A stretch of 64,000 nucleotides of DNA, taken from the NCBI GenBank assembly GCA_003279685.1, contig QCHA01000001.1:62001-126000 (forward strand), given 5' to 3'. Numbering within the stretch: position 1 is the stretch's first letter; the number at the start of each line of letters is the position of its first letter. The DNA comes from Pelagibacteraceae bacterium AG-390-L03. GTDB lineage: Bacteria > Pseudomonadota > Alphaproteobacteria > Pelagibacterales > Pelagibacteraceae. Under the pieces are notes generated by a model, which made no database searches, was not told where the DNA came from, and worked only from the letters and a program-made list of their open reading frames with translations. A program made the position numbers and the translations under genes. Of the stretch, positions 1-64,000 are shown one piece after another.

Positions 1-192
1 AAATTTATCTGTAATACCAATTGTTTGAAAAACTCTCATAATCTCATCATCAAAATGAACGGCTCTGGGTAAAGGATAAAAACTTTTTTCTTTTTCAACT
101 ATCAAAATTGAAAAACCATGTAACGCTAATAGATTAGCTAAGGTACCTCCTGTGGGGCCAAAACCTATAATTACAACGTCATACTTTTTCAT
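1..192 (-). CDS. FAD-dependent aromatic monooxygenase, N-terminal fragment (MhpA/UbiH-like)
   Basis: Reading from the ATG at 192 towards the left edge gives about 64 residues; the rest lies outside the window. They begin MKKYDVVIIGFGPTGGTLAN, a Rossmann FAD-binding start (GxGxxG form, here GFGPTG) followed by an acidic strand end (IVEKE). Next comes a PLPRAVHFDDEIMR segment like that of flavoprotein hydroxylases of the MhpA/PheA group, in which this arginine region contacts FAD. The family uses NAD(P)H and O2 to hydroxylate aromatic rings. The gene lies 17 nt downstream of the extradiol dioxygenase on the same strand, so hydroxylation followed by ring cleavage is a sensible pairing. Substrate is unknown. 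Family call is confident; MhpA itself is a guess. Confidence 0.75.
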   Translation of the reverse strand, partial: MKKYDVVIIGFGPTGGTLANLLALHGFSILIVEKEKSFYPLPRAVHFDDEIMRVFQTIGITDKF

Positions 193-209
193 TTAAAAAA
201 TAATAATTT

Positions 210-1184
210 TTATTTTTTGTTAATAGTATTTGAGTATAGCCAAGGACAATCAATAAAAAGTGGTGCTTGTTTTCCTTCAGAGGCTGTTTCTAATCTTTTG
301 TTTCTAAACTTCATTCTTTCTTCATCAGGTAAATATAATCTTTCATGTCCCCAAAAACTTGGTCCTTCAAATGTCTCTATTGGCTTCCATGTTTTGGGAT
401 CAATAATTCTTCCACCCCAACCATTTTCAATAAAAAATCCTGACGGTGTTATAGAATAAAATGATGTCATATAATCATTAGTGTGCCTTCCAAGAGTATA
501 AGCTATTTTATTATCTTGATATTGAAGTAAGTCATACCCTTGACCAACATCATCTAAACTATTGTACTCAACCATGAAATGATGAAAACCAGTTCTACCA
601 GACCCAAATAGTGCTAAACTATGATGTCTTCCATTTACATGAAAAAAACATAGAGAAATTGGTGTATGACTATAATCGCTTATTTTAAAGCCCAAAACTT
701 CAGTGTAAAATGGTATTAAATCATCAATTTTTTTAACATGAATTACTGCATGACCCATTCCAAGAGCGCCTGTTTTAAACCCCGAAATTGGACGACTTGG
801 TTTAAATGGATCCGTATCATTCATAGGATTATAAACTAGCTCAATTCTATTTCCTTGAGGATCATTAAAATAAATTAAATCTTCAACAAACCTTTTATCA
901 GCAAAAGATGTTTTGCCTTGTTGAACTTGAATTTTATTTTCTTCTAATTTTGATGCAAAGAATAATAAATCTTCTTTCTCATCAACTTCCCAACCCATAA
1001 ATCCAAGACCATCACCCGTATCACCTGTTATTGTTAATCTTTGTTTTTGATCGTCCATTCTAAAAGATAAAATATCTTTTCCTCGATCAACTTGCTGCAT
1101 GCCTAAACTTTTTTGAGTATAGTCTGACCAATCTTCAAATTTATCTGAGTTTACTCCAATGTAACTAAGAGCTTTTATAGCCAT
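210..1184 (-). CDS. Extradiol ring-cleavage dioxygenase, two-domain VOC family (BphC/HsaC type)
   Basis: 324 aa, the usual length of two-domain type I extradiol dioxygenases, which open catechols next to the diol using Fe(II) and O2. The N-terminal VOC half covers about residues 5-120 and the catalytic half about 142-265. The expected 2-His-1-carboxylate ligands are visible as His145 (LGMGH), His202 (GFHHFMVEY) and Glu253 (FIENGWGG). The second-sphere residues His188, His234 and Tyr243 also sit at the BphC spacing, so the enzyme should be active. It lies between a flavin hydroxylase downstream and a TRAP binding protein upstream, from which a hairpin terminator separates it. Ring cleavage is supported; the exact catechol cannot be read from sequence. 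Confidence 0.85.
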   Translation of the reverse strand: MAIKALSYIGVNSDKFEDWSDYTQKSLGMQQVDRGKDILSFRMDDQKQRLTITGDTGDGLGFMGWEVDEKEDLLFFASKLEENKIQVQQGKTSFADKRFVEDLIYFNDPQGNRIELVYNPMNDTDPFKPSRPISGFKTGALGMGHAVIHVKKIDDLIPFYTEVLGFKISDYSHTPISLCFFHVNGRHHSLALFGSGRTGFHHFMVEYNSLDDVGQGYDLLQYQDNKIAYTLGRHTNDYMTSFYSITPSGFFIENGWGGRIIDPKTWKPIETFEGPSFWGHERLYLPDEERMKFRNKRLETASEGKQAPLFIDCPWLYSNTINKK

Positions 1185-1206
1185 CTAAATTTTTCCTAAA
1201 TAAAAT

Positions 1207-1228
1207 GAGCCCACAAAGACGTGGGCTC
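1207..1228 (-). terminator. Hairpin terminator behind dctP
   Basis: An 8-bp perfect stem, GAGCCCAC/GTGGGCTC, with a 6-nt loop lies 17 nt past the dctP stop codon. On the minus strand it is followed by ATTTTATTT. It sits before the dioxygenase start at 1184. It probably ends or reduces transcription between the abundant binding protein and the catabolic enzymes. Confidence 0.7.
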
Positions 1229-1245
1229 AAAAGTATATATTATTA

Positions 1246-2259
1246 TTAACCTTCTACTGCAGTAATGATTTGTCTAGCTCTGTTTAGAACTGCATCACCA
1301 TCAAGGCCTTTACCACTCATTTCTTTTAACCAATTAGATTCGATTGGTGCTAATATTTTTTTATATTCAGCAATAACGTCATCTGATGCAATTATGATTT
1401 CATGATCTGCTCTTTTTGAGATTTCATTTTTCATTACCGCATTTTGATTATCAATTAAGTTTGAAGCCCAATCACCAAAAGCATGACCACTGTATTTATT
1501 GATACAAGCTTGTGCACCTGATGATAAGCTATTAAACTTATCTTCATTCATGATCAAACCAAATGTAGCGTTAGTGATGTTAACTTCTGTATGGTATTTG
1601 GTTACGTCAAATAATCTGAAAGATCCAACAGCAGTATATGGAAAAGGTGTTCCATCAACTACGCCTTTGCTTAAAGCTTCTGAAGTTCCTGGTGCAGGTA
1701 CTTTTACTCCAGTTGCTCCTAAAGTTTTTAAAATTGTTCCAGCGATTTTACTTGGTACTCTCATTTTTTTACCTTTAAAATCTGCAGGATTTACAACTTT
1801 AGTATCTTTCATATGAATTTGATATCCAGGATTAGAGTGAAGACCTATCACTTTAATTCCTGCCATTTCTTTATCCAAATAACCTTCTTTAAATAAAGAA
1901 TTTAAAGCCGTTGTTCCAGCTTTAGAAGTTTTTGTAAGAAATGGTAATTCAATTACTGAACTTAAAGGAAATTGACCTCCAATGTATCCTAATACAGTCC
2001 ATGAAATATCTGCAACACCTGATGTTACAATATCATACTGTTTAGGAGGACTTCCTAAAACTCCACCAGCATACATTTTTACATTTAATGCTCCAGCTGA
2101 ACATTGATTCACTTTCGTTGCCCAACCTGCAAGAATTTTACTTGCGATAAATGCCTTAGGTGGTTCAAAAGTAGCTAACTTAAGTTCAGTTGCCGCAGAT
2201 GCACTAACTATGCTAAATGAAAATATTCCAATAATTAATCCAATTAATTTCTTTTTCAT
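1246..2259 (-). CDS. dctP: TRAP transporter substrate-binding protein (DctP family)
   Basis: 337 aa with a clear Sec signal peptide (MKKKLIGLIIGIFSFS, cleavage near ASA-AT at about residue 22). The mature part is a DctP-type periplasmic binding protein: a LKLATFEPP start, a KGKKMRVPSKIAGTILKTLG segment and VDGTPFPY, the region holding the substrate-pinning helix. It would capture an organic acid or related anion and pass it to the DctQM subunits encoded divergently from 3243. A purine-rich AAGGGG ribosome site precedes the ATG. The FAH-family gene is upstream on the same strand and a terminator follows. Substrate is unknown; the neighbours suggest an aromatic or sugar-derived acid. Confidence 0.88.
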   Translation of the reverse strand: MKKKLIGLIIGIFSFSIVSASAATELKLATFEPPKAFIASKILAGWATKVNQCSAGALNVKMYAGGVLGSPPKQYDIVTSGVADISWTVLGYIGGQFPLSSVIELPFLTKTSKAGTTALNSLFKEGYLDKEMAGIKVIGLHSNPGYQIHMKDTKVVNPADFKGKKMRVPSKIAGTILKTLGATGVKVPAPGTSEALSKGVVDGTPFPYTAVGSFRLFDVTKYHTEVNITNATFGLIMNEDKFNSLSSGAQACINKYSGHAFGDWASNLIDNQNAVMKNEISKRADHEIIIASDDVIAEYKKILAPIESNWLKEMSGKGLDGDAVLNRARQIITAVEG

Positions 2260-2309
2260 AAAATTATCCCCTTGTTGTTTATAATTATTCTAAAAGTGTA
2301 ACTTGAAAT

Positions 2310-3161
2310 TTAAACTATTTCATCCTTAATTGTGTTAGATAAAACCCCAATCTGGGTTACTTCTATCTCAACTTTATCGCCTGGTTTCATGAAAACTGGC
2401 GGATTTCTTTTAAATCCAACCCCTCCAGGAGTGCCCGTAACTAGTACATCTCCTGCTCTCCAAGCCATTGCTCTAGAAACATAGGAAATTAATATTGGGA
2501 TATCAAAAATTAATTGGCTTAATTTTGCATTTTGCATCACTTCACCATTTAATCTTGTTTCAAGAGTAAGCTCTTTATAATCTTTTATGTCTTCTGCAAG
2601 AACCATATGTGGGCCAAAGCTTCCAGTTCTTTCAAAATTTTTTCCCATTCCAAATTGTCTTGTATGCCTTTGCCAATCTCTGATTGTACTTTCGTTATAG
2701 CAAGAATAACCAACTATATGTTTCAAAGCATCTTCTGGTTTAATATGCTTTCCTGCTTCTCCCATAATTACGGCCATCTCTCCTTCAAAATCTAAATTAT
2801 CAGAAGCAATCGGTCTTTGAATTGGTTGATTATGAGCAGTTTGACTTTCAGGAAACCGATGAAAGATAACAGGGTTTTCTTCTACAGTTCTATTCGTTTC
2901 TTTAACGTGCTCACTATAATTTAAACCTACACAAATAATTTTTCCAGGATTTGGGATTAGAGGTAAATACTCAATATCATCTACACTTAAGTTACCTGGA
3001 TTTGTGGATGCATAAGTTTTTGCTTCAGTAATACCATTTTTAGAAATAAGATCTTTTAAAGTGTCTGCTCCTGATATTTTGCCAGTAAGATCTGTAATTA
3101 AATTGTTGTCTATAATACCAAATTTTGGTTCTGAATTATGTTTGTAGGAAATAAATTTCAT
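2310..3161 (-). CDS. Fumarylacetoacetate hydrolase family protein
   Basis: 283 aa; a short N-terminal domain (1-65) and the FAH fold (about 72-280), beginning GKIICVGLNYSEH. The family includes fumarylacetoacetate hydrolases, acylpyruvases and hydratases or decarboxylases that act after aromatic ring cleavage. Metal ligands expected at E-x-E are present as Glu126 and Glu128 (DFEGEMAV). The third ligand is normally Asp in an N-D-x-[ST]-x-R-D-x-Q motif; here the motif reads NESTIRDWQ, with Glu157 at that place. The catalytic loop GxGKxF is intact (GMGKNFER). It is the first gene of the minus-strand unit, 81 nt from the divergent dctQ, which fits processing of the dioxygenase product. Confidence 0.82.
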   Translation of the reverse strand: MKFISYKHNSEPKFGIIDNNLITDLTGKISGADTLKDLISKNGITEAKTYASTNPGNLSVDDIEYLPLIPNPGKIICVGLNYSEHVKETNRTVEENPVIFHRFPESQTAHNQPIQRPIASDNLDFEGEMAVIMGEAGKHIKPEDALKHIVGYSCYNESTIRDWQRHTRQFGMGKNFERTGSFGPHMVLAEDIKDYKELTLETRLNGEVMQNAKLSQLIFDIPILISYVSRAMAWRAGDVLVTGTPGGVGFKRNPPVFMKPGDKVEIEVTQIGVLSNTIKDEIV

Positions 3162-3242
3162 AATTAATACTTTCTGTTTAAAACGTACCTTATATGCTAA
3201 TGTTTAATAAAATTGAAGAGACATTTTTATAAAAAATAAAAA
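3162..3242. promoter_or_regulatory. Divergent intergenic region, FAH gene / dctQ
   Basis: These 81 nt separate two start codons facing away from each other. Promoters for both the FAH-dctP unit and the dctQM-ROK unit must lie here or inside the genes. The stretch is AT-rich and I see no convincing sigma70 pair or operator palindrome. Shared control of the split TRAP operon is inferred from position. Confidence 0.45.
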
Positions 3243-3722
3243 ATGAATAAAATATTTGATTATTCAGCAATCGCTTCTGGGATAATACTTTTATTATTAT
3301 CTGTATTAACTTTTTGTGATGTATTTGGACGAAGATTTTTGAATTCACCAGTTACAGGTACAATCGAATTAGTAGAAATTGGAATGGCTTTAGTTGCATT
3401 TTTAGCAATGCCAAGAGCATTTTTTTTAAACGCAAACGTTTCTGCTGATTTTATCAATAACTTAAATCTAGGAAAATTTAAAACTTATCTAATAATTCTA
3501 AAGTTTATTTTAATGATGATAATAATGTCTTTAATGGCTTACGCTACAACTAAAACTTCAATAAAATTTATGGGAAATGAAAGAGTTACTCTTGACTTAG
3601 AGTTATACTTTTATCCATTTTATTTTATCTCATCATTAGGAATGTGGTTAAGTGTACTTGCAATTATTGTTTGGTTTATAAAAGCTTTACCTGAAACTAA
3701 CTCAAAACTGAGAGATATATAA
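3243..3722 (+). CDS. dctQ: TRAP transporter small membrane subunit (DctQ)
   Basis: 159 aa with four hydrophobic segments (about 8-28, 43-63, 83-103, 125-148) and the DctQ hallmarks FCDVFGRRFLNSP and ELVEIGMALVAFLAMPRAF. This subunit joins DctM in the inner membrane and is needed for Na+-coupled uptake of the ligand delivered by DctP. Its stop overlaps the dctM start (TAATG), showing translational coupling. The matching dctP is on the opposite strand beyond the FAH gene, so the TRAP system is split over two divergent transcripts. Confidence 0.88.
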   Translation: MNKIFDYSAIASGIILLLLSVLTFCDVFGRRFLNSPVTGTIELVEIGMALVAFLAMPRAFFLNANVSADFINNLNLGKFKTYLIILKFILMMIIMSLMAYATTKTSIKFMGNERVTLDLELYFYPFYFISSLGMWLSVLAIIVWFIKALPETNSKLRDI

Positions 3723-5032
3723 TGGACATGGATCCAATTATTAATGGTGGAATAGCTTTTGCAGCAGTCTTAATACTAATGGTATTAAATATTCCAATTG
3801 GAATTGCGATGTTACTGGTTGGATTTACTGGTTTTGCATTAATTTCTGGATTTGATCCTGCTATTTTTGTGTTAGGCACTGCCCCTTTTGATGCGGTTTC
3901 AAAATATACATTATCAGTGCTTCCTCTTTTCGTTTTAATGGGAAATCTTGCTAATAGCGCTAATTTATCAAGGAATTTATATGATGCTGCTTACGCGGTG
4001 GTTGGTCATTATAAAGGTGGATTAGCAATGTCAACTGTTGGAGCGTGTGCTGGATTTGGAATGATATGCGGTTCTTCAATTGCAACAGCAGCTACGATGT
4101 CACAAATGGCAGGACCAGAAATGAAAAGACATGGTTACAGTGATGCTTTGATAAGTGGTTCAATTGCATCAGGTGGAACTCTTGGAATTATTATTCCACC
4201 AAGTGTCATTTTAGTAATTTATGCATATTTAACAGAACAATCTGTTCAAGAACTTTTCTTTGCAGCACTAATTCCGGGATTGATAGCTGTGGTTTTATAT
4301 ATGATTGCAATAAGAGTTTATCTTATAATTTACCCTTCTCATGGTGGGTATGGAAATAAAATGCCACTCAAAGAAAGAATTGCAGCTATTACAAAAGTTT
4401 TTCCAATATTTTTAATTTTTGCAATAATTATGGGAGGTCTTTACCTTGGTTTCTTTACTGCAACAGAAAGTGCTGCTGTTGGAGTAGTACTAGTTTTATT
4501 ATTCATTTTAGTAAGAGGCCAACTGACACTAACTTTGCTAAAAGAAGCTTTATGGACAACAATAAAAACGGTTGGTTCTTTATATTTAATTGTAATTGGT
4601 GCTAGTATTTTTAATTATTTAATTACAGTAACCCAATTACCTTTTGCAGTTGTTGATTTTATAAATCATTTAGAACTTACACCTTTAGGAATTATTTTAG
4701 TTATTTGTGTTATTTATTTAGTCCTTGGAACGGTAATGGACTCTCTTGCAATGTTATTCTTAACTATTCCTGTTTTTTATCCTGTAATAGTTGATGCTGG
4801 AATAGACCCTGTTTGGTTTGGTATTTTTGCAGTGATAGTCGTAGAATTTGGGTTAATTTCACCTCCAGTTGGAATGAATTTATTTGTCATTAAAGGAGTA
4901 ATGCAAAACACTCCTCTACAAACTATATGGTTTGGAACTGTTCCTTTTTTAATCACAGATGTAATTAGACTTGCTTTGATTATTGCATTTCCTGCAATAT
5001 GTTTATACCTACCTAGTTTAATGACACCTTAA
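3722..5032 (+). CDS. dctM: TRAP transporter large permease subunit (DctM)
   Basis: 436 aa, about 12 membrane segments, the normal DctM length. Family landmarks include VLPLFVLMGNLA, SIATAATMSQMAGPEMKRHGY, SGGTLGIIIPPSVILVIYAY and the C-terminal PPVGMNLFVIKG. It forms the substrate channel and Na+-driven elevator of the TRAP system. The start overlaps the dctQ stop by 1 nt and its stop overlaps the next gene (TAATGA), so dctQ, dctM and the ROK kinase form one tight operon. This context is the main hint that a sugar or sugar acid could be among the imported substrates. Confidence 0.92.
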   Translation: MDMDPIINGGIAFAAVLILMVLNIPIGIAMLLVGFTGFALISGFDPAIFVLGTAPFDAVSKYTLSVLPLFVLMGNLANSANLSRNLYDAAYAVVGHYKGGLAMSTVGACAGFGMICGSSIATAATMSQMAGPEMKRHGYSDALISGSIASGGTLGIIIPPSVILVIYAYLTEQSVQELFFAALIPGLIAVVLYMIAIRVYLIIYPSHGGYGNKMPLKERIAAITKVFPIFLIFAIIMGGLYLGFFTATESAAVGVVLVLLFILVRGQLTLTLLKEALWTTIKTVGSLYLIVIGASIFNYLITVTQLPFAVVDFINHLELTPLGIILVICVIYLVLGTVMDSLAMLFLTIPVFYPVIVDAGIDPVWFGIFAVIVVEFGLISPPVGMNLFVIKGVMQNTPLQTIWFGTVPFLITDVIRLALIIAFPAICLYLPSLMTP

Positions 5033-5940
5033 TGACAAAAAAATTTAAAATTGGTATTGATTATGGAGGAACTAAAATTGAAGGGATTCTTTTAGATCCA
5101 AATGGAGAAAAGTTAGAGAGAAAAAGATACTCTTATGATAAAAATTATTCATCAGGTATTTCAACTGTTCAAAAATTAGTAAATGAATTTGATAAAATTA
5201 GCGAAGAAATTTGTACTGTAGGAATTGGTATCCCTGGATTTTCATCTAAAGATACTGGATTAGTTACTAATGCTAATTCCTTGTGGTTAAATGATAAACC
5301 ATTCAAAAAAGATTTAGAAAGTACACTAAATAGAGATGTAAAATTAATGAATGACGCTAATTGTTTTACTTTATCAGAAGCAATTGACGGTGCTGGCAAA
5401 GATTTTAAATCAGTCTTTGGTATTATTATAGGGACCGGTTTTGGTGGTGGTTTATCTTATAAAAAAGAAATTATAGAAGGAGCAAATCAAATTGCTGGAG
5501 ATTGGGGTCATCAACCGCTTCCATACCCAACAATAGAAGAGATTGAAACTCAAATAAGTTGCCCTTCAAATAATTGCGGTAGAGCATTGTGTGCAGAACA
5601 ATTTATGTCTGGAATAGGGTTTGCTGACATTTTTAATAAAAAGAATAATACTAATTTTAATTCTCATGAAATTGTTGAGCTTGATTTAAAGAATGATCCA
5701 AGAGCAAATTTAGAGTTTAATCTTTATGAAGATAGAATGGCTAGATTAATGGCGGTAATGATTGGAGTTTTTGATCCAGATGCAATCATTCTTGGTGGAG
5801 GTATGTCTAATATAGATAGATTATATAAAAATATTCCATCACTGTTACCAAAATATACTTTTTCAAATAAAGTAAAAACTAAAATTTTAAAAAATATTCA
5901 TGGTGACTCAAGTGGAGTTAGAGGTGCAGCTTGGCTTTAA
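5032..5940 (+). CDS. ROK family sugar kinase (fructokinase/hexosamine kinase-like)
   Basis: 302 aa, typical for ROK kinases, which phosphorylate hexoses or amino sugars with ATP. The phosphate-1 loop DYGGTK starts at Asp10. Asp108 in MNDAN is the likely catalytic base. A GTGFGGG motif lies near 134-140. A zinc site is formed by His160 (GDWGH) with Cys177, Cys182 and Cys187; the spacing between His and the first Cys is longer than the ROK consensus. The absence of a helix-turn-helix makes it an enzyme, not a ROK repressor. It overlaps dctM by 1 nt, so its substrate could enter through this TRAP system. Fructokinase, glucokinase and N-acetylhexosamine kinase cannot be told apart here. Confidence 0.8.
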   Translation: MTKKFKIGIDYGGTKIEGILLDPNGEKLERKRYSYDKNYSSGISTVQKLVNEFDKISEEICTVGIGIPGFSSKDTGLVTNANSLWLNDKPFKKDLESTLNRDVKLMNDANCFTLSEAIDGAGKDFKSVFGIIIGTGFGGGLSYKKEIIEGANQIAGDWGHQPLPYPTIEEIETQISCPSNNCGRALCAEQFMSGIGFADIFNKKNNTNFNSHEIVELDLKNDPRANLEFNLYEDRMARLMAVMIGVFDPDAIILGGGMSNIDRLYKNIPSLLPKYTFSNKVKTKILKNIHGDSSGVRGAAWL

Positions 5941-5952
5941 ATAAACTATGAA

Positions 5953-7536
5953 TTACCAAACACCAATCATTATACCATCATCCCTAGTATAATCTCTTTC
6001 TTTAGTCACAAACTCATCAGTAGCTGCAACTCTATTTTTTCTATCAATTATTCTTTTAAGAAGTAATTCTTTCATCTCTTCTCTAATTTTTAAATGATCT
6101 TTTGACCTACCTAAATCATTAAACTCATCTGGATCATTTTTTAAATCAAATAGTTGAGGCTCAAATCCTTTATAATAAATATATTTCCATTCATTATTTC
6201 TAATCATAAAAGCTCTTGCATCGGATGCTCCTAAATTGAGTATTTTACGCGCTTCATTAAATGAATAGTCTATTTCACTAAAAACAAAATCTTTCCAATT
6301 CTTTGGATCTTCTCCTTTAATTATAGGCATTAAAGAATTTCCTTCTAATCTGTGTTTACTAACAGAGCTTTCTACTGCATCTAAAAAAGTTGGAAGTAAA
6401 TCTATTGCTTCAATAAATCTTTTTTCTTTGGTGCCTCTAGTTTTATTTGCATATTCGCTTGGATCATAAATTATCATTGGTACTCTTACAGATTGCTCAT
6501 GAAATAATTCTTTCTCACCTAACCAATGATCTCCTTGGTAATCACCATGATCTGAAGTAAATACGATCATGGTATCTTCCATATGACCAGCGTCTTCTAA
6601 AAATTTGAATAATCTTCCTAAATTATCATCAATTTGTTTAATCAAACCCATGTATCCAGATAAAACTGTATTTCTAACCTCATCTTTTGAAAAGGTTTTT
6701 GAAATACTATTTTCCATAAATGCTTTGTAAACTGGATGATCATTATTTTGTTCTGTATCATTTCTATGCACCGGATAAAATTCATTAGCTGAATACATAT
6801 TATGATAAGGAGCTGGTGCCATATAAGGCCAATGGGGTTTTATATAAGATAAATGTAGAAACCATGGTTTATCTTTACTCTCTTCAATAAATTCCATTGC
6901 ACGATTAGTCATGAAAGCTGTTTCAGAGTGCATTTCTGGAATTCTTGCAGCTTTATTAGAATTTCTCAATCTCCAACCGCTTAAAATTTCTCCATTTTCA
7001 CCTTCAGCAGAATTAGCCCAATCATTCCATGGATTTAGCCCATCGTATCCAAGTTTATTTAACCATTCATTATAAGATAAAGTTTTTTTTGAATTTTTAA
7101 TTTGATTATTTGGATGAAGTCCATCATCTCTTTCATAAGGATCAAAACCTGGTTCACTAACAATTAATCCTATTTCGGTATCTTTAGTAATACCAAGTCT
7201 ATTCATACCTTCTAAATCTGGTCTCATATGAGTTTTACCAACAACACCAGTTCTTATTCCTGATTGACGTAGATAATCTCCAATAGTTAATTCTCCTATT
7301 GGAAGTGGAACTTGGTTCCAAGTTGAACCATGACTAAAAACAGTTCTTCCAGTATAATAAGATGCTCTTGAAGGTCCACATACAGGTGATTGTACAAAAG
7401 CAGATTCAAACTGAACTCCTTTTTTTGCTAAACTATCAATATTGGGAGTTTTTAAATGAGGATGACCATAACAAGAAAGATAATCCCATCTCAATTGATC
7501 AGCCATTATAAAAAGAATATTTCGAATTTTTTTCAT
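5953..7536 (-). CDS. Sulfatase, type I formylglycine-dependent
   Basis: About 527 aa from the ATG at 7536; an ATG at 7560 would add eight residues but lacks a Shine-Dalgarno, and the family usually starts at RNILFIMADQLRWD. The signature C-x-P-S-R is present as CGPSR (Cys61 in the longer form), so formylglycine maturation is required. The first metal ligand is Asp in MADQ, the later ones in TSDHGDYQGDH; KPHWPY supplies the conserved Lys/His. There is no signal peptide, so it should act in the cytoplasm on imported sulfate esters. Length and layout resemble choline sulfatase or heparan/arylsulfatases. It lies 54 nt behind the exported glycosidase on the same strand, which argues for sulfated sugars. 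No maturation enzyme is in the window. Confidence 0.88.
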   Translation of the reverse strand: MKKIRNILFIMADQLRWDYLSCYGHPHLKTPNIDSLAKKGVQFESAFVQSPVCGPSRASYYTGRTVFSHGSTWNQVPLPIGELTIGDYLRQSGIRTGVVGKTHMRPDLEGMNRLGITKDTEIGLIVSEPGFDPYERDDGLHPNNQIKNSKKTLSYNEWLNKLGYDGLNPWNDWANSAEGENGEILSGWRLRNSNKAARIPEMHSETAFMTNRAMEFIEESKDKPWFLHLSYIKPHWPYMAPAPYHNMYSANEFYPVHRNDTEQNNDHPVYKAFMENSISKTFSKDEVRNTVLSGYMGLIKQIDDNLGRLFKFLEDAGHMEDTMIVFTSDHGDYQGDHWLGEKELFHEQSVRVPMIIYDPSEYANKTRGTKEKRFIEAIDLLPTFLDAVESSVSKHRLEGNSLMPIIKGEDPKNWKDFVFSEIDYSFNEARKILNLGASDARAFMIRNNEWKYIYYKGFEPQLFDLKNDPDEFNDLGRSKDHLKIREEMKELLLKRIIDRKNRVAATDEFVTKERDYTRDDGIMIGVW

Positions 7537-7590
7537 ACCTTTTAAAAGGTAATTGAGCATAATTTGATTGTCAATTATAAGAATAGAATT

Positions 7591-8607
7591 CTAAAAATCT
7601 AAGATTTTTTTAGATCCATCACTGTATGTAAACTCTACTTGTTTTTTTGAAATACTTTTAATTGATGCAAATCCATCATATTCAGCAATAAATTCATTTA
7701 ATTTTTTTCTGCCCTTTTTGCTCATTTTTTTTCCTGGAGCATTTACACCGACATCGATAATCAACTCAGCTCCATTTAAAAATGCTTTTACCCAAGCTTT
7801 TACTGGAGCGCCACAAGTCATAGCTTCGGTTAACCAAATAGGTTTATTTACATCTACACTTTTTAGTAAGGCTGCAAATTCATCCACCCATAGTTCTTTA
7901 TCACACTGTCCGTCTGGACCACTTATGTGGTGAATATTTGCAATATCAAAATGATCTTTAATTTTTGGTAAAACTGATTTCCAATATTTTTTATTTTCAG
8001 GAAACATTCCTGCAGCACCCGCCATTACAATGACGGCATCTGGCTGCTTTTCCTTAATTACTTTAGAAGAAAAATTAAAAATTTCTACAAAGTCTTCCTT
8101 ACTTCCTTTAAAAAACATTTTAAACTCTGGTTCATTCATGACATCCCAATATTTTATAGGTTTGGTTAATCCAGGCATATCATTTGACCCATCTCCGTCA
8201 TAACGATCAACCAATTGTAGAAGGAAGTTTTTGTAGTCATCCATAGAGCAAGGTTTGCTTAGGTATTTAGTAAATTTTTTTCCAAAAGGACTTCTTGCTT
8301 TTTTTCTTTTACAAGATTTTTGCTCCCAATTTGCATGAGGCCAAATAGTAGCTAAAATTGTTTGGTTGTGCTCTTGAGCATAAACAACATATCTATCTAC
8401 ATCTTCCCAAGTAAACTTTCCTTTTTCTTTTTCAATGTGGTTCCAAATAAATGGACCTGGATGAGGTCTGACCCATTGATTATCTTTACCTCGCATTTTT
8501 TCATCACGCATTTCTGTTAATTCACCAAATCTTGATTCTGAATATGAAAAATTTATCGAGAAAATAAAAAAAATTAAAATATTTAAAAAAATTATTTTCT
8601 TTTTCAT
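7591..8607 (-). CDS. Exported glycoside hydrolase-like protein, clan A TIM-barrel type
   Basis: 338 aa. A signal peptide covers residues 1-24 (cleavage near SYS-ES). The fold features are those of retaining clan GH-A enzymes (GH5/10/39/42 relatives). These are WNHIEKEKGKFTWEDVDRYV, in which the barrel begins, then KYWDVMNEPEF with the NEP acid/base Glu159, and KPIWLTEAMTCG with the likely nucleophile Glu261. Between them are ANIHHISG and a PDGQC loop. Specific family and substrate are not determinable by eye. The gene starts 15 nt behind the Met/Gly/Ala-rich protein gene and precedes the sulfatase, so it probably belongs to the same transcript and works outside the inner membrane on a polysaccharide. 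Confidence 0.7.
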   Translation of the reverse strand: MKKKIIFLNILIFFIFSINFSYSESRFGELTEMRDEKMRGKDNQWVRPHPGPFIWNHIEKEKGKFTWEDVDRYVVYAQEHNQTILATIWPHANWEQKSCKRKKARSPFGKKFTKYLSKPCSMDDYKNFLLQLVDRYDGDGSNDMPGLTKPIKYWDVMNEPEFKMFFKGSKEDFVEIFNFSSKVIKEKQPDAVIVMAGAAGMFPENKKYWKSVLPKIKDHFDIANIHHISGPDGQCDKELWVDEFAALLKSVDVNKPIWLTEAMTCGAPVKAWVKAFLNGAELIIDVGVNAPGKKMSKKGRKKLNEFIAEYDGFASIKSISKKQVEFTYSDGSKKILDF

Positions 8608-8622
8608 TTAAAAAATTAATTT

Positions 8623-11145
8623 CTATTTTGGGTCTCCTGGTCCTGGTCCTGGTCCTGGTTCTCCTGGTTGTCCTGGGTTTCCTGGTTGTCCTGGGTTTCC
8701 TGGTTGTCCTGGGTTTCCTGGATTTCCTGGTGCACCTGGTTGACCCATTGCACCTTCTACAGCGCCTCCGATATCTCCCATAGCTCCGCCCATAGCATCA
8801 CCACCCATGGCACCACCCATCATGTCGCCCATGGCATTACCTGGATTACCCATGGCACCTGGTTCACCCATAGCTCCACCCATGTCACCCATGTTTCCAC
8901 CTATTTGTCCTCCTGCTTGACCTGCCATAGCTCCAGCCATTGAGCCTCCCATTACGCCGCCCATTCCTTCTTTCATAGCTCCACCCATGGCTTCACCCAT
9001 AGCTCCATCGCCCATACCTTCCATTCCCATTGCAGCTCCCATTGCATGAGAACCCATTGCTGAGGCAGCAGCTCCTTGAGCAGACATCGCTGCTCCCATT
9101 GCAGCACCTGCTAAACCTGAGCCTGCTTCGTTAGCTGCCATAGCAGCTCCCGCTACTGAACCCATTGCTTTTCCAGGATCAATTCCTGTTCCCATCGCAG
9201 CAGATACTTGTCCTAAATTCATTCCACCTTTCATCATGGAACCGTCCATTGCGCCCTCTAAACCCTCTTTGGGGTTTCCCATGATATCTCCAAGTTTAGC
9301 TCCTTCTGGACCAGCTGCTAAACCCATGCTGGCTGCCATTTCAGGATTCATTTGAGCATTTAAATCCATTTCACCCATTCCTACTAAACCACCACTCATA
9401 GCTGCTAATCCCATGTCACCACCTTCCATTCCCATGGCACCACTTAATTCTTTCATTCCTTCAGCGCCCATTGCTGCCATTGTACCTTGGTTAACCAAAC
9501 CGACTTCCATCATATCGCCCATTTCTCCAACAGACATATTTCCATCTTTTGCCATATTAGCTATACCTTGAACTGCTTTGCTTCCTAATCCTGCAACATT
9601 AGTTGACATAACTGAAGTGATATCTATTCCGGCCACTCCAGCTGCTCCCATACTAGCGACCATACCTGGTGTTAACCCTGTTTGTGCGGCCATGTCTGCC
9701 ATTCCCAATTTATCCATTGTTCCAACATCCATTCCTGTCATATTTGCCATAGCTTCACCCATTTCAGCTTTTTCCATGCCTTGCATAACGTCACCCATCA
9801 TTTGTCCAGATGGAGCGTCACCTGTCAACATAGCCCCCATAGCTGTTGCTGTCATTCCTTTGGGAGGAGCCATTGCACCAGGCAAACCTCCAGCTAAAGA
9901 TGGTTTTGCCATAACCATAGCTCCCATCATCATGCCTGACTCACTAACATTCTCTGGCATTTCTAAAGCCTGTGGTCCAGCTTCTCCCATTTTACTAGCA
10001 AAAGAATCTTTTATTTCTGTACCTTTTTGGAGTGCATTTTTTTCTTTAGGAGCTTTTCCTGATATAGCCTGACTTATCATTCCTACTGTTCCTGACATTG
10101 CGCCTGAAATACCTACTTCTGGATTTGCAAATGCAGTTGATAATGTTTTAGCCATATCTTCCATTCCCATATCAGCCATTGCTTTTCCAATTTCTTTCAT
10201 TCCTTCCACACCTTTCATGCCCTCTGCCATATTTGCCATACCTTGCATTCCGATACTGCCTTCCATGCTTTTCATCATGTCTTCACCCATGCCTTTTGCA
10301 CTCATTGTTGCAACTATAGCGCCTGTCATAGTTTGACCCATTTTTCCCATTGCTTCAGGATTAGCTGCTAAAGTTTCTAGTGCCGCAGTTGCTGCGCCCA
10401 CAGGTAAAGCTTCTAAAGCTCCTGCCATCATTGCAGGATTCATTCCCATCTCAGCAACATTCATGGATGCAAAATTTCCAGTATCAAAATTTGCCATATC
10501 AAAGTTTGCAGTTCCAGTAATAGCTTCCATATCTACCATTCCAGCATTAGCAAGTCCTTCCATCGCAGTACCCATTCCAATTCCTTGAGCATCAAGTGAT
10601 CCCATCATTCCTTTTGCATCAAATCCAGCAGCACCAAGAGCATTCATTTGTCCTGCCATTTTTTGCATAGCAACAACTTTTCCAGCTCCCATTTGTCCAG
10701 CTATACTAGATAAAGCTGCCATTTCTTCTGGCGAAAAATCTTTTTCGAAATCTATTCCTGTCATATCTAGTGCAGTTGGATCAGGAATAGCTCCTAAAGC
10801 CATATCTGTTACTCCTTCAACTAATGACATTGCTTGAACTGCTGAAGTGATATCTCCTTTTGCTAAACTCTCTGTTGCAAATGACATTGCACTTTCCGCT
10901 TGCGCTATTGAAACATCTAAAGCTTTACCAATATCACTTTTAGCTTCACCTAACGCTTCAGTTGCCCCTGCTATATTTTCAGAAACTTTTCCAGCATCTG
11001 AAGCTAATTGATCAGCTGCAGCTTGCGCTGAACTTCCTGCTGCTTCAGAAATTCCTGACATGGAAGTAATATCATTTGCTTTAGCTGTTATATTAAAAAA
11101 TAATAAAAATATTATTAAGTTTTTTACAATAATTTTTCTAATCAT
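8623..11145 (-). CDS. Exported Met/Gly/Ala-rich low-complexity protein with collagen-like C-terminus
   Basis: 840 aa; I do not recognise a known family. A signal peptide (about 1-23, ending ITAKA-ND) is followed by an Ala/Ser-rich helical stretch (about 25-120). Then come some 660 residues dominated by Met, Gly and Ala in short motifs such as MGxAM, GGAMG and AAMG. The last 35 or so residues are collagen-like Gly-X-Y triplets rich in proline (GNPGQP units, ending GPGPGPGDPK). I find no Cys, Trp or Tyr, one His, and no Arg after the signal peptide. It overlaps the 181-aa gene upstream by ATGA and precedes the glycosidase. A fibrous surface layer, adhesin or matrix protein is a guess; repeated methionines might also bind metal or scavenge oxidants. 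Expression of so Met-rich a protein is striking in a SAR11-type cell. Confidence 0.85.
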   Translation of the reverse strand: MIRKIIVKNLIIFLLFFNITAKANDITSMSGISEAAGSSAQAAADQLASDAGKVSENIAGATEALGEAKSDIGKALDVSIAQAESAMSFATESLAKGDITSAVQAMSLVEGVTDMALGAIPDPTALDMTGIDFEKDFSPEEMAALSSIAGQMGAGKVVAMQKMAGQMNALGAAGFDAKGMMGSLDAQGIGMGTAMEGLANAGMVDMEAITGTANFDMANFDTGNFASMNVAEMGMNPAMMAGALEALPVGAATAALETLAANPEAMGKMGQTMTGAIVATMSAKGMGEDMMKSMEGSIGMQGMANMAEGMKGVEGMKEIGKAMADMGMEDMAKTLSTAFANPEVGISGAMSGTVGMISQAISGKAPKEKNALQKGTEIKDSFASKMGEAGPQALEMPENVSESGMMMGAMVMAKPSLAGGLPGAMAPPKGMTATAMGAMLTGDAPSGQMMGDVMQGMEKAEMGEAMANMTGMDVGTMDKLGMADMAAQTGLTPGMVASMGAAGVAGIDITSVMSTNVAGLGSKAVQGIANMAKDGNMSVGEMGDMMEVGLVNQGTMAAMGAEGMKELSGAMGMEGGDMGLAAMSGGLVGMGEMDLNAQMNPEMAASMGLAAGPEGAKLGDIMGNPKEGLEGAMDGSMMKGGMNLGQVSAAMGTGIDPGKAMGSVAGAAMAANEAGSGLAGAAMGAAMSAQGAAASAMGSHAMGAAMGMEGMGDGAMGEAMGGAMKEGMGGVMGGSMAGAMAGQAGGQIGGNMGDMGGAMGEPGAMGNPGNAMGDMMGGAMGGDAMGGAMGDIGGAVEGAMGQPGAPGNPGNPGQPGNPGQPGNPGQPGEPGPGPGPGDPK
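8663..8716 (-). repeat. Three perfect 18-bp tandem repeats encoding (GNPGQP)
   Basis: The plus-strand unit CCTGGTTGTCCTGGGTTT occurs three times head to tail. It encodes the collagen-like Gly-Asn-Pro-Gly-Gln-Pro repeat of the 840-aa protein. A shorter 6-bp run (GGTCCT, Gly-Pro) adjoins it at about 8638-8659. Perfect identity of the copies suggests recent expansion by slippage and possible length variation between strains. Confidence 0.9.
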
Positions 11146-11687
11146 TCAGTTGCCTCTATTTTTTCTTGTGCTTTAATAGTTGCTGCTCTTTGAGCATTAA
11201 CTTTTGCAGTTGCAATTTGTTTTTTTAGATTAGCTAAAACTGCTGCACGTTCAGCTATTTCAGGTGTCAATTTTTTTGCTTTCTTTTTCTTTTTTTTTTT
11301 ATTTTTTTTATAAGCTGCATGAAGCATTTTACCTGTTGCCCAAAATTTCAAAATAGCTTCAGAGGATTTAGCTTTAGGAGAAATATTTAAGCTCATTCTC
11401 ATCGCTTCTCTTCCTTTTTTTAAACCTTCTAAAGTTTCAACTTTTGCTCTCTTATCATTAAGCATCTCGTTAAATAACGCTTCAAAGTAAGCCATATCTC
11501 TTATCATGTGATGTTGATATTTATTGAGTTGTCCTTTTCCTTTAACAAATCTTGCATAAACTTTTTTTCCAGCCTCACCTTGTTTTTGTTTACTTTTAAC
11601 TAAACTCTCATGAAACATTCCTTTAGGGTAATCTATATTTTCATGAATGAATGCGGCAGGTCTCTCATTTTCTGGCCAGTCACCCAT
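11142..11687 (-). CDS. Lys/Ala-rich exported protein of unknown function (start uncertain)
   Basis: 181 aa from the first ordinary ATG. The reading frame stays open to 11837 and the upstream part looks like a signal peptide plus a C-x-x-C motif (see the next entry), so the true protein is probably about 228 aa. Visible parts are a WPENERPAAF segment, a helical middle (KYQHHMIRDMAYFEALFNEM), a run of nine lysines near residue 138 and an Ala-rich helical C-terminus. No family is recognised. The stop overlaps the start of the Met/Gly/Ala protein gene by ATGA, so the two are translationally coupled and likely partners. The basic Lys tract could pair with the acidic, Met-rich partner, but this is speculation. 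Confidence 0.7.
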   Translation of the reverse strand: MGDWPENERPAAFIHENIDYPKGMFHESLVKSKQKQGEAGKKVYARFVKGKGQLNKYQHHMIRDMAYFEALFNEMLNDKRAKVETLEGLKKGREAMRMSLNISPKAKSSEAILKFWATGKMLHAAYKKNKKKKKKKAKKLTPEIAERAAVLANLKKQIATAKVNAQRAATIKAQEKIEATE

Positions 11688-11837
11688 TTTTTCATATTTT
11701 TTACAATAGATGCAATCTTTCTCTTCTTTATCTTTTTTTTTTGCAGCTTCTAAATTGGATGATGATAAAATTATAATTGTAAAAATAATTACAATTTGAA
11801 ATAAAAAATTTAGATATTTAAATTTAACTTCGCCTGG
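11688..11837 (-). other. In-frame upstream extension coding a signal peptide without a normal start codon
   Basis: Upstream of the ATG at 11687 the frame is open for 50 codons after a TAG at 11838-11840. From the GTT at 11828 it reads VKFKYLNFLFQIVIIFTIII, then LSSSNLEA and AKKKDKEEKDCIYCKKYEK. That is a textbook signal peptide (basic start, long hydrophobic core, SNLEA cleavage site) followed by a CxxC. No ATG, GTG, TTG or CTG occurs in frame. A likely promoter (TATAAT on the minus strand at 11889-11894) and an out-of-frame ATG at 11850 lie just upstream. Either a rare start codon is used, or a single indel separates the ATG at 11850 from the rest. Confidence 0.6.
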
Positions 11838-11840
11838 CTA

Positions 11841-11971
11841 AACCTATCATAAGTAAACGTTACACCTAATTGTCGCAGTTAAAAAGCCATTATATACTAG
11901 ATAAATATTGAGTTTTAATTATTTTATTCAATTAATACGTGTATCTAAAAAATGTTAAGATTGTTAATGAA
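11841..11971 (-). promoter_or_regulatory. Intergenic gap with probable promoter for the 181-aa/collagen-like/glycosidase unit
   Basis: These 131 nt lie between the last lyase-like gene and the signal-peptide extension. On the minus strand a perfect TATAAT (complement of 11889-11894) is seen in the context CTAGTATATAATGG. The -35 region is weak. An initiation site near 11882 would give a leader of about 30 nt to the ATG at 11850. I see no strong terminator hairpin here, so readthrough from the upstream nine-gene unit is possible. Confidence 0.5.
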
Positions 11972-12979
11972 TTAAAAAGGTGCTGGACTTCCTTTTCTAT
12001 AACTAAAACTTTTACATTGAGCAGGTTGATTAGGAAATTGTTTACAAAGTGAAACATCTACTACTCCATGAACTTGGGATTGGTTTTTTAGTTGACCTGT
12101 TATTTCATCACAACCATTCCACAATTCATCACAACTATCTGCCTTACCAACATTAGAGTAACGAATTGTTGCATCATTTATCTTTAACCCAGCATTAGTA
12201 GCATCATCCATATGATTTCTATAAGGTCCAAATTTAAATCTTGCACTTGTGGCACCAGCCATCATATCACCAAAATAGCTTGATCTAAGTTTGCCATCGA
12301 TCCATAAATGAAGAAATCCATCTTTGGCCCACTTTGCGTTAATAAGTATATTCACCCACTTTCCTTTTAGTGGAGAATAATTATGGTCTAAATCAACAGC
12401 ATAAGCATCAAAGTAATAAGCTTCAGCCTTTTCATTTTTTTTAACTATATAATTTGGAGTATTAAACATCCATCCAAAGCTATTATTAGATAAGTTAAAA
12501 GAAGGTCCTACAGTCATTTCACCTTTGCCGTATAGCATTTTAAAATCAAATAATGATAAATTATGCTTTGGCGTATTAACATCTTTTGACAAGAAATACC
12601 CTACTCTATACCACTTAGTTTTGCCTTTTTTTGTAGTATGTTTGTAAGGTTCCATAATTTGAAATCTCTGAGCATGACCTGGTTTACCCCATCTATTCCA
12701 ATCATCTTTGTGTCCTTTATCAGAATACTTTAAATTAAATTCAATTCCCTGCTCAGCAACACCCATGTGATCTTCAATTTTATCAAAAAACTTATAAAGA
12801 CCATTTTTATTAGGAGCATTTCTATTATTAAAAACCATTTTATTTTTTGACTGAGCTTTTAAAACATAACGTCCAAAATCTTTCTTCTCCTGCTTTTTCA
12901 TATTTGTATGCCATTTTCCAGCATAAGAAAGTGATGGCAGTAGAAGAAAGGATAAAAAAATAATTAAAGTTTTTTTCAT
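11972..12979 (-). CDS. Exported polysaccharide-lyase-like protein, paralogue 1 (most diverged)
   Basis: 335 aa with signal peptide (1-20, SLSYA-GK). It shares the beta-jelly-roll layout of the next three genes: an early strand with AQRFQIMEPYK, then WYRVGYFLSKD, GKWVNILINAKW, GFLHLWIDGKL and FGPYRNH. This architecture matches the heparin-lyase-I-like polysaccharide lyase family (Pfam Polysacc_lyase, PL13-like). It lacks both landmarks seen in its siblings: the Q-F-H of the cleft is replaced (FDFKMLYG), and the terminal Y-x-D-E-[IV]-R strand reads RYSNVG. It may therefore be a glycan-binding rather than a cutting protein. It carries extra C-terminal cysteines (CDELWNGC, SLCKQFPNQPAQC) suggesting disulfides. 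Start overlaps the previous gene by 4 nt; last gene of the unit. Confidence 0.65.
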   Translation of the reverse strand: MKKTLIIFLSFLLLPSLSYAGKWHTNMKKQEKKDFGRYVLKAQSKNKMVFNNRNAPNKNGLYKFFDKIEDHMGVAEQGIEFNLKYSDKGHKDDWNRWGKPGHAQRFQIMEPYKHTTKKGKTKWYRVGYFLSKDVNTPKHNLSLFDFKMLYGKGEMTVGPSFNLSNNSFGWMFNTPNYIVKKNEKAEAYYFDAYAVDLDHNYSPLKGKWVNILINAKWAKDGFLHLWIDGKLRSSYFGDMMAGATSARFKFGPYRNHMDDATNAGLKINDATIRYSNVGKADSCDELWNGCDEITGQLKNQSQVHGVVDVSLCKQFPNQPAQCKSFSYRKGSPAPF

Positions 12980-13863
12980 TTTTGAATTTCAATTTCTTTA
13001 CAAGAGTATCCTAGATCCTTAAGTTTAAGTTTTTTGCATGACTTTGCTATTCTTATTTCATCATAATAAGCTATTTGGGTTGCATCAGGCTCAGGTGTTC
13101 TGTGTATAAATGATCTATATACGCCAACATGAAATTCTGTCCGCTCTCCTTTGTGTTGGGTTGACCCTTTCCAATGAAATTTCAACTTTCCATTGATCCA
13201 AATTTTAAAAAAACCATCTTTTTTATATGTCCACTTCGTATTAACCAAAATATCATTCCATTTACCGTGCATGTCTGTCTTATCTAATAATTTTATTGGA
13301 ATATTATTTCCTCCGACATATCTATCAACTTCAATCCAATAACCTCCAGCATCTTTTTTTGACTTATTAAACTGATTTTCAAAAGCAAAAGCTGGGGGAT
13401 AATCACCATCATTATGAAATTGAGCCAACATTGTTTTAGCAGGATAAATTATTTTATAATCGTCTGGTAGATATAAAGACCAAGCTGACCATGTAGTTTT
13501 TTTATTAACACAACATATTAATAACTCAACTCTTTCTCTATTATTTCTTGAGTCCCAGCCCCATCCGTCTCCATCTCTAACTTCAAATCGTAGTGACTGT
13601 TTACCAAATCTAACTGGATGATTATCTGACTTATTTACTATTTTAACAACATGTTTTCTAGAATCTTTATCTGAGTCTAAAATTTTTTTATTTGTTACTC
13701 TCCAATTATTAGGTTTATTATCTTCTCCTCTATCTATTACTTTTTTAAATCCTTGAACTATATCTTTATTCTTTTTGATTTCTTTAAGGACTTCTTCGAC
13801 ACCAGCAAAACTAATATTGCCCCAAACTAAAAATAAAATGATAGTTGTTAAAATTTTTTTCAA
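12976..13863 (-). CDS. Exported polysaccharide lyase family protein, paralogue 2 (heparin lyase I-like)
   Basis: 295 aa; signal peptide 1-20 (ISFA-GV). Characteristic strands in order are RFGKQSLRFEVRDGDGWGWD, NNRERVEL (about 107-114), WSAWSLYLPDDY, LAQFHNDGDYPP with Gln148 and His150, GKWNDILVNTKW, GFFKIWINGKL, FHVGVYRS and AYYDEIRIAKSC. These fit the heparin-lyase-I-like polysaccharide lyase family, which cleaves uronic-acid-containing glycans by beta-elimination. The retained Gln/His in the cleft and the closing YYDEIR suggest it is one of the two catalytically competent copies. ATGA overlaps join it to both neighbours. Substrate is unknown. Confidence 0.75.
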   Translation of the reverse strand: MKKILTTIILFLVWGNISFAGVEEVLKEIKKNKDIVQGFKKVIDRGEDNKPNNWRVTNKKILDSDKDSRKHVVKIVNKSDNHPVRFGKQSLRFEVRDGDGWGWDSRNNRERVELLICCVNKKTTWSAWSLYLPDDYKIIYPAKTMLAQFHNDGDYPPAFAFENQFNKSKKDAGGYWIEVDRYVGGNNIPIKLLDKTDMHGKWNDILVNTKWTYKKDGFFKIWINGKLKFHWKGSTQHKGERTEFHVGVYRSFIHRTPEPDATQIAYYDEIRIAKSCKKLKLKDLGYSCKEIEIQK

Positions 13864-14795
13864 TTAATTACTCCAACTTTATCCTTGGTTTTGCCCCTTC
13901 TAACTTCATCAAAATAAATTACGGTCGTTGGAACTTTATCTAACTCATAATAGCTTTTACATTTTTTATAAATATTTATTGAAGTTTTGTGTCCTGGATA
14001 CTTTTTTTTTTGTAATCTTTGTAAAGCTTTATACTCTTTGGCAGAGATTTTTCCTTTTTCATCAAAACATTTTTCTATTTTATCAACATTTATATAATTC
14101 AAATATCTAGTAATTCCAGTTCTATAAACACCAAACTTTTGATAGACTTTACTTTTTGATTTTGTAGGTCCCACATAATCATATTTTAGTTCGTTATTAA
14201 TCCAAATTTTAAAAAAACCATCTTTTTTTTTGGTCCACTTAGCGTTTATTAATACATCAAACCATTTACCCAATACTTCTTCATTTGAAAGTAAGTTACG
14301 CTGGTTATAATCTTCATCTTTGTCTGTTATTGTTCTAACAATCGAGTATCCATCTTTTAGTTCTTTAAACATAAAAATTGGATTTCCTTCCTTTTGATGA
14401 AATTGACCAAAAGCATTACTTAGAGGATATAAATTTTTATGATCTTTTGGAAAATATATTGACCATGAAAACCAATACTCACCTTTAGTCATGTGACTTT
14501 GACCTCCACTTAATTCATGTCGTTCTCTATCATTTTTACAATCACTCCATCCTGTATCTCTTCCACAATCGCCTTGTCTTACTTCAAATCTAATTGATTG
14601 ATTGCCTGCTCTAACTGGATGACCCTCATCTTTATTAACTATTTGATACCCGTATTTTTTATAATATTTACCAGTTAAGCTCTTATAGAATTTAGAGCCT
14701 GAGGATACATCTTTAGGAAGTTTTACTATTTTTGCCGCAAAACTATTTCCACTTAATAGCAAGCTAAGAAACAGAATACCTAAAAAATTTTTCAT
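13860..14795 (-). CDS. Exported polysaccharide lyase family protein, paralogue 3 (heparin lyase I-like)
   Basis: 311 aa; signal peptide 1-20 (NSFA-AK), similar to that of paralogue 4, which supports tandem duplication. Landmarks are RAGNQSIRFEVRQGDC, NDRERHELSGG (about 88-98), WFSWSIYFPKDHK, FGQFHQKEGNP with Gln131 and His133, GKWFDVLINAKW, GFFKIWINNEL, FGVYRTG and VIYFDEVRRG. It keeps every landmark of paralogue 2, so it is a candidate active lyase. An insertion of about 30 residues rich in Lys and Tyr precedes the final strand. It starts 10 nt behind paralogue 4 and overlaps paralogue 2 by 4 nt. Confidence 0.75.
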   Translation of the reverse strand: MKNFLGILFLSLLLSGNSFAAKIVKLPKDVSSGSKFYKSLTGKYYKKYGYQIVNKDEGHPVRAGNQSIRFEVRQGDCGRDTGWSDCKNDRERHELSGGQSHMTKGEYWFSWSIYFPKDHKNLYPLSNAFGQFHQKEGNPIFMFKELKDGYSIVRTITDKDEDYNQRNLLSNEEVLGKWFDVLINAKWTKKKDGFFKIWINNELKYDYVGPTKSKSKVYQKFGVYRTGITRYLNYINVDKIEKCFDEKGKISAKEYKALQRLQKKKYPGHKTSINIYKKCKSYYELDKVPTTVIYFDEVRRGKTKDKVGVIN

Positions 14796-14805
14796 TTATA
14801 CAAAT

Positions 14806-15720
14806 TTAATCAACTGGTTTATTTTGCTTGTTAATATTAACTTCATCTTTAGCTTCACCTACTCTAATTTCATCATAATAAATTGTTGCAGTAGGAATTT
14901 TGACCTCCCAATCAATTTTAAAAGGATAGGTTATAACTGTTTCACCTCCATCAGGATCATCAAAATATTTAATTTTTTTTTGTTTCCAATTTTTATTATT
15001 GTTCTTTAGCCATTTTCCAACATTAGGTCTATAGATACCATATCTAAAAGTGAGTTTACCTGCTGAGTTTCCCATATTTGAATTTGATTCTTTAAATGTT
15101 TTTTTTTTAACTAATGGGTATTTATGTGAACAAGAATCTATATTTTCCCCATTTATCCAAGTTTCAAAAAATTTGAATTTTTTATCCTGAGATTTTTCTT
15201 TAGCATAGTCTGTTTTAATTATTATATCGGTCCATTCTCCCTTTTTGAAATTGCCACAATATAACTTTTTTTTAACAAGGCTATGATTCACTCTGATATG
15301 AAATCCTGCACCTCTAGTATACATTTCCCATATAGGCATACCAACACCTTTCATTTTGACTTGCCCTATTAACATTTTACTACCTACCCAACTCATCTCA
15401 AAGTCTTTAGGAAAAAAAATACTCCAAGCATAGTAAACACTATTTCCTGGTTTTTTTTTTGATTTATGAGAAAGTTTTAATTCTCTTTCTGTCCTTTGAG
15501 CTGACCATTTACAGTCTTGTTTGTTGCATGACCCGTGAGATAATATAAATTTTTGTGATTGTTCTCCATCTCTAATAACATCCTTATTCACCATAAAATG
15601 TTCTTTTGTAGGTTTAGCTGTTAAGTGATGATTTTTAGTTTTTTTAATTGTTATGTCTATTGCATGAGAATTTGAACTTAACAAAAATCCAAGAATAAAA
15701 ATCCCTAAAATTTTTTTCAT
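14806..15720 (-). CDS. Exported polysaccharide-lyase-like protein, paralogue 4
   Basis: 304 aa; signal peptide 1-20 (NSHA-ID). It follows the family pattern: RDGEQSQKFILSHGSC, QRTERELKLSH, YYAWSIFFPKDFE, LIGQVKMKGVGMP, GEWTDIIIKTDY, FETWINGENI, FRYGIYRPNV and TIYYDEIRVGEAKDEV. The cleft motif seen as Q-F-H in paralogues 2 and 3 is Q120-V-K122 here, so the likely catalytic His is gone while the scaffold and the YYDEIR strand remain. A substrate-binding or altered-specificity role is plausible. It overlaps the serine-hydrolase stop by 4 nt. Confidence 0.68.
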   Translation of the reverse strand: MKKILGIFILGFLLSSNSHAIDITIKKTKNHHLTAKPTKEHFMVNKDVIRDGEQSQKFILSHGSCNKQDCKWSAQRTERELKLSHKSKKKPGNSVYYAWSIFFPKDFEMSWVGSKMLIGQVKMKGVGMPIWEMYTRGAGFHIRVNHSLVKKKLYCGNFKKGEWTDIIIKTDYAKEKSQDKKFKFFETWINGENIDSCSHKYPLVKKKTFKESNSNMGNSAGKLTFRYGIYRPNVGKWLKNNNKNWKQKKIKYFDDPDGGETVITYPFKIDWEVKIPTATIYYDEIRVGEAKDEVNINKQNKPVD

Positions 15721-16859
15721 TTACCTTTTTTAATTACAGAATGAACAATTTTTTTCCAATTGTAGTTTTTGTAAAGTGAATTAACGACAACTATTCTTTT
15801 ATTATCTAAATCAATCAAAATTTGCTGACCAGCAAATCCACTCATTCCTATAATTTTTCTAGTTTTTTTAATTCCAAAAATATCAAAGTGGAATTGACCA
15901 CCATAACTTTTTGTATAAAGTCCAACATCATCTGCTTCTTTTGTATTATCTTTCTTTTTAACTCTATTTTCGTAAATGGTTTTTAAATATTTACCAGCAC
16001 ATGTATCATTGTGCCAATCATCCATGATTGCTTTTGCTATTCTTAAATAATCATATCTATTTGCATAAAAAGAATATCTTGCTGAAATAAAATCTGTTCT
16101 TAAATACTTTTTTGATCTTTGAAGGTAAACACTTTTTTTTACCCCCACATGTTTATTGTAAACTTTGTTTAATAACTTTTCCCAATCATCACCTGTTTTA
16201 AATTTGACATAGTTCAAGATAACATTCGTTGTCAAAGCACTGTAGTTGTAAATTAGTTTACTTTTTTCAGCACCCCTCAGGTATTCATTCATTACTTTCA
16301 TTAACCCAATTACATTCACATTTTCATTCATTGGACCTTTTATTCTATTATCTGAGCCAACATTTCTTCTATCACCAACCCATTTTTGATCTCCAGCTTT
16401 CATATTTAAAAGGTCAAGTAATATTGAGTCCTCGTAAAGTGTATTTTGAATTAAAGGCCAATCATTTAATTTTACATTAACACTATCGATATAACCCTCA
16501 CAAATAGCATGTCCTGTTATATAGGATGTTAAACTTTTACCCATTGAGTGTGATGGTAGTAAACCATCAATTATTTTATCACCTTCAACAGATGTTGGTA
16601 TATCAGACTCATCAATCACTATTTGATCATTTTCAAATAGTAGGTAACTAATAATTCCAGTTTCTTTATTATTTTTAAATTCTTTTAAAACATTCTTGTC
16701 TTGTCTTAAGTTTGATTGAAACTTGTAATGATTTTCTGATCCTTTAATCTCCCATCCTTTGTAAGCTAAAAGTGGATAGTCCCAACTATTTTTATTTTTT
16801 TTGGCGTAAGCCGTACTTGAAATGATAAATATAAAAAAAATTATTAATAATTTTTTCAT
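15717..16859 (-). CDS. Exported serine hydrolase, class C beta-lactamase/esterase fold
   Basis: 380 aa; signal peptide 1-19 (STAYA-KK). The S-x-x-K active-site motif is Ser105-Met-Gly-Lys108 (LPSHSMGKSL). The second motif is YNYSALTTN, where Tyr takes the place of the class C Y-x-N. The third box is GMSGFAGQ. This is the beta-lactamase-related serine hydrolase family (EstB/AmpC fold), whose members are esterases, peptidases or transesterases. In this glycan-like operon a role in removing acyl groups from polysaccharide is reasonable but not shown. It abuts DUF1501-A (1-nt overlap) and overlaps lyase paralogue 4. A penicillin-binding function is possible but unlikely given the neighbours. Confidence 0.8.
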   Translation of the reverse strand: MKKLLIIFFIFIISSTAYAKKNKNSWDYPLLAYKGWEIKGSENHYKFQSNLRQDKNVLKEFKNNKETGIISYLLFENDQIVIDESDIPTSVEGDKIIDGLLPSHSMGKSLTSYITGHAICEGYIDSVNVKLNDWPLIQNTLYEDSILLDLLNMKAGDQKWVGDRRNVGSDNRIKGPMNENVNVIGLMKVMNEYLRGAEKSKLIYNYSALTTNVILNYVKFKTGDDWEKLLNKVYNKHVGVKKSVYLQRSKKYLRTDFISARYSFYANRYDYLRIAKAIMDDWHNDTCAGKYLKTIYENRVKKKDNTKEADDVGLYTKSYGGQFHFDIFGIKKTRKIIGMSGFAGQQILIDLDNKRIVVVNSLYKNYNWKKIVHSVIKKGK

Positions 16860-18004
16860 TAAGCTTTGAAGAGTTTGTCAGATAAGTTTTCTAATTTGTC
16901 TCCAAAGAAAACATCTTTTTGAATACGTTTAAAATCTAGATCAAAAACAGTGGACATAGCTGAAGCATATATAGATCTTGCATCCATTGTTGAATTTAAG
17001 TCTCTACCCTGAAATAATTCTTTGTTCTTTAGTCCCGGCCAGTCACCATGAACTTTTGATTTTTTAATTAAACCTCCTGCCATTAAAACTGCAGTTCCAT
17101 ACCCATGTTCAGTTCCATTTCCACCGTTTTGCTTAACTGTTCTTCCAAATTCAGTAAGTGTTAGTATTAAAGTATCTTTAAAGGTAGAGCCTAAAGAAGC
17201 TTTTAGTGCTTTTAATATTTGATCGTATTCTTTTAAACAATCTGCATGCGTACCTTTATCTCCACCTTGGGCTGCGTGAGTATCAAAATTTTCTACTTTA
17301 AAAACTGCCACTCTTGGTCCATTGGGATCAGAAAGTAGTTTGCCTGCTTCTAAAGCTAAAGTGCTAGCGTTTGTACCTGGAAAATAATTTAAATCTCTAT
17401 TTCTTATTATCGATAATGTTTCACTCAAATCTTTTTCAGAATATTGATTAAATTCTTCTTCAATAATATTTAAAAGACGTTTTTGTGGTAAAGAAGAATT
17501 TATAGGAAAATAATTATTATTTAATGGAACACCTCTTATAAGCAATGGCATCGGAAGTGACATAGCAAGCCCATTTCCTTTTAAACCTGCAAGTTTCATA
17601 CCTCTTCCTAACCACCCTGTTTTCTCTTGATATGGTACTGTCCCACCAGACATCATCATGTCTTGACCTTCAAAATGAGATCTTCCTTTATAAGGAATGC
17701 TAGTTGCATGAAACACAGATGCTGTATTTTGGTCCCATAGTGCTTTAAAATTTTCCAAAGCAGGATGTAAATCAAAATCAGAAGTTAATTTTAAGGTTTT
17801 TTTTAAATTAATTTCACTTCTTAATTTTTTAAAATTTTTGTCACCTCTAATAGGAACCGCACAAAGCCCATCCATTCCACCCTCAAGCATGATAACAACT
17901 AAGTTTTTTTTATTTTGACTTGCAAAAGATGGTAATCCAAATCCAGCAAAAAATAATGAGGTTGCGGCCGTAGTCTTTAAAAAATCTCTTCTATTTATCT
18001 TCAT
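16859..18004 (-). CDS. DUF1501 family protein, Tat-exported (copy A)
   Basis: 381 aa. The N-terminus has a twin-arginine signal (NRRDFLKTTAATSLFFAGFG, cleavage near SFA-SQ). The body carries DUF1501 landmarks: NLVVIMLEGGMDGL, GRSHFEGQDMM, VENFDTHAAQGG and LTEFGRTVKQNGGNGTEHG. The family belongs to the alkaline phosphatase/sulfatase fold group and its activity is undefined; the conserved Asp/His/Glu residues suggest metal binding. Export through Tat means it folds, perhaps with metal, in the cytoplasm. It overlaps its DUF1800 partner by 4 nt. Copy B (19413-20579) is very similar, especially the last 45 residues, so the pair arose by tandem duplication. Confidence 0.85.
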   Translation of the reverse strand: MKINRRDFLKTTAATSLFFAGFGLPSFASQNKKNLVVIMLEGGMDGLCAVPIRGDKNFKKLRSEINLKKTLKLTSDFDLHPALENFKALWDQNTASVFHATSIPYKGRSHFEGQDMMMSGGTVPYQEKTGWLGRGMKLAGLKGNGLAMSLPMPLLIRGVPLNNNYFPINSSLPQKRLLNIIEEEFNQYSEKDLSETLSIIRNRDLNYFPGTNASTLALEAGKLLSDPNGPRVAVFKVENFDTHAAQGGDKGTHADCLKEYDQILKALKASLGSTFKDTLILTLTEFGRTVKQNGGNGTEHGYGTAVLMAGGLIKKSKVHGDWPGLKNKELFQGRDLNSTMDARSIYASAMSTVFDLDFKRIQKDVFFGDKLENLSDKLFKA

Positions 18005-19413
18005 GCTCTTAAGAACTCCGGATGGTTAAATAATAAAATTTGTGCTTCGTAATGTTTGTTAGCTTTTTCTAAGTACTTAATTATTCTCTCAGGATTATCA
18101 AAATTTTTTTTGACTATGTTTTTGTAAAATTTGAAATTATTATTTTTTGATTTTGTGAATTCAAAAAAATCTTTTGCGTAAACTAATCTTCTGATTAAAA
18201 GTTCTGGGGACGTCCAATCAACCTCAAAATCAGAAAAACCATTTGGTTGTTTAGATCCATAGGGAAAATGTCCTAATCCTTTTAATGTATGCAATGGTCG
18301 TTTATGAACTAATTGAGGTTTTTTACCTACTTCATATAAATCCATAATTGTTGGAGATGGTGGCCAACTAAAATCAGCTAATTTAGCCATTTGTAAAAAC
18401 CAATTTTCTGGATTTTGAAATTTTTGGTATTGATCATTATATTCAAAAGCAACTCTGATAGCTGCTTTATGAATTTCAGGTAAAAAACCATCAGAGTCTT
18501 TAAAAGCTTTTATTATTGGTCTTTTCATTTCTTCTGTAGGATTATCAGTAATCAAATATCTACATAACTTTGTTGCTATAAAATCTCTACAGTTTGGATG
18601 ATTTACCAAATCTTTAATAACATTTACTAAACCTTTTTTTCCACTTTTATAAGTTTTACCAAACACAGTTTTTTTTCCTGGTTGATGATAGTCTTTATCA
18701 AATTCTACTGGCATTGTATCTTTTGCGGATTTACTCCAACCAAGCCTCCAACCAGTCATGACATATGCTAATTGTGTTATATCTTCTTGCGTATATCCTG
18801 ATGCTGGTGAAACCGTATGTAGTTCTAATAATTCTCTTGCGTGATTTTCATTTATTGTTCTTTTTTTATTTTTTGCACTTTTACTTTTTGGCCCTATATT
18901 TTCACTATTATTTAAACTATGAATCATAGCTGAGGAAATTGTTACATCGTAAACTAGTTTTTCAAAACTTTGGTTTAGATTTGGTCTGATAATCTCTCTT
19001 TCATATGGACCAGTATAAAATTGAGCTCTATAACCTCCCTCCACTATTGCAAAATGATTTGCCCAGAAAAACCATAATTTTGCCAAAACAGGTGAAGTGC
19101 TATGCATTGCTTCCGTATGCCTGATACTCAATTCTAATGCTGGCCAAAAACCTTGGCCCGTTTCATCTTCTAATCTTTCAATTCCAATTTTGAGTAGTTT
19201 CTTGTCATTTTTATATTTTTTTCTTACTTTTTTTTCTTCAATACGAGTTTTTCTTGCATGTATTTCTATCATTTCTTTCCTAGAAGGAATTTTACCTTTC
19301 CAGGTTAAATCAGGAACATCATCTAATTGATTAAGAGCCCATGCTAAGGGATCGGAAGGCACTTCTTCATTAGGACCAATTCCAAATGCAACTTTTCTAA
19401 AAAAATTTTTCAT
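18001..19413 (-). CDS. DUF1800 family protein (copy A)
   Basis: 470 aa, a family nearly always encoded next to DUF1501 and of unknown function. Landmarks are HSTSPVLAKLWFFWANHFAI, YEREIIRPNLNQSFEKL, the invariant NENHARELLELHTV and YTQEDITQLAYVMTGWRLGW, then HPNCRDFIATKLCRYLITD and NPENWFLQMAKL. There is no signal peptide: the N-terminus reads MKNFFRKVAFGIGPNEEVPS, so it may travel with the Tat-exported DUF1501 partner or stay inside. The N-terminus and many blocks are shared with copy B. 4-nt and 1-nt overlaps link it to both DUF1501 genes. Confidence 0.85.
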   Translation of the reverse strand: MKNFFRKVAFGIGPNEEVPSDPLAWALNQLDDVPDLTWKGKIPSRKEMIEIHARKTRIEEKKVRKKYKNDKKLLKIGIERLEDETGQGFWPALELSIRHTEAMHSTSPVLAKLWFFWANHFAIVEGGYRAQFYTGPYEREIIRPNLNQSFEKLVYDVTISSAMIHSLNNSENIGPKSKSAKNKKRTINENHARELLELHTVSPASGYTQEDITQLAYVMTGWRLGWSKSAKDTMPVEFDKDYHQPGKKTVFGKTYKSGKKGLVNVIKDLVNHPNCRDFIATKLCRYLITDNPTEEMKRPIIKAFKDSDGFLPEIHKAAIRVAFEYNDQYQKFQNPENWFLQMAKLADFSWPPSPTIMDLYEVGKKPQLVHKRPLHTLKGLGHFPYGSKQPNGFSDFEVDWTSPELLIRRLVYAKDFFEFTKSKNNNFKFYKNIVKKNFDNPERIIKYLEKANKHYEAQILLFNHPEFLRA

Positions 19414-20579
19414 TAAGCCTTAAAAAGTTTATCAGATAGATTTTGTAAATCTTCACCCCAGAAAACATCTTTTTGGATACGTTTAAAATCTAAATCAAAT
19501 ACGGTTGACATGGCTGATGCATAAACAGATCTTGCATCAATTGTTGCATTTAGATCTCTTCCTTCATACATTTCTTTTCTCTTTAAACCTGGCCAATCTG
19601 TGTGAACTTGGCTTTTCTTTAACAGACCCCCTGCCATAAATATTGCAGTTCCATAGCCATGCTCAGTTCCATTTCCACCATTTTGTTTTATGGTTCTTCC
19701 AAACTCTGTAACAGTTAAAATGATGGTATCTTTATAAGCTTCTTTAAGATTTTCTTTTAAATTCTTAATAATATCATCCATCTCAACTAAACATTTTGTG
19801 TGAGTACCATCTACTCCACCTTGAGCAGCATGAGTATCAAAACCATTAACTTCAAACACAGCAACTCTTGGACCATCTGATTTTCTTAAATAAACTGCAG
19901 CTTGTTTTGCGAGATTTCTATTTTTTCTTTTACCACGAACCGATGTACCACCCATCATTTGTTCATCTTTTCTTTTTTTAATGAAATCCATCATCTCTAA
20001 AAGCTCATCTTCAGAGCTATCAGCGTATACTGATTTTAATAGATCTAAGGTTTCTTTACGTGGAAGTCTTCCGTCAGCTGGAAAATAATTATTATTCTTT
20101 GGAATACCTCTTAATAAAAGTGGCATTGGTAAAGATAATGCTAATCCATCACCTTGGAGTTTTGCAAGATTCATTGCTCTTCCAACCCATCCTGTTTTTT
20201 CTTGGTAAGCTACTCTTCCACCTGACTCCATTAAATTTTGGCCTTCAAAATGTGATCTTTGAGTGTAAGGAATGCTAGTTGCATGCACTATTGATCCTGT
20301 ATTTTCATTCCAACATTCGTTGAATGCTTTTAATTTAGGGTGTAAGGCAAAATCAGAATTAAGTTTAATAGTATTTTCAATTAAAATATTTTTTCTTCTC
20401 TTTTCAAAATTCTTATCTCCTATTACAGGAACTGCACAAAGACCATCCATACCTCCACGTAACATAATCACTACTAAGTTCTTTTTTTTGGATGATGAAG
20501 CTATAGCTGGAAGATTAAATCCTGCTAGAAATAAAGTTGTAGCTGTACCTTTTAAAAAATCTCTTCTTGATATCTTCAT
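19413..20579 (-). CDS. DUF1501 family protein, Tat-exported (copy B)
   Basis: 388 aa with a canonical Tat motif SRRDFLK at residues 4-10 and a hydrophobic stretch ending NLPAIASS. Same landmarks as copy A: NLVVIMLRGGMDGL, RSHFEGQNLM, VNGFDTHAAQGG and VTEFGRTIKQNGGNGTEHG; the C-terminus LDFKRIQKDVFWGEDLQNLS almost matches copy A. An extra Arg/Lys-rich insertion (GKRKNRNLAKQ) near residue 220 distinguishes it. Alkaline-phosphatase-like fold is known for the family; reaction unknown. Overlaps its DUF1800 partner by 4 nt. Confidence 0.85.
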   Translation of the reverse strand: MKISRRDFLKGTATTLFLAGFNLPAIASSSKKKNLVVIMLRGGMDGLCAVPVIGDKNFEKRRKNILIENTIKLNSDFALHPKLKAFNECWNENTGSIVHATSIPYTQRSHFEGQNLMESGGRVAYQEKTGWVGRAMNLAKLQGDGLALSLPMPLLLRGIPKNNNYFPADGRLPRKETLDLLKSVYADSSEDELLEMMDFIKKRKDEQMMGGTSVRGKRKNRNLAKQAAVYLRKSDGPRVAVFEVNGFDTHAAQGGVDGTHTKCLVEMDDIIKNLKENLKEAYKDTIILTVTEFGRTIKQNGGNGTEHGYGTAIFMAGGLLKKSQVHTDWPGLKRKEMYEGRDLNATIDARSVYASAMSTVFDLDFKRIQKDVFWGEDLQNLSDKLFKA

Positions 20580-22021
20580 GCTCTTAATACCTCTGGTAGA
20601 TTGAATAATATCATGTGCTTTTCCTCATTACTTTTAGCTTTTGATACTATTTTTAATATTTTATCTGGATTATCAAAGTTTGTTCTAATGATTTTTTCAT
20701 GAATAGTATCATCGTATTGATCCAATACTCTATATTGATGAAAAGCTTCTTTTGCATACATTAATCTTCTTATAATTAACTCAGTTGATAACCAATCAGT
20801 TGAAATATCAGAATATCCATTAGGTTGTTTTGCTTTATAAGGATGATAGCCTATATTTTCTAATCGCCAGTTAGGCTCTCTTAAATCTCCGCTAACAAGA
20901 ACTCCCAATTTAAATCTGTCCATCTTTTTCTCTGGTATTGGGTATGCATATGCAGACCCTGACATATTAATTGTTTGCAGCCACCAATTTTCAGGATTTT
21001 GAAATTTTTTGTACTTATCGTTATATTCAAACGTAACTTTAATTGCAGCTTTGTGAACTTCTGGTAGATATCCATCTGACTGTTCCCATGCTTTGATAAT
21101 TGGGGCAATCATTTCTTTTGTAGGATTGTCAGTTATTAAATATCTACAAAGTTTTGTTGCAATAAATTCTCGACATGAAGGATGGTTTACTAAATCTTTG
21201 ATAACAATTTTTAAACCTTTTTTTCCTCTTTTATATGTTTTGCCTAAAACTGTTTTTTTTCCAGGTTCATGTCGGTCAGACATAAACCTTACATCCGATC
21301 CTTGATCTAATTTTTTAGACCATTTTGGTCTCCACCCAGTCATTATTTTAGCAAGTTCTTGAACATCTTCTTGAGTATATCCTCCTTCTGGAGATATCGT
21401 GTGAAGCTCCATTAATTCTCTTGCATGATTTTCATTCAGTGTTGCAGGCTCTTTCTCTCTTCTTCTCCATTCTTGCTTTCCACTTTCTGACTTAGGGCCA
21501 ATATTATCTTTATTATCTAGATGCATTATCATCGGCCAAGCAACAGTTGCTTCTTGAACCATTGTTTCAAAAGTTTTATCCATATTAGCTCTTATAAATT
21601 CTCGATGATAAGCCCCAGTAGAAAAATCTGGCAAGCGTTGGGTGTCACTAATTGTAAAGTGGTTTGTCCAGAAATACCAAAGTTTTGCTAAAACTGGGTT
21701 ATCACTTCTGATACCTTCTGCATGTCTCATACAAATCTCATTTGTGGGCCAATATCTTGCCCCAGTATCATTTTCTAATTGCTTTTCAGCTCTTCTTAAA
21801 CCGTCTGGGTCATTTTTATATTTTTTTCTAAAAGTTGTCTCTTCAGTCACTCTTTGCTGGATCCAATATTTTCTCATTTCTTTTTCTGAGTAAATATATT
21901 TACCCTTCCAATTTAATTCAGGAATTGTCTCAACTTGTTTTTGAGCCCAAGTTAATGGATCTGATGGAACTTTTTCTTCTGGCTTTAAACCAAAAGCAAC
22001 TTTTCTAAAAAAATTCTTCAT
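20576..22021 (-). CDS. DUF1800 family protein (copy B), first gene of the nine-gene unit
   Basis: 481 aa. Blocks shared with copy A include MKNFFRKVAFGLKPEEKVPS, SDNPVLAKLWYFWTNHFTI, TLNENHARELMELHTIS, YTQEDVQELAKIMTGWRPKW and HPSCREFIATKLCRYLITD. Function is unknown. It opens a run of nine minus-strand genes down to 11972 with seven of eight junctions overlapping by 1-4 nt and one 10-nt gap, so they are almost certainly co-transcribed. The 123 nt upstream hold the probable promoter. No signal peptide is seen. Confidence 0.85.
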   Translation of the reverse strand: MKNFFRKVAFGLKPEEKVPSDPLTWAQKQVETIPELNWKGKYIYSEKEMRKYWIQQRVTEETTFRKKYKNDPDGLRRAEKQLENDTGARYWPTNEICMRHAEGIRSDNPVLAKLWYFWTNHFTISDTQRLPDFSTGAYHREFIRANMDKTFETMVQEATVAWPMIMHLDNKDNIGPKSESGKQEWRRREKEPATLNENHARELMELHTISPEGGYTQEDVQELAKIMTGWRPKWSKKLDQGSDVRFMSDRHEPGKKTVLGKTYKRGKKGLKIVIKDLVNHPSCREFIATKLCRYLITDNPTKEMIAPIIKAWEQSDGYLPEVHKAAIKVTFEYNDKYKKFQNPENWWLQTINMSGSAYAYPIPEKKMDRFKLGVLVSGDLREPNWRLENIGYHPYKAKQPNGYSDISTDWLSTELIIRRLMYAKEAFHQYRVLDQYDDTIHEKIIRTNFDNPDKILKIVSKAKSNEEKHMILFNLPEVLRA

Positions 22022-22144
22022 AATATTTTTTTTTGTTGTCCCTTGATTTACAAGTCAGCACAACCAGACTTGACTTAATTAATTTTATTTCCTTTAAATC
22101 AATTAATCAAACGTAAAAAAACCTAAAATGGGTATTTAAATTAG
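22022..22144 (-). promoter_or_regulatory. Probable promoter region of the exported-protein unit, with an inverted repeat
   Basis: This 123-nt gap separates the gpt stop from the DUF1800-B start, both on the minus strand. It contains the inverted repeat CAAGTC (22051-22056) / GACTTG (22067-22072) with a 10-nt spacer, centred about 40 nt before the start codon. It could be an operator or a short 5' leader hairpin. The repeat is short and may be chance. Confidence 0.35.
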
Positions 22145-22657
22145 TTATATTTTAAAATCTTTAATATCTGTAGTCTCGTATTTTTCAAAAGGCATGTGAA
22201 TCCAAGGGGAACCCTTTAAAGACTCAACAAAATAATCTGGCTTAAATTTTGACTGCTCTTTATGCCAAAGAACAGCTGTTTTAATTTTTTCATCTAAATA
22301 AAAACCATAAAATAACTCTAACCACTTTATACTTTTAATTAGAGTTTTGCCTGAATCTGCAAGATCGTCTACAAGCAAAACATGAGATCCCAAGTTTGGA
22401 GTTGTTTTTGCTAAATCACGTGAAAAAGTAAATTGGCCTTGTTGATCTAAGATATTCCCGGTACCTTTTTTATAAGACTCAACTGACATAATTGCTAGAG
22501 GGACATCAAATAATCGACTAAAAATATCTCCTACTCGAAGTCCTCCTTTTGCAATACATATAACTTGATTAAATTTACATCCATCCTGATAAACTTTAAT
22601 AGCAAGTTCCTCTATCTTTTTATTATAATCTTCCCAAGTAATATAAATATCTGACAT
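22145..22657 (-). CDS. gpt: Purine phosphoribosyltransferase (xanthine-guanine type)
   Basis: 170 aa, the size of Gpt/HPRT enzymes that join guanine, xanthine or hypoxanthine to PRPP. The PRPP-binding motif is VLLVDDLADSGKTL (about 93-106). An earlier VICIAKGGLRVGD segment carries the Lys-Gly-Gly loop of type I phosphoribosyltransferases, and the C-terminus has SPWIHMPFEKYE, like the hood region of Gpt. It starts 13 nt behind guaC on the same strand; together they interconvert and salvage guanine nucleotides. Hypoxanthine versus xanthine/guanine preference cannot be read with certainty. Confidence 0.75.
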   Translation of the reverse strand: MSDIYITWEDYNKKIEELAIKVYQDGCKFNQVICIAKGGLRVGDIFSRLFDVPLAIMSVESYKKGTGNILDQQGQFTFSRDLAKTTPNLGSHVLLVDDLADSGKTLIKSIKWLELFYGFYLDEKIKTAVLWHKEQSKFKPDYFVESLKGSPWIHMPFEKYETTDIKDFKI

Positions 22658-22670
22658 AATTAAATATTTA

Positions 22671-23705
22671 CTACTTTATAAAAGTATCATTAAATTGATT
22701 AGACACTCTAACAAATGTGGTGCATTTGCTTAGCTGTTTAAGAGAAGGTGCTCCAACATAAGTACAGCTACTTCTGATACCTCCAAGCATATCGGATATG
22801 GTATCATTTATTTTTCCTCTATATTTAACACTGACAACTCTACCTTCGCTACTTCTATAATTTGATAAGCCACCATAGTGTTTTTTATTAGCTGTGAGCG
22901 AACTTGATCCATAAAACTCTATATATTTATTTCCATTTCTTTTAACAATTTTACCATTTCCTTCATCATGGCCTGCAAGCATTCCACCAAGCATTACAAA
23001 ATCAGCTCCACCACCAAAACCTTTTGCAACATCTCCAGGACAGGTGCATCCACCATCAGCAATAATGTGAGCTCCTAAACCATGTGCAGCATCAGCACAT
23101 TCCATAACAGCACTTAGCTGTGGATAACCAACCCCAGTTTGAATTCTTGTTGTGCAAACACTTCCTGGTCCGATACCAACTTTTACTATATCGGCTCCAC
23201 TCAATATCAGTTCTTGAGTCATGTCTGCTGTAACTACATTGCCAGCTATAATGGTTTTTGTTGGATATTTATCTCTAACAGATTTTATAAACTTACTGAA
23301 ACGTTCGGAATATCCATTTGCAACATCTATACATATAAATTTAATAAAATTAAATTCTTTTAACAATTGGTCTAGTCTATCGAAATCCTCTTTTTTAATA
23401 CCAATACTTAAAGCAATATTTTTGTAAATTGACTTAATTTTTTTGTATTGTTTTAGTTGTTTAACATCATGTTGTTTGGTTAAACAGGTAATCATATTAA
23501 ATTCAGAAAGTTTTTCTGCAACACCTAGCTCACCTACACCATCCATGTTTGCAGCCATGATTGGAATTCCTGTCCATTCATTATTGCTATATCTAAATTT
23601 ATAAGTTCTATTTAAGTCTACATCTTTACGACTAGATAAAGTGCTTCTTTTAGGTCTAAAAAGCACGTCTGAATAATCAAGCTTTACTTCTTCTTCAATT
23701 CTCAT
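22671..23705 (-). CDS. guaC: GMP reductase
   Basis: 344 aa with the IMPDH/GMPR barrel. The early LDYSDVLFRPKRSTLSSRKDV block is typical of GuaC. The catalytic cysteine loop is GIGPGSVCTTR, followed by GVGYPQLSAVMECADAAHG, IADGGCTCPGDVAKGFGGGA and MLGGMLAGHDEGNG. No CBS domains are present, which separates it from IMP dehydrogenase. It reduces GMP to IMP with NADPH. The gene precedes gpt, forming a purine salvage pair. A perfect DnaA-box nonamer at 23119-23127 lies inside this gene but simply encodes the conserved Gly-Tyr-Pro-Gln segment. Confidence 0.92.
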   Translation of the reverse strand: MRIEEEVKLDYSDVLFRPKRSTLSSRKDVDLNRTYKFRYSNNEWTGIPIMAANMDGVGELGVAEKLSEFNMITCLTKQHDVKQLKQYKKIKSIYKNIALSIGIKKEDFDRLDQLLKEFNFIKFICIDVANGYSERFSKFIKSVRDKYPTKTIIAGNVVTADMTQELILSGADIVKVGIGPGSVCTTRIQTGVGYPQLSAVMECADAAHGLGAHIIADGGCTCPGDVAKGFGGGADFVMLGGMLAGHDEGNGKIVKRNGNKYIEFYGSSSLTANKKHYGGLSNYRSSEGRVVSVKYRGKINDTISDMLGGIRSSCTYVGAPSLKQLSKCTTFVRVSNQFNDTFIK

Positions 23706-23825
23706 TTAACTAATAAACTATTAGTATAAAACTAAATTACAAATTAATAAATCACCTGTGGATAAGTTTTGGTTAAATAAATCCAATTTATTCTTTAATT
23801 CAAAGACTTTAAAATTAGATCTTTT
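23706..23825. promoter_or_regulatory. Intergenic region with a consensus DnaA box
   Basis: 120 nt between guaC and the glycosyltransferase, both on the minus strand; it must hold the guaC promoter. At 23757-23765 it reads TGTGGATAA, the exact reverse of the DnaA-box consensus TTATCCACA. A single box does not make an origin. It could be a DnaA-titration site or link guaC expression to replication. Confidence 0.45.
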
Positions 23826-24698
23826 TCATTTAACTTTTTCGATTTCAATAATGTTTTCTAAAGATTTATCTAACTCATCAATATTTTCCCTTAAAGCTAA
23901 ACTAGAGATTGAATAAATCATGATCAGTAATAACACTAGAGGTATTGAGGTGATGATAGAAGCATTGTTTTTAATTAACAGAATATAAAAAATTATAAAT
24001 AAAGCTGAACGAATTAAAACTGTTTTTCTAAAAACACTAATTATTGAAAGAGAATGTTTTAATAAATTAAAAAAACTCATTTTTGAAGGTCCAAAATATC
24101 TAGTTCCTCTTATAGAAGGAATAGATAATAAATTTTTTTCAGTTTTTTTTAATGACCCAGAAAAGCTGTTCCAAGTTGCTTTTTCATTAAGCATTTTTTC
24201 TACAGTTGACTTTGATAAACATGTAAAATTACCAAATTTAATAGACTGACCAGTAAATGATAAAGTTAAAAACTTATGAAATTGATAGCAAAATTTAAAG
24301 AATAAACTTTCTGATCTCTTTGTTCTTTCTCCAATTATAGATTGATCTTTAGATTGTTCTGCAAACTTAATAAATTCTTTAATTTCCTCTGGTCTATCTT
24401 CTCCATCTCCATCCATGGGTATTACATAATCAAATTCTTTTTTTTCAAAAATATATTTTAATCCAGACGCTATACACCTTGCGTGCCCCTTATTCTCTCT
24501 CATATTTATAATTTCAATAGAATTAATATTTTGAGTATTTTGATATTGATCAATTATCTGATGAGAAGATGCATCGTTAATAACGATAATCGATATTTCT
24601 GAATTGAGATCATTTATTTCAGAATTAATGTTTTCAATTAATTTGGTTAAACTCTCTCTGTCATTATAAATTGGAATTAAAATTATGTATTTTTTCAT
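23826..24698 (-). CDS. Family 2 glycosyltransferase, polyprenyl-phosphate sugar synthase-like
   Basis: 290 aa. The GT2 nucleotide-sugar domain covers about 1-200 with ILIPIYNDRESL at the start, VINDASS and MDGDGEDRPEEIKEF, whose Asp-x-Asp binds the metal and diphosphate. Two hydrophobic segments (about 223-262) anchor it in the membrane, as in DPM1/GtrB-like enzymes that load sugar onto undecaprenyl phosphate. The gene lies 2 nt behind a GT39-type membrane transferase, its likely partner. Sugar and final acceptor are unknown. Confidence 0.75.
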   Translation of the reverse strand: MKKYIILIPIYNDRESLTKLIENINSEINDLNSEISIIVINDASSHQIIDQYQNTQNINSIEIINMRENKGHARCIASGLKYIFEKKEFDYVIPMDGDGEDRPEEIKEFIKFAEQSKDQSIIGERTKRSESLFFKFCYQFHKFLTLSFTGQSIKFGNFTCLSKSTVEKMLNEKATWNSFSGSLKKTEKNLLSIPSIRGTRYFGPSKMSFFNLLKHSLSIISVFRKTVLIRSALFIIFYILLIKNNASIITSIPLVLLLIMIYSISSLALRENIDELDKSLENIIEIEKVK

Positions 24699-24700
24699 AA

Positions 24701-26023
24701 CTATTTTGAACCAACACAGACATTATCAAGACACATATAATCTTTCAATTTATCAAGTTTTTCTCTTTCAACAAAACCTTCCCATATTGGTCTTGATTTG
24801 AGATGATATGATAAATTGCCTGCATTCCACTCATTTCCATAAACTACATTTATTTTAGAATTAAATTGTTGATCCCATGCATATTGAGTTTTTATAGCAA
24901 TTTCTTTACCTGGATAATCCGTTCTTTTGTCATCTTTTGATATTGAGACGTACGCATAAAGTATAGGTGATAAAAAGAATAAAAAGATAAATCCAACCAT
25001 AAACGGTTTCAACTTTTTGATATTTATTTGAGCTTGAAATAAATAGACAAATAAAGTCCCAAAAAATAAATAAAACGGTGTCATCCACATTGTTCTTATC
25101 TTAGAACCAGTAACGGCAGATGTTAGAAACATCAATATGATTGGGAGAACATTGATAGCTAATAAAAAAAGTAGCTTCTTATCTTTAAAATTAAACTTAT
25201 ATTTTATTTTTTTAACCAGTAACCAAACCAAAATTAAGAATGGAATAAGTAACACAATTTGTTTTATTAAAAAAATAAGTGGAAATTTTATATGATTAAT
25301 TAAACTAGATTGCTCTAATCCAGTTCTAGCAAGTCCATAAGTTATAGTAATAAATTCATTGTTATTTAACCAAATTAGATGAGGCACCAATGCAATTAAA
25401 AATACTTCAAGAGTTATCAAGTATTTAAAATCAAATTTTCTTTTTTTTTTAATAAAAATTAAGTAAATAAATAGAAGATCAATTGAAGCTAAAAGATAGA
25501 TAAATAAATATTTTGATAAAAAGCCAAAAGCAGCAAACAATCCAACTAAAAAACAATCAGTAAATTTTATCTCTCTACTGTCATAAATTTTCCAAGAAAA
25601 ATATACTGTTAATGACCAAAAAGGTAACTGACATATATTTACGTTAAATTCAGGGGTAGTGAAATTATAAAAATAAATTGATTCAATTAACAATAAAGAG
25701 ATTAAACCTAATAAGTCATTATTAAAAATTTCTTTAGAAAATTTAAATACATAATAAAAAGAAATAAGCACAAAAATTTGACTAAGCAAGTAGTATGCCC
25801 AGTCTTGAGATCCAAAAATTTGAAAGAAAACTTCTGGAAAGAAAGCGCTCATTGGAGGATGCTTATTAAATCCCCAATCTAAATTACTTCCCCAGGCTAA
25901 AGCCTCAATGGTATCTAAAGGTAAATTATGATTTGTTAAGTATGGAACTAAAGTCCAGAATATAAGATGAGATATAATAAAAATATAATAAATATTATTT
26001 ATATTTCTCGTATTATTAGTCAT
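24701..26023 (-). CDS. GT39-type membrane glycosyltransferase (ArnT/PMT-like)
   Basis: About 440 aa from the ATG at 26023. An ATG at 26092 would add 23 residues but would run into the dksA promoter, so I prefer the shorter form, starting MTNNTRNINN. Around ten membrane segments are visible. The first periplasmic loop carries LDTIEALAWGSNLDWGFNKHPPM, containing the acidic residue and HPP motif of the PMT_2 (GT39/GT83) family. The enzyme would transfer a sugar from a lipid carrier made by the adjoining GT2 protein to lipid A, a glycan or a protein at the outer face of the inner membrane. Target is unknown. Confidence 0.75.
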   Translation of the reverse strand: MTNNTRNINNIYYIFIISHLIFWTLVPYLTNHNLPLDTIEALAWGSNLDWGFNKHPPMSAFFPEVFFQIFGSQDWAYYLLSQIFVLISFYYVFKFSKEIFNNDLLGLISLLLIESIYFYNFTTPEFNVNICQLPFWSLTVYFSWKIYDSREIKFTDCFLVGLFAAFGFLSKYLFIYLLASIDLLFIYLIFIKKKRKFDFKYLITLEVFLIALVPHLIWLNNNEFITITYGLARTGLEQSSLINHIKFPLIFLIKQIVLLIPFLILVWLLVKKIKYKFNFKDKKLLFLLAINVLPIILMFLTSAVTGSKIRTMWMTPFYLFFGTLFVYLFQAQINIKKLKPFMVGFIFLFFLSPILYAYVSISKDDKRTDYPGKEIAIKTQYAWDQQFNSKINVVYGNEWNAGNLSYHLKSRPIWEGFVEREKLDKLKDYMCLDNVCVGSK

Positions 26024-26052
26024 TAATAAATATTTATAACAATTAGGCTTGC

Positions 26053-26080
26053 TTGACACCCCTAATTTGCTGAATATACT
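26053..26080 (+). promoter_or_regulatory. Near-consensus sigma70 promoter of dksA
   Basis: TTGACA at 26053-26058, a 16-nt spacer, then TATACT at 26075-26080. Initiation a few bases downstream would leave a leader of only about 15 nt before the dksA ATG at 26102. This is the best-formed promoter I see in the window. Confidence 0.8.
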
Positions 26081-26101
26081 CCGAAAATTCAAATTTAAAC
26101 T

Positions 26102-26623
26102 ATGCCAAAGACTACTAAAGTTAAAAAAAAAGTTTCAAAGCCAAAAACAAAAGTTGTAAAAGCAAAGCCTAAAACTGCAAGTAAAACTAAAACTGCTCCT
26201 AAAGCTCCTATAAAAATTTCAAAAACTTACATTCCAAAAGAGACTGAAAAATATATGTGTGAAAAACATAAAGTATTTTTTAGAATGAGATTAACAGAGT
26301 GGAAAAAAGAATTAGTTAAAGCTAATAATGAAGCGCTTTATTTTGGAAGTATGGACGACAATAGTATTTCTGCAGATGTGGTGGATCAAGCAAGCTCATA
26401 CACAGATAAAAATGTTGAAATGAAAGCAATTAACAGACAAATTAAATTAATTTCTGAAATTGATAAAGCACTAGCTAGAATTAGAGAGGATATTTATGGT
26501 TACTGCTTAGATACAGCTGAGCCAATTGGATTAAAAAGATTAATTGCGAGACCTGTTGCAAAATACACTATTGCAGCTCAAGAAAAGCATGAGAAAAATG
26601 AAAAAGTTCATGCTGATGATTAA
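26102..26623 (+). CDS. dksA: DksA/TraR family RNA polymerase-binding regulator
   Basis: 173 aa. A Lys/Ala/Pro-rich tail (1-42) precedes the DksA body. The coiled coil runs about 45-125 with the tip motif D-x-x-D-x-A at Asp92-Ala97 (DVVDQA), the residues that reach into the polymerase secondary channel. The globular part RIREDIYGYCLDTAEPIGLK normally holds a four-Cys zinc finger, but only Cys134 remains, and the last pair is replaced in the RPVAKYTIAAQEKH segment. Alphaproteobacterial DksA proteins often show this zinc-free form. It should mediate the ppGpp-linked starvation response. A strong promoter lies directly upstream. Confidence 0.9.
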   Translation: MPKTTKVKKKVSKPKTKVVKAKPKTASKTKTAPKAPIKISKTYIPKETEKYMCEKHKVFFRMRLTEWKKELVKANNEALYFGSMDDNSISADVVDQASSYTDKNVEMKAINRQIKLISEIDKALARIREDIYGYCLDTAEPIGLKRLIARPVAKYTIAAQEKHEKNEKVHADD

Positions 26624-26631
26624 TTAAAAAG

Positions 26632-26748
26632 ATGAAAAAGAAAAATTCAAGACGAAACTCAATTTCTTTTCTTTTTGCTAAAAAATATATTTATATTTAT
26701 TATCCCATGATCTGGATAGTTCTGTTATTATATGTATTTACTAGATGA
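26632..26748 (+). CDS. Small basic membrane peptide, 38 aa
   Basis: Starts 8 nt behind dksA. The product begins MKKKNSRRNSISFLFAKK and ends with one hydrophobic segment (IYIYYPMIWIVLLLYVFTR). A strongly basic start followed by a single span suggests a small inner-membrane protein with its N-terminus inside. Its stop overlaps the start of the next small ORF (ATGA). I know no family. Short, but coupling to the next ORF and the lack of other content in this gap support it. Confidence 0.5.
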   Translation: MKKKNSRRNSISFLFAKKYIYIYYPMIWIVLLLYVFTR

Positions 26749-26843
26749 ATAAAAAATTAATACTAATCATTGTTATTGTGCTAGCTATCGAATTATCAGG
26801 AAATGGTATTTTGACTTCTTTTTACAAATTACTTGGTAATTAA
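26745..26843 (+). CDS. Small hydrophobic peptide, 32 aa
   Basis: Begins MNKKLILIIVIVLAIELSGN and ends TSFYKLLGN. It overlaps the preceding small ORF by ATGA and ends 17 nt before the convergent ehuA stop. One membrane segment or an uncleaved signal sequence. No family recognised; it is supported by the overlap and by filling the gap exactly. Confidence 0.42.
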   Translation: MNKKLILIIVIVLAIELSGNGILTSFYKLLGN

Positions 26844-26860
26844 TAATCTAATTTGATTTT

Positions 26861-27649
26861 TTAATTTGCATCAAGCACTGCATGTAAAAATTGCTTAGTT
26901 CGATCATTTTGGGGATCCCCAAATAATTTTTCTGGTGGACCTTGCTCAAAAATTTTACCTTCATTAAAAAAACAAACTCTATCAGATATCTCTCTAGCAA
27001 ATCCCATTTGATGAGTTACCATTATCATTGTTAAATTATGTTCTTTGTTCAAAGATCTAATTACATTTAAAACCTCACCAACAACTTCGGGATCTAATGC
27101 AGATGTAATTTCATCTAACAACATAACCTTTGGTCTCATTGCTAGTGCTCTTGCAATAGCAACACGTTGTTGCTGACCACCAGAAAGTCTACTTGGGTGT
27201 TCGTCTTTTTTATCGGATAAGCCAACCAGTTCTAATAAATCAAGTGCTCTTTGTTCAGCTTCATCTTTCTTCATGCCTAAAACTTCTATTGGTGCTTCAA
27301 CACAGTTTTGCAAAGCTGTCATATGAGGAAAAAGGTTAAATTGTTGGAACACCATTCCTATTTTAGATCTTCTTCCCCTTAAATATTTTTCACTTGCTTC
27401 AACCATCTGTCCATTAACTTCCATGTGTGTCAAAGGTTCGTTATCAAGATGTATTACACCTTGATTTATTTTTTCTAACGTCATCAATACTCTTAAAACA
27501 GTAGTTTTTCCTGAACCAGATGGTCCAATTATTGAAACCATTTCATTTTTTTTAATTTCTAAATTCAATTTATCCAGAACAACTAGATCTCCGTATTGTT
27601 TAGTTACATCTGAAAAATTAACAATGATATCTGAGGAATTTTTTTCCAT
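26861..27649 (-). CDS. ehuA: Polar amino acid-type ABC transporter ATPase (Ehu-like)
   Basis: 262 aa. Walker A is GPSGSGKTT (42-50), the Q-loop lies in FQQFNLF, the signature is LSGGQQQR (155-162), Walker B is VMLLDE (175-180) and the switch His is in MVTHQMGF. This is the HisP/GlnQ subfamily serving polar amino acids and compatible solutes. It follows two permease genes with 1-nt gaps and completes an EhuBCDA-like set. An N-terminal extension and the loop [19 protein letters not shown] are typical of Ehu/Aap-type ATPases. The ectoine assignment rests on overall resemblance and is moderate. Confidence 0.85.
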
Positions 27650-27650
27650 A

Positions 27651-28337
27651 TTAAAGTTGTTCTTTTTTTATTTTTCCTTGAGCTAGATTAACATTTTTTT
27701 CAATTTTTCTAATCCATATTGCTGCAGGAATTGATAACATTAAAAATATTATTCCTACTATAGTGTATGGTTCTAAATATCGGTAGTGGTAACCTCCAAC
27801 TGCTGTTGCTGCATGAAATAATTCTGCAACACCAATTGTTGATAATAATGGGGTATCTTTAAAAATCCCAACCAAATAATTTCCCATTCCTGGGATAGCA
27901 ATTGGAAATGCTTGGGGTAAAACTATTTTTCTATAAGTATAAAATGTAGAAAAATTTAAAGCTCTACAGGCTTCCCACTGAGTTTTTGGAACCCCTTCTA
28001 AAGCTCCTCTATACACTTCTGATAAATAAGTCCCAAAATGAAGACCAATAGTTATCATCCCGCAAACCCAAGCAGATAAAGTGATACCAAATTGAGGCAG
28101 TACAAAATAAACAAAAAATAGTTGGATTAACAAAGGTGTTGATCTAATAAATTCAACAATTTCCCTATTAATTATATTAACTATTTTAATTGGGGTTCTT
28201 TGACCTAATAAAAATAATAAACCAACAATTGCAGCAATTGCGTAACCAATTCCTGCAGCTAAAATTGTATTTAAAGTTGCTAATAACATTTGAGGCAATA
28301 TCTCAATTGCAAAATCCCATCTCCATTCTGCATTCAT
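27651..28337 (-). CDS. ehuD: ABC transporter permease, His/Glu/Gln/Arg type (EhuD-like)
   Basis: 228 aa with about five membrane segments. The EAA loop that docks onto the ATPase is visible as [42 protein letters not shown] is the typical start of the domain in polar amino acid permeases. It pairs with the neighbouring permease, 1 nt away, to form a heterodimeric pore. It acts in the inner membrane to import the ligand delivered by the binding protein encoded upstream at 29085-29930. Confidence 0.83.
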
Positions 28338-28338
28338 G

Positions 28339-29010
28339 TTATTTTACTTCCTTTCCTACTTTTCTTGCAGCTAAAACTTCTAACCATCGTAAAAATGGGA
28401 CAAGAAAAAATCTTGAAATTATATAATAAATCAAAAGTGCAGTTCCAAAACATTGTGCTGAAAGCCATGTAATAGAATTTATTTGTTTAGCTTCAAATGT
28501 TAAATCAACTACTGTCACTAGGGCAACTAAAGCAGTAGCTTTTAAAAGTTCTACTGTTAAGTTTGCAGCAGGTGGTAATATAATTGGAAATATTTGTGGT
28601 ATAATAATTTTTCTCATTCTTTTAGCAGGAGTAAAATTTAGAGCAAAGGCACCTTCCCATTGTCCCTTTGGAACTGCAAGCACACCACCTCTAACTATTT
28701 CAGCTCCATAGGCACCAAAGTTCATTCCTATTGCAACAACACCAGCAGTAAAAGCTTCTAGTGTTAAACCGAAAAAAGGTAACACGTAATAGAACCAAAA
28801 TAATTGTACCAATAAAGATGTGCCTCTAAAAAATTCAATATAAACTGTAGCTGTTCCTTGAATTATTGGATTTTTTGATAAACGCATCAATCCAAATATT
28901 AATGAGATAATTACATACAGAATAGTTGCGCAGATTAATACTTTAATTGTCGTAACTGTTCCCAGTAACATGGTTGGACCATGTTCTGTTAAAAATGCAA
29001 AATAACTCAC
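28339..29010 (-). CDS. ehuC: ABC transporter permease, His/Glu/Gln/Arg type (EhuC-like)
   Basis: 223 aa with about five membrane segments, YIEFFRGTSLLVQLFWFYY, and the EAA loop WEGAFALNFTPAKRMRKIIIPQIFP. It is the first membrane subunit behind the binding-protein gene and is separated from it by a strong hairpin terminator, so it should be expressed at a fraction of the binding-protein level. Gene order binding protein, permease, permease, ATPase matches ehuBCDA. Confidence 0.83.
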   Translation of the reverse strand: MSYFAFLTEHGPTMLLGTVTTIKVLICATILYVIISLIFGLMRLSKNPIIQGTATVYIEFFRGTSLLVQLFWFYYVLPFFGLTLEAFTAGVVAIGMNFGAYGAEIVRGGVLAVPKGQWEGAFALNFTPAKRMRKIIIPQIFPIILPPAANLTVELLKATALVALVTVVDLTFEAKQINSITWLSAQCFGTALLIYYIISRFFLVPFLRWLEVLAARKVGKEVK

Positions 29011-29029
29011 TATAATACCTTAGTTATTA

Positions 29030-29065
29030 AAAAAAAATCAGGCGACGAATTTTTGTCGCCTGATT
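29030..29065 (-). terminator. Strong intrinsic terminator/attenuator behind ehuB
   Basis: A perfect 11-bp stem, AATCAGGCGAC (29036-29046) with GTCGCCTGATT (29055-29065), and an 8-nt loop. On the minus strand it is followed by eight or nine T residues. It lies inside the transport operon, between the binding protein and the first permease, and should cut most transcripts short. Confidence 0.88.
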
Positions 29066-29084
29066 AAATTTAAATTTAATATAT

Positions 29085-29930
29085 TTATTTAGTAGAACAA
29101 GCCCACTCGGTAGTCATTTCAGGAGGAGGTAATTGAGCTCTATCATAGCCATACTTACCAGCTCTTTCTAACATTTTACTCGGGTTTGCTAAAACTTTTG
29201 CTAATGCAGCGTTGAAGTTATCTCTAAACTCAGTATCAGTTTTTCTAAAACCAATTCCAACTACGTTTACAGTTTCCATGGGCATTAACTTAGGATCTGT
29301 TACCTCAAATGCACCGTTAGTTTTTTCTTCATGCTCTTTAGCACCAAAGAAAGTTTGAACAGCAACGTCGGCTCTACCTGCTTTCATAGCAGCTAAAATT
29401 CCAACTTCACCTTCTACTAATAACATTTGGCTATCGGGTACACCAAACTTTTTAGCAGCTTCAACTGTATTAAAACCAGCACCAGTTACAAGTTTTGCAC
29501 CTGTGCTAATTACATCAGCATAGTTGTTAATATTTTTTGGATTTCCTTTTGGCACTAACATTGCATCACCAAATACACCTATTGGGTCTGAAAAATTAAT
29601 GTTGGCACATCTACTTTTTAGAATATACATACCACCAGTAATCATATCTGATCTGTTAGCATTAATTCCTGGAATTAATCCTGACCATTCAAATACTTTA
29701 GTTTCATGCTCAGTAATTCCCATTTCTTCAAGAACTGTCAAAGCAATCATGTTAACAAAACCTAAAGCTTCACCGTTATCGCCAGCGTATGCCCAAGGAA
29801 CTGCTGTACCAAATCCAAGTCTTAACTTATGTCCATCTTTTAGTTTGTCAGTTAACGTTGCCGCATTAACAGTCGCAACACTAAAAAGAATAATAAGAAA
29901 AACTGAAAGTGACTTAATTAATTTTTTCAT
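29085..29930 (-). CDS. ehuB: Polar solute ABC transporter binding protein (EhuB-like)
   Basis: 281 aa; Sec signal peptide 1-23 (TVNA-AT). Family 3 periplasmic binding protein with KLRLGFGTAVPWAY at the start, ITGGMYILKSRCANINFSDP and GRADVAVQTFFGAKEHE in the second lobe, ending CSTK. SRCANINFSDP resembles the MFITPxRCxxVxFSxP pattern of ectoine/hydroxyectoine proteins. A strong GAGGAG ribosome site precedes the ATG. Together with the adjacent PhyH dioxygenase and MocA-type dehydrogenases, uptake of an osmolyte or cyclic amino acid is plausible. Substrate is an inference. Confidence 0.78.
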   Translation of the reverse strand: MKKLIKSLSVFLIILFSVATVNAATLTDKLKDGHKLRLGFGTAVPWAYAGDNGEALGFVNMIALTVLEEMGITEHETKVFEWSGLIPGINANRSDMITGGMYILKSRCANINFSDPIGVFGDAMLVPKGNPKNINNYADVISTGAKLVTGAGFNTVEAAKKFGVPDSQMLLVEGEVGILAAMKAGRADVAVQTFFGAKEHEEKTNGAFEVTDPKLMPMETVNVVGIGFRKTDTEFRDNFNAALAKVLANPSKMLERAGKYGYDRAQLPPPEMTTEWACSTK

Positions 29931-30032
29931 TATTTCTCCTCTTTGTTAAATAATAAGAAATAAGTTAACAAGATTCATGGTTTGATGCAAATAATCTAAA
30001 AAGATAAGATCAACTTATAATTGAATTTTTAA

Positions 30033-30818
30033 TTATAGCTCTATTTTGTTTCCAATATTTATTTCACCATCATCTAGTGCAGTTAAATAAATACCCATAT
30101 CAAAATGATTATAATTTTTTTTTAATAATTGAAGTAAGTTAAATGAATTATCATCCGTTTTGGGTTTTAAATTTATAGCGACACATCTTGGAATATTTTT
30201 TTCAACTTTAAACGAAACATTATTTATTTTAATAGTTTTTCCAATCCAATCTCTCTCTTTCCAAGGCTCAACTCCATCGATACAAATATTTCCTCTAAAT
30301 ATTGAAGTCTCAATCTTCTTATTAGTTTTGTTCTCAAAATCATTGATGCTTTGAGTATTTAAAAGTGAGACTGAATTAACAAAATCTACTTTTTTTGAAA
30401 TAGAAGTGTCAAAAAAAGGAAAGGCATCATTTTTCATTAAAACAATTGGTTGTTTTAAAGAGCTTTCTAATTCTGAAATTTTATTTGAAAGCGCTTCTCT
30501 TTCACTTAATTGATTTATATCAATAGATAAAATTTCTTTATCTTTAATAATGAAAGTTAATTTTTTATCTTTGAATTCAAAATTATATTTATTCAAAGCT
30601 GGTGAATTTTTAAGTGTTAAAATTTTATTCCATTTTCCTTTTCTTTCATCTGGACTTTTTTCAAATAACTTTGCCTGATCTTGATCTAAACCTGTGGCAA
30701 ATGCAAAAATTCTATCTCCAATAATTCCAATATTTTTTTTAATGCTACACTTTTCCATTGATTGAAATGAAACAGATTTGACTGGACAATAATTTATTGA
30801 AGTAATTTCTACGCTCAT
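30033..30818 (-). CDS. MOSC domain protein with N-terminal beta-barrel
   Basis: 261 aa. The N-terminal MOSC_N barrel (about 1-100) starts VEITSINYCPVKSVSF and has IGIIGDRIFAF. The MOSC domain (about 120-260) carries FRGNICIDGVEPWKERDWIGK and IPRCVAINL, whose Cys corresponds to the molybdenum-cofactor-binding Cys of the family. Members are molybdenum-dependent reductases (YcbX/mARC-like) or sulfur carriers. No 2Fe-2S domain is attached. It diverges from the PhyH gene with only 19 nt between the two ATGs. Confidence 0.82.
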   Translation of the reverse strand: MSVEITSINYCPVKSVSFQSMEKCSIKKNIGIIGDRIFAFATGLDQDQAKLFEKSPDERKGKWNKILTLKNSPALNKYNFEFKDKKLTFIIKDKEILSIDINQLSEREALSNKISELESSLKQPIVLMKNDAFPFFDTSISKKVDFVNSVSLLNTQSINDFENKTNKKIETSIFRGNICIDGVEPWKERDWIGKTIKINNVSFKVEKNIPRCVAINLKPKTDDNSFNLLQLLKKNYNHFDMGIYLTALDDGEINIGNKIEL

Positions 30819-30837
30819 ATAAAGTTTTTAAAATAAT

Positions 30838-31665
30838 ATGACTTATCTTTCATCAAATCAACTTAAACAATATGAAGATGAAGGGTTTGTTTCTCCAATT
30901 AATATTTTTTCAAAAGATAAGGCAAAACAAATTAGAGATGAAATTGAATTGATCGAAAAGGAAATGCCAGGTGAGTTAGAAAAATCTGGTAGATATAATG
31001 CTCATTTAATTTCACCTTTATTAGATGAAGTTACACATAACCCTAAAATATTAAATGCTGTTGAAAGTTTAATTGGCGAAAATATACTAGTGTGTGGAAC
31101 AACTCTTTTTATAAAAAATCCAAACGAAAAAGGTTTTGTTAGTTATCACCAAGATGCTAAATACATTGGATTAGAGCCACTCAACTGGGTTACTGCATGG
31201 GTTGCAATAACTGACTCTAATGAGCACAATGGTTGTATGAGAATGTGGGCAGGCTCCCATAAGGATAATCTTAAAAAACATGATCAAAAATTTAATGAAG
31301 GAAATCTATTAACAAGAGGACAAACAGTAAAGAATGTGCCTAAAGATGAAACAACACCATTAATTTTAACTGCTGGCCAAATGTCTTTGCATCATCCAAC
31401 TGTAGTTCATGGATCGGATCTAAATAAAAGTGACGATAGAAGAATAGGATTTGTAATACAAAGCTACATAGGAAGTAATATCAAACAAGTTCTAGGAAAA
31501 AATGGTGTTCAAATAGCTAGAGGAAAAGATGAATATAATTTTCATGAAACAATTGGAAGACCTAAATCATTGATGGATAAAAAAGATCTTAAAATAAAAA
31601 AACAAGAAAATGACAATCTTCAAGAAATTTTTTATAAAGGATCCTCAAAAAAAGGAACTTACTAG
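30838..31665 (+). CDS. Phytanoyl-CoA dioxygenase (PhyH) family Fe(II)/2-oxoglutarate oxygenase
   Basis: 275 aa. The iron triad is His104-x-Asp106 (SYHQDAKYIG) and His191 (PTVVHGSD); Arg201/202 binds 2-oxoglutarate (DDRRIGFV). The family includes ectoine hydroxylase and enzymes that oxidise small metabolites. It is 3 nt upstream of the first Gfo/Idh/MocA gene and near the Ehu-like transporter, so hydroxylation of an imported solute followed by oxidation is a reasonable pathway. It lacks the specific ectoine-hydroxylase signature as far as I can judge, so the substrate is left open. Confidence 0.82.
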   Translation: MTYLSSNQLKQYEDEGFVSPINIFSKDKAKQIRDEIELIEKEMPGELEKSGRYNAHLISPLLDEVTHNPKILNAVESLIGENILVCGTTLFIKNPNEKGFVSYHQDAKYIGLEPLNWVTAWVAITDSNEHNGCMRMWAGSHKDNLKKHDQKFNEGNLLTRGQTVKNVPKDETTPLILTAGQMSLHHPTVVHGSDLNKSDDRRIGFVIQSYIGSNIKQVLGKNGVQIARGKDEYNFHETIGRPKSLMDKKDLKIKKQENDNLQEIFYKGSSKKGTY

Positions 31666-31668
31666 TTT

Positions 31669-32679
31669 ATGAAAAGATCTTTAAATTTAGCAGTATTAGG
31701 AATTGATCATGGACATATATTTGACATGCTAGATGAAATGATCAAAGAAGATTGTAATTGCAATTATTTTTGGACAGAAGGTTTCCCCTTAACATTAAAT
31801 GAATTTAACAAAAAGTATCCAAATATAAAAAGAGTAGAAAATAAAAGTGATATTTTAAAAGATAATTCAATAGATATGGTTTTAATCTCTTCTGTCCCTA
31901 AAGATAGAGCGGACCTTTCAATTGAGGTGTTAAATTCAGGTAAAGATGTAATGGTAGATAAACCAGGATGCACCACATTAAATCAACTAGAAGATTTAAA
32001 ACGAACAGTAAAAGAAACGGGTAAAATTTGGTCAGTAAATTTCTCAGAACGATTTCATGTAGCAGCTGTGGCTAAAGCTGAAGAGCTAGTTGTAGAGGGT
32101 AAAATTGGTAAAGTTAAACAAACCATTGGTACTGGTCCTCACAGACAAGGAAATTATGAAAGACCAGATTGGTTTTATGATCGTCAGAGCTATGGTGGGA
32201 TAATTACAGATATAGGCTCTCATCAAATTCATCAATTTTTAGTATTTACAAATTCTAATGAAGCTAAAATCAATCACGCACTTGTGGAGAACACAACAAA
32301 ACTGGACAAATCTGGCTTCCAAGATTTTGGTGAAGTTAATCTTACTGGAAATAGTGGTCATGGATACATTCGATTAGATTGGTTTACCCCAGATGCACTT
32401 CCAACTTGGGGAGATGGAAGATTATTAATATTAGGCGATAAAGGCTTTATTGAAATTAGAAAGTATACAGATCTAGCAAAATCTGACACTGGGAATCATT
32501 TATATTATGCAAACAATGAAGAAGTAAAACATATAGATTGTAGTGATGTTAAGCTTCCATATTTTAGAAATTTAATTAATGATGTATTAGATAGAACTGA
32601 GTCAGCTTGTTCTCAAGAACTTACCTATTTAACAATGGAACTTGCAATTAAAGCTCAAGAAATAGCAGAAAAAAAATGA
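31669..32679 (+). CDS. Gfo/Idh/MocA family oxidoreductase (1)
   Basis: 336 aa. The N-terminal Rossmann domain begins LNLAVLGIDHGHIFDML, a variant of the glycine-rich loop. The E-K-P motif of the family appears as VDKPG near residue 100. The C-terminal substrate domain has FYDRQSYGGIITDIGSHQIHQFL, where Asp and His match the catalytic D-x-x-x-H. Such enzymes oxidise or epimerise sugars, inositols and related alcohols with NAD(P). Start follows the PhyH stop by 3 nt; overlaps the next gene by ATGA. Confidence 0.83.
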   Translation: MKRSLNLAVLGIDHGHIFDMLDEMIKEDCNCNYFWTEGFPLTLNEFNKKYPNIKRVENKSDILKDNSIDMVLISSVPKDRADLSIEVLNSGKDVMVDKPGCTTLNQLEDLKRTVKETGKIWSVNFSERFHVAAVAKAEELVVEGKIGKVKQTIGTGPHRQGNYERPDWFYDRQSYGGIITDIGSHQIHQFLVFTNSNEAKINHALVENTTKLDKSGFQDFGEVNLTGNSGHGYIRLDWFTPDALPTWGDGRLLILGDKGFIEIRKYTDLAKSDTGNHLYYANNEEVKHIDCSDVKLPYFRNLINDVLDRTESACSQELTYLTMELAIKAQEIAEKK

Positions 32680-33749
32680 GTAAATATCAAGTAGCCATTA
32701 TAGGAACCAACATAGGTGCTAAACATTATGAAGATTTTCAAAAAGTTTCGGATAGATTTAATGTCCATACAATTTGTGGACTAACAAAAGAGTCTATCGA
32801 TAATATAATACCACCAAACTCTGATATTAAAGTTTTGCTTAATTTTGAAGATGTACTAAAAATTAAAGAAATTGATATTATTGATATTTGTCTCCCACCT
32901 CATTTACATTTTTCAGCTTGTAAAAAATCACTTGAAGCAGGGAAACATGTAATTTGTGAAAAACCATTGGTTTCAAACCTTAAGGAAGTTGATGAACTTG
33001 AGAGAATAAGTAGAGAAACTGATAAAACTATATTTCCTGTTTTTCAATATAGATATGGCCCTGGATTTTCAAAATTAAAAGCACTTATTAATTCTGGATT
33101 GGCTGGTAAGCCTTTAGTTGCTTCATTAGAAACTCACTGGAATAGAGGAAAAGAGTATTACTCTAAAGCTTGGAGAGGTACTTGGGAAGGCGAACAAGGT
33201 GGTGCAATCTTAAGTCATTCTATTCATATTCATGATCTTATAAGCATGGTTTTTGGTCCAGTTTCAAATGTGTTTGCAAAATTAACAACTCGAGTAAACA
33301 ATATTGAAGTAGAAGATTGCGCTGCTCTTTCAATAGAAATGGATAATGGTGCATTGGTTACAAGTTCTATTACACTTGGCGCTGCAGAAGATATCAGTAG
33401 AATTAAAATTTGTTTTCAAAATTTAACTGTAGAATCAGGTGGATCTCCTGACAAACCTTATAATCCAGCTGATGATGAATGGAAATTTTTAGCAAGAGAA
33501 CCTATGACACAAAATCAAGTTAATGAAATTTTATCTAAAGTAGAGTTAACAAAATCTTGGTATGCTGGAATGTTTGATGAAATAGCAAAAAAATTAGATG
33601 GGGATATTAGTGATGAGGTCACATTAATAAATGCACGACAGTCTTTAGAGTTTGTTACAGCTGTTTACAATTCGTCACGAGAAGGAAAAAATATCTATCT
33701 TCCAATAAAAAAAGATAATCCGCTATATAATTCTTGGCTACCTAATTAA
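32676..33749 (+). CDS. Gfo/Idh/MocA family oxidoreductase (2)
   Basis: 357 aa. NAD-binding start KYQVAIIGTNIGAKHYEDF, then the typical ICLPPHLHFSACKKSLEAGKH and VICEKPLV (Glu-Lys-Pro). The substrate domain has WEGEQGGAILSHSIHIHDLISMVFG, with His residues in the catalytic position. It differs clearly from the previous gene in sequence, so the two likely act on different steps or form a heteromer. Together with PhyH it forms a three-gene operon. It ends convergently with the GST gene (4-nt overlap of stops). Confidence 0.85.
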   Translation: MSKYQVAIIGTNIGAKHYEDFQKVSDRFNVHTICGLTKESIDNIIPPNSDIKVLLNFEDVLKIKEIDIIDICLPPHLHFSACKKSLEAGKHVICEKPLVSNLKEVDELERISRETDKTIFPVFQYRYGPGFSKLKALINSGLAGKPLVASLETHWNRGKEYYSKAWRGTWEGEQGGAILSHSIHIHDLISMVFGPVSNVFAKLTTRVNNIEVEDCAALSIEMDNGALVTSSITLGAAEDISRIKICFQNLTVESGGSPDKPYNPADDEWKFLAREPMTQNQVNEILSKVELTKSWYAGMFDEIAKKLDGDISDEVTLINARQSLEFVTAVYNSSREGKNIYLPIKKDNPLYNSWLPN

Positions 33750-34375
33750 ATAATCCCAGGAATTTCAGTGTCTTTATTCATAAAACTATATCCTTTGATC
33801 ACAGCATCTCGCTCGGCAATCTCTAAATACCATCTTGATAAATTCTTATAATTTTTTAAACCAATATCATGAATTGGGTGTCTTGCAATCCAAGGCCATG
33901 TTGCAATATCAGCAATTGTATATTTTTCTCCTGCGAGAAATTTAGAGTCTTTTAATCTGTTATCTAATTCTTGATATATTCTCTTTGTGATTTTGAAATA
34001 TCTCTCTTCACCAAATTCACTTTTACCAGGATTATAGTGATGAAATTGATGATGCTGACCTATCATTGGACCTACAGTTCCCATTTGAGCCATTAGCCAC
34101 TGATTAATCTTTAATCTATCTTGCTGATCATAATACTTTCCACTTTTCTCAGCTAAGTACATTAAAATTGCACCAGACTCGAAGATACTCTCATTTTTTT
34201 CATGATCAGTAATTACAGGAATTTTACTAAAAGGACTTATCTTTACAAATTCTGGTTTAAATTGATCCTTGTTACCTAAATCAACTTTGGTTACTTTATA
34301 TTCATAACCAATCTCCTCAAGCATGATAGAAATTTTTTTACCATTTGGGGTGTCAGCAGTAAACAGCTCTATCAC
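33746..34375 (-). CDS. yfcG: Glutathione S-transferase, YfcG/Ure2-like
   Basis: 209 aa. The thioredoxin-fold half (1-78) begins IELFTADTPNGKKISIMLEE and has SPFSKIPVITD and ESGAILMYLAEK, very like E. coli YfcG, a glutathione-dependent disulfide oxidoreductase. The Thr-Pro-Asn near the N-terminus replaces catalytic Tyr/Ser, as in that group. The C-terminal helical domain has IADIATWPWIARH. It overlaps the ferredoxin reductase gene by 4 nt and so belongs to the redox gene group downstream of proteorhodopsin. Confidence 0.82.
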   Translation of the reverse strand: MIELFTADTPNGKKISIMLEEIGYEYKVTKVDLGNKDQFKPEFVKISPFSKIPVITDHEKNESIFESGAILMYLAEKSGKYYDQQDRLKINQWLMAQMGTVGPMIGQHHQFHHYNPGKSEFGEERYFKITKRIYQELDNRLKDSKFLAGEKYTIADIATWPWIARHPIHDIGLKNYKNLSRWYLEIAERDAVIKGYSFMNKDTEIPGII

Positions 34376-35388
34376 TTCTTAACACCAAGTCTTTCTTGTG
34401 CGGCTTTTGAGGTAGTTGTGAATTCAAATCTTAATTTTTCATCTGGTTTTGCATATTTGAAACAACCTCTTGCAGCTAACGCACCTTCATGAAAACCTGA
34501 TAAAATTAATTTTAGTTTACCTGGATACGAACAAATATCGCCAATTGCAAAAATCCCATTTATATTTGTCTCAAAATTTTCTGTATTAACTTCAACTGTT
34601 TTTTTATTAATATCTAATCCCCAATCTAATATTGGCCCAAGTTGCATAATTAAACCAAAGAAACCAAGCACATAATCTGTTTTAAATTCTTTAACTTCTC
34701 CTTCATCATGTTTAATGCTAACTGAGTCTATTTTTTCATTACCTGTTAATGAGGCTATTTGATATTTTGTATATAAATTTAATTTTCCTTGATTGTTAAG
34801 CTCTTTAACTTTTTGAACACTAGACTCTGCTCCACTAAAACCGTCTCTTCTATGAATTAAATTTACTTTGGAAGTATTTGACAATTCAATTGCCCAATCT
34901 AATGCTGAGTCTCCTCCCCCAAAAATTGAGATAGTTTTATCTTTAAAAATTGATTTATCTTTAATTGAATAAAATAAAGATTTTCCTTCAAATTTTTCAC
35001 ATTCTTTTAATGGGAATTTTCTAGGCTCAAATGATCCAACACCACCAGCAATAACTATACTTGCTACATCAAATTCTTGATTGCCAGTTGTCTTAACATG
35101 CCATCTATTCTCAACTTTTTTAAGTTTCTCTACTCTCTCATTTAAATGAAATTTAACATTAAAAGGTTTTATTTGTTGTAACAAATTATTAGTTAACTCT
35201 TCACCTGTGCACTCAGGTATAGCAGGAATATCATAAATTGGTTTATCTGGATAAAGCTCAATACATTGACCTCCTGCCTTATCAAGATTATCTACTATCT
35301 CACAACTTAATCCTATAATTCCTAATTGATGAGCACAAAATAAACCGGTAGGTCCTGCTCCAATTATTAATACATCTGTTTTATTCAT
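34372..35388 (-). CDS. Ferredoxin/flavodoxin-NADP+ reductase, thioredoxin-reductase-like
   Basis: 338 aa. FAD motif DVLIIGAGPTGLFCAHQLG; then GGQCIELYPDKPIYDIPAIPECTGEEL, typical of TrxR-like FNRs of the Bacillus YumC type. The NADP loop is IFGGGDSALDWA and the FAD end GIFAIGDICSYPGK. The CxxC redox pair of thioredoxin reductase is absent, so the partner is an iron-sulfur or flavin protein. The [2Fe-2S] ferredoxin gene lies immediately upstream with no gap, an obvious partner. Electron direction cannot be told from sequence. Confidence 0.87.
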   Translation of the reverse strand: MNKTDVLIIGAGPTGLFCAHQLGIIGLSCEIVDNLDKAGGQCIELYPDKPIYDIPAIPECTGEELTNNLLQQIKPFNVKFHLNERVEKLKKVENRWHVKTTGNQEFDVASIVIAGGVGSFEPRKFPLKECEKFEGKSLFYSIKDKSIFKDKTISIFGGGDSALDWAIELSNTSKVNLIHRRDGFSGAESSVQKVKELNNQGKLNLYTKYQIASLTGNEKIDSVSIKHDEGEVKEFKTDYVLGFFGLIMQLGPILDWGLDINKKTVEVNTENFETNINGIFAIGDICSYPGKLKLILSGFHEGALAARGCFKYAKPDEKLRFEFTTTSKAAQERLGVKK

Positions 35389-35709
35389 CTAAGCTTGTTT
35401 TGATGGAATGTTAACAACTAGACCATCTAATTCATCTGAAATAATTAACTGACAACTTAATCTACTATTCTGTTTTGGCTCATATGCCATATCTAGCATA
35501 TCCTCCTCTCCATCCTCTTTAGTTGGAAGTTTATCCAGCCATTCTTCATTTACATAAACATGGCAAGTGGCACATGCCATCCCACCTCCACAATCAGCAT
35601 CAATTCCAGGGATATCATTTTGAACGGCACCCTCCATAACTGATAATCCATTTTGAATATCAATTGTATGTGTTTTGTGATCGTGACTGTTATAAGTAAC
35701 TTTTGCCAT
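35389..35709 (-). CDS. [2Fe-2S] ferredoxin
   Basis: 106 aa, adrenodoxin/Isc-type. Ligands are Cys40, Cys46, Cys49 and Cys86 in the C-x5-C-x2-C ... C pattern ([12 protein letters not shown] and LSCQL). The acidic stretch [10 protein letters not shown] suits docking to a reductase. It abuts the reductase gene and follows the desaturase gene by 61 nt; it could supply electrons to the desaturase. It is unlikely to be the Isc ferredoxin, as no isc genes are nearby. Confidence 0.9.
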
Positions 35710-35770
35710 GAGCTATATATATGTTTTTATTTAAATAGAACAAGTAAGTAAAATCATACTTAGTCTATTT

Positions 35771-36772
35771 TTAGACATTTTGTAATTGAGGTATATCTTT
35801 TTTTATAAAATAGCTTGTATCTTCTCTCTGTTTAATTAGAGCTGGAATTATTTCTCTATAAGCATCTATTAATCCATCATTTGGTTTTGGTAACTGGTCT
35901 TTAATATAATGATGAAGTTTATCTAGATTATAAGATGGGACTGTTGGAAACATATGATGTGTTAAATGGTATTCCATTTTCCAATATAAAAAACTTAGTA
36001 TTGGATTTAAGTACATTTCTCGGGATGAATATCTATGATCTTTAATATTTCTTGCAAGACCAGCGTGTTGAGTAAACGCAACGAGTTTATGTAAAGTTTT
36101 TCCATAAAATTGTGGCAGTAAAAAATAAAGTATTGGCATCCAAGATGATATAAATATTGACCACAAAACGATTAAAGACCAGATAGCAACATAAATTCTA
36201 GAGATAAATATTGCTTTACTTTGTGCATTTTCTGGAATGCAGTCTTGCATTACTTTTGTTTTTATTCCTAGAGCGTGTTGAAATATTTCAAATGAAATAT
36301 GTTTTTTAATAAAAACTAAATCTAAAAAAGGAATTATATTTATAATTAATCTTTTTGGGGTTTCATTTAAATCATTCCCGTATTCTATTTCATGATCAAA
36401 AGGATTTTCTATTGAATAAGTATTTCCATGGTGAACAAAATGACTGTATCTCCATCTAGTTGGTTCAAAGTTTGCCATGAAAGAGGAGATGTAATAAAAA
36501 AATTCATTTAAAAATTTTGATTTAAATGCAGTCTTATGACCTGTCTCATGCCACAATGGATTGGAAAAAGAATATATATTTCCATAAACTAAAAACCAAA
36601 ATACTGACCACCAAGTTCCCCATGTAATATATGCTAGCAGTCCTGATATAATTAATAATCCAAAAAAAACTGAGACGTGCTGTAGTCCTTTTAAATCTGA
36701 TTTTTTCGAGAGTTCCTTAAGTACTACAACGTCCACTCTACACTTGTGCCATTTGTCTAATTTAACTTCCAT
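35771..36772 (-). CDS. Membrane fatty acid desaturase/hydroxylase family protein
   Basis: 333 aa. Three histidine boxes for the di-iron site: His75-ETG-His79, His111-FV-His114-His115 and His269-LT-His272-His273. Extra histidines lie at TQHAG and FDHE. Hydrophobic pairs near 35-70, 145-160 and 190-225 place it in the membrane. The family desaturates or hydroxylates lipids and carotenoids and needs reduced ferredoxin, which is encoded just downstream with its reductase. Proximity to proteorhodopsin could hint at lipid or pigment modification; a fatty acid desaturase is the default reading. Confidence 0.82.
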   Translation of the reverse strand: MEVKLDKWHKCRVDVVVLKELSKKSDLKGLQHVSVFFGLLIISGLLAYITWGTWWSVFWFLVYGNIYSFSNPLWHETGHKTAFKSKFLNEFFYYISSFMANFEPTRWRYSHFVHHGNTYSIENPFDHEIEYGNDLNETPKRLIINIIPFLDLVFIKKHISFEIFQHALGIKTKVMQDCIPENAQSKAIFISRIYVAIWSLIVLWSIFISSWMPILYFLLPQFYGKTLHKLVAFTQHAGLARNIKDHRYSSREMYLNPILSFLYWKMEYHLTHHMFPTVPSYNLDKLHHYIKDQLPKPNDGLIDAYREIIPALIKQREDTSYFIKKDIPQLQNV

Positions 36773-36821
36773 CTATTTAAAATATGTATAGTTATTATAT
36801 ATAATTTTATTGCAGGCAAAA

Positions 36822-36858
36822 AAAAAGGGCAAGTACAAAAAATGTACCTGCCCTTTTT
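36822..36858 (-). terminator. Bidirectional intrinsic terminator behind proteorhodopsin
   Basis: A stem of AAAAAGGGCA-A-GTAC with GTAC-C-TGCCCTTTTT, one A/C mismatch and a 7-nt loop. T-rich tracts follow on both strands. It lies 15 nt past the proteorhodopsin stop and before the desaturase start, so rhodopsin is probably made mostly as its own transcript. Confidence 0.87.
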
Positions 36859-36873
36859 AAATTTTAAATAGAA

Positions 36874-37641
36874 CTACTTAGCTCTTTTTCCGCTTGAACT
36901 AGTTGCAGCAGCCCAAATTACTAGACCAAATGCAATTTTGTTAACAAAGTCAGCTAAGTTGTAAACAACGTTAAGTGATTCAGCATCTACGCCACCAGTT
37001 AAGTAACCAAATACATAACCTAATGGGTAAATAGCCCAACCTACTGTAACAATCATTCTCATTGCGCCAAAAGCAGTAACAAGTGCTTTGTTTCCACTTT
37101 TCGCTGCAGCTTTACCAGCTTCACCTGAGAATACTTCATAAAGAATGTATACCCAACCTGCCATACCGATAATGAAACCAAGTGTAGCGTTGATGTATCC
37201 AGCTTCTCCTAAGTATCCACCTACTAGCATTACAACTGAACCAAGTAACAATCTCCAGAACATTCCTGAGTTTGCTTTACCTATGGCTGCAAGAATCAAA
37301 TAGAATTCAACCATTTGTAGTGGTACTGTAATTAACCAATCAATGTATCTGTAAACTGTTGGTGAGTCTCCAGTGCTAACCCATACTTCTCTCATGTACA
37401 TGTAGTGTATGAATGCAATACCAGTTACTAGACCAGCAACAATAACTGAAGTTCTCCAGCCTGATGCTACATTGCCTGCTTCCATGAAAAAGAAAGCAGT
37501 AGCTGCTAACATTCCCATAGATATCACCCAAAATGAAATCCCAACGAAATCATCTTGCGCTAACATGGCGTCCGCGTTTGCTGCACCTGAAAGACCCATT
37601 AAGGCTACAGCTGCAAGAGCAAACAATTTAAGTTTTTTCAT
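36874..37641 (-). CDS. Proteorhodopsin, blue-absorbing proton pump
   Basis: 255 aa; signal peptide 1-23 and seven membrane helices. Proton acceptor Asp101, Thr105 and donor Glu112 (RYIDWLITVPLQMVEFY) form the D-T-E outward proton pump pattern. Lys235 (FVNKIAFGL) binds retinal, and His79 matches the acceptor-linked His. The spectral tuning position (residue 105 of green proteorhodopsin) is Gln109 here, predicting blue absorption, as in open-ocean strains. A very strong ribosome site (AGAGGGAG) precedes the ATG. Codon use looks less AT-biased than its neighbours, consistent with high expression. No retinal-synthesis genes are in the window. Confidence 0.97.
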   Translation of the reverse strand: MKKLKLFALAAVALMGLSGAANADAMLAQDDFVGISFWVISMGMLAATAFFFMEAGNVASGWRTSVIVAGLVTGIAFIHYMYMREVWVSTGDSPTVYRYIDWLITVPLQMVEFYLILAAIGKANSGMFWRLLLGSVVMLVGGYLGEAGYINATLGFIIGMAGWVYILYEVFSGEAGKAAAKSGNKALVTAFGAMRMIVTVGWAIYPLGYVFGYLTGGVDAESLNVVYNLADFVNKIAFGLVIWAAATSSSGKRAK

Positions 37642-37853
37642 AAAAAACTCCCTCTTTAGTTAGTTTTTATTTATTAGTTTATATAAACTAGACTTAAGTT
37701 TCCTTAAGCCAAGATGGGGGTTAGATAGCAAATTAAATTGGATAAATGAAGACTTAATTGCGACTTATTCTCATTGATTTTACTTAATTTTTAAAATTAA
37801 ATACAATTTTAAAGTTAAAAATCAAAAAAAACAGAGAAATCGAATCAAATTAA
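37642..37853. promoter_or_regulatory. Divergent region between proteorhodopsin and prpE, with a small palindrome
   Basis: 212 nt hold both promoters. CTTAAG at 37693-37698 and 37703-37708 flank TTTC, giving a possible 6-bp hairpin with a GAAA loop on the minus strand. It lies about 50-65 nt upstream of the rhodopsin start. A TATATAAAC stretch between it and the gene could be the -10 box. Otherwise the gap is plain AT-rich sequence. Confidence 0.4.
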
Positions 37854-39755
37854 ATGAATAATAAATTTCAAGAAATTTATAATCTTTCAATAAAAAATCC
37901 TGAAAAATTTTGGCAAGAAGCATCTAATGATATTTTTTGGTTTAAAAAACCTACTAAAATTTTAAATAAATCTAATCCACCATTTTATAAATGGTACGAA
38001 GATGGGGTAACTAACACTTGTTACAATGCTTTAGATATTCATATTGACCAAGGAAGAGGAAAAAAAACTGCTTTAATTTACGATAGTCCTATTACAGGTA
38101 ACAAAAGTCAATTTAGTTTCGAAGAACTTAGATCAAAAGTCTCAAAATTTGCTGGTGGTCTAAAAGATCATGGTGTTGTTAAAGGCGATAGAGTAATCAT
38201 TTATATGCCGATGATCCCTGAAGCCGTTATTGCAATGCTAGCTTGTGCAAGAATAGGAGCTATTCACTCTGTGGTCTTTGGTGGTTTTGCTTCAAATGAA
38301 CTTGCAAGCAGAATAGATGACAGCAAAGCAAAACTATTAGTTACAGCCTCTTGTGGTTTTGAACCTGGAAGAACTGTTGAATACAAGCCACTTGTTGATG
38401 AAGCGATTAATCTAGCTAATCATAAAATTAATAAAATGATCTTATTTCAAAGACCAGGACATGAAGTAAAATTGAATACTCAAATAGAAGTTAATTGGGA
38501 TGAAGTTGTTTCAAAAGCATCAGATGCTGATTGTGTTGAGATGAACTCAAATGAACTTGCTTATATTTTGTATACGTCTGGAACAACGGGAACTCCTAAA
38601 GGAATAGTCAGAGATATTGGAGGTCACATAGTTGCTTTAAAATGGACTATGAAAAATATTTACAATATTGATACTGATGATATTTGGTGGTCAGCTAGTG
38701 ATATTGGTTGGATAGTTGGACACTCTTATATTGTCTACGCTCCATTATTCAAAGGATGCACTACTGTTTTATTTGAGGGAAAACCTGTTGGCACTCCAGA
38801 TGCAGGAACTTTCTGGAAAATTATATCAGACTATAAGGTTAAATCATTATTTACCGCACCTACTGCTTTCAGGGCAATTAAGAAAGAGGATCCTGAAGGT
38901 AAGTTTTTCTCAAAGTATGATTTGAGTAGTTTTGAGAGCTTATTCCTTGCTGGAGAAAGAGCAGATCCAGATACTATCAAATGGGCAGAAAATTTACTAA
39001 AGGTTCCAGTAATTGACCACTGGTGGCAAACTGAAACGAGCTGGGCAATCAGCTCAAATTGTACTGGAATTGAAATGATGGAAACTAAATATGGATCAGC
39101 ATGTAAGGCTGTGCCTGGTTATGACGTAAAAATTATTAAACCAGATCAAACTTTAGCAAAACCAAATGAAATGGGAGATATTGTTGTTAAGCTTCCACTT
39201 CCTCCAGGAACTTTTCCAACATTATGGAATGCAGATCAAAGATATAAAGAAAATTATATGACAAACTATGAGGGTTATTACCAAACTTATGATGCGGGAC
39301 ATATTGATGAAGATGGTTACATTTGGATTATGTCTAGAACAGATGACATTATAAATGTTGCAGGTCATAGATTATCAACCGGTGCTATTGAAGAAGTTTT
39401 ATCAGAACATCAATCAGTTGCTGAATGTGCAGTCCTTGGTATTGCTGACAAATTAAAAGGACAACTTCCTATTGGACTTGTAGTTTTAAAATCAGGTGTA
39501 GATAAAGATAATGAAACTATTTCAAAAGAATGTGTACAAATGGTTAGAAATAAAATTGGCCCAGTTGCTGCATTTAAAGTGGTTATTGTTATCAAAAGAC
39601 TTCCAAAAACAAGATCAGGAAAAATTTTAAGAGGAACAATAAGAAAAATTGCAGATAATGTTGAATATAAAATTCCTCCAACAATAGATGATCCAGCAAT
39701 TTTAACTGAGATTAAGGAAGATTTAATTCAAAATAAAATTTTAAATAATGGTTAA
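37854..39755 (+). CDS. prpE: Propionate-CoA ligase (acetyl-CoA synthetase family)
   Basis: 633 aa, full length for the ACS family. The AMP motif is YTSGTTGTPKGIVRDIGGH; the VRD-x-GGH tail after the P-loop is characteristic of PrpE. DHWWQTETSW is the adenylate-binding motif, YQTYDAGHIDEDGYIWIMSRTDDIINVAGHRLST the hinge, and KTRSGKILRGTIR carries the catalytic, acetylatable Lys. It activates propionate (and likely acetate) to the CoA ester in the cytoplasm. It overlaps the SMR transporter gene by 8 nt. Confidence 0.9.
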   Translation: MNNKFQEIYNLSIKNPEKFWQEASNDIFWFKKPTKILNKSNPPFYKWYEDGVTNTCYNALDIHIDQGRGKKTALIYDSPITGNKSQFSFEELRSKVSKFAGGLKDHGVVKGDRVIIYMPMIPEAVIAMLACARIGAIHSVVFGGFASNELASRIDDSKAKLLVTASCGFEPGRTVEYKPLVDEAINLANHKINKMILFQRPGHEVKLNTQIEVNWDEVVSKASDADCVEMNSNELAYILYTSGTTGTPKGIVRDIGGHIVALKWTMKNIYNIDTDDIWWSASDIGWIVGHSYIVYAPLFKGCTTVLFEGKPVGTPDAGTFWKIISDYKVKSLFTAPTAFRAIKKEDPEGKFFSKYDLSSFESLFLAGERADPDTIKWAENLLKVPVIDHWWQTETSWAISSNCTGIEMMETKYGSACKAVPGYDVKIIKPDQTLAKPNEMGDIVVKLPLPPGTFPTLWNADQRYKENYMTNYEGYYQTYDAGHIDEDGYIWIMSRTDDIINVAGHRLSTGAIEEVLSEHQSVAECAVLGIADKLKGQLPIGLVVLKSGVDKDNETISKECVQMVRNKIGPVAAFKVVIVIKRLPKTRSGKILRGTIRKIADNVEYKIPPTIDDPAILTEIKEDLIQNKILNNG

Positions 39756-40080
39756 AACTTATTTATTTCTAGCAGGTGCAGTATTTTTTGAAGTTGCTGG
39801 TACAATGTTACTACCTGTAACTCAAAATTTTACAAAACTTGTTCCGACAGCTGCTCTTGCATTCTTTTATCTTTGTGCTTTCTATTTATTAACTTTTGTA
39901 GCAGATAAGATTCCTATCGCTATTATGTATGCAACATGGAGTGGTTTAGGAATATTTACTATTGCAATTCTTGGCTATGTATTTTTTAAACAAACTCTAG
40001 CTTGGCAAGCAGTTTTAGGATTATTCTTAATTGTTATAGGGGTAATCTTAGTGAATAGTTTTACAGTAAAACTTAGCTAA
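39748..40080 (+). CDS. Small multidrug resistance (SMR/EmrE) family transporter
   Basis: 110 aa with four membrane helices. The essential membrane Glu is Glu15 in FFEVAGT, and YATWSGLGIFTIAILGY corresponds to the YAIWSGxG signature of EmrE. The family forms dimers that exchange protons for cationic compounds or guanidinium. Overlap with prpE suggests co-transcription. Whether it is a toxin exporter or a metabolite (guanidinium) exporter is open. Confidence 0.87.
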   Translation: MVKTYLFLAGAVFFEVAGTMLLPVTQNFTKLVPTAALAFFYLCAFYLLTFVADKIPIAIMYATWSGLGIFTIAILGYVFFKQTLAWQAVLGLFLIVIGVILVNSFTVKLS

Positions 40081-41380
40081 ATTTTAAAGGCATTCCATCA
40101 GGATTACCCAATATTTTACCATCTTGCATTTTAATATTTCCAGCAATAATTGTGTGAGTAGGTGTCCCCTTAAATTTATCTCCATTAAAAGGGGTCCAAC
40201 CACATTTGCTCTCAATATTTTCATTTTTAATCTCAATTGACTTATTCATATCGACAACTGTAAAGTCGGCATCAAAACCTTCTTTAATAAAACCTTTATT
40301 TTGAATTCCAAAAATCTTAATCGGGTTTTCACACATAAGGTTCATCAATTGGTTTAGAGTAAGTTTTCCATCATTTACATGATTTAACATTACAGGCATT
40401 AATGTTTGAACACCTGGCATACCTGATGGTGAGTTTGGATAAATTTTGTCTTTATTTTCTCTTAAATGCGGTGCATGATCAGAACCAATAGTATCATTTA
40501 AATTATTTCTAACTGCGTACCATAATCGATCATAGTGAGATTTATCTCTTAGAGGTGGGTTCATCTGAGCATAAGTTCCAAGCTTGTCATAGCAGTCTGG
40601 TGCATAAATTGTTAAATGCTGTGGGGTTATCTCAAATGTTATGTTTCCTTTATGTTGTGATAAAAAATCAATTTCTTCTTTTGTTGTTATATGAAGAACG
40701 TGAGCTTTCTTGTTATATTTATTGGCAATTCTAACTATTCTTCTAGTTGAAGAGATTGCACATTCTGCACTTCTCCAAATTGGATGGGAATGAACATCTC
40801 CATCTTTAATTAATTTTTTATTCATATTTAGGATTGCCTCATCTTCAGAATGCACAGCAACAACTTTTGAACTATTTTTAAATACTGTGTCTATATCATC
40901 TTCTTCGGCAACTAATAAATTACCAGTTGATGATCCTGCAAAAAGTTTAATTCCACAACAACCCTCTAAATTTTCTAATTCCGCTAACTCACTTCCATTG
41001 TCAGCTGTTGCACCAAAATAAAATGCATAATTACAATACATTCTATTTTTAGCGAGATCTAACTTTCTTTGAAATTCTGATTTAGTTGATGTTGGTGGAT
41101 TAGTATTTGGCATTTCAAATACACTAGTAATTCCTCCAGCAATTGCAGCTCTACTCCCAGAGTGCAAATCCTCTGTATCTGTCGATCCTGGCTCTCTAAA
41201 GTGAGTTTGAGTATCTATGCATCCTGGTAAAACTGTCTTTCCTTCAGCATTTAAAGTTTCTTTTGCTTCTTCAGAAATCTGACCAATTTGATGAATTTTG
41301 CCATCTTTAACAGCAACATCAACATTTTTTAATTCACCATCGATATAACATTTTCCGTTTTTAATTATAAGATCTAACAT
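40073..41380 (-). CDS. pyrC: Dihydroorotase-type cyclic amidohydrolase
   Basis: 435 aa. The metal motif normally D-x-H-x-H-F-R-E-P-G reads DTQTHFREPG, so the first His is Gln58 while His60 is kept. This Q-x-H form is, as I recall, common in alphaproteobacterial dihydroorotases. Other landmarks are GGITSVFEMPNTNPPT, GIKLFAGSSTGNL (bridging Lys), VHSED, HVLHITT and the catalytic Asp in GSDHAPH. It would close carbamoyl-aspartate to dihydroorotate in pyrimidine synthesis. Allantoinase or hydantoinase activity is the alternative. Stop overlaps the convergent SMR gene by 8 nt. Confidence 0.78.
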   Translation of the reverse strand: MLDLIIKNGKCYIDGELKNVDVAVKDGKIHQIGQISEEAKETLNAEGKTVLPGCIDTQTHFREPGSTDTEDLHSGSRAAIAGGITSVFEMPNTNPPTSTKSEFQRKLDLAKNRMYCNYAFYFGATADNGSELAELENLEGCCGIKLFAGSSTGNLLVAEEDDIDTVFKNSSKVVAVHSEDEAILNMNKKLIKDGDVHSHPIWRSAECAISSTRRIVRIANKYNKKAHVLHITTKEEIDFLSQHKGNITFEITPQHLTIYAPDCYDKLGTYAQMNPPLRDKSHYDRLWYAVRNNLNDTIGSDHAPHLRENKDKIYPNSPSGMPGVQTLMPVMLNHVNDGKLTLNQLMNLMCENPIKIFGIQNKGFIKEGFDADFTVVDMNKSIEIKNENIESKCGWTPFNGDKFKGTPTHTIIAGNIKMQDGKILGNPDGMPLKFS

Positions 41381-41423
41381 TTGAGAAAAAAGTTATTATA
41401 TTAAAAATTATAACTAATCAATT

Positions 41424-42314
41424 ATGAATATTAAAAATGTTTACATTTTAGAAGATAGAGCAATCCTTTATCTAAATGGTGAAGACACAAAAGAGTTTCT
41501 ACAAAACCTAATAAGTAACGACATTAATAAAGTAAGTAAAAATAATACTTGTTTTACTTCTTTATTATCTCCTCAGGGTAAGTTTTTATATGAGTTTATC
41601 ATCATCAAACATAAATCAGGTTATCTGATTGATTGTGAGAAAACTCAAGCAGATGGATTATATAAACAATTAAGTATTTATAAATTAAGATCAAAAGTTG
41701 AAATCCTTAATCTTAGCAATGAGTTTGTTGTAGCTGCATTTAGCCATGAAAAATTCCTTACCTTTGATGAAGCAAAAGACAGTTCTGGTTTTACTCTAAA
41801 ATATAGAGAGGATCCTATTTTTTTAGATCCAAGAAATAAACTATTAGGAGCAAGACTAATTATTAATTTAGAAAAACTTTATTTGTCACTAAAAAAACTA
41901 GACTTACATGATGCTAGTATCAGTGAATATTATTCATATAGCCATAAACTTGGGATTGTTCCAAAAGACTTAAACAAATTACAAAATAAATTATTTGGTA
42001 TTGAATGTAATTATGAAGAATTAAATGGAATTGATTTTAAAAAAGGTTGTTATGTTGGGCAAGAAAATACAGCAAGAATTAAACTAAAAAATAAGCTTTC
42101 AAAAAGGTTGCTACCAATAGATTTAGTTAAAGGTGAGTTAATTGAAGGGGAAAGTATTTATTATAAAGAAAATGAAATTGGTAAAGTCTTAATAGAAAAG
42201 GATTACCCATTTGCTTTAATTAAATACCTAGATGAAAATTTTAATGGAAAGACTGATTTTAATACAAAAAAAGCCTCTATAAAAATTAAAAAACCTGAAT
42301 GGATAAAAAACTAA
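41424..42314 (+). CDS. ygfZ: YgfZ/GcvT-like folate-binding protein for iron-sulfur cluster maintenance
   Basis: 296 aa. The diagnostic motif K-G-C-Y-x-G-Q-E appears as KKGCYVGQENTAR near residue 208. The N-terminal half begins YILEDRAILYLNGEDTKEFLQNLISNDI, matching the GcvT fold. YgfZ binds tetrahydrofolate and helps assemble or repair certain Fe-S enzymes; nadA, an Fe-S enzyme gene, is close downstream. It starts 43 nt from divergent pyrC. Confidence 0.88.
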   Translation: MNIKNVYILEDRAILYLNGEDTKEFLQNLISNDINKVSKNNTCFTSLLSPQGKFLYEFIIIKHKSGYLIDCEKTQADGLYKQLSIYKLRSKVEILNLSNEFVVAAFSHEKFLTFDEAKDSSGFTLKYREDPIFLDPRNKLLGARLIINLEKLYLSLKKLDLHDASISEYYSYSHKLGIVPKDLNKLQNKLFGIECNYEELNGIDFKKGCYVGQENTARIKLKNKLSKRLLPIDLVKGELIEGESIYYKENEIGKVLIEKDYPFALIKYLDENFNGKTDFNTKKASIKIKKPEWIKN

Positions 42315-42321
42315 TTTTTTA

Positions 42322-42480
42322 TTAAAATATATAAACAATTATTAGAATTATAAGCACTACAATTACCCAAATACTTAAATTTTTAAGAAATTGTTTTAGT
42401 TGAGAATTTGAGTTTAAAAAACCTGGAAGAACTAAAATCAAAACTCCAACCATAAATATGACTGAAAGTAACTTGTCCAT
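42322..42480 (-). CDS. Small membrane protein, 52 aa
   Basis: Begins MDKLLSVIFMVGVLILVLPG and ends with a second span (SIWVIVVLIILIIVYIF). Two hydrophobic segments are joined by a polar loop (NSNSQLKQFLKNL). A purine-rich GGAGCTTTTAA lies before the ATG. It fills the gap between ygfZ and the tRNA. No family recognised. Confidence 0.55.
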   Translation of the reverse strand: MDKLLSVIFMVGVLILVLPGFLNSNSQLKQFLKNLSIWVIVVLIILIIVYIF

Positions 42481-42506
42481 TTAAAAGCTCCTATATAATT
42501 TTGTTT

Positions 42507-42592
42507 TGGTGCGGTCGGAGAGAATCGAACTCTCATGGACTAAGTCCACACGGCCCTCAACCGTGCCTGTCTACCAATTTCAGCACGACCGC
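42507..42592 (-). tRNA. tRNA-Leu (anticodon GAG)
   Basis: Read on the minus strand: 7-bp acceptor stem GCGGTCG/CGACCGC, a D arm, an anticodon stem CACGG/CCGTG with loop TTGAGGG (anticodon GAG), and a long class II variable arm (TGGACTTAGTCCA). The T arm GAGAG-TTCGATT-CTCTC follows. Discriminator A and the CCA end are encoded (42507-42510). The long variable arm and anticodon fix it as Leu reading CTC/CTT codons. Confidence 0.95.
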
Positions 42593-42647
42593 GGTATGTG
42601 TCATAATAAATGAATGACAATTATCTTTCAAATTGGTAAATAACATC

Positions 42648-43637
42648 ATGGAATTTACACAAGAAGTGCAAAAAGCTACAGACCCTATTTATCAAAAAAT
42701 TTCTAAGGTAATGCCAGAAATTGAATGGTCTGTGCATGCTCCATATATTCATAAAATTAATAAGCTTAAAAAAGAGAAGAACGCAGTAATTCTTGCTCAT
42801 AATTATCAAACCCCTGAAATTTATCATGGTGTTGCTGATTTTGCTGCTGATTCTCTAGCTTTAGCAATTGAAGCATCAAAAACTTCTGCAGATATAATTT
42901 TAATGGCTGGAGTTCATTTTATGGCTGAGACTGCAAAGCTAATGAGTCCTGATAAAAAAGTTATTTTACCAGATATGAATGCTGGTTGCTCATTATCATC
43001 TTCAATTACAGGAAAAGACGTAAGACTGCTAAAAGAAAAATACCCAGGAGTTCCTGTGGTATCTTATGTAAACACATCAGCAGAAGTTAAAGCTGAAACT
43101 GATGTATGCTGCACATCAGCTAATGCAGTTAAAATTGTAAAATCTTTAGGTGTTAAAAAAGTAATCTTTTTACCTGATGATTATCTTGCAAAATATGTTG
43201 CTTCACAAACAGATATTGAAATAATATCTTGGAAAGGCATTTGCATAGTCCATGATCAGTTTAATGAAAAAGAAATACACGATATTAGAAAAAATAATCC
43301 AGGTATAAAAATAATTGCACATCCAGAATGTCCTCCTGATGTTATTAAAGCAAGCGACTTTGCAGGCTCAACATCAGGTATGATTAAATACGTTCAAGAT
43401 AACCAACCGAAAAAAGTTATGATGGTTACTGAATGTTCAATGAGTGATAATATACAAGTAGAAAATCCAAATGTAGATTTTATAAAGCCTTGTAATATGT
43501 GTCCTCACATGAAAAAAATTACTCTCCCAAAAATATTAGATTGCCTTGAAAATGAAACTGGTGAAATAATTATGGATAAAAAAATTATTGAGAAAGCCAG
43601 AATATCAGTTGAAAAAATGGCAGCCATTGGCAGATAA
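42648..43637 (+). CDS. nadA: Quinolinate synthase
   Basis: 329 aa from the ATG at 42648; a TTG at 42633 in frame would add five residues and is less likely. 4Fe-4S ligands are Cys114 (MNAGCSL), Cys199 (WKGICIVH) and one of Cys282/Cys285 (PCNMCPHM). AVILAHNYQTPEIYH, FMAETAKLMSP and AHPECPPDV are typical of NadA. It condenses iminoaspartate with dihydroxyacetone phosphate in NAD synthesis. nadC follows by 4 nt; nadB is not in the window, so the iminoaspartate source must be elsewhere. Confidence 0.95.
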   Translation: MEFTQEVQKATDPIYQKISKVMPEIEWSVHAPYIHKINKLKKEKNAVILAHNYQTPEIYHGVADFAADSLALAIEASKTSADIILMAGVHFMAETAKLMSPDKKVILPDMNAGCSLSSSITGKDVRLLKEKYPGVPVVSYVNTSAEVKAETDVCCTSANAVKIVKSLGVKKVIFLPDDYLAKYVASQTDIEIISWKGICIVHDQFNEKEIHDIRKNNPGIKIIAHPECPPDVIKASDFAGSTSGMIKYVQDNQPKKVMMVTECSMSDNIQVENPNVDFIKPCNMCPHMKKITLPKILDCLENETGEIIMDKKIIEKARISVEKMAAIGR

Positions 43638-43641
43638 TTAA

Positions 43642-44475
43642 GTGTCAAAAATAAAACTTAGTAAAGATTTTATTCGTAATACGGTTAAGAGAGCTTTGAA
43701 TGAAGATCTCTACCCGTCTGGAGATATTACATCAAGTTTAGTAAAAAATAATAAGACTGTTAAAGTCAAACTTCTTTCAAATGAAAATGCAATTGTAGGT
43801 GGTTTGTTATTTGCAAAACAAGCTTTTGATTTAGTAGATAATAAAATTAAATTTAAGATTAAAAAAAAAGATGGATCTAATGTAAAAAAAGGTTCCCTAG
43901 TTGCAACTATTGGAGGAAATGCTAGAAATATTTTAATTGCTGAAAGAGTTGCTTTAAATTTTTTATCTCATATCTCGGGTATTGCTACAAAAACAAATAA
44001 ATTTGTAAAACTTGCTGGTAAAAAATGTAAAATTTGTTGTACTCGTAAAACCATTCCAAACATAAGAGTTATTCAAAAATATGCGGTCAAATTAGGCGGA
44101 GGTACTAATCATCGATTTAATCTAAGCGATGAATTTTTAATCAAAGATAATCATATTGCTTCATCAAATATTAAAAGCTTAGTTTCTCTGGCAATTAAAA
44201 ATAAGAAAGGACGAAAAATAACAGTTGAAGTTGACAATTTAAAACAACTTGAAGAAATAGTTGGTCTGAAATTCAATACTGTCTTATTTGATAATATGTC
44301 AGTTAGAAATCTAAAAGCAGGTGTTAAGATTGCTAAAAAATATTACGAAACAGAGGCGTCAGGAAATATTAGTTTAAAAACTGTGAAAGAAGTTGCTAAA
44401 ACAGGTGTTAATAGAATATCTATCGGGAGCATTACACATAGTGCTGCGGCTATTGACTTTAAATTAGAAATCTAA
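43642..44475 (+). CDS. nadC: Nicotinate-nucleotide pyrophosphorylase (quinolinate phosphoribosyltransferase)
   Basis: 277 aa; the start is a GTG 4 nt behind nadA. Family motifs are EDLYPSGDITSSLV, ERVALNFLSHISGIAT, TRKTIPNIRVIQKYAVKLGGGTNHR (substrate Arg/Lys/His loop), EVDNL and SIGSITHSAAAIDF. It converts quinolinate and PRPP to nicotinate mononucleotide. The gene is co-transcribed with nadA. It ends 4 nt into the stop of the convergent MazG-like gene. Confidence 0.95.
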   Translation: MSKIKLSKDFIRNTVKRALNEDLYPSGDITSSLVKNNKTVKVKLLSNENAIVGGLLFAKQAFDLVDNKIKFKIKKKDGSNVKKGSLVATIGGNARNILIAERVALNFLSHISGIATKTNKFVKLAGKKCKICCTRKTIPNIRVIQKYAVKLGGGTNHRFNLSDEFLIKDNHIASSNIKSLVSLAIKNKKGRKITVEVDNLKQLEEIVGLKFNTVLFDNMSVRNLKAGVKIAKKYYETEASGNISLKTVKEVAKTGVNRISIGSITHSAAAIDFKLEI

Positions 44476-44843
44476 GATACGAATTTAGATAAATCTGGTT
44501 TAAAATAATTTGGACCTTTCATTACTTTTCCTGCCTCATTATATATCGGTTCCCCATTTTCTCCTAATTTACTCATATTAGAATTTTGAACCTCATCAAA
44601 ACATTTATCTAAATCTATACCAAAAGCATGTCCTGCCCCATATGTTACATACAAAATATCTGTAAGTGCATCAGCTATCTCTAATAAATCATTGTTTTTC
44701 ATTGCTTCTTGAAGCTCATCTAATTCTTCTTTAATAAGATCTATTCTTAATTTATTGATTTTATCACTACTAAATGATGGTTTTGTTTTGACCTCTTGGC
44801 CAAAAGTTTTCATAAAAGTTCCAACTTTATTAAAATTCGACAT
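44472..44843 (-). CDS. MazG-like nucleotide pyrophosphohydrolase
   Basis: 123 aa, all-alpha NTP-PPase (PRA-PH/MazG) fold. The metal motif E-x-x-E ... E-x-x-D is visible as KEELDELQEAM and LLEIADALTDILYVTYG. The C-terminal part IDLDKCFDEVQNSNMSKL and VMKGPNYFKPD resembles phage and eukaryotic MazG-like proteins acting on (d)NTPs. It could cleanse odd nucleotides; HisE is less likely as no his genes are near. Confidence 0.82.
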   Translation of the reverse strand: MSNFNKVGTFMKTFGQEVKTKPSFSSDKINKLRIDLIKEELDELQEAMKNNDLLEIADALTDILYVTYGAGHAFGIDLDKCFDEVQNSNMSKLGENGEPIYNEAGKVMKGPNYFKPDLSKFVS

Positions 44844-44909
44844 TTTGCTCCTGTAAGTTTTTTTTAAATTATTGTATGTTATAATTATTTATTACTTACA
44901 AATTAATCA

Positions 44910-46298
44910 ATGAAATTAAGAAAAGAATTCGACAGTATTGGTAGTGTAAATGTTCCTAATGATAAATATTGGGGAGCTTCTACACAAAGATCTAACAAAT
45001 TTTTCAATATTGGTAAAATACTTGTAAATATTTCAATAATTAAATCTATAGCCATAATAAAAAGATCAGCTGCGATTGTTCATTCTAAAGATAAATTAAT
45101 TACAAATAAAATTTCAAAGGCAATTATCAAAGCCTCAGATGAAGTTATCAAAGGAAAATTAGATAAAAATTTTCCTCTTAAAGTATGGCAAACAGGTTCT
45201 GGAACTCAAACAAATATGAATGTAAATGAGGTAATTGCTAATCGAGCTATTGAAATCTTGGGTGGAAAAAAAGGAACAAAAAAACCAGTTCATCCAAATG
45301 ATCATGTAAATAAATCTCAATCAACTAATGATGTCTTTCCGACTGCAATGCATATTTCTGTTGCTAAAGAAACAATAACTAAATTATTACCTAGCTTAAA
45401 AATTTTAGAAAAAGAATTAAAAAAAAAATCTATTGAATTTAAAAGTATTGTAAAAATTGGAAGAACACATCTTCAAGATGCAACTCCACTTTCTCTTGGA
45501 CAGGAATTTTCTGGATATCATGTGCAGGTTAAAAAAAGTATTGAAAGAATAGAGCATGCATTAAAAGAAATTTTTTATCTTGCACAAGGTGGGACAGCTG
45601 TTGGCACCGGTATTAATTCTAAAAAGAATTTTGATAAAAAAATAGTCAAAGAAATTACTAAGTTTACAAAAATTCCATTTAAACCAGCAGCAAATAAATT
45701 TGCTGAACTTGCAGCCCATGACTCTATTGTAAATTTTTCAGGAACATTAAATACATGCGCTGTAGCTTTAATGAAAATTTCCAATGATATTAGATTTTTA
45801 GGATCTGGTCCTAGAGCTGGATACGGTGAACTAATTTTACCTGAGAATGAACCTGGCTCATCAATTATGCCAGGGAAAGTTAACCCAACACAATGTGAAG
45901 CTGTTACTATGGTTTGTGTTAAAGTTATTGGCAATCATAATGGGATTACTATTGCAGGATCACATGGGCATTTTGAATTAAATGTCTTCAAACCTTTGAT
46001 CGCTCATAATATTTTACAATCAATCGATTTAATAGCTGACAGCACTAAAAATTTTGCTCTCTATTGTGTTAAAGGGATAAAAGCTAATAAGAAAAAAATT
46101 CAAGAACATTTAGATAATTCTTTAATGCTGGTAACAGCGCTAGCACCACATATCGGTTATGATAACGCAGCAAAAATTGCAAAAACAGCTTTAAAAAATA
46201 ATACAACTTTAAAAAATGAAACATTAAAAACAGGGTTAATTAATGAAAAAGATTATGAAAAAATTGTTGATCCTAAAAAAATGATTTACCCTGCATAA
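44910..46298 (+). CDS. fumC: Fumarate hydratase class II
   Basis: 462 aa, the normal FumC length. Landmarks are TGSGTQTNMNVNEVIANRA, HPNDHVNKSQSTNDVFPTAMH (B-site and catalytic His), GRTHLQDATPL and the superfamily signature GSSIMPGKVNPTQCEA. The HPNDHVN motif and lack of the aspartase C-terminal pattern favour fumarase over aspartate ammonia-lyase. It makes malate from fumarate in the TCA cycle without iron, fitting an iron-poor ocean. It starts 66 nt from the divergent MazG-like gene. Confidence 0.93.
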   Translation: MKLRKEFDSIGSVNVPNDKYWGASTQRSNKFFNIGKILVNISIIKSIAIIKRSAAIVHSKDKLITNKISKAIIKASDEVIKGKLDKNFPLKVWQTGSGTQTNMNVNEVIANRAIEILGGKKGTKKPVHPNDHVNKSQSTNDVFPTAMHISVAKETITKLLPSLKILEKELKKKSIEFKSIVKIGRTHLQDATPLSLGQEFSGYHVQVKKSIERIEHALKEIFYLAQGGTAVGTGINSKKNFDKKIVKEITKFTKIPFKPAANKFAELAAHDSIVNFSGTLNTCAVALMKISNDIRFLGSGPRAGYGELILPENEPGSSIMPGKVNPTQCEAVTMVCVKVIGNHNGITIAGSHGHFELNVFKPLIAHNILQSIDLIADSTKNFALYCVKGIKANKKKIQEHLDNSLMLVTALAPHIGYDNAAKIAKTALKNNTTLKNETLKTGLINEKDYEKIVDPKKMIYPA

Positions 46299-47776
46299 CT
46301 TCTAATTGCATCATTTAACAATTTTTTAAAATAAATCTTATTCTGTAAATTATTATCTTTAAGCAAAATTTGATTAAAATTATCATTCAAACTTTCATTA
46401 AGAATGCCATCAACTTTGATATCAGTTATATTAATAACTTTGTCGTCAAATAAATAAGTAAAGTTAAGATTCATTTTATTGATTTTTTTTCTTAAATTTT
46501 TAGGAGTTAGTAAAAATTTATATACTTCATCTGAATTAATTATATCAATTTCAGAGTTAGTATCTAAAATTAATTTTCCATCTTTTATGTATATTAAACT
46601 ATCTATCAAATTAAAATTAACATGATTTTTCCAATTGAAATTAGTTTCATCTAAATCAATTAATCCTTCTTCAATTTTTGACTTTAAAAAAATATTTACA
46701 AAATTATCAAAATTTTTAATTTTGTTTGCCGAAATGTCCAATTTGAAATCAATGTTTTTATTATTTAATATTTCAGTTTTTAGAATTTGTTTAATAATTC
46801 CATTAGTAGAAAATAAATGACTAAAATCAATTTCAATAGCAGAGCCTTCTAAATTTGAGTGAAAAGGTCTAAAGTTTAATTTTCCATTATAAGAAAATTT
46901 TGGTTTTTGTGCTTTATCAATAAGTTTAAATTCAAAATAATTTTTGTTTGTTTTGTATTCAGCAATACTTTTTGAATTTGAAAAATTAAATTCTGACAAT
47001 CCTGTGTTAAATTTTTTTCCATGTGAAAATTGATTTTCTATTTCGAGATCTAAACTTTCAATTTTTATTTTTGAATTTAAATTTTTCTGGTCTTCATTAT
47101 TAGATAATTCTATTAAGAAGGGTAGATTAAAAATATTATTTTTTGAATAAAGCATGTTTTTAGATTCATTTAAATCATAAATATATTTTGCATTTACAAT
47201 ATTATTAATAAACAAAATTTCATTCTCTAAATTTCTATAAAAAATGTTACTATCAAGTATTTCAAATTTGATATCTTTGAAATTATTATCTAAAAGTTTT
47301 ATAAAAAAACTATAGTTGTTTTTATTTAGATTAAAATTTGCCTCTTCTATTACAACATCTTTTACTTTTATATTTTTAAGAGAAAACAAGTTGTCTAAAG
47401 ATATATAAATTTTAGTTTTATTTATTTCAGATACTTTTTTTTCATTAAATATTAATGAAGATTCGTTTGTTGTAAAATGGGGTCTTGGTAAAAATTTATA
47501 ATCTAATTTTTTTTCAAAATTAAACTCTAGGTTTAATTTTTCTATTAGTTTTTTTTTAAGTTCAGCTGAAATTTGATTTTGATTATAAATATTTGGTATT
47601 GAAAGATATGACAAAAATAAAATAACCACTAAAAATGTAGTTAAAAAAATTTTGTTATTAATTAATATTTTTTTAAGGTTAGCGGCGTTTAATTTGTTTA
47701 AATTTCTCTCTAATAGACTATTTATAAAGTTATTAATCTTTATTAAAATTTTAACAAAATAATTATGTTTGCTCAT
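46286..47776 (-). CDS. AsmA-like membrane-anchored protein
   Basis: 496 aa, strongly Asn/Lys/Ile-rich. One membrane segment at about 41-60 (KIFLTTFLVVILFLSYLSI) anchors a long periplasmic part of beta-strand repeats. The early KLNLEFNFEKKLDYKFLPRPHFTTNESSLIF is the typical N-terminal pattern of AsmA-like proteins (pattern K-x-L-P-x-P-x-x-x-x-x-x-x). ISLDNLFSLKNIKVKDVVIEEANFNL follows as in that family. These bridge-like proteins are linked to lipid transport to the outer membrane. Only 32 nt separate its start from divergent uvrD. Confidence 0.7.
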   Translation of the reverse strand: MSKHNYFVKILIKINNFINSLLERNLNKLNAANLKKILINNKIFLTTFLVVILFLSYLSIPNIYNQNQISAELKKKLIEKLNLEFNFEKKLDYKFLPRPHFTTNESSLIFNEKKVSEINKTKIYISLDNLFSLKNIKVKDVVIEEANFNLNKNNYSFFIKLLDNNFKDIKFEILDSNIFYRNLENEILFINNIVNAKYIYDLNESKNMLYSKNNIFNLPFLIELSNNEDQKNLNSKIKIESLDLEIENQFSHGKKFNTGLSEFNFSNSKSIAEYKTNKNYFEFKLIDKAQKPKFSYNGKLNFRPFHSNLEGSAIEIDFSHLFSTNGIIKQILKTEILNNKNIDFKLDISANKIKNFDNFVNIFLKSKIEEGLIDLDETNFNWKNHVNFNLIDSLIYIKDGKLILDTNSEIDIINSDEVYKFLLTPKNLRKKINKMNLNFTYLFDDKVINITDIKVDGILNESLNDNFNQILLKDNNLQNKIYFKKLLNDAIRSYAG

Positions 47777-47808
47777 AAAACTATGAAACTTATAAAGAAA
47801 TATTTTAA

Positions 47809-49845
47809 ATGATAAACTCTGATTATTTAAAAAACCTCAATAAAGCTCAAAAAGAAGCTGTATTATATTTAGATGGCCCACTATTAATTGTTGCCGGTGC
47901 GGGATCTGGAAAAACCAAGGTTTTAACTTCAAGAATTGCACATATTATTAAAGAAAAGAAAGCATTTCCTAATCAAATTTTGTCAGTAACTTTTACTAAT
48001 AAGGCTGCAAAGGAAATGCAAATCAGAGTAAGTAAAATGCTTGGTTCAGCAGCAACTGGTCTTTCGTGGCTTGGAACATTTCATTCAATTTGTGCCAAAA
48101 TATTAAGAAAACATGCAACGGCTGCAAATCTAAACTCAAATTTTACAATTATAGATACTGATGATCAAACAAGACTTATTAAGAATATCTGCAAAAGTGA
48201 AAATATTGATATTAAACAATTAGCACCTAGATTTATATTGGCAATAATTGATCGATGGAAAAATAAAGGATGTTACCCATCAGAAGTTAAAGTAAACAAT
48301 AAAGATGTTTATGAAAAAACTATACTTCCTCTATATAAAATTTATCAACAAAAATTAATAGATTTAAATTCATGTGATTTTGGTGACTTAATTTTACACA
48401 CTGTAAAAATTTTAGAAAATTATCCTGATATACGACAGATATACTCAACTAACTTTAAATATATTTTAGTTGATGAGTATCAAGATACTAATTTTATTCA
48501 AAGTAAATGGTTAAGTTTATTATCAGAAAAAAACAAAAATTTATGTTGTGTGGGAGATGATGATCAATCAATTTATAGTTGGAGAGGAGCAGAAATTAAA
48601 AATTTTTTAGAATTTGATCAAGTATATGAAAATACAAAAGTAATTAGACTTGAACAGAATTATAGATCATCACAAAATATTTTATCTGTTGCCTCTAATC
48701 TAATTTCAAATAATCAAAATAGAGTTGGTAAAACACTCACAACTACAATGGAAGAAGGTGACTTAGTCAAACTTAATTGTTTTAAAAATGGAAAAGATGA
48801 AGCTATTGGAATTTCAGATGAAATTGAAAAAAATTTAAAAAAAAAATATTCATTCAATGAAATGGCTATTTTAGTTAGAGCTATATTTCAAACAAGAGAA
48901 TTTGAAGAAAGATTTCTTAAAATTGGTATGCCTTATAGAATTTTAGGAGGAACAAAATTTTATGAAAGAGCTGAAATTAAAGATTGTGTTGCATATTTAA
49001 GATTAATTCATCAAGAAAAAGATGATCTAGCCTTTGAACGTATAGTAAACAATCCTAAAAGATCAATTGGAGATACTACTTTAAAGACTGTCCATGAATT
49101 TGGAAAAGAAAATAACTTAAGTCTAGAGTCTGCTGCTAATAAAATGCTTGAACAAAATTTAATTAAACCAAAAACAAAAATAGGTCTTAGTTTTTTTCTT
49201 AATGCATTAAATAAATGGAGAAATGATCTCAATATCAAAAAGGTAAGTCACATCAAATTACTACAAACTGTTTTAGATGAGTCGGGTTACTCTGCAATGC
49301 TTAAAAATAAAAAAGATTTAGACAATGAAAATAGATTAGAAAATATAAAAGAATTGTTAAGTGCGATGAAAGAATTTGATAATTTAGAAAGCTTTTTAGA
49401 GCACGTTTCTCTAGCAACTTCGGTTGATCAAGAATGGGATGGTGAAAAAATTAATATGATGACTATGCATGCAGCAAAAGGGCTAGAATTTGATGTAGTT
49501 TTTCTTCCTGGTTGGGAAGAAGGTTTGTTTCCACATCAAAAATCAATTGAAGAAAAAGGTCAGAATGGCTTGGAAGAAGAACGTCGTTTAGCTTATGTTG
49601 GGATTACTAGAGCTAGAAAGAAAGCAATAATATCTTTTTCGATGAATAGGTTTTATCAAGGTGACTGGATTGATAGTATGGCATCAAGATTTATAGAGGA
49701 ATTACCAGAAAAGCATTTAGAAAAAAATTCTTTTTTTGAAGAAGAAGTTGACGATAATCAAGATTTTGATTTTAATCAAGACTTTGAAATTGATGAAGGA
49801 ACAAGAAGTCCTGGATGGATAAGATATCAAAAGAGAATTAAATGA
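47809..49845 (+). CDS. uvrD: UvrD/PcrA-type superfamily I DNA helicase
   Basis: 678 aa. Motifs in order: LNKAQKEAVLY (Q motif), AGAGSGKTK (Walker A, 29-37), TFTNKAAKEM (Ia), VDEYQDTN (II), GDDDQSIYSWRGA (III), EQNYRSSQNIL (IV), MTMHAAKGLEFDVVFLPGWEEGLFPH (V) and EERRLAYVGITRARKK (VI). It unwinds DNA 3'-5' in excision and mismatch repair. The C-terminus is short and acidic with little of the usual Tudor-like tail. It overlaps pepP by 4 nt. Confidence 0.93.
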   Translation: MINSDYLKNLNKAQKEAVLYLDGPLLIVAGAGSGKTKVLTSRIAHIIKEKKAFPNQILSVTFTNKAAKEMQIRVSKMLGSAATGLSWLGTFHSICAKILRKHATAANLNSNFTIIDTDDQTRLIKNICKSENIDIKQLAPRFILAIIDRWKNKGCYPSEVKVNNKDVYEKTILPLYKIYQQKLIDLNSCDFGDLILHTVKILENYPDIRQIYSTNFKYILVDEYQDTNFIQSKWLSLLSEKNKNLCCVGDDDQSIYSWRGAEIKNFLEFDQVYENTKVIRLEQNYRSSQNILSVASNLISNNQNRVGKTLTTTMEEGDLVKLNCFKNGKDEAIGISDEIEKNLKKKYSFNEMAILVRAIFQTREFEERFLKIGMPYRILGGTKFYERAEIKDCVAYLRLIHQEKDDLAFERIVNNPKRSIGDTTLKTVHEFGKENNLSLESAANKMLEQNLIKPKTKIGLSFFLNALNKWRNDLNIKKVSHIKLLQTVLDESGYSAMLKNKKDLDNENRLENIKELLSAMKEFDNLESFLEHVSLATSVDQEWDGEKINMMTMHAAKGLEFDVVFLPGWEEGLFPHQKSIEEKGQNGLEEERRLAYVGITRARKKAIISFSMNRFYQGDWIDSMASRFIEELPEKHLEKNSFFEEEVDDNQDFDFNQDFEIDEGTRSPGWIRYQKRIK

Positions 49846-51536
49846 ATAAAGAAGTAAAAGAATTAAGAAAAAAATTTAAAAAGTATGATATCGATGGATA
49901 CGTTATTCCTAAAAATGACGATTATTTTACAGAGTATTCAAAAATTAATAGATTAAAGATTATTTCAAATTTTAGTGGATCTGCTGGTTTAGCTATAGTT
50001 TTAAAAAATAAGAACTACTTATTTACAGATGGTAGATACACTATTCAAAGTGAAATGGAGAGTGGTAAATATTTTAAAATTATTAGTTATGAAAAAATAA
50101 TTAATTGTAATTTGTTCAAAAATTTAAAACTAGGACTAGACCCAAAACTATTTACGTACAATCAAATAAAAAATTATTTTTTAAAGCATAATAAAGTAAA
50201 ATTTTTGTCAAATAATTTAGTTGATGAAATTAAAACTCAAAAAGTTAAAAAATATATTCCCTTTTTTTTACTCAAAGATGAAATAGTTGGGGAAAATAGT
50301 AAATCAAAAATTAATAAAATTATAAATTACTTAAAAAAAAGTAAAGCTGATAATTTATTTGTGACTGCTCCAGAAAATGTAGCTTGGATTTTAAACATTA
50401 GAGGTGGTGATGGTCCAAATAGTCCTGTACCAAATTCAAGATTAATCATTAACAAATCAAAAAAAATATTTTTAATAACGGAAACTCAAAAAGCTAAAAA
50501 ATTAATAAAAGAAAAAATAATTAATAAAAATCAATTGGTTATCACAAATGATTTACCAAAAAAAATTTTTAATTTGACTGGCAAAAATTTTATAATTGAT
50601 AATAAATCTTGTTCAGTTTTTTATGAAAATATTATTAAATCTAAATTTAAAATTATAAAAAGAGAAGATCCAACTTATCATTTAAAAGCTATTAAAAATA
50701 ATACTGAAATTGAAAATATGATTAAATCTCATATTATAGACGGTGTAGCACTAACAAAATTTATTTATTGGATTAAAAAAGTTAATAAAAAAAAAATTAC
50801 AGAAGTTGATGCTCAGATAAAATTAGAAAAATTTAGAAAAAAAAGTAACAAATATTTGTATCCAAGTTTTGATACAATTGCCGGAGCAGGTGAAAATGGT
50901 GCCATTGTTCATTATAGAGCCAAAAAAGGAAGTTGTAGAACAATAAGAAAAAATGATATTTTTTTATGTGACTCAGGTGGTCAATATAAATATGGCACCA
51001 CTGATGTTACTAGAACTATCTGTTTTACAAAACCAATACCGAGTATTAAAAATATTTATACCAAGGTATTAAAAGGACATATAGCTGTAGCAAATACAGA
51101 TTTAAGATTGGATAATACTGGCATAAAAATAGATGGAAGAGCAAGAAAATATTTAAAAGAAAGTAAGTTAGATTATGCTCATGGTACAGGACATGGTGTT
51201 GGTTTTTTTTTAAATGTACACGAAGGACCTCAATCAATTTCCAAACTAAATAAAGTTAAAATTCAAGAGGGTATGATTTTAAGTAATGAACCAGGATATT
51301 ATAAAAAAGGTTCTTATGGTATCAGGATAGAGAATCTTGTTTTTGTAAAAAAAAATAAAAGAAAAATTTATTTTGAAAATTTAACTCTTGCTCCAATAGA
51401 AAAGGATTTAATTAATTTTAATCTTTTAACAGAATTTGAAAAAAATTATCTCTTTAAATATCATTTAGATGTGTATTCAAAACTTTCAAAATATCTTTCT
51501 CCTAATGAGAGAAAATGGCTAGCTAGTTATATTTAA
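49842..51536 (+). CDS. pepP: Xaa-Pro aminopeptidase (M24, long form)
   Basis: 564 aa, the three-domain long form with two creatinase-like N-terminal domains (about 1-290) and the pita-bread catalytic domain (about 295-500). Metal ligands are visible in FLCDSGGQYKYGTTDVTRT (two Asp), AHGTGHGVGFFLNVHEGP (His), SNEPGYY (Glu) and GIRIENL (Glu). It removes an N-terminal residue before proline. It is co-transcribed with uvrD and ends convergently with ligA, overlapping by 18 nt. Confidence 0.92.
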   Translation: MNKEVKELRKKFKKYDIDGYVIPKNDDYFTEYSKINRLKIISNFSGSAGLAIVLKNKNYLFTDGRYTIQSEMESGKYFKIISYEKIINCNLFKNLKLGLDPKLFTYNQIKNYFLKHNKVKFLSNNLVDEIKTQKVKKYIPFFLLKDEIVGENSKSKINKIINYLKKSKADNLFVTAPENVAWILNIRGGDGPNSPVPNSRLIINKSKKIFLITETQKAKKLIKEKIINKNQLVITNDLPKKIFNLTGKNFIIDNKSCSVFYENIIKSKFKIIKREDPTYHLKAIKNNTEIENMIKSHIIDGVALTKFIYWIKKVNKKKITEVDAQIKLEKFRKKSNKYLYPSFDTIAGAGENGAIVHYRAKKGSCRTIRKNDIFLCDSGGQYKYGTTDVTRTICFTKPIPSIKNIYTKVLKGHIAVANTDLRLDNTGIKIDGRARKYLKESKLDYAHGTGHGVGFFLNVHEGPQSISKLNKVKIQEGMILSNEPGYYKKGSYGIRIENLVFVKKNKRKIYFENLTLAPIEKDLINFNLLTEFEKNYLFKYHLDVYSKLSKYLSPNERKWLASYI

Positions 51537-53549
51537 CATCTTCAAAAACTGGTTTTGATTTAATATAGTTATCTTTAGTTCTATAGCCTTATCAACTTTC
51601 TTTTTTGTTGGTTTGTCACCGATTATTAAATAATCTAATTTTTTACTAACAGTGCTTACTGAAGATCCAGAGTTTTCTTCTATTAAAGATTTTACTTCTG
51701 CTCTGCTGATACCATTTAGTTTTCCAGTTACCATAAATGTTTTTTCATTTAGTAATCCATTTTTTAGTTTTGTTACTGCATTTTTTACTTCTAAAATTTT
51801 TTGTAAATCTTTTAAAATATTCAGATTAACTTTATTATTAAAAAAATTTTTGATTGACTGCAACTGAGTTTCTCCAATTCCATCGATATTCAATATATCG
51901 TCTGAATTTACTTCATTGGAAAAATTAATGAAGTTTGAAAATGATTTAAAATATTTTGATAAAATTTTTGCATTTTCTAAACCAATATGTCTGATGCCTA
52001 ATGAATAGATTAATCTTTCTAGAGAAATATTCTTTCTTTGATTAATAGAATATTTTAGATTTTCAATTGATTGTTTTCCCCAACCTTCAAGATTTTCTAT
52101 TTTTTTAAAATCTAAATTAAATATATCTTGTGGTAATTTTATTAAATTGAGTTTCCAAAAGTTTTCTACTATTTTTTTGCCAAATCCTTCAATGTTAAAT
52201 GCATCTTTGGAAACAAAGTGTTTTAATTTTTCAATTGCAATTTTTTCACACTCATATCCTTCGCTTGAACACCTTCTCACTGCATCTTCTTTTTTTGTTA
52301 CAATGTTAAAATCTTTAATTGTTTTTGAACCACATGAAGGACATTTTTTTGGAAAAATAAATTTAAGTAATTTTTTATCTCTCTTTGATTTATCAACTGA
52401 AAGAATATGGGGTATTACATCTCCAGCTCTCTCAATTGTTGCTAAATCTCCAATTCTTATATCTTTTCTAGCAATTTCATCTTCATTATGAAGAGTTGCA
52501 TTAGATACAATTACTCCTCCAATATTTATTGGTTTTATTTTTGCAACTGGAGTTAAAGCTCCTGTTCTTCCAATTTGAATTTCAATATTAAGAATTTTGG
52601 ATATAGCTTTGTTCGAGGCAAATTTATGTGCAATAGCCCACCTTGGTGAATTTGCAACATTTCCAAGTCTTTTTTGAAGCTCAAAGTCATTAATTTTATA
52701 TACTATACCATCAATATCAAAATCTATTTTTGTTCTATCTTTTTCTATCTTGGAATAATTGATCATTAAATTGTCAACACCTGTAACTAATTTATTCAAT
52801 GGATTTGTTTTAAATCCCCAATTATCTAAATTTTTTAAAAAATCTATTTGATTTTTTACCTTAAGACCTTTTTCATAACCGAAAGTATAAGCAATAAATC
52901 TTAAAGGAATTTTTCTTGTATCTTCTGGATTTTTTTGCCGTAATGATCCTGATGCCGCATTTCTTGGATTTGCAAATTCTTTCTTTAAATTTTTAAAATC
53001 ACTATTTTGTATAAATACTTCACCTCTTATATCAATTTCTTCAGGAAAACCTTTTGAATGAATTTTTTTTGGTATATCTTTTATTGTTGCAAGATTAGCT
53101 GTTATATCTTCACCTTCTTTTCCATCGCCTCTTGATAATCCAATTTTAAATTCACCATTTTTATAAATTAAAGATGCAGAAATACCGTCAATCTTTGGCT
53201 CTGAACTGTAGGATATTACAAAATCCTTTTTTTTAGATAAAAAGTTGAGTACCCTTTTTTCAAAATTAATCAAATCTCCTCTTTCAAAAGCATTTGATAA
53301 TGAAAGCATTGGAACCTTATGAGAGATTTTTTTAAAATTTTTAGACGGTTTGTATCCGACTGTTTTTGAAAGAGAATTTATTGAATTTAAAAATTTATGA
53401 TTAGACTCTAATAATAAAATTTCAGCTTTAAGCTCATCATATTCCTTATCAGAAATTTTAGGATCACTTTTTTCATAATAAAACTTATTATAATTACTAA
53501 TTAAGTTTATTTTATTTTTATATTGTCTGACTATTTCTTTTTTATTCAT
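51519..53549 (-). CDS. ligA: NAD-dependent DNA ligase
   Basis: 676 aa, full length. Domain Ia (1-68) precedes the adenylation domain with the active Lys119 (EPKIDG). Then come GEDITANLATIKDIP, an OB fold (VAKIKPINIGG, ERAGDVIPHI), a Cys4 zinc finger (KCPSCGSK ... RRCSSEGYEC), helix-hairpin-helix repeats (LEGWGKQSIENL, GIRHIGLENAK, IDGIGETQ) and a BRCT domain (about 598-670). It seals nicks in replication and repair. It starts 1 nt behind bamD; recN, often between bamD and ligA in alphaproteobacteria, is missing here. Confidence 0.96.
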   Translation of the reverse strand: MNKKEIVRQYKNKINLISNYNKFYYEKSDPKISDKEYDELKAEILLLESNHKFLNSINSLSKTVGYKPSKNFKKISHKVPMLSLSNAFERGDLINFEKRVLNFLSKKKDFVISYSSEPKIDGISASLIYKNGEFKIGLSRGDGKEGEDITANLATIKDIPKKIHSKGFPEEIDIRGEVFIQNSDFKNLKKEFANPRNAASGSLRQKNPEDTRKIPLRFIAYTFGYEKGLKVKNQIDFLKNLDNWGFKTNPLNKLVTGVDNLMINYSKIEKDRTKIDFDIDGIVYKINDFELQKRLGNVANSPRWAIAHKFASNKAISKILNIEIQIGRTGALTPVAKIKPINIGGVIVSNATLHNEDEIARKDIRIGDLATIERAGDVIPHILSVDKSKRDKKLLKFIFPKKCPSCGSKTIKDFNIVTKKEDAVRRCSSEGYECEKIAIEKLKHFVSKDAFNIEGFGKKIVENFWKLNLIKLPQDIFNLDFKKIENLEGWGKQSIENLKYSINQRKNISLERLIYSLGIRHIGLENAKILSKYFKSFSNFINFSNEVNSDDILNIDGIGETQLQSIKNFFNNKVNLNILKDLQKILEVKNAVTKLKNGLLNEKTFMVTGKLNGISRAEVKSLIEENSGSSVSTVSKKLDYLIIGDKPTKKKVDKAIELKITILNQNQFLKMLNITS

Positions 53550-53550
53550 C

Positions 53551-54390
53551 TCATTTAATCAGAGATTTAAACTTTTTTATAATTGAATTATTTAATTCGT
53601 CTTTATTATTAATAATATTTTTTTCATACATCTTATCAAAAATACTATAAGATCTTTCATACCATTCAGAAGATCTATAATTATAACCTAAAATATAGGC
53701 ATATTTTTTTGCCTCCTCTTCTAATCCTATTATATAATAAATTTCAACAAGTCTATGAAGGGCCTCTTCTGTGTAAATTGTAGTATCATATTTATCAGTA
53801 ACAGTTCTAAATCTATTTATTGCTGATATCCATTTTTTTTTATCGAAGTAATATCTACCAATATAAATTTCCTTAGATGCTAAAGTTTCGTATATCGAGT
53901 CTAATTTAAATTTTGCATCTACTGCAAAATCAGTTTTTGGATATTTATTGACTACACCTAAAAAAATATCTTTTGCTTTATCTATCGACTGAAGGTCTTT
54001 TTTTTCATCAATAATCTGTTCATAGTAACTCAATCCCAATAAATATTCAGCATAATCAATATTAATATGATTTGGGTAAATTCTGATAAATCTATCCAAT
54101 TCTGCTATCGCATCTCCATAATAATTTTGAGAATAATATGCATAGGCTGCCATTAAAGCTGCTTTAGGTGCATAGTCAGATTGTGGAAATAATACTTCTG
54201 CTTCGTTAAATTTTTTTGCTGCGAAAAGAACATCCCCTCTTTTTAATTCTTTTATTCCTTCCTTGTATGCTTCAATCATTTGAAGCTCTATATCATTTTC
54301 CTTAATTATACTTTCATTAACTTCTTTCTTTGCACAGGAAGTACAAAAAATAAATAATGAAAAAATAAAAATTAATCTAATATTGTTCAT
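53551..54390 (-). CDS. bamD: Outer membrane assembly lipoprotein BamD
   Basis: 279 aa. A lipoprotein signal ends at Cys19 (FCTSC-AK). Five TPR-like repeats follow: AKKFNEAEVLFPQSDYAPKA, DAIAELDRFIRIYPNH, AKDIFLGVVNKYPKTDFA and AINRFRTVTDKYDTT among them. This is BamD/ComL, part of the BAM complex that inserts beta-barrel proteins into the outer membrane. The gene lies behind lpxC as in other alphaproteobacteria. Confidence 0.9.
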   Translation of the reverse strand: MNNIRLIFIFSLFIFCTSCAKKEVNESIIKENDIELQMIEAYKEGIKELKRGDVLFAAKKFNEAEVLFPQSDYAPKAALMAAYAYYSQNYYGDAIAELDRFIRIYPNHINIDYAEYLLGLSYYEQIIDEKKDLQSIDKAKDIFLGVVNKYPKTDFAVDAKFKLDSIYETLASKEIYIGRYYFDKKKWISAINRFRTVTDKYDTTIYTEEALHRLVEIYYIIGLEEEAKKYAYILGYNYRSSEWYERSYSIFDKMYEKNIINNKDELNNSIIKKFKSLIK

Positions 54391-54436
54391 TGGAATTTAT
54401 ACTCCTATTTATTATATTTTAAAATATCTCTTTAAA

Positions 54437-55357
54437 TTAAGCTATTGATCTTAATAGCTTTCTATTAATCAGAGTGTGAGGTAAGTTTTTTTCTTTAATT
54501 TCAAGAATTGAAAAATTTTCTTTATTTTCAAATACTTTTTTAAGTAGCTGATTAGTTAGATAATGACCTCCCTGAGAACATTTAATTTTAGCAATTACTC
54601 TATATCCAGATGTATAAAGATCACCAATACAATCAAGTATCTTGTGGTTAACAAATTCTTTATTATTTCTCAGACCCTCGGGATTTAAAATTTCATGATC
54701 TTTAACTACTATTGCATTTTGTAAACTTCCACCTTTTGCTAATCCTTTTTTCTTAATCATTTCAATATCCTCAAATAAACAAAATGTTCTTGAATTGTAA
54801 ACATCAGTTAAATCATCTTCAAAAACTTTAAACTTATTACTTTGATTTCCAATTATTGGATTTTTATATTTTAGTTCAAAGTTTATATCTAAACTTAAAG
54901 TAGATGGTTCTATTGAAATAAATCTCTCACCGTCTTTAAATTTAATCTTTTTATTAATTTTAATAATCTTAATAGGAGCTTCACTTACTTCTAATCCAGC
55001 ACTTAAAATCTTTTCGATAAATTCTTTTGCAGATCCATCTAAGATTGGAACTTCATCATTATCTATCTCGATTAATGCATTATCAATACCGAGTCCAAAT
55101 AATGCACCCATCAAATGTTCAATAGTTGAAACTTTTACACCAAATTCATTTTCAATAGTAGTATTAAGTGATGTGTTAGTCACGTTCATAAAATTTGGAT
55201 AAACTAAATTATTTTCTTTAAAATCAACTCTTTTGAAAACTATTCCGAAATTAGGCTCAGCTGGTTTAATGCATATATTTACATCCAATCCACTGTGTAA
55301 AGCTACACCGCTAAATGAAACATTATTTTTAATTGTTTTTTGAGTTAAATAAGACAC
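54437..55357 (-). CDS. lpxC: UDP-3-O-acyl-N-acetylglucosamine deacetylase
   Basis: 306 aa, normal length. Zinc ligands are His81 (STIEHLMGAL), His238 and Asp242 (NHKILDCIGD); the catalytic His265 is in QGGHYLTN. It performs the committed step of lipid A synthesis. In this cluster lpxC normally follows ftsZ; here the 64 nt upstream hold no gene and the next gene is the FtsA-like one. Confidence 0.96.
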   Translation of the reverse strand: MSYLTQKTIKNNVSFSGVALHSGLDVNICIKPAEPNFGIVFKRVDFKENNLVYPNFMNVTNTSLNTTIENEFGVKVSTIEHLMGALFGLGIDNALIEIDNDEVPILDGSAKEFIEKILSAGLEVSEAPIKIIKINKKIKFKDGERFISIEPSTLSLDINFELKYKNPIIGNQSNKFKVFEDDLTDVYNSRTFCLFEDIEMIKKKGLAKGGSLQNAIVVKDHEILNPEGLRNNKEFVNHKILDCIGDLYTSGYRVIAKIKCSQGGHYLTNQLLKKVFENKENFSILEIKEKNLPHTLINRKLLRSIA

Positions 55358-55421
55358 TTAAGTCTTTTAATTTGCTTTTAAAAAATTTTAAAAACAACAA
55401 ATATTACTGGAAAAAACACAT

Positions 55422-56084
55422 TTAACTAAATAGTTGAAAAAATTTTTCAAAAAAACCTTTATTTGCAATACTTTTAGATACTAATTGAACTTCATTTTTA
55501 TTTAGACCATTATTCAGTTTATTTGCCATCATAGATAATTCGGTTTCAGCCTCACCAAAATAACTTTTAATATAATTACCTGACATATAGCGGCTAATTT
55601 TGATTTGATGATTTTCTAGCAACTTATCAAAATAAAAAGTGAGGCTGTTTGGAATAGAGATAAAATTCACCTCAAGAAATAAGCAGTCATCATTTTTATT
55701 TACTTCACTAACAATGATCATATGCATAATAATTTGATCTTGATAATTTTCTCTAAAAACATCCTTAACTTCTATAAGACTATTTTCTAAATGTTTTTGA
55801 TCTAAGTACTTTTCATAATTCTTTTTTTTCAACGATATCGCAACATTCAAAACTTTTTCATCTTCAATAATTAAAATAATATTTTTAATAAAATTATTAA
55901 TCTTTTTTTCAATTTTATAAATATTTTCATCGAGGAAATTTGAAAGATTTTCTAATTCAATCGTATCAATAATCTTAGTTTCCTTATTATATAAATTTTT
56001 AAAATTATTTTTATCATAAACAAATATTTGATATTTGTTTTTAGAAATAAAAAGAAAAGTTTCAAAATCAGTTTCTTCAATCAT
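55422..56084 (-). CDS. Reduced FtsA-like protein lacking the ATPase second half
   Basis: 220 aa in the slot of ftsA (directly behind ftsQ, 8-nt overlap), about half the usual 400-420 aa. By eye the order of elements follows FtsA domains 1A and 1C: FLFISKNKYQIFVYDKN for the first strands, LSNFLDENIYKIEKKINNFI then NIILIIEDEKVLNVAISL for the 1C helix and strands, and VNFISIPNSLTFYFDKLLEN followed by HQIKISRYMSGNYIKSYF (compare FtsA VHLITCHNDMAKNIVKAVE). The actin phosphate loops and domains 2A/2B are missing. The C-terminus GFFEKFFQLF (210-219) looks like the FtsA amphipathic membrane-targeting helix. It could tether a divisome without ATP. Homology is inferred and needs structure prediction. 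Confidence 0.6.
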   Translation of the reverse strand: MIEETDFETFLFISKNKYQIFVYDKNNFKNLYNKETKIIDTIELENLSNFLDENIYKIEKKINNFIKNIILIIEDEKVLNVAISLKKKNYEKYLDQKHLENSLIEVKDVFRENYQDQIIMHMIIVSEVNKNDDCLFLEVNFISIPNSLTFYFDKLLENHQIKISRYMSGNYIKSYFGEAETELSMMANKLNNGLNKNEVQLVSKSIANKGFFEKFFQLFS

Positions 56085-56733
56085 CTAAAATAATTTGATT
56101 TTCAATTCTTGCATCTATGAATTTATTATCATTTAAAAATTTCATTGCCAAATTAATGGCAATATTTACATTATCATTTGGTAATTTTATTATAGTATTA
56201 TCTCTTAATTCTAAATCCCATCTTTTAGATGGAAAAAAATATAAATTTTTTATCTCTTCGTAAGAAATTTTAGACTCATCAATAATTTTTTTAATTCTAA
56301 AAAATTCACCCACCGTTGGACTTCCAAAAATAAAAGGTAATTGATTGTTTAAAAAATCATTTTTAATAAATTTTCCATTAGAACCAATATAAAAAATTTG
56401 GCCATTTTTATTTAACCTTGCTAAAAATTTTGTTTTTTTGATTTTAAAATCTAGTGAAGATGGGTATCTTTTAAAAATAGAATATTTTTCTATTATAGCA
56501 TTTGATTCAATTTCATTAATTAGATCAATTTTACTGATTGAAAATATGTTATCTAGATTAAAATTTTTTATATTTTGATGTAAACTTGATTTATCTTCAA
56601 CCTCTAATCCAACAATATTAATATTATTAATATTATGTAATTCTAAAGTATTAAGATTAATATTATTTATTGAGCCAACTAACAGTAATAAAAAAAAATA
56701 TATTAAAATTTTTTTACTTTTTCGTTGTTGCAT
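56077..56733 (-). CDS. ftsQ: Cell division protein FtsQ
   Basis: 218 aa, on the short side. Basic N-terminus, one membrane span (about 8-24), a POTRA-like domain (NINNINIVGLEVEDKSSLHQNI) and the beta domain with IIEKYSIFKRYPSSLDFKIKK, ARLNKNGQIFYIGSNGKFI and LPFIFGS. It scaffolds the divisome in the periplasm. Overlaps ddl by 20 nt and the FtsA-like gene by 8 nt. Confidence 0.87.
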   Translation of the reverse strand: MQQRKSKKILIYFFLLLLVGSINNINLNTLELHNINNINIVGLEVEDKSSLHQNIKNFNLDNIFSISKIDLINEIESNAIIEKYSIFKRYPSSLDFKIKKTKFLARLNKNGQIFYIGSNGKFIKNDFLNNQLPFIFGSPTVGEFFRIKKIIDESKISYEEIKNLYFFPSKRWDLELRDNTIIKLPNDNVNIAINLAMKFLNDNKFIDARIENQIILDD

Positions 56734-57628
56734 CTTTTAAAATCCATTCAATTAGTTTTATAAAGGATATTCCTCTATATTTTGCTATTTCTGGAACAAG
56801 AGATAATTTTGTCATGCCTGGTTGAGTATTAATCTCTAATAAATAAAACTTATTTTTATAAAATTTGAAATCTGATCTAGTAACTCCCTTACAACCAATA
56901 ATCTTGTGTGCTTTAAATGACAAGTTCAATACCTCATTTAATTTATTTTTTGGAAGTTTAACTGGAATTATATGTTTAGTTTTTGCATTTACGCTGTATT
57001 TAGCTTCATAATCGTAAAATTTTCTCTTTGGTTTAAGCTCTATTGCTCCTAATTTTTTATTGCCCATGATTGCAACTTGAATTTCTCTTCCACCAATAAA
57101 TTCCTCTATCATGATCTCTGCATAAATTTTCATTGAACTTAAAACTCTTGAGATATTTTTTTTTGTACAAATAAAAACATTTACACTTGAGCCTTCGTTA
57201 ATTGGTTTTAATACGACTGGAAATTTTAACTTCTTTTCAATATTTTTTATCAAATTAAAGTTATTTTCCCCATAAGAATATTTAATATATTTTGGAGTAT
57301 TAATTTTATTTTTTATAAAAATTTTTTTCGATATTGCTTTATCCATTGCTAATGAAGATGCAATTACTCCTGAATGAGTATATGGTATTTTAAAACCCTC
57401 TAGGATCGTTTGTATATAACCATCTTCACCAAACTGTCCATGTAATGCATTAAATATAATATTGGGTTTAAATTGATTAATATTTTTTGATAAATTGCTA
57501 TCAGGCTCTGAAATTTTTACTTTATAACCATTTTTTTTAAGCTCTTTTGCTACTTGTAAACCCGTATCAAGACTAATTAATCTTTCTTTTGAGATTCCAC
57601 CAGCAAGTATTAGTATTTTTTTTTTCAA
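56714..57628 (-). CDS. ddl: D-alanine-D-alanine ligase
   Basis: 304 aa. ATP-grasp fold: ILILAGGISKERLISLDTG at the N-terminus, ALHGQFGEDGYIQTILEGFKIPYTHSGVIASSLAMDK, FPVVLKPINEGSSVNVF, EEFIGGREIQVAIMG and EINTQPGMTKLSLVPEIAKY. It makes the D-Ala-D-Ala used in peptidoglycan. It starts 1 nt behind murB. Confidence 0.95.
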   Translation of the reverse strand: MKKKILILAGGISKERLISLDTGLQVAKELKKNGYKVKISEPDSNLSKNINQFKPNIIFNALHGQFGEDGYIQTILEGFKIPYTHSGVIASSLAMDKAISKKIFIKNKINTPKYIKYSYGENNFNLIKNIEKKLKFPVVLKPINEGSSVNVFICTKKNISRVLSSMKIYAEIMIEEFIGGREIQVAIMGNKKLGAIELKPKRKFYDYEAKYSVNAKTKHIIPVKLPKNKLNEVLNLSFKAHKIIGCKGVTRSDFKFYKNKFYLLEINTQPGMTKLSLVPEIAKYRGISFIKLIEWILKDATTKK

Positions 57629-57629
57629 T

Positions 57630-58535
57630 TTATTCTAAAATTTTTATTTCTGTTTGTAACTTTACGCCAGTTTTTTTCAAAACACTTTCAGATACAAAAT
57701 CTATTAATTTTTTCATATCATCAAACTTTGCATTTCCTCTGTTTACAAAAAAATTGCAATGTTTTTCTGAAATACAAGCATCTCCAAATGATTTTTCTAA
57801 AGGGACTGACTCTTTTATTAATTGCCAAACTTTTTTATCTGATTGATCTAATGGATTTTTAAAGGTACTCCCACTAGTTTTAATTCTAGTAGGTTGCGCT
57901 TTTTCCTTTTTTTCTTTTAATTCTGCCATTTCTGTTCTTATTAAATTTAAATTTTTTTTAAAACCTTTAAAGGATGCACTTAAAAAAATTAAATCGTTAG
58001 ACAATCCACTATCTCTATATTTAAAGTCGATGTCTTTAGCAGGAATCATTATAACCTGCCCTGATTTATTAATAGCTTGTACTGAAATTAAAATATCTTT
58101 AAATTCTCTATTGAAGCAACCTGCATTCATTTTTATACCTCCCCCAACTGTACCTGGTATACAAGATAAAAATTCAAATCCACCCAAACTATTGTTCATT
58201 GCAAATTCTGAAAGTGATTTATCACTAACAGAACTTCCAGCAATAATTATATCTTCTGATAAAAGAGAAATATTTTTAAAATTATTTGATAACTTAATTA
58301 CAACTCCATCATAAGTTTTATCCGTAATTAATGTATTTGATCCTCCACCTAGAACAAATATTTTCTCTTTATTCCCTGTTATTTTTAAGAATTTAGTTAA
58401 TTCTTTTAAATTCTCTGCTTTGTAATAAATTTTAGTATTCCCACCTATATTAAACCAATTTTTTTTTTTTAAATTATAATCAAATTTAATATTTTGTTTA
58501 AATTCAAATAATAAATCTTCTTTGTTCATGTTCAC
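57630..58535 (-). CDS. murB: UDP-N-acetylenolpyruvoylglucosamine reductase
   Basis: 301 aa, type II MurB. FAD domain with FVLGGGSNTLI and SCIPGTVGGGIKMNAGC; KYRDSGL; catalytic Ser in TSGSTFKNP; and FGDACISEKHCNFFVNRGNAKFDD near the C-terminus. It reduces the enolpyruvyl group to give UDP-MurNAc. It overlaps the murC stop by 1 nt. Confidence 0.95.
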   Translation of the reverse strand: MNMNKEDLLFEFKQNIKFDYNLKKKNWFNIGGNTKIYYKAENLKELTKFLKITGNKEKIFVLGGGSNTLITDKTYDGVVIKLSNNFKNISLLSEDIIIAGSSVSDKSLSEFAMNNSLGGFEFLSCIPGTVGGGIKMNAGCFNREFKDILISVQAINKSGQVIMIPAKDIDFKYRDSGLSNDLIFLSASFKGFKKNLNLIRTEMAELKEKKEKAQPTRIKTSGSTFKNPLDQSDKKVWQLIKESVPLEKSFGDACISEKHCNFFVNRGNAKFDDMKKLIDFVSESVLKKTGVKLQTEIKILE

Positions 58536-59929
58536 TACAAGTATCTAGGCATTTCTCTCATCCAGGTTGAGATAGTTCCTGCACCCATTCCAATAACTAT
58601 TGTTTTTCCGTAAATATTATTTTTAATGTATTTTGCTAATTGAGTTCTATCATCTGCTAAAAATAGTTTTACTTTTGAGTTTTTGATTATTTCTCTAGCA
58701 AAATTTTCATATTTAAAACCTAATGTTATTTTTTCACCTGCTGTATAAATAGGAAGTAAAATTACTTTATCTGCATTTTTAAAGGCATAAGTAAATTCTT
58801 TTTTTAAATCTTTTAATCTTGATATTCTGTGTGGTTGAAAAATACATATTTTTTCATAACCTTTATAAACCTTGTTAACTCCATCCAAGACAACTTTAAT
58901 CTCTGTTGGATGATGGGCATAATCATCGAAAAAATCAACTTTATTAAATGTAAAAATCTTATTAAATCGCCTTTGAACTCCTTTAAAGTTTTTCAAACCT
59001 TTTTTTATACTTGAAACTGTTAATCCAAGTGTAATAGCCAAAGCTGATGCTGCAACTGAATTTCTAATATTATGTATTCCTAAAAGCGGTATCTTAATTT
59101 TTTTAATTAATTTGTTTTTTTTATTTGGTAAAATTATTTTTAAATCAAACTCAGAATAGTCTTTTGATTGTTTGATATTTCTAATACAAAAATTTGATTT
59201 TGTATCAATTCCGTATGTATAAAAGTTTTTATTATTCAGTTTCTTAATTAAATTTTTATTATTATTATCATCAATGCAGATAAAAGATTTTCCAAATGAT
59301 GGAACTTTATTTACAAACTTAATAAAATATTTATTCAACTCATCCATCGAACTATAAAAATCCATATGCTCTCTATCTATATTGGTTATTATCGAGTAAG
59401 TGGGCGGAATGTAGACAAAACTACCATCAGACTCATCAGCTTCTAAGATAGACCAGTCGCTTTTGCCCAGTTTAGCAGAATTATTAATAGAATTTATTAC
59501 TCCTCCATTAATAATGGTTGGATCTATTTTAGTTTCTTGAAAAATTGAGGCAATTAGTGATGTTGTGGTTGTTTTTCCATGGGAACCAACAACTACAATA
59601 TTTTTTGTCAGAGAAACAATATTTGCAAGCATTTCTCCTCTTTTATAAATTGGTAATTGTTTTTTTTTTGCCTCAATAAGCTCTGGATTATTTTTTTTTA
59701 TAGCAGAAGAAATTACGATAATAGTTGCTTTATTAATATTTTGCTTTTTATGTCCAATTGTAATCTTAATTTTCTCTTTTTTTAATCTTTCAATATTTTT
59801 ATTGCTAGCAATGTCACTACCTTGAACTTTAAATCCTTTGCCTTTCATTATGAGGGATAATCCACTCATACCTATTCCACCAATTCCTATAAAATGAATA
59901 ATCTCAGATTTTGCTAATTTAATTTTCAT
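58535..59929 (-). CDS. murC: UDP-N-acetylmuramate-L-alanine ligase
   Basis: 464 aa. IHFIGIGGIGMSGLSLIM is the Rossmann-like UDP-binding start; the ATP loop is GSHGKTTTTS (115-124, Lys119); EADESDGSF carries the metal Glu/Asp; DYAHHPTEIKVVL is the C-terminal Mur ligase box. It adds the first amino acid of the peptide stem. Overlaps murG by 11 nt. Confidence 0.96.
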   Translation of the reverse strand: MKIKLAKSEIIHFIGIGGIGMSGLSLIMKGKGFKVQGSDIASNKNIERLKKEKIKITIGHKKQNINKATIIVISSAIKKNNPELIEAKKKQLPIYKRGEMLANIVSLTKNIVVVGSHGKTTTTSLIASIFQETKIDPTIINGGVINSINNSAKLGKSDWSILEADESDGSFVYIPPTYSIITNIDREHMDFYSSMDELNKYFIKFVNKVPSFGKSFICIDDNNNKNLIKKLNNKNFYTYGIDTKSNFCIRNIKQSKDYSEFDLKIILPNKKNKLIKKIKIPLLGIHNIRNSVAASALAITLGLTVSSIKKGLKNFKGVQRRFNKIFTFNKVDFFDDYAHHPTEIKVVLDGVNKVYKGYEKICIFQPHRISRLKDLKKEFTYAFKNADKVILLPIYTAGEKITLGFKYENFAREIIKNSKVKLFLADDRTQLAKYIKNNIYGKTIVIGMGAGTISTWMREMPRYL

Positions 59930-60986
59930 TAATAATATTCAATAAATTTTGATTAACATTATTCCAAGTGTTTTGATAATTTAATTTTTCTAAATTTTTT
60001 TTTTTTATAAGTATTTCATCCTTATTGCTCAATATGTTTAATAATAAATTTTCAAATTTTTTTTTATCAAAATTAATTTGATCAACAACCCAGCAACAAT
60101 CTTTATTTTTATAATAATTAGCATTTTCTAGTTGATGATTATCCTTAGAACTTGGTAGTGGAATGGCAATAAATGGTTTTTTAGACAGAGAAATTTCAGC
60201 CAAACTAGATGCGCCAGATCTTGTAATGCACAAATCTGCTTGATCTATTAGTAAATTTAGATTTTGATCAAAGCTGAAAACGGTATTATCAATTTTATTT
60301 TCTAAATATAGAGTTTTGAGAACATCTATATTATTTTGATTTGTTTGGTGAATTACTTTTAAAGGTTTTAACTTTGAAACTTGAATAATTGACTCATGTA
60401 AAATTTTATCAAATATTTTTGCACCTTGACTTCCCCCAATTATTATTAAAGTAAATTTATCATTATCATTTTCTATTAATTTTTTGTTATAATATTTCTT
60501 TCTTATAAGTGGATTTACAATCTTTAATTTATTTTTATATTTTTTTGGAAAACCAATAATATTATCTGAATAACATATGATTTTTTTACAAAATTTTAAA
60601 AAAAATTTATTTGCTCTTCCAATGACCATATTTGGTTCTAGCAAATAAATTTTTATATTCAATATTCTGGCAGCTATACATAATGGTAACGACATATATC
60701 CACCAGTAGAAATAAGAATTTGAATTTCTTCTTTTTTTAATAGTATCAATGATCTTAAAGTTAAAAAAAATACTTTTAAAAGTGATAATGGTAATAAAAA
60801 AAAATTATTTAATTTAGGTGTATCAATAACTAGAATGTTATAAAATTTATCATCAAGATATTTAAGGCCTCTAATGTCACTTGAAATTAATACTTCATAA
60901 TTTTCTTTTAAATGATCATGAATTGTAATTCCAGGAATAACATGTCCGCCAGATCCTCCAGTAGAGATTAAAATCTTCTCTTTCAT
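59919..60986 (-). CDS. murG: UDP-GlcNAc:lipid I N-acetylglucosaminyltransferase
   Basis: 355 aa, GT28. ISTGGSGGHVIPGITIHDHL is the N-terminal G-loop, LISTGGYMSLPLCIAARI the second, LIIGGSQGAKIFD the third; the donor site shows CITRSGASSLAEISLSKKPFIAIPLPSSKDNHQLENA. It converts lipid I to lipid II at the inner membrane. Very AT-rich codon use. 1-nt gap to ftsW. Confidence 0.95.
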   Translation of the reverse strand: MKEKILISTGGSGGHVIPGITIHDHLKENYEVLISSDIRGLKYLDDKFYNILVIDTPKLNNFFLLPLSLLKVFFLTLRSLILLKKEEIQILISTGGYMSLPLCIAARILNIKIYLLEPNMVIGRANKFFLKFCKKIICYSDNIIGFPKKYKNKLKIVNPLIRKKYYNKKLIENDNDKFTLIIIGGSQGAKIFDKILHESIIQVSKLKPLKVIHQTNQNNIDVLKTLYLENKIDNTVFSFDQNLNLLIDQADLCITRSGASSLAEISLSKKPFIAIPLPSSKDNHQLENANYYKNKDCCWVVDQINFDKKKFENLLLNILSNKDEILIKKKNLEKLNYQNTWNNVNQNLLNIINEN

Positions 60987-60987
60987 C

Positions 60988-62115
60988 TTAATTTTCTATT
61001 TTTCTTTTTGTTAAATTTAAGATTATTCCTGATAGTATTGAGATGCTGATTATTGAAGAACCTCCATAACTCAAAAATGGTAACGTCATACCTGTTGTAG
61101 GAAATAATCTAATATTAACTCCTATATGAATAGTTGCTTGCATTACAATTAAGCTAACACATCCAATTAAAACAAGTTTAATCTTGTCATCTTTTTCATA
61201 ATTAATTTTTTTAAAGGCCATGTAAATGAATACTAAAAACAATAATAATATTAATATTATGGCAACAACACCAAACTCTTCGGAAATTACAGAAATTATA
61301 TAATCAGTGTGTGCTTCTGGTACTCGATTTTTTAAAGTTCCCTCGCCAATTCCTTTTCCAAAAAAACCACCACTTATAATGGACTCGATAGCCTTATCAG
61401 ATTGAAAATTATGTGATCCTGTGTCTCTATTAAAAAAAGAAAAAATTCTACTTTGAATATAATCAAACTTAGGAACGTACATAATTAAATAAGCTAATGA
61501 AATAAAAGCAAAGATAGAAAGACCAAAAAGAAAAAAGATATTTACTCCAGAAGTAAAAATTAAAACTGCCCATGAGAAAACAACAAGAAGAGTTTGGCCA
61601 ATATCTGGCTGTATTATAAGAAATAAAGAGATTATAAATACCAAGACAACTGATAATAAATATTTTAAATAAAGATTTGAACTTTTGACACTACAAAGAA
61701 TACTTGAAAGCACAATAATCAAGAAAGGTTTTAATAATTCAATTGGTTGAAATCTTGGTAAAAAAAATAAATCTATCCATCTCTTAGACCCTTTTACTTC
61801 AACACCTATAATTGGAACTATAAATAAAGAAATTAAAATAATAAAAAAAAGAAAATATGAGTAATAAAATAATTGATTAGTTTTCAAAGAGGAAAAAATA
61901 AAAATAATAATTATACCAATAAAAATATAAATCAAATGCTTAAAAAAGAAGAAATAGCTATTTGTATTTAATTTATCAGAAGCAATAAGTGAAGTTGAAA
62001 CTAATGAAAAAAAAAGTCCAATTGCAAATAACAAACTTATAAGTAAGAAAATTGATTTATCTATACTCTTCCACCATTGATAGTAAAATTTATATAAAAA
62101 GCTGTTGATTTGCAT
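60988..62115 (-). CDS. ftsW: Septal peptidoglycan glycosyltransferase FtsW (SEDS)
   Basis: 375 aa, about ten membrane helices. SEDS motifs are KGSKRWIDLFFLPRFQPIELLKPFLIIVLSS, LLVVFSWAVLIFTSGV, GSHNFQSDKAIESIISGGFFGKGIGEGTLKNRVPEAHTDYIISVISEEFGVV (Asp in the catalytic loop) and TTGMTLPFLSYGGSSIIS. It polymerises septal glycan with its class B PBP partner. Start overlaps the murD end by 26 nt. Confidence 0.94.
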   Translation of the reverse strand: MQINSFLYKFYYQWWKSIDKSIFLLISLLFAIGLFFSLVSTSLIASDKLNTNSYFFFFKHLIYIFIGIIIIFIFSSLKTNQLFYYSYFLFFIILISLFIVPIIGVEVKGSKRWIDLFFLPRFQPIELLKPFLIIVLSSILCSVKSSNLYLKYLLSVVLVFIISLFLIIQPDIGQTLLVVFSWAVLIFTSGVNIFFLFGLSIFAFISLAYLIMYVPKFDYIQSRIFSFFNRDTGSHNFQSDKAIESIISGGFFGKGIGEGTLKNRVPEAHTDYIISVISEEFGVVAIILILLLFLVFIYMAFKKINYEKDDKIKLVLIGCVSLIVMQATIHIGVNIRLFPTTGMTLPFLSYGGSSIISISILSGIILNLTKRKIEN

Positions 62116-63406
62116 TAAGAAATTTTTTTATTAATTGATTAAAATATTTTCCTCTATCTTCAAAATTTTTAAAACTATCAAATGATGCTCCAGCTGGACT
62201 AAAGAAAATTATATTTTTTTTTAATTTCTTATCATTTAAATCAAAAAATATTTCATCTAATATATCTTTTAAAGATTTAAAATGCTTTAAGGTTATCTTA
62301 TTTTTAATATTTTTTTTAAATTCTTTATAATTATTTCCAAAAATAAATGTTTTAAAATTCTTACAGTGTTTTTTAGATAGATTTAATTGATCACCTTTTT
62401 TAGGAATGCCACCCAAAATCCAATAAACATTTTTTAAATTTTTTAACAGATTTTCTGATGAAGCAAAACTTGTAGACTTAGAATCATTAATTATTACTAA
62501 ATTTTTATTTTCATAGATAATTTGTTGTCGATATTTTAATCCTTTAAATCTATTTAAGGTTTTAATTAATATTTTACTATTCAAATTTAATTTTTCTGAA
62601 ATCTTTAAAATAAATGATAGATTTTCTAAATTACCTGCAGATAAAAAGTATTTATTTTTTATTAGTTTAATTATCTTATGAGCTTTTTTTAAATCAACTT
62701 TAATAATCTTTGGATTATATTTTTTGCTATTTAACTTTTTATTTATTAGTACGTCATTTTTTTTTACAAATGCTATAGACTTACTAGACTGTGAATTTAA
62801 TAACTTGAATTTAGCACTAACATAATTTTTTAAGTTTCTATGTCTCTCTATGTGATCTGGACTTATATTAAGTATTACTGAGTATTTTGAGGTATATAGT
62901 TGACTATAATCTAATTGATATGATGAAGCTTCAACCACAAAAATAGTGTTTTTAGTAATTTTTTTTTCACATAATAGTGGATTTCCAATGTTTCCGACCA
63001 ATCTACAGTCATAATTTTGGTCTAATAAAACTTCATACAATATTTTGGCAGTGGTTGATTTTCCATTAGTTCCAGTGATAGTAATACTTTTATTTTTGTA
63101 AAATGAATAGAACACATCTAAATCTGTATAAATTTTAGATTTATTTTTTTTAAGAAATTTAGATAATTTACATTTTAAAACATCAATTCCAGGACTGATA
63201 ATAATACAATCAAACTTAATTTTAGGTATTGACTGTATGTTTTTTAGCCTTTGATTTGATCGATTTCTAAATTTTTTTGTTAAATTATCGTCAAATAAAT
63301 ATACTTTAGCTTTATTATCTAAAAATTTATATGAAGCAATTCCACTTTTTCCCAAGCCATAAATTAATATTTTTTTTTCTAAAAAAATATTTTTATTTTT
63401 AATCAT
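62090..63406 (-). CDS. murD: UDP-N-acetylmuramoylalanine-D-glutamate ligase
   Basis: About 438 aa from the ATG at 63406, which overlaps the mraY stop as TAATG. An ATG at 63463 would add 19 residues lying inside mraY and is less likely. ILIYGLGKSGIASYKFL is the UDP-binding start; ITGTNGKSTTAKIL the ATP loop; VVEASSYQLDY, LNISPDHIERHRN, GLKYRQQ, INDSKSTSFASS and FSPAGASFDSFKNFEDRGKYF follow as in MurD. It adds D-Glu to the stem peptide. Confidence 0.95.
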   Translation of the reverse strand: MIKNKNIFLEKKILIYGLGKSGIASYKFLDNKAKVYLFDDNLTKKFRNRSNQRLKNIQSIPKIKFDCIIISPGIDVLKCKLSKFLKKNKSKIYTDLDVFYSFYKNKSITITGTNGKSTTAKILYEVLLDQNYDCRLVGNIGNPLLCEKKITKNTIFVVEASSYQLDYSQLYTSKYSVILNISPDHIERHRNLKNYVSAKFKLLNSQSSKSIAFVKKNDVLINKKLNSKKYNPKIIKVDLKKAHKIIKLIKNKYFLSAGNLENLSFILKISEKLNLNSKILIKTLNRFKGLKYRQQIIYENKNLVIINDSKSTSFASSENLLKNLKNVYWILGGIPKKGDQLNLSKKHCKNFKTFIFGNNYKEFKKNIKNKITLKHFKSLKDILDEIFFDLNDKKLKKNIIFFSPAGASFDSFKNFEDRGKYFNQLIKKFLNANQQLFI

Positions 63407-64000
63407 TATCTTAATTTTAAAGTGGCCAAACCTATCATTGCTAAAATAATTGAAATGATCCAAAACCTAATTACCACAGTTGACTCTGGCCATCCTTTTT
63501 TTTCAAAATGATGATGAATTGGTGCCATTCTAAAAATTCTTTTTCCAGTTAATTTAAAAGAAATTACTTGTACCATTACAGAAACAGCCTCTAGAACGAA
63601 TAACCCACCTGTAATCGCTAATACTATTTCATGTTTAGTTATTATTCCAACAGCGCCTAAAGAACCTCCAAGTGCTAAAGAGCCTGTATCACCCATAAAA
63701 ATTTTAGCAGGTGGCGCATTAAACCATAAAAACCCTAAACATGATCCTATTATCGCTCCACAAAAAATTGAAACTTCACCAGTGCCTTCAATGTATGGAA
63801 TTTGTAAATAATCAGAAAAAACAATATTTCCAGTTACATAACTTATAAAGGCAAAACAACCTGCAACTAAAATTACAGGGACTGTAGCCAATCCATCAAG
63901 TCCATCTGTTAAATTAACTGCATTTGACGATCCTACAATTACAAATACAGAAAAAGGAATAAAAAACCACCCAAGATTAATTATTAAATTTTTAAAAAAT
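63406..64000 (-). CDS. mraY: Phospho-N-acetylmuramoyl-pentapeptide transferase, C-terminal part
   Basis: About 198 residues; the N-terminal half lies past the right edge. The frame runs on through 63892-64000 with the MraY signature [19 protein letters not shown]. Then come [29 protein letters not shown] with the catalytic Asp residues, and [26 protein letters not shown] with the His cluster. The enzyme makes lipid I in the inner membrane. It overlaps murD by 3 nt. Confidence 0.95.

Follow-up and report, generated by a model that had tools for sequence, protein, structure and literature searches.

A methionine-rich exported protein of SAR11 bacteria, its partner gene and a candidate programmed +1 frameshift

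Results

Genes at the locus

SAR11 bacteria dominate the ocean bacterioplankton. The 64,000-nucleotide stretch analysed here (the window; contig QCHA01000001.1 of assembly GCA_003279685.1, positions 62,001 to 126,000) comes from Pelagibacteraceae bacterium AG-390-L03. A sequence-only reading had placed in it an 840-residue exported protein rich in Met, Gly and Ala; the open reading frame (gene B, Table 1) is intact, lies on the minus strand, which that reading had not given, and opens with what looks by eye like a signal peptide. The mature protein is 14.2% Met, 19.7% Gly and 17.6% Ala, and its composition agrees with the claimed lack of Cys, Trp and Tyr and of Arg past the signal peptide: the first three are absent, the sole Arg is residue 3, and His occurs once. 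Past the signal peptide B holds 116 Met. In SAR11 strain HTCC1062 sulfate is not usable and sulfur has to come from reduced organic compounds (PMC5069961), so that this many methionines in an exported protein are a costly choice that needs explaining.

The reading had passed over a second gene, A, directly before B, together with its out-of-frame start. Outside this core pair, a gene for an exported GH10-like protein is a frequent neighbour, lying directly downstream of B in 25 of 36 loci.

Table 1. Features of the A-B locus in window coordinates.
Feature	Position	Strand	Remarks
Gene B, 840-aa exported Met/Gly/Ala-rich protein	8623..11145	minus	ATG to stop, 840 codons
B signal peptide, residues 1-24	11074..11145	minus	hydrophobic stretch ending in AKA, followed by ND; by eye
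B N-terminal domain, about residues 45-195	10561..11013	minus	common to distant cassettes
B Met/Gly/Ala body, about residues 196-800	8746..10560	minus	composition, constraint
B variable Gly-Pro tail, residues 801-840	8626..8745	minus	
Gene A, basic exported partner	11142..11850	minus	body frame 11837-11142; 4-base overlap with B start
A zero-frame opening	11824..11850	minus	ATG ATA GGT TTA GCC AGG CGA AGT TAA
Proposed +1 shift site	11832..11838	minus	GCC AGG C (P-site GCC, rare A-site AGG)
Purine-rich run before the site	11842..11847	minus	ATAGGT; possible Shine-Dalgarno-like stimulator
Exported GH10-like protein	7591..8607	minus	Pfam GH10 E 4.9e-4, below cut-off; neighbour outside the core pair

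Conservation of protein B

Pattern searching across the GTDB genomes returned 36 relatives of B, every one titled Pelagibacteraceae, and with the window these make up the 37 members of the Met/Gly/Ala-rich form of B (MGA); the aligned set of MGA rows (A7) omits four of them (L024, L025, L032 and L043). The relatives are 12-16% Met, 18-27% Gly and 15-20% Ala, all lack Cys and Trp, and Tyr and Arg are nearly absent. The sequence-only reading had proposed that a frame interrupted in close relatives would point to drifting low-complexity sequence. The frame is open in 36/36 relatives, four of which start inside the gene at a contig end, and comparison of each with the window gives a median dN/dS of 0.11 over residues 25-660 (36 pairs). 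Such strong purifying selection excludes drift for the body of B, while the tail evolves under weaker constraint (median dN/dS 0.52, 35 pairs, each against the window). Repeat arrays are confined to the tail and two short places; repeat-period analysis found no clean tandem repeat in the body, where residues 25-240 gave a weak 11/22-residue signal and residues 640-760 a 4-residue one.

The collagen-like tail that had been described is real in the window copy but is not a feature of the family. Residues 741-840 contain a run of 12 Gly-X-Y triplets, a length reached by none of 1000 shuffles of these residues (shuffle mean 4.1). Across the 37 MGA members the longest run has a median of 7 triplets (range 4-29) and is located in the body, not the tail, in 12, and the three homologues of ordinary composition introduced below end in ...NQPGYxAIDPxTG..., with triplets absent.

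The A-B family

Gene A lies immediately upstream of B in all 32 loci that could be judged, namely those with upstream sequence present. The row set used for A (A2) leaves out five of these 32 genes, three of them cut (L011, L034, L037) and two broken (L036, L043); a C-x-Y-C motif is invariant across 28 aligned rows. A further frame break splits A in L036 and L043, and the A of L116 is short; these odd genes may reflect errors or decay. Net charge is opposite in each of the 14 split pairs examined (A +14 to +30, B -19 to -114).

Profile searches further revealed distant cassettes, in which the B N-terminal domain begins proteins of 317-1648 residues with very different bodies, each adjoining an A homologue (the short one in L116); L007 and L008, at first taken for weak MGA matches, turned out to belong here. 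A profile of eight non-MGA N-domains matches the N-domain of the window B with E 7.7e-18 (database size set to 100). In addition, three natural fusions of 578, 590 and 672 residues join A to part of the B N-domain, with E values of 4.8e-35 to 5e-29 for the A profile and 1.5e-11 to 2.6e-10 for the B-N profile, whose scores of 33-37 compare with a best of 6.4 among 600 shuffled decoys. A gene beginning MLYFAYGSNL adjoins a split pair in one genome (G248, L114) and a fused form in another (G022, L130), so that the two arrangements appear interchangeable at one site. Gene order thus shows A and B to be inherited as one overlapping or adjoining unit that is sometimes fused, and the profile matches show the B N-terminal domain to be kept while the remainder changes completely between cassettes.

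As the sequence-only reading had found for B, we could name no family for A or B, whether in Pfam and PDB-sequence searches or in an NCBIfam search of the window A and B. The best values were at chance level, such as that for Perilipin (E 0.11 in 5/37 members), and one distant A gave SHOCT at E 0.0025, below its cut-off. AlphaFold models reached a mean pLDDT of 41.8 for the window B and 54.2 for an ordinary form (L089), in which residues 71-260 are predicted to be mainly helical with block means of 62-91, except for 42 at residues 121-130. PDB fold matches of these poor models did not rise above background (VIA Z 5.3 and Foldseek E 0.095 at best), and from models of such low confidence no fold could be named for B among those listed.

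The conserved N-terminal domain ahead of dissimilar bodies, the occurrence of several cassettes in a single genome and the patchy distribution would also suit an exported contact weapon or adhesin, with A as carrier or anchor of B and the variable body of B as the part that affects other cells. The Pfam, NCBIfam and PDB-sequence searches recognised no toxin, adhesin or immunity-like domain, however, and B of the MGA type is a low-complexity protein in which no conserved polar active site is evident, and we consider such a function quite unlikely.

Distribution

Of 148 order members with a genome completeness of 90% or more, 16 carry a recognisable A; they belong to two of nine genera, a patchy occurrence that marks the A-B cassette as accessory. 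These presence counts are lower bounds, many of the genomes being incomplete single-cell genomes. In class-wide samples whose lists include a few SAR11-family genomes (G101 and G102), the A profile found no match in 142 other genomes, and the B profile none in 288 apart from the window genome. As far as these searches reach, no A-B system is known outside the SAR11 family. Phage and viral contigs yielded no homologue of B or A in searches whose sensitivity is limited by a low-complexity filter and the use of peptide patterns.

Role of the methionines

When 397 genomes from the order were searched with the B profile, 17 matches resulted. Three of these, the homologues of ordinary composition (L088-L090), are 33-36% identical to the window B, contain about 3% Met, 6.5-8.2% Gly and 7.6-9.0% Ala, and carry the same partner gene A. 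No intermediate composition between MGA and ordinary B occurs among the tabulated members; L084, which tblastn with the MGA query missed despite a profile match of E 0, was left untabulated. In a B tree of 41 rows long branches divide MGA from ordinary forms, a placement that the program flagged as unsure.

These homologues constitute a natural experiment on the replacement of Ile, Leu and Val by Met in a protein. Over residues 25-660, mean identity at the columns of window Met is 0.90, close to that of Gly (0.89), Pro (0.93) and Phe (0.94), while Lys, Asp and Glu columns reach 0.70-0.73. Where relatives replace a window Met they use Ile 110, Leu 93, Val 44, Pro 30, Ala 27 and Gly 21 times, Thr 4 times and Lys never, though both of the latter are also one base away; His appears once and Cys never. 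In the three ordinary homologues, Ile, Leu, Val, Met or Phe fills 250 of 298 cells (84%) at window-Met columns over residues 25-740, as against 368 of 1706 (22%) at other columns, which indicates that the methionines of B mostly occupy core positions. At the window Gly and Ala columns, by comparison, about half of the cells of the ordinary homologues hold Ser, Asn, Glu, Lys, Thr or Asp. We conclude that Met as a probable hydrophobic packing residue is strongly supported and that the odd composition of B is, judged column by column, a variant make-up of what is otherwise an ordinary protein, for the most part with Met where other forms have Leu, Ile and Val and with Gly and Ala where they have polar residues, whichever state came first.

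Three explanations had been offered for the heavy use of Met: hydrophobic packing in a fibre, metal binding and oxidant scavenging. The packing part of the first gains from the column identity, the aliphatic exchanges and the 84% against 22% contrast. Metal binding fits poorly with Met positions that do not turn over freely and with the single change to His and none to Cys. Oxidant scavenging, in which B would be a sacrificial antioxidant whose methionines are oxidised and then repaired by periplasmic MsrP, as in MrpX-type proteins, could draw on 14% Met in an exported protein and on the MsrP encoded in the window genome (E 1.2e-136). Yet the Met positions are again fixed and exchanged for Ile, Leu and Val, the ordinary forms do with 3% Met, no msrP was seen among the window ORFs beside B, and of the four MGA-carrying genomes tested MsrP was found only in G000 (not in G004, G198 and G282; these genomes are 87-96% complete); MsrP was also found, with an in-frame TAA, in G106 and not found in G054, G230 and G102. 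We therefore regard the antioxidant role as highly improbable.

The composition could alternatively reflect element economy, a very abundant exported protein having given up side chains rich in nitrogen under nitrogen scarcity, with organic sulfur at hand and material properties secondary. A by-product of the make-up of the window B is indeed very low side-chain nitrogen: B has 0.114 N per residue, the ordinary forms have 0.18-0.20, and 22 further proteins of the window range from 0.13 to 0.47. Exchanging Leu, Ile or Val for Met, however, saves no nitrogen and costs sulfur, which SAR11 must take up in reduced form (PMC5069961), and economy as the main cause appears improbable to us.

Out-of-frame start of gene A

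The head of A could be judged at 30 of the 37 MGA loci, the other seven having no A motif or a contig end. At 17, including the window, no in-frame ATG, GTG or TTG stands at the head of A, three of them having one TTG after the hydrophobic stretch; the remaining 13 comprise 12 with a normal in-frame ATG and the split A of L036. All 17 have instead an ATG in another frame, followed by 2-6 codons and then by TTA GCC AGG and C or T, and in all 17 this zero frame stops within 0-4 sense codons after AGG. Because TTAGCC contains a TAG that closes the body frame upstream, the body frame of A opens exactly at the site, and this relation is kept despite an added codon in L021 and longer openings in L014 and L016. 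From the site on, the body frame behaves as coding sequence, with mismatches by codon position of 0.37/0.22/0.41 and pN below pS in 132/136 pairs. On the B tree the frameshift type requires one or two changes. Together, the out-of-frame ATG and the invariant TTA GCC AGG imply a putative programmed +1 frameshift in gene A of 17 genomes.

Several features of the site bear on this proposal. AGG is a rare codon, accounting for 22 of the 11,746 codons of 30 genes in the window, and among the 22 tRNAs found, a list that is incomplete in that it holds, for example, no alanine tRNA, the arginine UCU tRNA is present and the CCU one absent. The purine-rich run reads exactly AAAGGT in 11 of the 17 loci and ATAGGT in the window. 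A GGCAG...CTGCC hairpin is visible downstream in several loci, the window not among them, and no downstream RNA structure is common to all 17. No Rfam element, including the SAM riboswitch, reached its gathering threshold in the window, and the matches before A, at 11500-12100, were at chance level. The string TTTAGCCAGGY occurs at 35 places in 31 of 101 genomes; of 30 places read, three are gene-A sites (L060, L065 and L069) and the rest are not A-like by eye, many of them sitting inside long open frames, and we rejected it as a general element.

The end of the zero frame 0-4 sense codons past AGG in 17/17 would also be expected if no frameshift took place, A starting at a non-standard body-frame codon and the short ATG frame being an upstream leader peptide. 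Against this arrangement, no near-cognate start column is common to all 17 loci, the best two being present in 14 and 13 and falling where the signal peptide has its hydrophobic core; from CCA onward the body frame stays open and shows constraint of the protein type; and the extra codons in L014, L016 and L021 preserve the frame relation. A leader peptide accordingly has a low probability in our estimation.

Discussion

Using comparisons of genes, columns and codons, our work suggests a reading of the A-B pair to which we give about an even chance, namely that A and B form a lineage-specific exported structural complex in which the B body is the bulk material and the frameshift sets its amount. 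A and B, each with a leader judged by eye, would be exported separately, and A would bind B through opposite charge, with the B N-terminal domain as the shared docking part. The B body, the part that would vary between strains, may be a helical, Met-packed, flexible and nitrogen-poor structural polymer outside the inner membrane, taking the form of a periplasmic lattice, a surface layer or a fibre. Its low nitrogen, low complexity and size are consistent with an abundant structural protein. In the frameshift clade, we posit that translation begins at the out-of-frame ATG and that the ribosome pauses on the rare AGG that follows GCC and then moves past one base into the A frame; through coupling at the ATGA overlap, the rate of shifting could then set the dose of both A and B. 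The fuller picture, in which interchangeable A-B cassettes build a strain-specific exported structure and the B of one clade has turned into a Met-packed, nitrogen-saving form dosed by the GCC AGG +1 frameshift, is possible though on the unlikely side. If it is true, A-B expression would respond to the supply of arginyl-tRNA or to growth state.

The A-B cassettes would represent an unnamed exported SAR11 system with variable parts, and the A site, if true, a compact bacterial +1 frameshift at a sense codon. A search covering mainly the open literature found no published account of a Met-rich SAR11 protein, of A-B cassettes or of a programmed frameshift in Pelagibacter, and the portions seen of papers on SAR11 habitat genes and prokaryotic frame transitions make no mention of A-B or the shift site.

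Met-rich exported proteins are known from other settings. MrpX-type proteins are periplasmic Met-rich scavengers that work with MsrPQ. B resembles them in being exported and Met-rich; it differs in having fixed Met positions that are exchanged for aliphatics and no msrP beside it in the window, and with co-occurrence in one of four MGA genomes we consider it highly unlikely to be a system of this kind. Bacterial collagen-like proteins carry Gly-X-Y domains, to which the run in the window tail is similar, but that run is short and evolves fast, the ordinary forms have none, and no uninterrupted Gly-X-Y domain is conserved across the homologues, so B does not qualify as one of them. Abductin is an exported Met-rich elastomer with short Met-bearing tandem repeats through its body, and B, which has no such repeats through its body, was likewise set aside as an abductin-like elastomer. 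The pearl oyster protein NU-5, a Met-rich insoluble matrix protein, aggregates and is a proposed scaffold former, as described in one report (PMC7591529). With these mollusc proteins B shares Met-rich regions and export and, if our reading holds, a structural role; they are animal proteins with no sequence link found, whereas B has homologues of ordinary composition.

The shift site also has parallels. Like prfB (RF2), as portrayed in passages of PMC12421855, the A site combines a purine-rich run three bases before the P-site with a slow A-site codon and a putative +1 shift near the gene start; unlike prfB, its A-site codon is the sense codon AGG rather than a stop, its purine run is weak and GCC re-pairs poorly. 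Among yeast +1 sites, the relevant parts of PMC5009743 give GCG_AGU_U for Ty3 and CUU_AGG_C for Ty1, and GCC_AGG_C/U of gene A shares with the former an Ala P-site codon and with the latter the rare AGG followed by C, while being bacterial, located at the 5' end of a gene and accompanied by no identified 3' stimulator. By analogy, the likeness of the A site to Ty1, Ty3 and prfB bears on how a shift at GCC AGG may work.

Genes flanking the cassette

Beyond the cassette, formed by the Met/Gly/Ala-rich exported protein (gene B) and its basic exported partner (gene A), lie four adjacent genes for exported proteins, all of which matched the Pfam family Polysacc_lyase (PF14099; E 2.1e-8 to 4.5e-23), a quartet that is unexpected in SAR11. 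Neighbourhood comparison showed that the gene neighbours at this locus differ from relative to relative. Presence or absence likewise varies among relatives for the tandem pairs containing DUF1800, in which one of the two DUF1800 genes was searched and matched at E 1e-72, and the partner of each is presumably DUF1501-like. On the other side, the sulfatase gene adjoins a gene for a ROK-like kinase and TRAP-like transporter genes, and together these possibly constitute a sulfated-sugar unit.

Features of the window and of cassette loci in SAR11 relatives
Feature	Location	Strand	Basis
ROK-like kinase and TRAP-like transporter genes	window 1246-5940		labels by eye
Sulfatase	window 5953-7560	-	Pfam, E 1.3e-53
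Four adjacent exported proteins	window 11972-15720	-	Pfam Polysacc_lyase PF14099
Two tandem DUF1501-like + DUF1800 pairs	window 16859-22021	-	one DUF1800 gene, Pfam; DUF1501-like, presumed label
Two neighbouring A genes, each beside a B-like frame	L112 3382-13793 (G054)
Gene A, split by further frame break	L036 7350-7998
Gene A, split by further frame break inside A-rich run	L043 7257-7944
Gene A, short	L116 6906-7484

Variation among cassettes

One relative, G054, carries three cassettes, two in locus L112 and the third in L113. The split and short copies of gene A could reflect sequence error, decay or additional recoding. One in-frame TAA is reported in the homologue of MsrP, the periplasmic Met sulfoxide reductase, of the near-complete genome G106 (L156).

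A motif resembling SLITSNAMAETLG is absent from the window's B protein and recurs four or five times in the ordinary-composition B proteins (homologues that are not Met/Gly/Ala-rich) of L091, L092 and L093. Whereas Met/Gly/Ala-type B proteins contain zero Cys, distant B proteins, which share the N-terminal domain on very different bodies, often end C-terminally in short C-x(2-4)-C motifs (L112, L113, L114, L115, L117 and L132).
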